From assembly GCA_005800795.1 (NCBI GenBank), contig SYEN01000053.1, positions 1 through 32,978 on the forward strand: DNA of 32,978 nt, in the 5' to 3' direction. Each line of letters starts with the position of its first letter. The stretch's first letter is position 1. This DNA is from Burkholderiales bacterium (GTDB lineage Bacteria > Pseudomonadota > Gammaproteobacteria > Burkholderiales > SG8-41). Below are positions 1 through 32,978 of this stretch, piece by piece. Position numbers and translations under genes: made by a program. The notes under the pieces are model-generated. The model worked only from the letters and a program-made list of their open reading frames with translations. It did no database searches and was not told the DNA's origin.

Positions 1-25
1 CAGAAGTTGCTGTATATAGAAGCTT

Positions 26-101
26 GGGCCCTTAGCACAGCGGTTAGTGCAGCGGACTCATAATCCGTTGGTCGTTGGTTCAAGTCCAACAGGGCCCACC
101 A
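26..101 (+). tRNA. tRNA with CAT anticodon, most likely tRNA-Ile2 (lysidine-modified CAU); Met is the alternative
   Basis: 7-bp acceptor stem GGGCCCT/AGGGCCC, anticodon loop CTCATAA, T-arm GTTGG-TTCAAGT-CCAAC, encoded CCA at 99-101; overall similar to the ileX-type sequence GGCCCCTTAGCTCAG...CTCATAA. Confidence 0.9.
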
Positions 102-676
102 ATACTTTTGTTCGTGCGAGTCTTCGGGCCAATTGCCGCACGGATATTGTTTGAGCGCGCCGCATCCGGCTGTCGCCAAACAACAGTGTGTTATCCCGGT
201 GCAACGCTGCAACTTGCGCAATGTTAGAACCCTGTACGCAGTGACTTTGCGCGCGGAAAAATTGCTCAGCGTGGCCACTGTTCACGCGTCGACTTCGGCT
301 GAAATCTGATCCACGCGTAGCACGATTGGATCTTTTCCCGTTTGTCCTGAATTTGTTGCAAGTGCCAGGGTTTCGATAAGCCTGGCCAGCACAACGCTAT
401 GCCATGTGAATAAATCGGAAGTTGCGTTCGCCAGAATGTACGACGTGAGCATTTGCGTCGCGAGTGCCTGCAACGATAAACGACGCCATTTGCTGATGGG
501 CGATGGCCGTTTTTGATTCAAATTCGCGGCGCACCCACGCATCGGACTTGCGGCATGGCGATTCTGGTGATCTTGAGCAATTGCGAAGGCTTGCTGAAAC
601 CTTGCTGAGTGACGTTCAACCCCATGTTCACAACAGCGATTTTCCGAGTGCTGAGACCTTTTGCCGCGCCGCGAAA

Positions 677-750
677 CGTGAACCAGTTCACGCTTTTTCT
701 GCCAACTGTTGCGTGTGTGTGAATTCGCCGTGAACGGCTTGTGAATTCAC
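677..750. promoter_or_regulatory. Cluster of GTGAA half-sites/palindromes (CGTGAACCAGTTCACG; GTGAATTCGCC-GTGAACGGCTT-GTGAATTCAC), candidate operator region
   Basis: 16-bp palindrome at 677-692; GTGAA at 719, 730 and 741 (exact 11-bp spacing), the last being the perfect palindrome GTGAATTCAC; TATGAT hexamer at 772-777 downstream. Confidence 0.4.
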
Positions 751-1174
751 TCTCGTACATCGCTTCATCCCTATGATTTTGCGCGATAATTCTAAGTTCG
801 TCTTAGTGTGCCCATTATTTGCGTATCAGAAGGGAAGTGTGACATGTCAACTGCCAAAAATTCGAAATTTTCGCGCACGCGAAATACGCTCCTGACAGCG
901 CTTGCTGCCGCGCCGCGCGTGCTGATCTGCGGTGGCCCCGCTTTCCTTTTGCCTCATCCAGCCGCTGACGATTCGGCGCCGCGTTGCCGCGCGCACCGCA
1001 TTTACGCCGCCGTCAGGCACAGATTACTTTTTTCGGCTTCTGCATCTTTATTTTTTCCTCATCCAACCCTGAAAGGCACTGTCATGAACCCGCTTGAGAA
1101 ATCACTTTATCCCCCCCGCACACGGTGCGTTTGCTGAATTCACAAATTCTGGTTTGACGAAAGGAGAGCGTTCC

Positions 1175-2316
1175 ATGATTAACGTCGTTCGACATTGGAG
1201 CAGTGCGGTGCTGGCTGCTGCGGCGCTGATGTTGCCGAGTGCAGCGCACGCCGTGGGTACTGCGGCGGGCACGACCATCAGCAACTCGGCGACCGCGACT
1301 TACAACATCAACGGCGTTCCGGCCACGCCGGTGATCGGTTCGGTGGCGATCCGCGTGGACGAAATCATCCGCGTCGCGGTTACTGCGCCAGCCACGCAAA
1401 CGCCGGTGGTTGCGGGCGATGTCAACAAGGTGCTGACCTTCCGCGTCACCAACACCGGCAACGGTGCCGAGGCCTACAACCTGATTGCCAATCGCGCGGT
1501 GGGCGGCGATAACTTTGATCCAGCGGCAGGCACTGCAGGGAGCCTGTTTCAGGACACCAACGGCAACGGCGTGTTCGATGCGGGTATCGATCTTGCCGTG
1601 CCGCTGGTCCTCGGTGTGCCGCAACTGACATTGAATCCCGATGTGGTCACCACGGTTTTTGTGGTGTCCAACATCCCCGCCGGGCCGACCAACGGCCAGA
1701 CCGGTATCGTGTCGTTGACTGCACAGGCCGCTACGGCGGGTGCAACTGCCGCTGGCGTGGGCGTTGCGCCAGGCACAATCCGGCCAACCTCGGTACGCCT
1801 TCAGTGGGTGGCGGTACAGTGGACGCGGTGGTGGGCGCAGGCCCCGGCGGTGCAGCGGATTCCGGTGCGGATGATGCCTCCAATGGCACCTACATCATTG
1901 CCGCTGTCACGGTCACCGTTGACAAAGTGGTGCTGAACGTCACCAACCCGATGGGTGTGACCAGTGGCCCCTGTAACGTGGCGATCCCGCCTGCGGGTTG
2001 TACGGCATTCGTGCCGGGCAGTGTCATCGAGTACCAGGTCACTGTGACAGTCAGTGGCACCGGTACCGCGCAGGCCGTGACCATCAGCGACAACGTGCCC
2101 GCGAACACCACCTGGGTCGCGGGCAGCATTCGCGCCACCACCACCACGCCAGCGGTAACGCCGCTGAGCGCCAAGACCGATGTTGCGGATGGCGACAACG
2201 CCAGCTGCGTGGGTTGCGGCAATGCCGCGGGCACCATGATCGCGAACTTTGGCGACATCACGGTTGCCGGTGCGCCGATTGCCAACACCGTGACCTACAA
2301 AGTCACCATCAACTAA
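1175..2316 (+). pseudogene. Exported DUF11-like repeat protein, interrupted by a frameshift near 1772-1779
   Basis: RBS aaggagag before ATG 1175; signal peptide MINVVRHWSSAVLAAAALMLPSAAHA; frame 2 reads to ...GVGVAPGT, then homologous sequence NPANLGTPSVGGGTVDAVVG... continues in frame 1 to TAA 2314-2316. Confidence 0.7.
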
Positions 2317-2341
2317 TCACTCACCCAACGGAGGTAACACC

Positions 2342-2845
2342 ATGCAAAACATGTTTCGTTATTTCGCGACTGCCGGGTTTTCCGCTTTGCTTGCGGGCAA
2401 TGTGCTTGTTGCCCGAGCGCAGAACGTCGAGCTCGTCACCAAGGCCGAGAAAGAAATCGAGGTCGTTGAGAAAGGCGCCAAGGTCAAGAAGCTGGCGCCG
2501 CCGGAGAAAATGGTGCCGGGCGACGAGGTGGTTTACACCGTCTCGTACAACAACAAGACCGGCAAGCCCGCCGAGAAAGTGTTGATCACCAATCCGGTGC
2601 CGAAGTACACGCGCTACAAAGACGGTAGCGCGACGGGCGACAACACCGACATCACGTTCTCCGCCGACGGCGGCAAGACGTTCGCCACACCGGACAAACT
2701 CATCGTCACGATCAAAGACAAGAGCGGCAAGGACATCACGCGCCCAGCCGCCGCGGCGGAGTACACCCACATCCGCTGGACGCTCAAACAAAACGTCGCG
2801 CCGGGGCAAGCAGGCTCGGTGCGCTTCCGGGCGGTGATCTTGTGA
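2342..2845 (+). CDS. Exported small DUF11-like domain protein (167 aa)
   Basis: RBS ggaggt at 2331-2336; signal peptide ending LVARAQ; DUF11-like pattern PGDEVVYTVSYNNKTGKPAEKVLITNPVPKYTRY. Confidence 0.8.
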   Translation: MQNMFRYFATAGFSALLAGNVLVARAQNVELVTKAEKEIEVVEKGAKVKKLAPPEKMVPGDEVVYTVSYNNKTGKPAEKVLITNPVPKYTRYKDGSATGDNTDITFSADGGKTFATPDKLIVTIKDKSGKDITRPAAAAEYTHIRWTLKQNVAPGQAGSVRFRAVIL

Positions 2846-2990
2846 CGCCCGCCACAGATTTTGGTTTTCGGTTTTTTGGTTTCAGTTTTTTCGATTGGAG
2901 GTTCGTATCATGAAGTTCAGTAGATCGCAGGAAGATGTTCATAAGTGTTTGTTTTTATTAATTTTTTTATTTAATCACAAGGAGCAAGCC

Positions 2991-4343
2991 ATGAAATACT
3001 GGAGTAGTTGGTATCGAAGTGCCTTGGCCGGCATAGCATTAATTGCCGGCTTGGGATTGCATTCAACGGTGGCCTTTGGCCAAGCTGCAACGTCGCAATA
3101 CCTGGCGGGCGGCTCGTTTACCAACGGCGCCGGCACGGGCCAGGTGTCAGCCAACACCGATGTCACCAACCAGGCCACGCTGAGTTACACCATCAGCAGC
3201 ACGGCGCAGCCCAACATCACCAGCAACACCGCGACCTTCAAGGTGGACAACCTGGTGCGCGTGGTGGTGGCGGCAACCGACACGGCGCATACCGTGGTGG
3301 CGCCTGGCGCGCTGGCGCAGGTGACGACTTTTACCGTCACCAACACCGGCAACGCCAATTAGGATTACAAGCTGGATGCGGGTAACCTCGCTTCAGCCCA
3401 AACCCTGACCTACGGCGCGACGACGTACACCGACTCGTTCGACGGTTTGTCATGTCAGGCGTTTGCTGAAACCGGTGGCGGCGCGGGCTATCAGGCCGGC
3501 TCCGACACCAATCAGGCGATTGTCAGTCTGGCGCCGAACGCCTCGCGCACGGTGTATGTGGTTTGCAACATACCGCCCGCGCCGGGTTTGACCTCGGGTG
3601 ACGCCATCGTATCGCTGCTGGCGACCACGTATGATGCCACCAGTTGCGTAGCTTCTACCGGCGTCTGCGCCAGCGGCCTCACCACGCAAAACACCGCCAG
3701 CGCGGATAACCAGACTGCGGTTGACGTGGTATTTGCTGATGGCGCGGCTGCGTCTCCCGCAGTAACGGGCGATGCCGTGCGCGACGGCAAGCATGCTGCG
3801 GTGGATGTGTTCCGCATCGCCAACGCCAGCGTGACCGTGGCGAAATCGGTGACCACGCTGTGCGATCCGTTTAACTTCGCGGGCAACGGCACCACGGTGT
3901 TCCCGAAAGCCATCCCCGGTGCTTATGTACGGTATTCGATCCAGATTACCAACGCGAATACGGCAACGGCTTCGGCGACATTGGCGACCATCACCGATAC
4001 GCTGAATACCAACCTCACGTTCGATACGAACCTGATTACCGGTAATGCGACCACCTGTGATGCCACCACGCCGGAAAGCGCGGGTAATGCGTTCAAGCTG
4101 ACTTGCGCCGGCACCACCGGCCGGGCCTGCACGACGCCGGTGTTCTACACCAGCGCAGCGGATGCTGACTCCATCGGCATCTCGGGTGCGAACATCACGG
4201 CGAATCTGGCGACGGCATTGCCTCAGGTGGGCACCCCCACGTGTCCGAACGTCGGCACGCCGAGTGGCGCGGGGACGTATTGCGCGGGTGAATTAAAACC
4301 GGGCGAGACCGTCACCATCTTCTTCAACGCGATTATCAAATAA
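2991..4343 (+). pseudogene. Exported DUF11-like repeat protein with internal in-frame amber codon (TAG 3360-3362)
   Basis: RBS aaggag then ATG 2991; signal peptide; ORFs 2895-3362 and 3447-4343 are in the same frame and the sequence between them, DYKLDAGNLASAQTLTYGATTYTDSFDGLSCQAF, remains coding-like. Confidence 0.7.
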
Positions 4344-4384
4344 TCGCGGGCGGGAAGCGTAAAACGTAAGGCGCTGACAGCGGC

Positions 4385-7300
4385 ATGATCGCCCTGATCA
4401 CACGTAACCTCTGGCTGTGGCTCAGCCTGCTGGCGATGCTCGTTTCGAGCATCGCCGGGGCTGCCACGCCCAGCGGAACGGTGATTACCAATACGGCCAC
4501 GGCAACGTGGCGGATAGGGGCGAGCACGGTCAATGCCAGTGCAACGAAGCAGGTCGCGGTGTCACCGTACGCGGTGGGGCCGGATTTAAGCATCAGTCTT
4601 GCCGGCCCGGCGCAAGCCGGCCCCGGCGCCACGCTGGTGTGGAAGGCAGTCGCGGCAAATACAGGCCCCTCGGTGGCGGACGGTGCGCAGGTGACATTCA
4701 CCGTACCGCCGGGGGTTACCAATGTCAGCGGCTTGTGTTTAGTGTTGACCAGTGGCACATGCGGCGCCGTTACCGTGGGTACGCCCACGGCGGCCGGCAC
4801 GCCTGTCACTGTAAGTTTGGCCAACTTCCCAGTCGGCGCGCGCATCGAAGTGACGTTGCGGGGCACCGCACCGGCGGCAGTGGGTGAGTTGATTCATCAG
4901 GCGCAGATTTCGACAGGCAGTCTTGTCGATCCTACGCCGCTCAATAACGTGGCAACGTCGAAGACGAACATCGCTGCCGGGGCCGCCAATACCGGAACAC
5001 TTTCCGGCCGTGTGTGGCTCGACGTCAACCACGACCGTGTGTTCACGTCAGGTGAAATGCTGTTCGAGGGGTTTGTGGTGCGGGTGTACGATGCCGCGGG
5101 CACAACGCTCGTCAGACAGGTCGCCACTGGCGCCAACGGGCTGTATTCGCTTGCTGGTCTGCCGGCGGGCGTGAGTTATCAGATCGAGTTCCGTGACCGT
5201 GCGGGCAATGTCGTGTTCGGTCTGCCGGTAACGTCGGAGTCAGCGGGCGTGGGCGCAGGGTTTGCGCAGACCACGTCGTGCGCTACGCTGCGTGAAACTA
5301 CCGCGCCAAACGTCATGGTGCCGATGGCTGGCAACTGTTACAGCATGACCACCGGCGGATCGACCGCGCAGGTGCAGCGCACCGGCCGCACGCTGATATT
5401 CCTGCAGGCGGGCGACAACGTGATTGAACAAAGTCTGCCGCTGGATCCCGCCGGCGTGGTGTACGATTCAGTGACGCGTCAGCCCGTGGCGGGCGCCACG
5501 GTTACCTTCAGCGGCCCGCCGGGGTACGACCCGGCGCAGCATCTGTTGGGCGGCGCTGCGAATTCGAATCAGATCACGGGCGTGGATGGCTTCTATCAGT
5601 TCCTGCTGGTGGGCGGCGCGCCAGCCGGTACCTATACGCTGACGGTCACACCGCCTGCGGGCTATACCTCGCCGTCGCAAATACCGCCGAATCCGCAGCT
5701 CGACCCCACCGGTTTGGGTAGCGGCGGCGTCTATCTGGTGCAGGCGCAGCCGGGGCCTCCCACCGGCATCCAGCCGACGACTTACCACCTTTCCTTCAGT
5801 CTGGCGTTGGGCGATCCGAACGTGATTAACAATCACATTCCCATCGATCCGCCGGGCGTGGGCGGCACGCTGATTCTGACCAAGGTTGCGAGCAAAACCA
5901 TCGCGTCGGTGGGCGATTTTGTGCAGTATCAACTGGCGCTGTCGAATCCTGGCAAGGCACCGGTGGCGGGCGTGACGGTGAGCGACCGCTTGCCGCCGGG
6001 CTTCCGCTTCCGTCCGGGCACGGCGCAGATCGGCAAGGTGGCCGTGGCCAATCCGGCGATCTCAGCCGATGGCCGCACGCTGACGTTCACCATCGGCACG
6101 GTGTTGCCGGGTGCGGCGGCGATTGATATTCGCTACGTGACCGAGATTACCGTGGGCACGTCGCTGGGCGACGCGGTCAACAGCGCGCAGGCCACGGGCG
6201 CGGGCGGCGCGCGTTCGCTCAATGCACGCGCCACCGTCAATGTGAAGGAAGACCTGTTCCGCAGCCGTACCATTCTGATGGGTCGCGTAATCGAAGTCGG
6301 CGCCAGCGGGCCGAAACTGGCGCAAGGTGTTGGCACTGTAAGCGACGCGCCCGCGATCACCAGCAGTGCGGCCGGTCTGTGCAACCCGGAACAACACCTG
6401 GGCAAGGGTATTGAGGGTGCGCGCATTTTCATGGAAGACGGCGCGTATATCCGCACCGACAAGGAAGGTAAATGGCATATCGACGGCGTCAAGCTGGGCA
6501 CGCACGTGGTGCAGCTCGACGTGAAATCGCTGCCCGATGGTTACGAAGCCGTGCTGTGCGAAGACAATACCCGTCACGCGGGCCGCGCTTTCTCGCAGTT
6601 TGTGAACGTGCGCGGCGGCACGATGTGGCGCGCGGATTTCTATGTGCGCAACACTGGCAAGAGCAGCAACGGCTATGAAGCCGGACAGCGGCTGACAGTG
6701 CGCGCCGGCGAAGGCGTATTGAAGGCGACGCTGGAACTGAAAGGTGTGACCGCCGCCGTGCGCAACCTGTCGGCCACGGTCGCGCTGCCCGAAGGCATGA
6801 CCTACGTGCCAAACAGCGCGCGCATGAATGGCGGCGCGTTCGCCGAGCCGGAAATCAGCAACAACATACTGGTGTTTCGCGCGGGCGATACCAGCGCCAC
6901 GTGGAAAAAATCACTGACCTTCGATGTAAAAGGCGTGCCAGGCGCTGGCGCCGCGATGCAGTCAGTCGCGCAATTCCAGAGCGCCGATGGCGAAACCCGC
7001 CGCCTGCCGCCGGCGAGCGCGCCGCTGGCGGCACTGGGTAAATCGCAAATGCAGTCGGTGAGCGAACCAAAAATTATTCAATATAATCACATAGTTAAGG
7101 AAACAACACCTGCGGCGCCCGTCACGCCCGCAACCTCCGTTGCGCCTGCAGCAGCGCAACCGAACGTGAATGATCTGAACATCTACGCGCCCGGCTCGGA
7201 GAAATTCGACACCAATTGGTTGGCGACCGTCGCGCCGGGGCTAGAAGTGGTGTACCCGGCGGAAACCTTCATCCCCGGCACCAACGCGATCAAGGTGTTC

Positions 7301-10300
7301 GTCAAGCACGATCCGGCGCACCAGATCAAACTGACCGTCAACGGTGTGCCGGTGCATCGGCTCAATTTCGACGGCAACGATCACAACGCGCAAAAAACCG
7401 TCGGGTTGTCGCGCTGGGGCGGCGTGGGCTTGATCGACGGCGCGAATAAAGTCGTGGCCACCGCAGTGGATGCGGCAGGTAAGGAAGTGGGCCGCGCCGA
7501 GCGCATGATTCACTACTCGGGCGCGGGCGTCGAAGGCCGTCTGGTGAATGATGCCTCGGTGCTGGTTGCCGATGGCCGCACCGCGCCGGTGGTTGCCGTG
7601 CGTATTTTCGACCGCGAAGGCAAACCGGTGCGTCATGGCACGGAAGGTGAACTAGCGATTTCCGCACCCTATCAATCGCTGGAAGTGGTGCAGGCGCGTG
7701 ATTCGCGTCCGCTGCTCAACGCTGCCGGCAATCAGGCGCGCTGGCGCGTCACCGACGATGGACTTGCGCTGATTCGCCTGCAGCCGACCACGACGTCGGG
7801 CGAGGTGTCGCTGACGCTGAACTTCCAGGGCCGCCCGCCGCAAATTATTCGCGCGTGGTTGAAGCCCGAAATGCGCGAATGGATACTGGTGGGTCTGGGT
7901 GAAGGCACCATCGGCCAGCGCAAGCTGTCGGGCGCGGTGGAGAATCTGCCGGCGGACATGGCCGACGACAAGTTGTGGAAAGACGGCCGCGTGGCGTTTT
8001 ATGCCAAGGGACAGGTCAAGGGTGAATTCCTCGTGACCATGGCCTACGATACCGACAAGGAACGTAAACGTCTGGGTGGGGCGCAAGGCGATCGCCTGCT
8101 GCAAGGTATCGATCGCAAACAGTACTACACCGTCTACGGCGACAGTAATAGCGCCCAACACGACGCCGCCAGCACGCGCAAGCTGTATCTGAAGATTGAA
8201 AAGAATCAGTGGTACGCCATGTTCGGTGATTACAACACCGGCATGACCGTGACAGAATTGTCGCGTTACTCGCGCACGCTGAACGGCATCAAGAGCGAAT
8301 TCCGCGGCACCAATGTGTCCTATACCGCGTTCGCCACCAAGACCGCGCAGGCCTTCGTCAAGGACGAGCTGCGGCCCGACGGTACATCGGGTTTCTACCG
8401 GCTCACGCGCGGCAACATCATCCCCAACAGCGAAAAGGTGACGATTGAAACGCGCGATCGTTTCCGCAACGAGGTCATCGTCAAGAGCGAGCCGCAATCG
8501 CGCGGCATTGATTACGACGTTGACTACGCGCTGGGCACGTTGATTTTCCGCAAGGCGATCACCGGCAAGGATCAGAATTTCAATCCGATGTACATCGTGG
8601 TGGATTACGAGTCGGAAGACCCCACGCGCGATGAGCGCGTCACCGCCGGCGGCCGTGTGGCGGTGCGCACCAGCGACGGCAGGGCCGAGGCCGGCGTCAG
8701 CGCGATTCGTGAAGGTAGCATCGGTGCACGCGGCGATTTGAAGGGCGTGGACGCCACGGTGCAGATCGACGACAAGACCAAACTGCGCGCCGAATACGCG
8801 CACAGCAGCCGCGAGCTGGCCGGCACGACGGCATCGGGTAACGCCTATGTGATTGAAGCACGCCGGCAGGATGGCAATGTGGCCGCCACCGCTTATGTGC
8901 GCGGTCAGCAGGGCACGTTCGGGCTGGGCCAACAGGCCGCGGCAAATGGTGGCACCACCAAGGTGGGCGGAGACGTGTCGGTGAAAATGAGCCCCGAAGT
9001 CACCATCAATGCACGCGCGCAGCACGAGCGTGTCGAAAACGCCGGTGCGCAAGCAGAACGCTCGCAGATCGAGGCGCGCGCCAATCTGGTCAGGCCCGAG
9101 TACGGCGCTTATGTAGGTGGACGCATTGTGCGCGATCAAACCTCGACCGGTGAGACGCAGAATTCCAATCAACTGGTGGCGGGCGGCGCGCACAAATTCA
9201 TGGATGGCCGCTTGAACCTGCGCGTCGATTCCGAGATCAATCTCGGCAGCAGTGGCGGCAGCAACGTCAACAGCACCGACTTCCCGCATCGCGTGCGCGT
9301 GGGCGCCGACTACAAGGTGACCGACAAGCTGTCGCTGTTCCTCGATCAGGAGCTGACCTTTGGCGACCGTGAAAATACGCACACCACGCGCATCGGCACC
9401 AAGACCAAGCCGTGGGACGGCGCAGAAAGCGCCAATTCGCTCAACCTGCGGCAGACACCCGACGGCCCGGTGGTGTCCACCACCAGTAGCATGACGCAAG
9501 CCATGCGCCTGTCGCCGGAACTAACGGTGAACGTGGGTATGGATCGCACGAACACGATACGCAAGCCCGGCACCACACAACTGAACCCGAACGTGCCTGC
9601 CGCGCAGGGCGTGAACGCCACGGCGGGCGCGGCCTCGCAAAGTATTCTGCCGCCTGCGGGTATTGCCACTGCGCCAGTGGAGGATTACACCGCCGTGTTC
9701 GCGGGGGCAACGTGGAATCAGGGGCCGTGGGGCGCCACCGCGCGCGCCGAGTACCGCCACGGCGATACCACCAACAAGGTGAATGTCGCGGGCACTCTGC
9801 ACCGCGACATTGCATCGGGTCAGGCGATTGCCGCGACAGCGCTCTATAGCAACACGCGTGGCGGCGCACTGGCGGACAGCAAGACGCTGGATCTGCGCCT
9901 CTCCTACGCGTTCCGGCCTATCGACAGCCTGTGGGTGGTGTTGAGCCGCCTCGATTACATCCAGGAAGAATCCAATGCCACCGGCGGCGCGCGCAGCCAC
10001 CGCATGGTGATGAACAACAATGTCAACTACCAGTTCAATCGCAGCACGCAGATTGCGTTCCAGTATGGTGCGAAATACGTGTTCGACAACTTTGATCGCG
10101 TCAGTGCCTCGGGCTTTACCGACATCTATGGCGCCGAAATGCGTTACGACTTCGGCAACCGCTTCGATATCGGCGCGCACGCGGCGCTGCTGAACTCGTG
10201 GGGATCAGATGTGCACGTGGCGTCGTACGGCGCATCGGTCGGCTTCGCGCCGGTGCGCAACCTGTGGCTGGGCGTGGGCTATAACTTCGCGGGCTTCCGC

Positions 10301-10429
10301 GACCGCGATTTCACCAGCGCCAACGCCACCGCCAAGGGCTGGTATCTTTATCTGCGCATGAAGGCGGATCAGGGCGAGAAGGACACCACCACCAAGCGCA
10401 AGTTGATGTTTGAAGAAGCGGCGAACTGA
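4385..10429 (+). CDS. Giant (2014 aa) exported protein: DUF11 and SdrD-B/Cna-B-like repeats, Ig-like linker region, C-terminal predicted outer-membrane beta-barrel
   Basis: Signal peptide MIALITRNLWLWLSLLAMLVSSIAGAA; SdrB-like SGRVWLDVNHDRVFTSGEMLFEGFVVRVYD...GLYSLAGLPAG; C-terminal third made of alternating amphipathic strands (YYTVYGDSNS..., LYLKIEKNQWYAMFGDYN, WYLYLRMKAD). Confidence 0.85.
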   Translation: MIALITRNLWLWLSLLAMLVSSIAGAATPSGTVITNTATATWRIGASTVNASATKQVAVSPYAVGPDLSISLAGPAQAGPGATLVWKAVAANTGPSVADGAQVTFTVPPGVTNVSGLCLVLTSGTCGAVTVGTPTAAGTPVTVSLANFPVGARIEVTLRGTAPAAVGELIHQAQISTGSLVDPTPLNNVATSKTNIAAGAANTGTLSGRVWLDVNHDRVFTSGEMLFEGFVVRVYDAAGTTLVRQVATGANGLYSLAGLPAGVSYQIEFRDRAGNVVFGLPVTSESAGVGAGFAQTTSCATLRETTAPNVMVPMAGNCYSMTTGGSTAQVQRTGRTLIFLQAGDNVIEQSLPLDPAGVVYDSVTRQPVAGATVTFSGPPGYDPAQHLLGGAANSNQITGVDGFYQFLLVGGAPAGTYTLTVTPPAGYTSPSQIPPNPQLDPTGLGSGGVYLVQAQPGPPTGIQPTTYHLSFSLALGDPNVINNHIPIDPPGVGGTLILTKVASKTIASVGDFVQYQLALSNPGKAPVAGVTVSDRLPPGFRFRPGTAQIGKVAVANPAISADGRTLTFTIGTVLPGAAAIDIRYVTEITVGTSLGDAVNSAQATGAGGARSLNARATVNVKEDLFRSRTILMGRVIEVGASGPKLAQGVGTVSDAPAITSSAAGLCNPEQHLGKGIEGARIFMEDGAYIRTDKEGKWHIDGVKLGTHVVQLDVKSLPDGYEAVLCEDNTRHAGRAFSQFVNVRGGTMWRADFYVRNTGKSSNGYEAGQRLTVRAGEGVLKATLELKGVTAAVRNLSATVALPEGMTYVPNSARMNGGAFAEPEISNNILVFRAGDTSATWKKSLTFDVKGVPGAGAAMQSVAQFQSADGETRRLPPASAPLAALGKSQMQSVSEPKIIQYNHIVKETTPAAPVTPATSVAPAAAQPNVNDLNIYAPGSEKFDTNWLATVAPGLEVVYPAETFIPGTNAIKVFVKHDPAHQIKLTVNGVPVHRLNFDGNDHNAQKTVGLSRWGGVGLIDGANKVVATAVDAAGKEVGRAERMIHYSGAGVEGRLVNDASVLVADGRTAPVVAVRIFDREGKPVRHGTEGELAISAPYQSLEVVQARDSRPLLNAAGNQARWRVTDDGLALIRLQPTTTSGEVSLTLNFQGRPPQIIRAWLKPEMREWILVGLGEGTIGQRKLSGAVENLPADMADDKLWKDGRVAFYAKGQVKGEFLVTMAYDTDKERKRLGGAQGDRLLQGIDRKQYYTVYGDSNSAQHDAASTRKLYLKIEKNQWYAMFGDYNTGMTVTELSRYSRTLNGIKSEFRGTNVSYTAFATKTAQAFVKDELRPDGTSGFYRLTRGNIIPNSEKVTIETRDRFRNEVIVKSEPQSRGIDYDVDYALGTLIFRKAITGKDQNFNPMYIVVDYESEDPTRDERVTAGGRVAVRTSDGRAEAGVSAIREGSIGARGDLKGVDATVQIDDKTKLRAEYAHSSRELAGTTASGNAYVIEARRQDGNVAATAYVRGQQGTFGLGQQAAANGGTTKVGGDVSVKMSPEVTINARAQHERVENAGAQAERSQIEARANLVRPEYGAYVGGRIVRDQTSTGETQNSNQLVAGGAHKFMDGRLNLRVDSEINLGSSGGSNVNSTDFPHRVRVGADYKVTDKLSLFLDQELTFGDRENTHTTRIGTKTKPWDGAESANSLNLRQTPDGPVVSTTSSMTQAMRLSPELTVNVGMDRTNTIRKPGTTQLNPNVPAAQGVNATAGAASQSILPPAGIATAPVEDYTAVFAGATWNQGPWGATARAEYRHGDTTNKVNVAGTLHRDIASGQAIAATALYSNTRGGALADSKTLDLRLSYAFRPIDSLWVVLSRLDYIQEESNATGGARSHRMVMNNNVNYQFNRSTQIAFQYGAKYVFDNFDRVSASGFTDIYGAEMRYDFGNRFDIGAHAALLNSWGSDVHVASYGASVGFAPVRNLWLGVGYNFAGFRDRDFTSANATAKGWYLYLRMKADQGEKDTTTKRKLMFEEAAN

Positions 10430-13400
10430 TGGACAACGTGACAGACAAGTGGCGGTTGTATCGTGCTGAAGCCATGAGAAACCAGTGTGTGCGGATTTTG
10501 CTGCACATGGTATTTTTACTTGCGGGCCTGACCGCGTCGTTGCAGGTGCCGGTGGCGCGGGCAGAAGCTTTTTACACGATCACCAATGCGGGTATCTTCA
10601 GCGTCGATACGCTCGACGGGGGCCCGCCGGTGCAGCTGCTGGCGTTCGCGCAGACGCTTGCTGCCACGCTGGCAGTGCGTCCCAGCGATGGCATGCTATT
10701 CTGGCTGGACAGCACGGGAGCCAACCCGGGGTTGTGGCGCTGGGATCCGGCCAATCCCACTTTGCCGGCGGTGTTTGTTGGCACGCCGGGAGCCACCACC
10801 ACCGGCGTGATCCGATTGGCGTTTGACGCGGCCGGAACGCTATACGCGATGAATCCCGGACCCTCGACATTGTGGACACTGGATCCCAACACGGGCGGCA
10901 TCCTGACCGCTACGACGGCCAGCGGTGCCGTGGTACCGGCGGGTGGCGACATCTGCCTGCACCCGGCTACCGGCGTGCTATACATGGTTGCTCAGACGCA
11001 GTTGTTCACCATCGACAGCTCGGCTGTGGTGACGCTTCTGGGTAACGTGACGTTTTCTCCCGCGCTGCCCGCGACACCGTCAATGACCGGGTGCGCATTT
11101 GATCGCAATGGCCGACTGGTCGTTTCGCCGGCCACATCGGCCTCGCTGCACGCCATCAATATCAGTACGCTCGTTGCCACGCCGCTTGCCGTGTCCACGG
11201 GTTTTACCGCGGGAGCTATGGGCGATCTAGCCACCGCGCCGGGCCGCGTTTCGGACTTGAGACTGACAAAGACTGCCAGCAATCTCACGCCCGGCAATAC
11301 GGTGAGCTTCACGCTCACGGTGACCAATAATGGTCCGGATCGCGCGACGGACGTGCGGGTGCGAGACGTGCTGCCGGCTGGCCTGACGTTTGTCTCCGCG
11401 ACGGCAAGCCAGGGCACCTATTCGACAGCAGCGGTAGGGGCTTTTCCCGCCGGCACCTGGCGCATAGGTACCATGAACAATGGGGCTACAGCAACATTGA
11501 CAATCAATGTATCGGTGACCGGGGCGACAGCGATTACCAATATGGCGCAGATTTCGCATTCGGATCAATTCGACCCCGATTCGACTCCCAATAACAGCGT
11601 TGCGAGTGAAGACGATCAGGCGTCTGTGGTGATCGTGCCCAGTCCGGACTTGCAGATTACCAAAGTGGCGGTCGGAACCTTTACCGTGGGCACGAACAGC
11701 ACGTACAGGATATCTGTCAACAATCTGCTGGGTAGTGCCGCCACAAGTGCGGCCTACACGGTAACCGATACCATGGTACCCAGCCTGACCATTGTGGGAA
11801 CGCCGAGCGGCCCGGGCTGGAATTGCTCAGCATCAACATCGACGCAATTGAGCTGTACCAGCAGTACCGCTATTGCGGCCGGCGGAACCAATCCTGGCCT
11901 GATTACGCTGACCGTGCTGCCCAGTGCTGCGGCGTCACCCAGCGTTACCAATGTCGCCACGGTAGCCGGCGGGGGCGAACCAGCGTCCAATAGCGGCAAT
12001 AATAGTTCAGGCGTGATCACAACTGCCGTGTGCGCGGGCAGTTGCCCTGACCTGGTGGTCAACAAAACGCTATCGGTGGCGAGTCTGACAGTCGGTGTCA
12101 ACACGTCTGTTTACACCTTGAGCGTCACCAACACCGGCGGCCTTACGACAGGCACATCGACGTATACCATTACCGATAACCTGCCCGCCGGGCTTACTCT
12201 GGCAGCTGCACCCACGGCTGGTCCAGGCTGGACATGCACACCCAATGCCGGAGCGCTCGAAAACGTGGTCAACGGTACCAAGGTTATTTGCAGCCGCAGT
12301 ACCGCCGTGGTACCCGGAGGCACGTCTTCAACGATTACGTTCACGGTGATCGTCGGCAATGCGGCGGCACCGAGCGTCACCAACACGGCCAGCGTTTCCG
12401 GTGGTGGCGAGCCCACAAGTGCCACCGGAAACAACAGCACCAGCCTAGTTACGCCAGTGATTGATTTCGATTTGCAGACCAGCAAGACCAAAACAACCGC
12501 CGGGAACTTTAACTTGGGCGTGACCACTGACACGTACACCATCGTGATCAACAATATCGGTGGCCGCAATTCCACGGGCACCTATACTGTCACCGATGTA
12601 TTACCGACCGGTCTCACGTTGACCACGGCAGGCGGCGGTGCCGGATGGGCGATAGGCACAGGTTGGACTTGCGCGGCGAACACGCCTGCGGCGGGCGATA
12701 ACGTGGCGGGCGGTTCCCGTGTTGTATGTACCCGGTCCACCAGCATTAACTCGGGTGCCGCGTCGACCAGTATTGTATTTCCCGTCACGGTGGCAGTAGC
12801 CGCAGTGCCCAGCGTCAGCAATACTGCTACCGTCAGCAACCCCAATGAATCGGCGAATCTGCTGACGAATAATTCGTCAACGGTCGTGACATCGGTGAAT
12901 GCGCCGGATCTCATGGTATCGAAGTCGCACACCGGCAATTTCACCGTGGGCCAAACGGGCACGTACACCATCACTGCGTTCAACAACGGCGCGCAGGCGA
13001 CAACGACCGCGACCGTGACGGTGACGGATACTTTGCCAGCGGGACTGGTCTATACCTCGACCAGCGGTAACGCTACGGGCACAAACTGGACTTGTGCCGC
13101 AGCCCCGGTTTCGCCGGCAACCACGCAAACGGTGACGTGTACCACCACGTCGCGGGCCGCCAATACGGCTTACCCACCGATTACGTTGCCTGTGACTGCG
13201 ACGACCGCAGGAACGCTGACCAACAATGTCAGTATCGCCGGCGGTGGCGAGCCTGCAGTCAACAATGGAAGCAACACCGATTCCGATGTCACGCAGGTGT
13301 TCGTCACGCCGACAGTCAGCAAGGCGTTTTCTCCCGCCAGCGTGCAGGCGGGTGTGACTTCCCAACTGACCATCACCATCAATAATCCGGCTACGTTTGC

Positions 13401-15027
13401 GATTACCGGTGTGGCGGTGGTCGATCCGTTTCCCGCGGGTATGTCGGTGACAGCCACGCCGGCGTTTGTGACCACGAATTGCGGCACCTTCACTGTGATT
13501 TCCGGCAACACGCAGGGCGACACGCTGGTTTCCCTGACCGGCGGAACGATTCCCGCGTCGAGCAGTTGCACGATACAGGTGAATGTCAGCAGCACCACCG
13601 TCGGAGCGAATGTCAACATCGTAGATAACGTCAGCACAACCAACAGTGGCACTGGTACGCAAGCGGCGGCGGCCAGAACCGCCACCTTGACAGTGACAGC
13701 GCCCGGCTCGCCCGTTTTGTCAAAGTTGACTGCGCCCGATCCTGTAGGCGTGAACCAGCTTGCCACAATGACGTTCACGATCAATAACAAGACTACGGCC
13801 ACCACCGACATGGGATTTACCGATAATTTTCCTGCCGGCGTGGTGTATCGCGGTACCACGAGTATGAGTTGTACCAGTACCGGTGGCACTGCCTTTTCTC
13901 TGACCGAACAGACCGGTGCGGCGAATGTAGCGGGCGCAGCACTGGTGGCAGGCACCAGCACTGGCATCAAGGCGCTGGGCATCGATCTCGTAGGCAGCGC
14001 GTCGTGTACGATCGTCATTACGGTATCCAGCGCGACGCCGGGCTCGTATCTGAACTCCAGTACCGCGCCCACGGCCGCAACCAGCAATATTCCCTCCGGC
14101 TCGTTGCAGGGCGGACTTACCGCGCCCGGTATAAACGACACGCTGGTGGTGGTCGGCACCACGCTGACCAAGACCTTCAGCCCGTCAACCGTGGTTATCG
14201 GCCAATCGTCCAATTTGACCTTCGCCATCACCAACGGCGCGGGAGCGCCACAGCAAGGCGGGCTGGCATTTACGGAAACGCTGCCCGCTAATGTGGTTGT
14301 GGCGTCCGCGCCATCGGCGACGCAGTGCGGCGGCACGGTGACGGCCCCGGTTGGGCTGGGCACGATTACGTTCAGCGGTGGCGCCATGGCATCGGGCCTC
14401 GCGGTTTGTAACATAGTGGTACCCGTCAGGTCCGGCCTCGCAGGCACGTATAACAATACACCTGCCAACGTAACTGGTGTATCTGCCGGCATGACCAATA
14501 GCGCCAACGCGACCTTGACGGTGAACAGTGGAGTGGCTTTGAATTTTGCAAAGTCGCTGAGGACGGTTTGCGATCCGCAAAATTTCGCCGGGAACGGCAC
14601 GACGATTTTCCCCAAAGCGATTCCAGGCGCCTACGTGCAATACACGCTTACCATTTCCAATGGCGCGGGGGCCGTGAATTCAGCGAATCTAACCACCATC
14701 ATCGACGCGCTAGACCCGAACCTGAGTTTTGATGTCGATCTGCGCACGGGCACTCCCACCACTTGCGCGACGTCCCCGCCGGAGAACGCGGGTGGCAGAG
14801 GTTTCGTGCTGACGTGCATGGGCGGCACGCGTAACTGTACGACGCCGATATACTTCACCAGCGCATCGGGTGACGATGCCATGGGGATTTCGGGTTCATC
14901 CATCACATTGACGTTTGGCGACAGTCCAGGTGCGCCCAAGGCGCTGCCTACAGAAACCGGCTACGGCCCGGGCGAGCTAGAGCCCGGTGAGTCAATCACG
15001 ATAAGATTTAACACCATCGTCAAATAG
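10429..15027 (+). CDS. Large (1532 aa) exported protein: N-terminal beta-propeller-like region followed by about eight DUF11 repeats and a conserved C-terminal module
   Basis: TGATG overlap with the upstream gene; signal peptide-like segment from M16; repeat starts such as PDLQITKVAVGTFTVGTNSTYRISVNN, PDLVVNKTLSVASLTVG, PDLMVSKSHTGNFTVGQTGTYTITAFNNG; C-terminus homologous to that of the 2991-4343 gene. Confidence 0.85.
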   Translation: MDNVTDKWRLYRAEAMRNQCVRILLHMVFLLAGLTASLQVPVARAEAFYTITNAGIFSVDTLDGGPPVQLLAFAQTLAATLAVRPSDGMLFWLDSTGANPGLWRWDPANPTLPAVFVGTPGATTTGVIRLAFDAAGTLYAMNPGPSTLWTLDPNTGGILTATTASGAVVPAGGDICLHPATGVLYMVAQTQLFTIDSSAVVTLLGNVTFSPALPATPSMTGCAFDRNGRLVVSPATSASLHAINISTLVATPLAVSTGFTAGAMGDLATAPGRVSDLRLTKTASNLTPGNTVSFTLTVTNNGPDRATDVRVRDVLPAGLTFVSATASQGTYSTAAVGAFPAGTWRIGTMNNGATATLTINVSVTGATAITNMAQISHSDQFDPDSTPNNSVASEDDQASVVIVPSPDLQITKVAVGTFTVGTNSTYRISVNNLLGSAATSAAYTVTDTMVPSLTIVGTPSGPGWNCSASTSTQLSCTSSTAIAAGGTNPGLITLTVLPSAAASPSVTNVATVAGGGEPASNSGNNSSGVITTAVCAGSCPDLVVNKTLSVASLTVGVNTSVYTLSVTNTGGLTTGTSTYTITDNLPAGLTLAAAPTAGPGWTCTPNAGALENVVNGTKVICSRSTAVVPGGTSSTITFTVIVGNAAAPSVTNTASVSGGGEPTSATGNNSTSLVTPVIDFDLQTSKTKTTAGNFNLGVTTDTYTIVINNIGGRNSTGTYTVTDVLPTGLTLTTAGGGAGWAIGTGWTCAANTPAAGDNVAGGSRVVCTRSTSINSGAASTSIVFPVTVAVAAVPSVSNTATVSNPNESANLLTNNSSTVVTSVNAPDLMVSKSHTGNFTVGQTGTYTITAFNNGAQATTTATVTVTDTLPAGLVYTSTSGNATGTNWTCAAAPVSPATTQTVTCTTTSRAANTAYPPITLPVTATTAGTLTNNVSIAGGGEPAVNNGSNTDSDVTQVFVTPTVSKAFSPASVQAGVTSQLTITINNPATFAITGVAVVDPFPAGMSVTATPAFVTTNCGTFTVISGNTQGDTLVSLTGGTIPASSSCTIQVNVSSTTVGANVNIVDNVSTTNSGTGTQAAAARTATLTVTAPGSPVLSKLTAPDPVGVNQLATMTFTINNKTTATTDMGFTDNFPAGVVYRGTTSMSCTSTGGTAFSLTEQTGAANVAGAALVAGTSTGIKALGIDLVGSASCTIVITVSSATPGSYLNSSTAPTAATSNIPSGSLQGGLTAPGINDTLVVVGTTLTKTFSPSTVVIGQSSNLTFAITNGAGAPQQGGLAFTETLPANVVVASAPSATQCGGTVTAPVGLGTITFSGGAMASGLAVCNIVVPVRSGLAGTYNNTPANVTGVSAGMTNSANATLTVNSGVALNFAKSLRTVCDPQNFAGNGTTIFPKAIPGAYVQYTLTISNGAGAVNSANLTTIIDALDPNLSFDVDLRTGTPTTCATSPPENAGGRGFVLTCMGGTRNCTTPIYFTSASGDDAMGISGSSITLTFGDSPGAPKALPTETGYGPGELEPGESITIRFNTIVK
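11240..14560 (+). repeat. About eight tandem DUF11 coding repeats, ~400-450 nt period
   Basis: Repeat starts near 11240, 11640, 12046, 12466, 12901, 13309, 13706 and 14155 with the pattern (P)DLxxxK...GxxxxYTIxxxN. Confidence 0.75.
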
Positions 15028-15186
15028 CGCCCGTAGCGTTCATTGCGCGCTTAGCGTCTATGGCGTTCCCGTGCCTCCAGCCCGTACGGTTTTTCTATAC
15101 AATGCGCCTGCGCTGTCATCTGGCAAGGTCGATATTGCGATCTTGTGAAATGAAAAATTTATTCAAATAAAACAAGGAGTTACAAT

Positions 15187-16158
15187 ATGGCTCACGCTAT
15201 ACGCATCCACCAGCACGGTGGCCCCGAAGCGTTGCGGTGGGAGGAAGTCAGCGTCGGTGACCCCGGCCCCGGCGAAGTGCGCGTGCGTAACACCGCCATC
15301 GGTTTGAATTTTATCGACACCTATCAACGTTCGGGCCTGTATCCGATGCCGTTGCCGTTTACCTGCGGCTCGGAAGGCGCGGGCGTGGTCGAGGCTGTCG
15401 GTCCGAAAGTGAAAGGCCTGAAGAAAGGCGACCGCGTAGCGTATGCCAATCCGATTGGCGCGTATGCCGAAGTGTTGCTGCGGCCGGCTGAAAAGCTGGT
15501 GAAAATACCTGCCGGTGTCAGCGATCAGACCGCTGCCGCGATGATGTTGAAGGGGATGACGGCATGGTACCTGCTGCGCCGCACCTTCAAGGTGAAGAAA
15601 GGCGACACGATTCTTGTGCATGCGGCCGCGGGCGGCGTCGGCCAGATTCTGTGCCAGTGGGGCAAACACCTGGGCGCCACAGTGATTGGCACCGTGGGCA
15701 GCGAAGGCAAGGTTGCGGCGGCGAAAAAAGCGGGCGCCAAACATGTCATCGTTGCCGAGCGTGAAGTGGTGTCCAAGCGCGTGCGCGAAATCACCAAGGG
15801 CAAGGGCGTGCCGGTGGTGTACGACGGCACTGGCAAGGAAACCTTCATGGATTCGCTGGATTGTTTGGCGCCCCTGGGCACCATGGCAAGCTACGGCAAC
15901 GCCTCCGGCGCGGTGCCGCCGTTCAACATCGGCATCCTTGCGCAGAAAGGCTCGCTGTTTCTGACGCGCCCCACGCTGGGCAATTACACCGCCACGCGCG
16001 CTGATCTTGAAACCGCCGCGCGCGATCTGTTCTCGGTGGTGAAAAAAGGCGCGGTCAAAATCGCCATCAATCAGACCTATCCGCTGATCGAAGCCGCGCA
16101 GGCGCACCGCGATCTCGAAGGCCGTAGAACCACCGGCTCTACTGTGCTGCTGCCCTGA
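15187..16158 (+). CDS. qor: NADPH:quinone oxidoreductase-like zinc-independent MDR protein
   Basis: aaggag RBS; MAHAIRIHQHGGPEALRWEEV, LNFIDTYQRSGLYPMPLPFTCGSEGAGVVEAVG, AAAGGVGQILCQWGKHLGATVIGTVGSEGK. Confidence 0.85.
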   Translation: MAHAIRIHQHGGPEALRWEEVSVGDPGPGEVRVRNTAIGLNFIDTYQRSGLYPMPLPFTCGSEGAGVVEAVGPKVKGLKKGDRVAYANPIGAYAEVLLRPAEKLVKIPAGVSDQTAAAMMLKGMTAWYLLRRTFKVKKGDTILVHAAAGGVGQILCQWGKHLGATVIGTVGSEGKVAAAKKAGAKHVIVAEREVVSKRVREITKGKGVPVVYDGTGKETFMDSLDCLAPLGTMASYGNASGAVPPFNIGILAQKGSLFLTRPTLGNYTATRADLETAARDLFSVVKKGAVKIAINQTYPLIEAAQAHRDLEGRRTTGSTVLLP

Positions 16159-16508
16159 TGCGCGCAGCAGTGCTGTTAGTGTGCGGCATGGGTGCGGCGT
16201 TTGCGCCGTGGCCTGTTCACGCGCAAGCGCAAAAACCCGCGCCGGTGAAAGAACGTTCCAGCGGCGCGGCATCACCGCAACTCTTGCAGCAGCAGCGCGC
16301 TACGGTCAGCTACCGCGACGTGACACAGGCGGCGTACGAATCCAAATTGGCCGAGCAGGACGTGCTGAATTTGCAGGACGCCTACAACGCCGCACGTGAG
16401 CGTTCCGATGCGCTCAAGGTGGAACTCGACAAGGCGCTCAAGGCACGGGATGCTGCGCGTGCAACCGAGGCTGCGGCGCGCAAGCGGTATGAAGAGGCGT
16501 TAAAGTAA
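16158..16508 (+). CDS. Small exported coiled-coil protein of unknown function (116 aa)
   Basis: TGATG overlap with qor-like gene; signal peptide MRAAVLLVCGMGAAFAPWPVHAQA; Ala/Lys/Glu-rich helical C-terminal half. Confidence 0.6.
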   Translation: MRAAVLLVCGMGAAFAPWPVHAQAQKPAPVKERSSGAASPQLLQQQRATVSYRDVTQAAYESKLAEQDVLNLQDAYNAARERSDALKVELDKALKARDAARATEAAARKRYEEALK

Positions 16509-16557
16509 CTGATAGCGTCAGTCCCCGGCCCCGTCACAATCATTACGGAACTGAAAC

Positions 16558-17787
16558 GTGTTGCCTTTGCATAATCTGCCGCCACCGCCCGCCGGTGCAC
16601 CACTCGCACTGTTAAAGGGCATTACCGTGCTCGATCTCACCACGTCCATCGCCGGGCCTTATGCCGCGATGCAGTTGGGTGACATGGGAGCCGAAGTCAT
16701 CAAGATCGAACGTCCCGGCAAGGGCGATGATTGCCGCGCGTGGGGGCCGCCGTGGCTCGACGGCGAATCGCTGTGGTTCATGAGCGTCAACCGCAACAAA
16801 CAAAGTGTCACGCTCGATTACACCAGCGAGGCGGGACGCGCCGTGCTGCATGACATCGTGCGCAAGGTGGATGTGGTGATCGTCAATCTCACCGGCCGTG
16901 TGCAAAAAAAGCTCGGCGTCGATCACGCGGCGCTGTCGGCGGTGCGGCCGGACATTGTGCATGTGTCGCTGTCGGGCTTCGGGCTCACCGGCGCCCGCCG
17001 CGATTTCCCCTGTTATGACTTGATTGCCGAGGGCTACAGCGGGGTGATGGATTTAACCGGCGAAGCTGAAAATCTGCCGCAGAAAATCGGCACGCCCGCC
17101 GCGGATTTGATAGCCGGCATGGATGCGGCTTACGCCACACTTGCCGCGCTGTTCGACCGTCAGCGTACCGGCAAGGGCCACAAGATCGATATCTCGATGA
17201 TCGACAGCATGACGCGCTTCATGTCGCCACGCATCGTGCCGTATCTGGGCGGAGGGCCACTGCCCAAACGCACCGGCGCGCGAGACAGCGTGATTTCGGT
17301 GTATCAAACCTTCGATACGCAAGACCGGCCGATCACGCTGGGTCTGGGCAACGACGGCATTTTCAAACGTTTCTGGCAGGCAGTGGGTCAACCGGCTGTG
17401 GCGGATGATCCACGCTACGCCACCAATGCTGAACGTACTGCCGTGCGCCCGGAGCTGGTTGAAAAAATACAGGCCGTACTGCGTACACAATTGCGCGAAT
17501 ATTGGCTGAAAAAGTTTGTCGAGCATAACGTGCCGGCGGGGCCGGTCAACAGTGCCGAAGAAGTGGTGCGCGATCCGGAGTTGGTGGCGCGCGGACTGTT
17601 TTACACGGCAACCGCAGGCGCCAGAAAAATTCCGCAGGTCGGTTTGGGCATTGCGGTCGACGACAGCAACGCCACCTATCGCAGCGCGCCGCCGTTGTTG
17701 GGCGAGCATAACGATGTCGTGCTGGGCGGACTGCTGGGCTACGATGCCGTGCGAATTTCACAACTGAAAATCCAGAAAGTGATATAA
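16558..17787 (+). CDS. Family III CoA-transferase (CaiB/BaiF)
   Basis: GTG start (alternatives possible); LLKGITVLDLTTSIAGPYAAMQLGDMGAEVIKIERPGKGDDCRAWGPP, NRNKQSVTLDYTSEAGRAVLHDIVRKVDVVI, VARGLFY. Confidence 0.9.
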   Translation: MLPLHNLPPPPAGAPLALLKGITVLDLTTSIAGPYAAMQLGDMGAEVIKIERPGKGDDCRAWGPPWLDGESLWFMSVNRNKQSVTLDYTSEAGRAVLHDIVRKVDVVIVNLTGRVQKKLGVDHAALSAVRPDIVHVSLSGFGLTGARRDFPCYDLIAEGYSGVMDLTGEAENLPQKIGTPAADLIAGMDAAYATLAALFDRQRTGKGHKIDISMIDSMTRFMSPRIVPYLGGGPLPKRTGARDSVISVYQTFDTQDRPITLGLGNDGIFKRFWQAVGQPAVADDPRYATNAERTAVRPELVEKIQAVLRTQLREYWLKKFVEHNVPAGPVNSAEEVVRDPELVARGLFYTATAGARKIPQVGLGIAVDDSNATYRSAPPLLGEHNDVVLGGLLGYDAVRISQLKIQKVI

Positions 17788-17789
17788 AA

Positions 17790-18569
17790 ATGTCCTTTAA
17801 AACAATTACTTATGAAGAAGAAGGCGCTATCGGCTGGCTCACACTAAACCGCCCTGACGACGGCAATATGTTCACCGCCGAGATGTGTCACGAGATACGT
17901 GACTGCATTAACGACATCCGCCGGGAAACGCGCACGCGTGTCATTGTCATCACCGGCGCGGGCGATAAGTTCTTTTGCATCGGCGGTCGCAAGGATGGTC
18001 TCGAAGACACCACGCTTTACGCCGGCATGCTGCCGACGCGGGAGATTTACGAAAGCCTCGAGCGCCTGCAAAAGCCGGTGATCGCCATGGTAAACGGCTA
18101 CGCGGTGGGCGGCGGGCAAGTGCTGCAAGTGATGTGCGACATCACGGTGGCGAAAGAAAGCGCGGTGTTCCGCCAGGTCGGCCCGATGATGGGTAGCTTC
18201 GACGCGGGCTACGGCACTTGGTACCTCGAAGACCTCGTCGGCAAAAAGAAGGCCAAGGAAATGTGGTTTGCCAATCCGCGTTTGTCGGCTAAAGAAGCGC
18301 TGGAAATCGGCTTGATCAACAAGGTCGTGCCGGACGACAAATTGCGCGAAGAAACCCGCAAAATGGCGCTGGAGATAGCGGATCGTGGCGCGTTTGCGTT
18401 GGCTTCATTAAAGGCCGCGTTTACCGCGCGGCACACTGGCGTGACCGGGCTGGCGCGGGTGTCGCATGATTTGTTGCTGCGCTTGTATCTGGATTCGGAT
18501 GAGTCGAAAGAGCTGGGCGAATCGTTTCGTGGGAAACGTAAGCCAGATACGGATTTGTTTGGGCACTAA
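17790..18569 (+). CDS. Crotonase-family hydrolase/hydratase resembling BadI (2-ketocyclohexanecarboxyl-CoA hydrolase) and MenB
   Basis: VNGYAVGGGQVLQVMCDITVAKESAVFRQVGPMMGSFDAGYGTWYLEDLVGKKKAKEMWFANPRLSAKEALEIGLINKVVP and C-terminal FRGKRKPD as in BadI/MenB. Confidence 0.8.
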   Translation: MSFKTITYEEEGAIGWLTLNRPDDGNMFTAEMCHEIRDCINDIRRETRTRVIVITGAGDKFFCIGGRKDGLEDTTLYAGMLPTREIYESLERLQKPVIAMVNGYAVGGGQVLQVMCDITVAKESAVFRQVGPMMGSFDAGYGTWYLEDLVGKKKAKEMWFANPRLSAKEALEIGLINKVVPDDKLREETRKMALEIADRGAFALASLKAAFTARHTGVTGLARVSHDLLLRLYLDSDESKELGESFRGKRKPDTDLFGH

Positions 18570-18619
18570 GGTCAACGTCAAAAACCTTGACGCAGATAAA
18601 CGCAGATTAAAAACCACAA

Positions 18620-18702
18620 CTGTCATTCCCGCGAAAGCGGGAATCCATAAGCCGTCTCAAGTGGCACTGTGTTATGGATTCCCGCTTTCGCGGGAATGAC
18701 AG
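18620..18702. repeat. Perfect 31-bp inverted repeat (21-nt loop) containing GTCATTCCCGCGAAAGCGGGAATCCA; dispersed REP/dRS3-like element
   Basis: Arms 18620-18650 (ctgtcattcccgcgaaagcgggaatccataa) and 18672-18702 (ttatggattcccgctttcgcgggaatgacag) are exact reverse complements. Confidence 0.9.
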
Positions 18703-18727
18703 GTTGGAGATTTCACGTAATCGCCTC

Positions 18728-20380
18728 ATGTCCACACTGCTCACACTACATAATCCCCAGACCGCCCGCCGCTACTACGAAGCTGGCTGGTGGAAGAGCG
18801 ACACGATGTACACGCTCGCCGCGCACCACGCACGCGTGCGTCCGCAGGAATACGCCTTACGTGACAGCCGTCATCGTCTGACCTGGCAGCAGTTGGTGGC
18901 ATGGGTGGACGCCCTGGCCGCCGACATGCAAGCCGCCGGTTTGAAGCGTGGCCAGCGCGTCTCGGTGTGGCTGCCCAATCGCGTCGAAGCCGCCGTAGTG
19001 TTTCTTGCCTGCTCGCGCAATGGTTATGTGTGCAATCCGTCGCTGCATCAGAACTACACCGTAGGCGAAATCGTTACGCTGATGGAACGCAGCCAGACGG
19101 TTGCCTTGTTCGCGCAACCGGGTTATGGCGCGGATGCCGATAAGGTCAACGTTTTCGAAGCCGCAAAGTCGTTGCCGGCACTAAAGCGCGCGTACAACCT
19201 GGTTGGCAGCGATTTTCCCGCGTTGGGTGCCAAGCCCGCTGCCACGCTGCCGGAAGTCGACACCGATCCCGACAAAATTGTTTATCTCGCCTTCACGTCG
19301 GGCACCACCGGTATGCCCAAAGGCGTGCTGCATTCCGACAACACGCTACTCGCCAATGGCCGCGCGATGGTGCACGACTGGCATCACGATGAGCACACTG
19401 TGCTGTACACGCACAGCCCGCTGTCGCATCACATCGCGACCGTGGCTGTAGCGCAGAGTCTGTGCGCGGGCTTTGAACTGGTGTTGAACGACCTCAAGCC
19501 CGGCCAGAAGCCCCTCGATGGCCTGCTCGAAACCAACGCCACCTACGTGATGGGTGTGCCGACCCACGCCATTGATATTCTGGCAGACGCCAAACGGCGC
19601 GGCATGAATCATCTGGGGAAGGTCAATCTCTTTTACATGGCCGGTTCAGTCATTCCGCCGGAAACCGCACGCGCGTTTCTCGATTGGGGCATTAAACCGC
19701 AGAACATTTACGGCATGACCGAAAATGGGTCGCATCAGTACACCATGCCCGACGACACCGTGGAAATCATCACGACGACCTGCGGGCGCGCCTGCCACGG
19801 CTATGAAACCCGCCTTTGGGATCAGGAAAACCCGGACATCGAGGTGACCAAGCCCGGCGACATCGGCGAAATTGGCACGCGCGGCGCGTTGCTGATGCTG
19901 GGCTACTTCAACAATCAGTCGGCCACCGAGAATTCGTTCAATGCCGGCGGCTGGTTCATGAGCGGCGATCTGGGCCGCATGGATGAACATGGCAACCTGC
20001 AAATTGTCGGGCGCAAGAAAGATTTGATCATACGCGGCGGGCACAACATTCATCCGTCGCGCATCGAGAATCTGGCATTGAAGCACGCAGCGGTGCTGAA
20101 GGCGGCGGCATTCCCCCTGGCGGACCGGCGCCTGGGCGAATGCGTGTGTCTGGCGATTATTCAGCGTGACTCCGCGCATGTCGGTGGTGACGAAATGCTG
20201 GCCCATTTGGATGCAGCGGGTTTGTCAAAATACGACATGCCGGAATTTTTTATTGCACTGGAAGCCTTTCCGCTCACTGCCAGCGGAAAGATTTTGAAGC
20301 GTGAACTGGTGGAATGGGCCAAGGCCGGCAAAATCATGCCCGCACCGGTACGATTCACCGCAGGAACAGGGAAAATGTAA
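18728..20380 (+). CDS. Acyl-CoA synthetase (AMP-forming), AliA-like candidate
   Basis: AMP-binding motif YLAFTSGTTGMPKGVLHSDN; YGMTENGSHQYTMP; SGDLGRMDEHGNLQIVGRKKDLIIRGGHNIHPSRIE; start set at MSTLLTLHNPQ (18728) because the upstream extension is translated repeat. Confidence 0.9.
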   Translation: MSTLLTLHNPQTARRYYEAGWWKSDTMYTLAAHHARVRPQEYALRDSRHRLTWQQLVAWVDALAADMQAAGLKRGQRVSVWLPNRVEAAVVFLACSRNGYVCNPSLHQNYTVGEIVTLMERSQTVALFAQPGYGADADKVNVFEAAKSLPALKRAYNLVGSDFPALGAKPAATLPEVDTDPDKIVYLAFTSGTTGMPKGVLHSDNTLLANGRAMVHDWHHDEHTVLYTHSPLSHHIATVAVAQSLCAGFELVLNDLKPGQKPLDGLLETNATYVMGVPTHAIDILADAKRRGMNHLGKVNLFYMAGSVIPPETARAFLDWGIKPQNIYGMTENGSHQYTMPDDTVEIITTTCGRACHGYETRLWDQENPDIEVTKPGDIGEIGTRGALLMLGYFNNQSATENSFNAGGWFMSGDLGRMDEHGNLQIVGRKKDLIIRGGHNIHPSRIENLALKHAAVLKAAAFPLADRRLGECVCLAIIQRDSAHVGGDEMLAHLDAAGLSKYDMPEFFIALEAFPLTASGKILKRELVEWAKAGKIMPAPVRFTAGTGKM

Positions 20381-21147
20381 TGGCCATAGAACTGACTCGT
20401 GTCGAGGATTTTGCGTTGATTACCATCAATCGTCCCGACGCCCTGAACGCGCTGTCGCTGGCGCTGATACGCGACCTTGGCGCGTGCATTGACGAGGTGG
20501 CCAAGAGCGATACCCGCGCGTTGATTATTACCGGCGCCGGCCCCAAGGCGTTTTGTGCCGGTGCGGATATCAAGGAGTTGCAAGGCCGCAGCTTGATGGC
20601 ACAAAAGCAGGGCGGCGAATTCGGGCAGGCGACGTTCGCCAAACTTGATACGTTGCCGATGCCTTCCATTGCGGTGATCAACGGTTATGCATTTGGGGGC
20701 GGCATGGAACTGGCGCTGGCCTGCACCTTCCGTCTTGCCACGAAGAACGCCAAAATGGGTACGCCCGAAATCAAGCTGGGGCTGATCCCCGGTTACGGCG
20801 GCACACAGCGACTGCCGCGGGTGGTGGGTGAAGCGCGCGCGCTGGACATGGTGATGACAGGGCGCACGGTCGACGCCGAAGAAGCCGTGCGCATCGGGCT
20901 GGTGAGCCGTATCGTAGAGGGGGAGGCGGTTGCAGCGGGCATTGCCTACGCACGCGAGTTCTCGGGCTACAGCCTGCTGGTGCTGCAATTCGCGCGGGAT
21001 GCGGTCACGCGCGCCGGCGAAACGCCGCTGCACGCCGGTCTGAAAATCGAGGCCGATCTGGCGACGCTGGCGTTTCAGACGCAGGATGCGGTCGAGGGCA
21101 TGGCCGCGTTCGCGGAGAAACGCAAGGCCGTGTTTAAAGACAAGTGA
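20380..21147 (+). CDS. Enoyl-CoA hydratase/crotonase (BadK-like candidate)
   Basis: TAATG overlap with the synthetase; INGYAFGGGMELALACTFRLATKNAKMGTPEIKLGLIPGYGGTQRLPR carries both catalytic Glu contexts (GGGxELA and PEIxLG). Confidence 0.9.
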   Translation: MAIELTRVEDFALITINRPDALNALSLALIRDLGACIDEVAKSDTRALIITGAGPKAFCAGADIKELQGRSLMAQKQGGEFGQATFAKLDTLPMPSIAVINGYAFGGGMELALACTFRLATKNAKMGTPEIKLGLIPGYGGTQRLPRVVGEARALDMVMTGRTVDAEEAVRIGLVSRIVEGEAVAAGIAYAREFSGYSLLVLQFARDAVTRAGETPLHAGLKIEADLATLAFQTQDAVEGMAAFAEKRKAVFKDK

Positions 21148-21156
21148 GGATGCAAC

Positions 21157-21906
21157 GTGAAGGGTGAACAGAATCTGCGGGTGATTGTGGTTACCGGCGC
21201 CAGCCGGGGTATCGGCGCAGTGATTGCCCTGACCCTGGCGCAGCGCGGTTACACGGTGGGTTGCCTGTCGCGCAAGGGCGCCGGGCCGGAGATGGATGTG
21301 CCTGCCGAACTTGTGCCGCGTTTCATCAACGCCGCCTGCGATGTCACCGACGAAGTCTCTATCAAACAGGCGCTGGCGGGTGTGGCGGCCATAGCTGGCG
21401 CGATCCACGGCATTGTCAACAAGGCCGGCCTTCATCTCGACGGCCCGAGCGACAAGCTCGCGCTGAAGGTTTACAACGACGTGATGGCCACCAACGCCAC
21501 GGCAGTGTTTACGGCGTGCCGCGAGGCTTATCCGCATCTAGTCAAGGCCGGCGGCGGCATCATTGTCAACATCGGTTCGTTCTTCGACAAAGTGGGCGTG
21601 AAGCGCAACGTCGCTTACTGTGCGTCGAAGGCGGCGGTGGGCGCGATCACGCGCTGCCTTGCGGTGGAGTGGGCGCCGAAGAACATTCGCGTGATCGATG
21701 TCGCACCCGGCTATATCGAAACCGATTTGAACCGCGCGGCGTTTCAGGGGCCGTTGCGCGAATTTCTCGCCAAGCGCATTCCCGGCGGCAAACACGGCGC
21801 GCCGGAGGACATTGCCAAACTGGTGGCGGCGCTATTTTCCGAAGACATCCCGTTCCTTACCGGGGAGACAATTTATATCGACGGCGGGCAAGGGATGACG
21901 CATTGA
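21157..21906 (+). CDS. Short-chain dehydrogenase/reductase (BadH-like candidate)
   Basis: GTG start; VIVVTGASRGIGAVIAL cofactor motif, YCASKAAVGAITRCLAVEWAPKNIRV, TGETIYIDGGQGM. Confidence 0.9.
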   Translation: MKGEQNLRVIVVTGASRGIGAVIALTLAQRGYTVGCLSRKGAGPEMDVPAELVPRFINAACDVTDEVSIKQALAGVAAIAGAIHGIVNKAGLHLDGPSDKLALKVYNDVMATNATAVFTACREAYPHLVKAGGGIIVNIGSFFDKVGVKRNVAYCASKAAVGAITRCLAVEWAPKNIRVIDVAPGYIETDLNRAAFQGPLREFLAKRIPGGKHGAPEDIAKLVAALFSEDIPFLTGETIYIDGGQGMTH

Positions 21907-21949
21907 TGTTTGTAAATATGTGTTTAATTGAATAATTTTAAGGCTCGCG

Positions 21950-23125
21950 ATGAAGGTATTTGAGCGCATGGACAACAGCGTGACGTTCAGCAACGAAGAA
22001 CGCATGCTGATCGACGCCGTGCGCGCACTGGCGCGCGACCAGATCGCACCGCGCGCGGCGGCCAACGACAAGTCCGGCGAATTTCCGTGGGACAACGTCC
22101 GCGCGATTAACGCATTGGGTTTGAACGCGATGTTTGTGCCCGATGCGTACGGCGGCGCGCACATGTCGTATGCGGCGTACCTTGAATGCGTGCGCGAGAT
22201 CAGCAAGGCATGTGCATCAACCGGCGTGATCTGGGCGACCAACTTTCACGCCATGAAGCCGTTGGTGGATTGGGGCAACGAGGAGCAGAAAAAGCGCCTG
22301 CTGCCGAGGGTGGCCGAGGGTGCGCTGGCGTCGCTGGTGATTACCGAACCCACGGCGGGGTCGGACGCAACGGGCATGAAGACTTCTTTCACGCCCGATG
22401 GTAATGATCGCGATTCGATCATCGTCAATGGCTCCAAGACTTTCATTACCAACGGTGCGCACGCGGATTTGCTGCTGGTGTTCGGCAAGTGGTCAGAGAT
22501 TGCCGACAGCAAAGGTGCGATCTCGGTGCTGATCATGGAGAATGGCACGCCGGGTCTAAAGGTCATCCGCGAGGAAGACAAGATGGGCTTGCGTGCTTCC
22601 AGTACCGCAACGCTCGCCTTCGACAATTGCCGTGTACCGCGTGCGAATCTTCTGGGCAACCCCGGCGACGGGCTGAAAATTCTGCTGGCGTCACTCAACA
22701 AGTCCCGCCCGAGCGTTGCCGCGCACGCGCTGGGCATTGCACGCGGTGCGTTTGAGGACGCGGTTAATTACATCAACGAACGCAAGCAATCAGGCCGCAG
22801 GATTGTCGAGTATCAGGGCATCCAGTTCATGCTGGCGGACATGGCGACGGATCTGGCGCAATGCGAGGCGTGGCTGTGGCACGTGGCACGCATGGTCGAC
22901 GACGGTGCCACGGATTTCGGCGTGGAGTCGTCAATGCTTAAAATGCGCGCCTCCGATGTGGCCATGCGCATCACCACCGACGCGGTGCAGCTGTATGGCG
23001 GTTATGGCTATATCAGGGATTTTCGCGCCGAGCGGTTGATGCGTGATGCCAAGATCACGCAAATCTGGGAAGGTACCAATCAGATACACCGGCAGTTGAT
23101 TGGGCGCAGTTTTCTTAAAAAGTGA
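21950..23125 (+). CDS. Acyl-CoA dehydrogenase (AliB-like candidate); start 21950 or 21968
   Basis: VITEPTAGSDATGMKTSF, DKMGLRASSTATLAFDNCRVP, QLYGGYGYIRDFRAERLMRDAKITQIWEGTNQIHRQLIGR. Confidence 0.9.
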   Translation: MKVFERMDNSVTFSNEERMLIDAVRALARDQIAPRAAANDKSGEFPWDNVRAINALGLNAMFVPDAYGGAHMSYAAYLECVREISKACASTGVIWATNFHAMKPLVDWGNEEQKKRLLPRVAEGALASLVITEPTAGSDATGMKTSFTPDGNDRDSIIVNGSKTFITNGAHADLLLVFGKWSEIADSKGAISVLIMENGTPGLKVIREEDKMGLRASSTATLAFDNCRVPRANLLGNPGDGLKILLASLNKSRPSVAAHALGIARGAFEDAVNYINERKQSGRRIVEYQGIQFMLADMATDLAQCEAWLWHVARMVDDGATDFGVESSMLKMRASDVAMRITTDAVQLYGGYGYIRDFRAERLMRDAKITQIWEGTNQIHRQLIGRSFLKK

Positions 23126-23134
23126 AGGTGAAGC

Positions 23135-24262
23135 GTGAAAGGTGAAGTGAAAAGTCAGCCTTTGGTGGGCGTGCGTGTGCTCGATTTCAGCACGCTGTTG
23201 CCGGGGCCGCTGGCGACGTTGATCCTCGCCGAGGCCGGCGCAGAGGTCATCAAGATTGAGCGGCCGGGACGCGGCGATGAAATGCGTTCGTATGAGCCAA
23301 AGTTCGGTACGGACAGCGTGAATTTCGCGATGCTGAATCGTGGCAAGAAAAGCCTTGCAATTGACCTGAAGGATGTTGCCGCGCGCGAAGCGTTGCTGCC
23401 CTTGCTGCGCGAGGCTGACGTGGTGGTTGAGCAATTCCGCCCCGGCGTGATGGATCGGCTGGGTTTGGGCTATGACGCACTGAGCGCGATTAACCCACGT
23501 GTTATTTACTGCGCGATCACCGGTTACGGCCAGACCGGCCCGCGTGCCGAAGTGGCGGCACACGACATTAACTACGTGGCTGAGTCCGGCATGTTGTCGC
23601 TGGCGGCAGGCGAAGACGGCGCGCCCATCGTGCCGCCCGCGCTGATCGCAGACATTGGCGGCGGCACCTATCCGGCGGTGATTAACATTCTGCTCGCACT
23701 GCGCTCGCGCGATGCGACGGGCAAGGGCTGCAAGCTCGACATCGCGATGGGCGACAACCTGTTCACGTTTTTGTATTGGGCCATGGGCAATGGTCTTGCG
23801 GCGGGCAAATGGCCCAAGCCCGGTGGCGATCTGGTCACCGGCGGCAGTCCGCGGTTTTTTGTTTATCGCACCCGCGATGATAAATTTATTGCCGCGGCTC
23901 CTCTGGAGCAGAAGTTCTGGGAAAATTTTTGCGATGCGATACAACTCGACAAGCAATACCGCGACGATGCAAAAGACGTGACGGCCACGAAGCAGGCCGT
24001 GGCCGCGCGATTGCGCGCGAAAACAGCGGCCGAATGGCAGGCCATTTTCGCCGGCAAGGATTTGTGCTGCTGTGTTGTTGCGACGATGCAAGAAGCTCTT
24101 GAAGACCCGCATTTCAAGGCGCGTGGCCTGTTCAATCGTAAGGTCGCGGCGGACGGCAAAACCCTCATCGCGCTGCCGGTGCCGGTGGCGGACGCATTCC
24201 GCTCGGCGAAAATCGAGGAGGGCTACCCGGCTTTGGGTGGTCATAACAACATTTTAAAATAA
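23135..24262 (+). CDS. Family III CoA-transferase (CaiB/BaiF), second copy; alpha-methylacyl-CoA racemase-like
   Basis: LVGVRVLDFSTLLPGPLATLILAEAGAEVIKIERPGRGDEMR, LNRGKKSLAIDLKD, ITGYGQTGPRAEVAAHDINYVAESG, LIADIGGGTYPAV. Confidence 0.9.
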   Translation: MKGEVKSQPLVGVRVLDFSTLLPGPLATLILAEAGAEVIKIERPGRGDEMRSYEPKFGTDSVNFAMLNRGKKSLAIDLKDVAAREALLPLLREADVVVEQFRPGVMDRLGLGYDALSAINPRVIYCAITGYGQTGPRAEVAAHDINYVAESGMLSLAAGEDGAPIVPPALIADIGGGTYPAVINILLALRSRDATGKGCKLDIAMGDNLFTFLYWAMGNGLAAGKWPKPGGDLVTGGSPRFFVYRTRDDKFIAAAPLEQKFWENFCDAIQLDKQYRDDAKDVTATKQAVAARLRAKTAAEWQAIFAGKDLCCCVVATMQEALEDPHFKARGLFNRKVAADGKTLIALPVPVADAFRSAKIEEGYPALGGHNNILK

Positions 24263-24301
24263 TCAATAAAAACAAATACTTATGAATAAACAAGAACGGC
24301 A

Positions 24302-25294
24302 ATGAAAGCGCTCATCGTCACCGAACACGGCCCTGTCGAAAAATTATCACTCGGGGAGTTTCCTGATCCCAAGCCGGGCAAGGGCGAAGTGTTGATCGAC
24401 GTGCATGCAGCCAGTGTGAATTTTCCCGACCTGCTGGTAGTGGGCGGCACGTATCAAAATCTGCCGCAGCGGCCGTTTGTGCCGGGCAAGGATTTATCCG
24501 GCGTGGTTGCGGCAACCGGCGAGGGCGTCACGCAGGTGAAGACGGGTGAGCGCATCGTCGCGCAGATCGAACACGGCGCTTTCGCGGAACGGGTGGCCGT
24601 GCGCGAAGCACTGTGCTTCAAAATGCCGGAGAAGATGAGTCACGCCGAAGGCGCGGCGATGGGCCTTACCTACCTCACCGCGCATAACGCCATTGTCGAG
24701 CGTGCGCGCATGCAGCCCGGCGAAACCGTGCTGGTCACGGGCGCAGCGGGTGGCGTGGGCTTTGCCTGTGTGCAGCTGGCCAAGGCGTTGGGCGCGGTGG
24801 TGGTGGCGACCGTGAGTTCGGATGAGAAAGCCGCACTGGTGAAAGCCAATGGCGCAGATCATGTGGTGCGCACCGATGTGGCCGATTTGCGGGAGTCGTT
24901 CCGCAAACAGGTGTTCAACGCAGTTGGCAAGCACGGCATCGACCTCGTGCTGGAAAACGTCGGCGGTGATGTGTTCGACGCCAGCCTGCGCACCATGGCC
25001 TGGTGCGGGCGGCTGGTGATCATCGGTTTCGCGGGCGGGCGCATCCCGGAGGTGAAGGCGGGCTACCTGCTGGTGAAAAACATCTCGTTGATCGGCCTGC
25101 AAAGCAGCGATTATCGCGAGCGTTGGCCGGCGGTGGTGCGCAACGCCTATGACCAGTTGTTCGCGTTGTATGAGCAGGGCAAACTCAAGCCGCATGTGAT
25201 GGCGGCTTACCCGATGGCGGATTACGTAGCCGCGCTGAATACGGTGAAGGATCGGAAGGTCTTGGGCAAAGTCGTGATTATGATGCGGGTTTGA
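24302..25294 (+). CDS. Quinone oxidoreductase-like MDR protein, second copy
   Basis: MKALIVTEHGPVEKLSLGEFPDPKPGKGEVLIDVHAASVNFPDLLVVGGTYQ, VTGAAGGVGFACVQLAKALGAVVVATVSSDEK. Confidence 0.88.
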   Translation: MKALIVTEHGPVEKLSLGEFPDPKPGKGEVLIDVHAASVNFPDLLVVGGTYQNLPQRPFVPGKDLSGVVAATGEGVTQVKTGERIVAQIEHGAFAERVAVREALCFKMPEKMSHAEGAAMGLTYLTAHNAIVERARMQPGETVLVTGAAGGVGFACVQLAKALGAVVVATVSSDEKAALVKANGADHVVRTDVADLRESFRKQVFNAVGKHGIDLVLENVGGDVFDASLRTMAWCGRLVIIGFAGGRIPEVKAGYLLVKNISLIGLQSSDYRERWPAVVRNAYDQLFALYEQGKLKPHVMAAYPMADYVAALNTVKDRKVLGKVVIMMRV

Positions 25295-25319
25295 CAGGTT
25301 CTGTGGCGGGGTCTATAAA
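25291..25319 (+). promoter_or_regulatory. Near-consensus sigma70 promoter TTGACA-N17-TATAAA
   Basis: TTGACA 25291-25296, 17-bp spacer, TATAAA 25314-25319; -35 box overlaps the TGA stop of the preceding gene. Confidence 0.6.
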
Positions 25320-25434
25320 TTCAATTCAACGGGTTTTTGTCACAGGGGTTGCAGAGTATTCCACTGGAAAATCTCTGTGACCGCTGTGTCCTCAGCAGCT
25401 AAACTATTTTGACCATTAATTCGGGAGATAGCAC

Positions 25435-26199
25435 ATGTATGGATGGCGCGGACGCATAGGTTTGCTGGTTCCTTCGATCAACACCACCATGGAAACCGAG
25501 TTTTGGCGCATCGCGCCACCGGGCGTGTCCGTGCACGTGGCGCGCATTTCGGGCGGGCGCGAGGGCACGCCAGAGACGCTGCGTCACATGGAAGACTCCA
25601 GCAAGGTTGCCGCGGGTGATGTGGCGATGGTGGAGCCGGATGTCGTGGTGTATGGCTGCACCAGCGGCAGCTTTTTTGAAGGCCCGACGTGGAACAAGAA
25701 AATTTCCGAGCAGTTGAGCGCCATCACCAAGGCGCCGACGGTCACCACAGCCGGCGGCATGGCGGCATGCCTGATGGCGGGCGGTTTCAAAAAAGTGGAT
25801 ATCGTCACGCCCTATGTGGAGTTGACCAACGAACGCCTGAAGCACTTTCTCAAGGCACACGGCATTAACGTGGTGAAACTCGGCACCTTCGACATGCTAG
25901 ACATGTTTGATCACGCCAAGATTCAACCGGATGAGATTTACCGCAAGGTGAAGGAAATCACCACGCCCAAATCCGAGGCGGTATTCGTGGCCTGCACCCA
26001 ACTGCGCGCGCTGGAAGTGCTCGATCAACTGGAGCGTGATCTGGGCAAGCCGGTTTATTCCGCGGTGCAGGCGTCGGCATGGCAGGCTTTCGAGGCGATG
26101 AACGTCGATCCCCAAATCATGAATTGCGGCAGCCTGCTGCGCAAGTTGTCAGAGCTGGGGGCGCCGAAGAAATCCACGAGAAAGTTGCGTTCGGCGTAG
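25435..26199 (+). CDS. Arylmalonate decarboxylase / maleate cis-trans isomerase family (Asp/Glu racemase superfamily) protein
   Basis: RIGLLVPSINTTMETEFWRIAPPGVSVHVARI; two active-site-type Cys contexts VVVYGCTSGSFFEG and AVFVACTQLRALEVLDQLERDLGKPVYSAVQASAW. Confidence 0.85.
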   Translation: MYGWRGRIGLLVPSINTTMETEFWRIAPPGVSVHVARISGGREGTPETLRHMEDSSKVAAGDVAMVEPDVVVYGCTSGSFFEGPTWNKKISEQLSAITKAPTVTTAGGMAACLMAGGFKKVDIVTPYVELTNERLKHFLKAHGINVVKLGTFDMLDMFDHAKIQPDEIYRKVKEITTPKSEAVFVACTQLRALEVLDQLERDLGKPVYSAVQASAWQAFEAMNVDPQIMNCGSLLRKLSELGAPKKSTRKLRSA

Positions 26200-26724
26200 T
26201 TGATCTTCAACAGTCAAAGTGCCATCACGGATCCCGCGCGCGAAGCCGCTTGGGCCGAGTGGTACTTTGAGCACCTGCGTATCATGGCGACGGTGCCTGG
26301 CGTATTTTCGGCGCAGCGCTTTTTGACTACACATCCACGGCACCCGCGTTCGCTGGCCATGTACGGGGTGGCGAACGCTGACGTGTTCAAGGGCGAGTAT
26401 TACCTCTCCGTGCGCGGCATGGGTGAGTGGTTGCCGCTGATCGACCGGCGTTGGTACCGTCGCAATTTGTTTGATGGGCTGGCGGTTGCGCCGGTGGTCA
26501 ACGAAAAGCAGGTGTTGCTGGTGGCTAATCGCGATGAACCGGACGTCACGCTGGCCGGGGGCGTGTTCACGTGGCTCAAGGTTGCAGGCATCGATTGCTC
26601 GACGCCGTATCGCGGTTTAGCCGTCGTAGCGCAGAGTGAGATACCCGAGCTTCCGCAGGATGTTGCGTGCTATGTGCCTGCATCACTACGCTACGTCAAC
26701 ATTAATGAAAAATTAGTCAATTAA
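26200..26724 (+). CDS. Dimeric alpha/beta-barrel (EthD/DUF4286-like) protein, TTG start directly after upstream stop
   Basis: AAWAEWYFEHLRIMATVPGVFSAQRFL; matches the WYxxxHLxxxxxxPGxxxAxRF pattern. Confidence 0.6.
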   Translation: MIFNSQSAITDPAREAAWAEWYFEHLRIMATVPGVFSAQRFLTTHPRHPRSLAMYGVANADVFKGEYYLSVRGMGEWLPLIDRRWYRRNLFDGLAVAPVVNEKQVLLVANRDEPDVTLAGGVFTWLKVAGIDCSTPYRGLAVVAQSEIPELPQDVACYVPASLRYVNINEKLVN

Positions 26725-26775
26725 AACAATTACTTACGATAACATCATCGTGCAGCGCCAGCGAGAATCGTTCTG

Positions 26776-26970
26776 GCGCCGAGTTCAAGCGCATCCTCAG
26801 CACGCCGGAAATGCAGAAGCGCATGATCGGCAACGGCAACGGCAACGGCAACGGCGATGAGCCGATGGGCGGGCCCCCGGTGCGTTTCGGCGAAAGTATC
26901 CGTGCGGAAGGGCCCAGTGGGCGCGGTGGTGAAGGCCGCGAAGACTCGGTTGGACCCAATGGGTGCAAAA
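26776..26970 (+). pseudogene. Fossil C-terminus of a TctC/Bug-type tripartite tricarboxylate transporter substrate-binding protein
   Basis: SGAEFKRILSTPEMQKRMIGNG...DEPMGGPPVRFGESIRAE in one frame, then KGPVGAVVKAAKTRLD in another frame; no intact ORF. Confidence 0.5.
26829..26852 (+). repeat. Hexanucleotide microsatellite (GGCAAC)4
   Basis: ggcaacggcaacggcaacggcaac read directly. Confidence 0.9.
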
Positions 26971-27029
26971 GTAGCGAACCAGGGTAGCGCACTTACGTTT
27001 CACGATTCACAAAAAACAGGGAGGCCGCA

Positions 27030-27662
27030 ATGGCGAAGGGACTACTCGTAGCAGGCTTTGACTACAGCATGGTGGATGCTGGCGAATTCAACGATTGGTA
27101 TGACACCGAGCATCTGCCCGAGCGGCAGCGCTGTGCAGGCTTTATCAATTGCGTGCGCTGGCACGCCGTCGATAACCCGAAGGTGGCAATTGCCACTTAT
27201 GATCTGGAATCGCACGCGGTGCTGCACAGCCCGCCGTATCAGGCCATTGGCCGCGAGAATCTGTCGCCGTGGAGCAAGCGCATGACGGCGAAGGCCAAGC
27301 GCTTGCTGCGCATCGAAGGGGAGCAACTCGCGCCCGGCGATCAGGTCATGCAGGGCACTACCAACTACATCATGGTCAACGCCAGCCAGATTCCCCCTGA
27401 TGCGATTGAGGAAGTCAAACGCTGGTACCGCGAGGAGCACGTAGTACGTCTGGGCGCTGTTCCCGGTTGCGTGTCGGCACGGCATTTTTTCTCGTACGAC
27501 GGCACGCACAACAGCATCGGCATTTATGAACTGGAGCGTCCGGAAATTTGTGCCTCAGACGTGTGGAAGGAAGCCGCGATTACGCCGTGGACGCTTAAGG
27601 TGCGTCCGTTCCTGACCAACCCGTTTCGCGTAGTGCTGCAACGCTATAAGCGGGCAGCGTAG
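27030..27662 (+). CDS. Internally duplicated EthD-like dimeric alpha/beta-barrel protein
   Basis: First half AGEFNDWYDTEHLPERQRCAGFINCVRW, second half IEEVKRWYREEHVVRLGAVPGCVSARHF. Confidence 0.65.
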   Translation: MAKGLLVAGFDYSMVDAGEFNDWYDTEHLPERQRCAGFINCVRWHAVDNPKVAIATYDLESHAVLHSPPYQAIGRENLSPWSKRMTAKAKRLLRIEGEQLAPGDQVMQGTTNYIMVNASQIPPDAIEEVKRWYREEHVVRLGAVPGCVSARHFFSYDGTHNSIGIYELERPEICASDVWKEAAITPWTLKVRPFLTNPFRVVLQRYKRAA

Positions 27663-27899
27663 CACGGCAGGCTACACCGCCCGCCGCAACGCTTCGTGCC
27701 AGAATTGTTACGGTGGCCAAAATACGGGTCATTGTGATGAGGTCTCTGGTACGTGGTGCGTCCTGATGCTACTATTGACACTGTACTCGCGGCGCCCGGT
27801 CGCTGCAGGGTCAACCGGCGCGGCGGCGGTCGCATATGTTTTTGGCATGCTCACCCGCGCGGCTGGTTGATACTCGGCAATTCATTCAAAGGAAGTTAA

Positions 27900-28172
27900 A
27901 TGAAAAAACTGTTTTCCACGCTGATCGCAGGTATCTTTGCCTTGACTACAGTTGGCGCCAGTGCGCAGGTGCCAGCGCCCGCCGCACCCTCTGCACCCAT
28001 TGCACCAGCGGTTCCGGCAGCGCCGGCTAAAGCAGATAAAGCCGACAAAGCCGGCAGCCCCAAGGCGGAAAAAGCCAAGGGCAAAAAGGGTGGCAAGAAA
28101 GGTGGCAAAAAGGGCGGTAAAAAAGGTGGCAAGAAAGCCAAGTCAGACACTGCTGCACCGGCGCCCAAGTAA
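27900..28172 (+). CDS. Small exported Ala/Pro/Lys/Gly-rich polycationic protein
   Basis: RBS aaaggaag; signal peptide MKKLFSTLIAGIFALTTVGASAQ; low-complexity GKKGGKKGGKKGGKKGGKKAK. Confidence 0.75.
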   Translation: MKKLFSTLIAGIFALTTVGASAQVPAPAAPSAPIAPAVPAAPAKADKADKAGSPKAEKAKGKKGGKKGGKKGGKKGGKKAKSDTAAPAPK

Positions 28173-28203
28173 GCCGGCTGCGTACCGTTTATTCTTGGCA
28201 GCG

Positions 28204-28242
28204 AAGGGCTGTCTGGCGTGCCACACGCCCGGCAGCCCTTTT
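28204..28242 (+). terminator. Rho-independent terminator downstream of the Lys-rich exported protein gene
   Basis: gggctg-tct-ggcgtg-cca-cacgcc-cgg-cagccc-TTTT hairpin directly read. Confidence 0.85.
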
Positions 28243-28458
28243 GCATTGGGGTTGCCTGAGCCAAGGCGAGCAAGTACCTCTGTAAAAGAATGGCTTATGG
28301 ACATCTCAACAGAGTACGCGTGACCGGTCACGCGAGGGGCCGACCAGGGGCTGCCAGACTAAAGGTGGGGGGCAGCGTGCCTTGTAACAGGCAGTACACG
28401 CAGAAAAAGGCGGGTAGATACACCGTCAGTCCGCTGATATAGCAAGGGGAGAACCACT

Positions 28459-30210
28459 GTGTTATCCAAACTGACGTTGCGGCAAATGCTGACCATTCCG
28501 TATGTGGTGTTGGTCGTACTGGCTGCAGCGGTGATCGGCGTGCTGTCGTATCGCGCGGGCAGCGACGCGGTGGATACGCTGTCCGATCACGTGCTCACCG
28601 AAACCGTGGGCCGCATTTCGCAGGCCGTGGACAAACATGTATCCGGTTCCGAAGCCGTGCTGGAAATTGCGTTTCCCGCCGACGTGCCCGCGCCGCCGTC
28701 GATCAAAGGCGAAGTTGACGCTTTGCGTGCACGTCTGTGGCTGGCGACCACTGTGCATCTGGACTCCAACAATTATGCTTACTATGGCAATCGCAATGGT
28801 CAGTTCATCGGTCTATGGCGCTATTCCGAGGCCGAGGCGGAACTGCGTTTGCGCACCGATTCCGCCACGCCACGGACGATCTACCGCTATGCCCGCATGA
28901 CCGGCGCGCTCAAGGATCCGGTGGTCGAGTCACGCATTTTCGATCCGCGCGAGCGTCCCTGGTACAAGGCGGGGCAAAGCGCGGCCATGCAGACCTGGAC
29001 GTCGGTCTACATCGACTTCAAGACGTTGGAGCTGGTGGCCACGCGCGCACGGCGCGTCAGTAACGCGGCAGGCGAATTCGAGGGCGTGGTGGCGACTGAT
29101 TTGTCGCTGGAGCATTTGAACCGGTTTCTCAGATCATTGAAACTCAGTCCCAACGGTTTTGCTTTTATCGTCGAACCCGACGGCAATTTGATCGCGACAT
29201 CACGTGGGCCGCACATACGCAAAGGCGTAGGCGATAACAACGAGCGGCTAAGCGCGGCTGCGAGCGATGATCCGATGATTGTGGCGACATACCACGCGGT
29301 CAACGCGCTGACCACGCGTGCCGACGCGAAGAAAGGTTTCAGCACCAGCGCCTTTAAGGGGCCGGATGGCCGTGTCATTCAAGCGGGCTACGCGCGGTTA
29401 CGTGACAAGGCGGGGCTGGATTGGACCGTCGCCGTGGCGGTGCCGCGCAGCGATTTCATGCAGAAAGTCACCGACAACGTGCGCCAGACCGCCGCGCTGT
29501 CGCTGCTCATGTGTTTGTTGATTGGCGTCACCGGTTTCATGGTGCTCAGTGTCATCGCCGACAACCTGCGCCGTTTGGCGCGCGCTGCGCGCCGGTTCGG
29601 CGACGGCGTATTGGACGAGAAAATTCCCGTCGACCGCACCGATGAAATCGGCGAACTCGCCAAGTCGTTTGCCAGCATGCAAAAGCAGTTGCTGACCGAC
29701 CGGCTTACCGGCATCGCCAATCGCGAATCCGTGGCGCGGCGTATTGAAGATCGCATCGTTCGGCAGCGCCGCCGCGGCGACAGCCATCCCTTTGCCGTGC
29801 TATTCGTGGATTTGAACAAGTTCAAGCATATCAACGATTACTTTGGACACGACGTAGGAGACGCCGTGCTGGCCGAAATTGCGGCGCGTCTCGCCGCCAA
29901 CGTGCGGGACGATGACCTTGCTGCGCGCTTTGGCGGCGATGAATTCGTGGTGTTACTGGAAAACGTGGCCAACCGGGTCGATGCGATGAGCGCACGCGAC
30001 AAACTCGAGCGTGTGCTGGCTGAGCCGTTGAAGTCACTGGAAGGTCTGGCGGTTGAAAAACTGCCGCCAGGCGCCGGCGCCGCGATCGGCGTCGCGGTGT
30101 GCCCCGACGACGGCCATGATCTGGAGACGCTCATCAAGCGCGCGGACTACGACATGTACCAGCGCAAGCCGCCGCAGACTGGCGGCGATGCCAAGCCCCA
30201 CGCCGTTTGA
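28459..30210 (+). CDS. Membrane diguanylate cyclase: periplasmic Cache-like sensor, HAMP, GGDEF
   Basis: N-terminal TM segment, TM near residue 350, HAMP-like NLRRLARAARRFGDGVLDEKIPVDRTDEIGELAKSF, GGDEF domain LTDRLTGIANRES...RFGGDEF; RxxD (RDDD) five residues upstream of GGDEF. Confidence 0.92.
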   Translation: MLSKLTLRQMLTIPYVVLVVLAAAVIGVLSYRAGSDAVDTLSDHVLTETVGRISQAVDKHVSGSEAVLEIAFPADVPAPPSIKGEVDALRARLWLATTVHLDSNNYAYYGNRNGQFIGLWRYSEAEAELRLRTDSATPRTIYRYARMTGALKDPVVESRIFDPRERPWYKAGQSAAMQTWTSVYIDFKTLELVATRARRVSNAAGEFEGVVATDLSLEHLNRFLRSLKLSPNGFAFIVEPDGNLIATSRGPHIRKGVGDNNERLSAAASDDPMIVATYHAVNALTTRADAKKGFSTSAFKGPDGRVIQAGYARLRDKAGLDWTVAVAVPRSDFMQKVTDNVRQTAALSLLMCLLIGVTGFMVLSVIADNLRRLARAARRFGDGVLDEKIPVDRTDEIGELAKSFASMQKQLLTDRLTGIANRESVARRIEDRIVRQRRRGDSHPFAVLFVDLNKFKHINDYFGHDVGDAVLAEIAARLAANVRDDDLAARFGGDEFVVLLENVANRVDAMSARDKLERVLAEPLKSLEGLAVEKLPPGAGAAIGVAVCPDDGHDLETLIKRADYDMYQRKPPQTGGDAKPHAV

Positions 30211-30217
30211 TTGACAG

Positions 30218-32170
30218 CTAACGCGGGAAGGGCTTACGGACGGCCTCGCTGTTTGCCCACGCCTCATAGCGTTGAACGTCCTCCTGCAGCAGGAGCCGTG
30301 AAGCCACCAGCGCGTTCGCCGCATCAGTCAGCTGTTTCACATAGGCTGCGTGCGTACCGTAGCGTTCTTCCAGCGATGGACGTGGATCGCCCCGCGTCTC
30401 GCGTTCGGCGCGCGTGGCGGCAAACGGGCTGAACGAGCCGTCACGGTCGCCCAGCTCGCCCTCGACGTAGGGAGCTTTGTAGAGATTCCAGCCGGTGTAG
30501 GTGCCGAGTGGCACAGTGATATCCGGCAGCCGGATGCCGGCGACCTCGTTGCCGTCGGCGTCAACATTCGTGATCAGCGGTTGGTACGGCTTGCTCATGT
30601 CCATTTCCGGATGGGTCCAGTCTTTAAGCACGCCGAACACATGCACCTTGCGAGCGATGGCCATGCCGGGGATTGCAGGAAACGACAGTTTCTCCACCGG
30701 CACCAGCGTGTTATCGGCGATACGCGGTGTTTGCGAGGGTGGAGGAGACTTGCCGTCGACCCAGTCCGCCAGCGCCAGCAGGAGCGCGCGCATCGCAGGC
30801 GTCGGGCTGTGCGGGTTGCGCGAATTCATGTTATTGCCCAGTGTGGAAGTCATCCACGCCTGCCCCGCGTGCTGCGTGCCGGCGATGAGATAGACACGCG
30901 CATCGCCGGGCAGCACGATGTCCTTTTGCCCCAGCGGATCCGTCGTCAGCATCGACGCGCCTTTTTGCCAATACTCGGTGGAAGTATTGCTCTCCATCCA
31001 TAGCGGATCAAAGCCGTCGTTGCGCAGAATGCTGCCGGTTTTGCCGGTGACCGGATCGGTCATGCGTGCGGCGGAGAACGGAAAGGCGTTCTCCGGCATC
31101 ATGTGATCCTCGAACTGCGTGCTGGTGCGTCCGGGCTGGCCGAACGCGGCGTTGAGAAACACGCCGCCCACGCCTGCAGTGTGAGCGTACGTGCCGTCGA
31201 ACACCTTGCGCGCGCGCGTGTCCTGATTGAAACCCTGATGGATAAAATCACGCAAAAAGCGCCCGCTTTGCGAAATGCCGAAGCCCAGCGCGGCCTTGAT
31301 GCCGCGCGCGGGATTCGGCGCGCCTTTTGCGTCCGTGCTTTCATACTTCACGAAAGCAATCAGATCGCGCACGGCCGCCATGCCGACGCCCAGCACGCGC
31401 GGGTCTTTCGCGGAATAGTGAAACTCGTATAGGGATCCGGTAACCGGTTTTGTGCCATCCGGCAATAAGCGGATTTCGCGATCATTCACATAAGCCCAGC
31501 CGCTTGCCGGAATGGCTTGCCGCACATCGGCCTCGCGGCGGCGCAGGGTGAGTTTTGCCTGCGCTTGATCGGTGGTGAACGCGTTGTGCGACAGACGAAA
31601 CGTTTCGCGCGGCGGGTTGCGTGTGCCGCTGACCAGTTCGTCGCGAATCACGCGCACGATGGGTTTGCCGTTGTCGGTGGCGATGATGGGCTTCATGCCC
31701 ATGCCGTTGTTGGCGCGCGGGGCGTCCGGGTCCCAACCGCTCCACAAAATTGTGTAACCCAGCCGGAACAACAGACCGTTGCCCGCGTCTTCGAGCGTGC
31801 GTGGATCGTTGGCGTGCGCGGGCGTGGCGGGCCGTGCGTCCATCAACCGCCAGTGGATATTTTTGCGTCCGCGGTTGGTTACGTCGTAAACCAGTTTGCC
31901 GTTACCGCGTGCGTCATCGACAGGCCGCAGCATGAAAAAATCCACTTCATATTCGACTCGGCCAGCGGCATTGCGCGGAGCCTTGTCGAGATTGACAATG
32001 ATTTTGTTGCGCGCATCGGCGGGATCAAGTGAGCCCTTGAAAGTGCCGCGCACGCGTTCGTAGGCGCCGGTGTCGCCGAAAGCGGCGCCATCGGCGAAGG
32101 GTTCGACGGCGGCGATGTGGAATTCAATAAGATGGGTGTTGGCGGCGTTCATGATGGGCGGTGTTGTCAA
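30218..32170 (-). CDS. Alpha/beta-hydrolase-domain protein (650 aa)
   Basis: Continuous 650-codon ORF; YDVTNRGRK, GYTILWSGWDPDAP, ALGFGISQSGRFLRDFIHQGFNQD (G-x-S-x-S/G nucleophile-like motif), consistent with the large alpha/beta hydrolase domain family. Confidence 0.8.
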   Translation of the reverse strand: MTTPPIMNAANTHLIEFHIAAVEPFADGAAFGDTGAYERVRGTFKGSLDPADARNKIIVNLDKAPRNAAGRVEYEVDFFMLRPVDDARGNGKLVYDVTNRGRKNIHWRLMDARPATPAHANDPRTLEDAGNGLLFRLGYTILWSGWDPDAPRANNGMGMKPIIATDNGKPIVRVIRDELVSGTRNPPRETFRLSHNAFTTDQAQAKLTLRRREADVRQAIPASGWAYVNDREIRLLPDGTKPVTGSLYEFHYSAKDPRVLGVGMAAVRDLIAFVKYESTDAKGAPNPARGIKAALGFGISQSGRFLRDFIHQGFNQDTRARKVFDGTYAHTAGVGGVFLNAAFGQPGRTSTQFEDHMMPENAFPFSAARMTDPVTGKTGSILRNDGFDPLWMESNTSTEYWQKGASMLTTDPLGQKDIVLPGDARVYLIAGTQHAGQAWMTSTLGNNMNSRNPHSPTPAMRALLLALADWVDGKSPPPSQTPRIADNTLVPVEKLSFPAIPGMAIARKVHVFGVLKDWTHPEMDMSKPYQPLITNVDADGNEVAGIRLPDITVPLGTYTGWNLYKAPYVEGELGDRDGSFSPFAATRAERETRGDPRPSLEERYGTHAAYVKQLTDAANALVASRLLLQEDVQRYEAWANSEAVRKPFPR

Positions 32171-32247
32171 GGCTATGGATTTGCGGAAAAAGCGTCAGAC
32201 GCAACGCACAAGGATGTGATATAACTAATTGATTTAATTGATTATTT

Positions 32248-32978
32248 TTATGTGCTCGTCTGGCCGTCCTGTGCGTGCGTGGTGCGCCAGCGCGCATACG
32301 CCAGCGCGATCGCGACGCCCGCGTGCAGCAGCACGATACCCGTAGCCTGCGCCGGATTCGTAAACAGCGGCGGCAGCACCAGATCAGCCAGGAAATCCGC
32401 CCCCACGACCCGCAACAGCCCGGGCAAAATGCCATACAACAGCACCAGATAAAACACCGTGGCGGCCTCCACGCGGCGCGGTTGGCGAGCCAGTGCAAAG
32501 AACTGGAAAATTGCCGCGTCGCGCAGGATGAACAGCATTACCGCAATGGGCGCCAGCCCAACATCGTGCAAAAACGACTCCTTGCCGCTCCCCGTCGAGG
32601 TAAACGTCGCGCCTGCCGCGAAGACCAGTCCGCTGGCCAGCGCCACCAGCCACAACGGCAATTCCTGCAGCGCACGGCGCCATTGTCCGCCAGTGATGCG
32701 TACGCGCAGGCGCTGCCACGCGGTAGCACCACTTTTTTCGGTGAACAGCATGAGATAGGTGAACCCGCCTGCGACCACCACACCGCAGGCAAGAATGCCG
32801 AATAGCGCCTTGGGATCATTGTGAGTGCCGCGCATGGCGAAGCCGGCAAAGTACACGGCGGCAAACACGATGAATGCCGGTAGCGCCCACGGGGTGGTAC
32901 GAATTTCGAGTTCGTTGCACATGGAGCGATAGGCGCCCAGCAGCGCCCACGCAGCGAACGCGGTGGCGGTGCCCAGCA
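32248..32978 (-). CDS. Multi-spanning membrane protein, truncated at the window edge
   Basis: Several hydrophobic segments (WALPAFIVFAAVYFAGFAMRG, LFGILACGVVVAGGFTYLMLF, LWLVALASGLVFAAG); open frame continues upstream of the listed Met to the window end. Confidence 0.65.
   Translation of the reverse strand, partial: LGTATAFAAWALLGAYRSMCNELEIRTTPWALPAFIVFAAVYFAGFAMRGTHNDPKALFGILACGVVVAGGFTYLMLFTEKSGATAWQRLRVRITGGQWRRALQELPLWLVALASGLVFAAGATFTSTGSGKESFLHDVGLAPIAVMLFILRDAAIFQFFALARQPRRVEAATVFYLVLLYGILPGLLRVVGADFLADLVLPPLFTNPAQATGIVLLHAGVAIALAYARWRTTHAQDGQTST

Follow-up and report, generated by a model that had tools for sequence, protein, structure and literature searches.

A Conserved Cluster of DUF11-Like Genes with a Giant Barrel-Like Protein Looks Like an Unstudied Means of Building or Anchoring Surface Fibres

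Introduction

DUF11 (CLIPPER) domains make isopeptide bonds, and fibrillar adhesins contain them in their stalks (PMC12617251). In Methanothermobacter, a DUF11 protein has been implicated in the aggregation of cells (PMC6759345, PMC10787695). Type 9 secretion offers a second point of comparison. SprA is described as its translocon (PMC10994853), and type B C-terminal domains are described as associating with PorP-like barrels (PMC9143113).

Here, we describe a locus of a Burkholderiales bacterium in which five plus-strand genes (g1 to g5) follow one another across positions 1175-15027. The window, i.e., the whole stretch of DNA that was analysed, is 32,978 nucleotides long and constitutes an entire contig (C508) of a fragmented draft assembly (62% complete, 582 contigs). 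The fourth gene encodes a giant protein with a barrel-like C-terminal domain, and the remaining four encode its smaller partners.

Comparison with described systems

The cluster shares with the CLIPPER adhesins the tandem Ig-like DUF11 stalks, the Lys/Asp/Asn positions, and long secreted proteins (PMC12617251, PDB 9IFR). However, the sorting and anchoring domains reported for those adhesins include Por_secre_tail, CHU_C, and LPXTG (PMC12617251), whereas the cluster stalks are without such tails and have a dedicated giant barrel gene alongside. With type 9 secretion and its PorP-like anchors (PMC10994853, PMC9143113) the cluster has in common a very large outer-membrane barrel (predicted for g4), several putative cargo proteins with a common C-terminal end, and candidate cargo genes scattered in the genome. 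Unlike type 9 secretion, the cluster is found mainly in Pseudomonadota, and no motor genes occur among its recurrent neighbours. SprA_N did not match g4 or 13 members of its family, and neither a Por_secre_tail nor a gliding C-terminal domain was found on any cluster protein with Pfam and NCBIfam. A genome search for SprA_N was also without a match, but its controls were equally empty.

In type 5a secretion, passenger and C-terminal barrel form one protein, while type 5b uses two genes; the autotransporter barrel (PF03797) has 12 strands. The fused form of the family studied here recalls type 5a and the split form, with adjacent genes, recalls type 5b. However, the barrel-like domain of g4 spans ~840 residues with ~31 predicted strands, and the fused form has added DUF11 partner genes. 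Neither Autotransporter (PF03797) nor ShlB gave a Pfam match on g4 or the 13 family members. Chaperone-usher systems combine a PF00577 usher with a PapD-like chaperone. Likenesses to these systems include the large predicted barrel, a conserved beta insert (a putative plug), Ig-like partners, and Foldseek matches to FimD and PapC. The usher family (PF00577) did not match g4 or the 13 family members, and no chaperone was found among the recurrent neighbour families in a scan that covered part of the neighbours. In inverse autotransporters (intimin/invasin) the barrel is N-terminal and the Ig passenger C-terminal, whereas the barrel-like domain of g4 is C-terminal and the Ig domains preceding it match Big_1/Invasin_D3 weakly. 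TonB-dependent receptors consist of a plug domain and a receptor barrel, neither of which matched g4 or the 13 family members.

The sequence-only reading of this DNA had concluded that the locus belongs to no recognisable known pathway. This held, as the locus was unassignable by Pfam, NCBIfam, and PDB sequence. Likewise, a literature search, with subscription journals mostly outside its coverage, found no description of the barrel family or the gene set.

The gene cluster

Open reading frames were called by length rather than with a gene finder. The g1 locus (1175..2316, plus strand) encodes a DUF11-like protein that is predicted to be Sec exported, and it is broken: its frames run over 1175-1936 and then 1804-2316, with a frameshift somewhere in 1717-1786. 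Intact versions are found in two relatives, L009 (429 aa) and L033 (369 aa); the former (G002) is an uncultured betaproteobacterium that shares its genus with the genome of the window. Gene g2 (2342..2845, plus strand) encodes 167 aa comprising a signal peptide and one DUF11-like domain, which scored 23.8 bits against Pfam DUF11, slightly below the cut-off, and exceeded the cut-off of TIGR01451. The g2 family has the motif S-x-D-GGKT...YTHIRW, and at the isopeptide positions of g2 an Asn is found where an Asp is expected. Gene g3 (2991..4343, plus strand), a paralogue of g1 that is likewise predicted to be Sec exported, is interrupted at 3360-3362 by a TAG in frame; two close relatives carry sense codons at this site. 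It is intact in L009 (470 aa) and L033 (466 aa).

Because of the frameshift in g1 and the in-frame TAG in g3, five loci are present in this assembly and three of them (g2, g4, and g5) are intact. The earlier description of five consecutive plus-strand genes thus stands for the loci but not for five intact genes. Its description of signal-peptide proteins was borne out by the Sec-type N termini of the cluster proteins. That all five are DUF11-like was confirmed for g4 and g5, which pass Pfam PF01345, and for g2 (TIGR01451), whereas g1 and g3 gave a weak DUF11 signal at the Pfam level. Every DUF11 match in the source assembly is located on the contig of the window.

Gene g5 (10429..15027, plus strand) encodes a 1,532-aa repeat stalk, and the repeat string read earlier was resolved by Pfam into seven DUF11 stretches and a DUF7933. 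By motif and inspection, Lys281, Asp313, and Asn371, together with most of the other repeats, appear to fit the isopeptide positions. In relatives, the proteins encoded at the g5 position vary from 388 aa (L181) up to 7,722 codons, the length of an open frame immediately 3' of the barrel gene in G280. An OmpA-family protein is encoded after the barrel gene at several loci and is a plausible wall anchor.

Shine-Dalgarno-like sequences precede g1, g2, and g3. The reading frames of g4 and g5 run uninterrupted for 6.0 and 4.6 kb, respectively. Consensus scans for promoters and terminators gave no excess over shuffled sequence. The g4 stop and g5 start codons overlap (TGATG), and short overlaps are also present in six relatives (L009, L033, L034, L100, L180, and L181), which suggests that g4 and g5 are probably cotranscribed. 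The order g1-g2-g3-g4 recurs within the order of the window (L009, L033, L087, L088, and L100) and outside it, in family f85 and others (L149, L151, L158, L167, L170, L174, L176, L177, and L179-L181). The f85 genomes are probably Sphingomonadales, as their split barrels cluster with that of the Sphingomonadaceae locus L012. The cluster is real and conserved across relatives.

Architecture of g4 and its barrel-like domain

Gene g4 (4385..10429, plus strand) encodes a 2,014-aa protein of the fused type, in which an Ig-like N-module is followed by the C-terminal barrel-like domain. Two DUF11, one SdrD_B, and one CarboxypepD_reg domain exceeded the Pfam cut-offs. The core of the N-module (5003..6649, plus strand) holds SdrD_B (residues 207-276), CarboxypepD_reg (357-425), and a DUF11 (496-605) in which Lys500, Asp534, and Asn599 appear to occupy the isopeptide positions, and its conserved block reaches residue 755. 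The Ig-like domains that precede the barrel, with weak Big_1/Invasin_D3-like matches, lie at residues 960-1160 (7262..7864, plus strand). The barrel-like domain itself covers residues 1165-2014 (7877..10426, plus strand). After ~7 strands it contains a putative plug-like beta insert (residues 1322-1410; 8348..8614, plus strand), which was read from the sequence.

The sequence-only reading had placed an outer-membrane barrel in the last ~770 residues. We corrected this extent to ~840 residues with a start near residue 1165, and four lines of evidence give the region barrel-like features. First, the alternation of inward- and outward-facing residues along the strands was pronounced in residues 1440-2014 of g4 (z = 3.9, versus 0.9 for the N-module) and in the barrel part of four relatives (z of 3.7 to 4.0). 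Second, two AlphaFold models of the barrel, built on shallow alignments of six sequences each, consist of ~31 up-and-down strands. With mean pLDDT values of 50 and 49, these models carry no claim on barrel closure or the plug; neither contains a closed barrel or a contact between g4 and a partner. Third, Foldseek matched both models, at low TM-scores, mostly to large outer-membrane barrels (LptD, MtrB, BtuB, FimD, SprA, and SlpA), with PapC and TonB-dependent receptors also among the matches. Fourth, outer-membrane proteins typically end in an aromatic or hydrophobic residue, and the last residue was F, Y, W, M, I, or L in 34 of 49 split-type barrel homologues. Judged by these four lines, g4 resembles an outer-membrane barrel in its C-terminal part.

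Conservation within the barrel family peaks at residues 1210-1409, a block to which the putative insert belongs; inspection offers the lead that residues 1322-1410 may be an usher-like plug. No named secretion-barrel family was found above cut-off when g4 was compared with Pfam and NCBIfam and 13 family members with Pfam. Homology to a solved structure was also considered, and searches of PDB sequences with g4, g5, and the barrel profile returned nothing convincing.

A shared C-terminal strand

The proteins encoded by g1, g2, g3, and g5 all end in one beta-strand of the form [FY]-x-[AVG]-x-[VI]-x-COOH, in which the sixth residue from the end is aromatic: YKVTIN in g1 (2296-2313), FRAVIL in g2 (2825-2842), FNAIIK in g3 (4323-4340), and FNTIVK in g5 (15007-15024). 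The strand also ends many g5-type proteins of relatives. For counting, the pattern [FYM].[AVGTLICS].[VIL].$ was fitted after the C termini had been viewed. In the clade of the window it was present in 17/17 g2 and 31/33 g1/g3 proteins, and in the wider set it ended 29 of all 42 g2 and 30 of all 34 g1/g3-like proteins; as the pattern was chosen on cluster proteins, these counts are descriptive and are no test of the idea. Only 2 of 48 split N-modules and 19 of 1,287 other open reading frames of at least 200 aa, a set that contains non-genes, had the strand.

DUF11 proteins encoded outside the cluster were not used to choose the pattern. The strand ended 8 of 10 of these in barrel-positive genomes (4/5 and 4/5) versus none of 10 in barrel-negative genomes (0/3 and 0/7; pooled Fisher P of 0.0007), a contrast to which kinship may contribute, as the eight positives are all members of two groups that are related (f79 and f85). 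An optional final P, found in one sub-clade, was permitted in this comparison and was needed by none of the eight. One DUF11 protein of the barrel-positive genome G057 lacks the strand and ends in a hydrophobic tail. Several strand-negative DUF11 proteins were observed to have hydrophobic tails resembling other sorting tags.

Orphan g2 proteins in L196 and L198 end in AFHAILN and AFNTIVH and thus keep the strand. As no barrel was detected with them, such folds may have the strand in general, and the orphan genes speak against a strict link between strand and barrel. However, that the strand is merely the end of a DUF11 domain does not appear to be the full account when the split N-modules, the other open reading frames, and the DUF11 proteins of barrel-negative genomes are considered.

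Fused and split forms

The barrel family occurs in two forms, a fused one with N-module and barrel in one protein and a split one in which the N-module has its own gene adjoining the barrel gene. A g2 gene was found upstream in 40 of 40 fused loci for which 3.5 kb or more of upstream sequence was available versus 1 of 40 split loci, the exception being cyanobacterial. A g2 match had to reach 80 bits, and this cut-off and that of 3.5 kb were both fixed while tabulating. The fused or split state changed about four times (at least four) on a tree of 98 rows; the 40 of 40 are therefore not 40 independent events, and the Fisher P value of 8e-22 overstates the link. The association of g2 with the fused form follows lineages and reflects few independent changes. 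The neighbourhood check for small DUF11 genes proposed earlier accordingly came out differently for the two forms, as g2 accompanied all of the fused barrels but was missing at 39 of 40 split loci. The DUF11 neighbourhood is therefore characteristic of one of the two forms, and small DUF11 neighbours beside every barrel were ruled out.

In a reciprocal search among 399 genomes, a barrel was found in 31 of 38 genomes with a full-length g2 (Fisher P of 1e-23, for genomes that are not independent). Among the seven others are incomplete drafts as well as four complete genomes (G400, G401, G537, and G652), in which a relaxed search gave no convincing barrel match (best E value of 0.44, in G652). 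Exclusivity of g2 to barrel genomes was ruled out by these orphan copies.

Distribution of the barrel family

The barrel profile matched 46 of 300 genomes of the order of the window. Among 399 Pseudomonadota genomes, 65 were matched, of which 58 were judged convincing and the rest marginal or short; this is no even census, as one family (f79) of small and probably alphaproteobacterial genomes from outside the class of the window contributes heavily to the count. A strong DUF11 match was obtained in 58 genomes, and the barrel was present in 40 of these. Some barrel copies are on plasmids and most are in whole-genome contigs. Clusters of the same type, with a g2 homologue upstream, are found on plasmids of Acinetobacter, Pacificitalea, Synechococcus NIES-970, and Deinococcus QL22, the barrel match of the last being weak (105 bits). 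Two-component regulators were observed close to some clusters of the family. A phage origin was also considered, and viral contigs scanned with the barrel profile contained no relative.

Proposed mechanism and alternatives

We propose that g4 serves as an outer-membrane display and docking hub to which DUF11 stalk proteins bind via their terminal strand, a reading to which we give an even chance. The g4 protein would be exported by Sec, its C-terminal ~840 residues would form a very large beta-barrel in the outer membrane, and its Ig-like N-module would be displayed outside the cell. The products of g1, g2, g3, and g5 would be Sec-exported DUF11 stalk proteins whose last beta-strand runs to the very end of the chain and either docks onto g4 or is exported through it. 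Together, g4 and its partners could form a fibrous adhesive coat with repeats locked by Lys-Asn isopeptide bonds, in which g5 would be a fibre of variable length. Surface exposure, docking or export by g4, and adhesion are what we infer from the combined features, and the gene set looks like an unstudied means of building or anchoring surface fibres.

The main rival holds that g4 is self-sufficient and autotransporter-like, with an N-terminal stalk and a C-terminal barrel anchor, and that the DUF11 neighbours, although encoded in the same operon, are independent proteins of the matrix or periplasm that g4 would neither anchor nor export, their shared C terminus being the last strand of a final Ig-fold domain. 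This is a possible explanation, if a less probable one: split systems have N-module and barrel without g2, g2 genes exist without a barrel, and genes that stop at a domain boundary would share their ends by descent. However, every fused barrel tabulated has an upstream g2, and the terminal spacing is fixed in four gene types, whereas it is rare in split N-modules and absent from the DUF11 proteins of barrel-negative genomes.

Another reading is doubtful but would reach further. The fused barrel would be the outer-membrane port of an unrecognised secretion and anchoring system, analogous but unrelated to type 9, across Pseudomonadota, Cyanobacteriota, and Deinococcota. Its clients, encoded by adjoining or scattered genes, would be Sec-exported DUF11 proteins recognised by the C-terminal [FY]-x-[AVG]-x-[VI]-x-COOH.

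It is somewhat unlikely that the cluster is decaying and non-working in this organism, a situation compatible with the other readings of the family. The broken g1 and g3 would fit such decay, as would the absence of a barrel match in 11 of 13 same-genus genomes searched; however, g2, g4, and g5 are intact, single-base errors are possible in so fragmented a draft, and both broken genes are intact in close relatives. Finally, a role of g4 as a porin or a receptor for uptake that carries large domains outside the cell, with the DUF11 proteins as capture factors, is improbable: TonB-dependent receptors are among the many outer-membrane barrels in the Foldseek list, g4 contains a CarboxypepD_reg domain, and several relatives are annotated as "TonB-dependent receptor," but none of 13 family members has a plug or receptor match in Pfam, no transporter gene recurs at a fixed place next to the barrel, and partner stalks of up to ~7,700 aa are ill suited to capture.

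Significance

The barrel family is present in approximately one-seventh of the sampled Pseudomonadota genomes (58/399), although no description of it was found. The C-terminal strand, which the first inspection of the locus had overlooked, makes the idea of docking or export by g4 concrete and testable. Should the strand act as a signal for docking or export, it would provide a simple sequence rule by which clients can be predicted, and it may answer how DUF11 stalks are retained on Gram-negative cells.

Gene integrity and surroundings of the cluster

The first gene of the cluster, g1 (1175-2316), is frameshifted somewhere between positions 1717 and 1786 of the window, and its paralogue g3 (2991-4343) carries an in-frame TAG at 3360-3362; sequence comparison showed that both genes are whole in close relatives. 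The two lesions in the assembly may reflect either real decay or assembly error.

A tRNA-Met (CAT) gene is located at the start of the contig (26-101), and the region 3' of the cluster (15187-26724) is occupied by genes that by sequence resemble those of acyl-CoA and CoA-transferase metabolism. Similar genes also adjoin the cluster in locus L034 and lie near it in L032, which is on one contig with L009. Response regulators adjoin the cluster in L035, L038, L086, L094, and L097, accompanied in L038 and L094 by histidine kinases (CHASE2 or 7TMR-DISM).

Barrel and DUF11 proteins in other genomes

Among the sampled genomes of family f79, small drafts (1.2-2.9 Mb) from outside the window's class, a large proportion proved to carry the barrel family in the profile search. 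Immediately 3' of a barrel gene in genome G280 (L207) lies a 7,722-codon open frame (contig C1, from about 1860409), a candidate giant surface fibre.

Homologues of the single-domain g2 were also found distant from any barrel gene (L196, L198, and L202-L205), and several of these retain the C-terminal strand common to g1, g2, g3, and g5. DUF11 proteins in L216, L220, L222, and L226-L228 bear hydrophobic C-terminal tails (VPTLSEW-like in several) in place of this strand, which suggests a different sorting route for these proteins.
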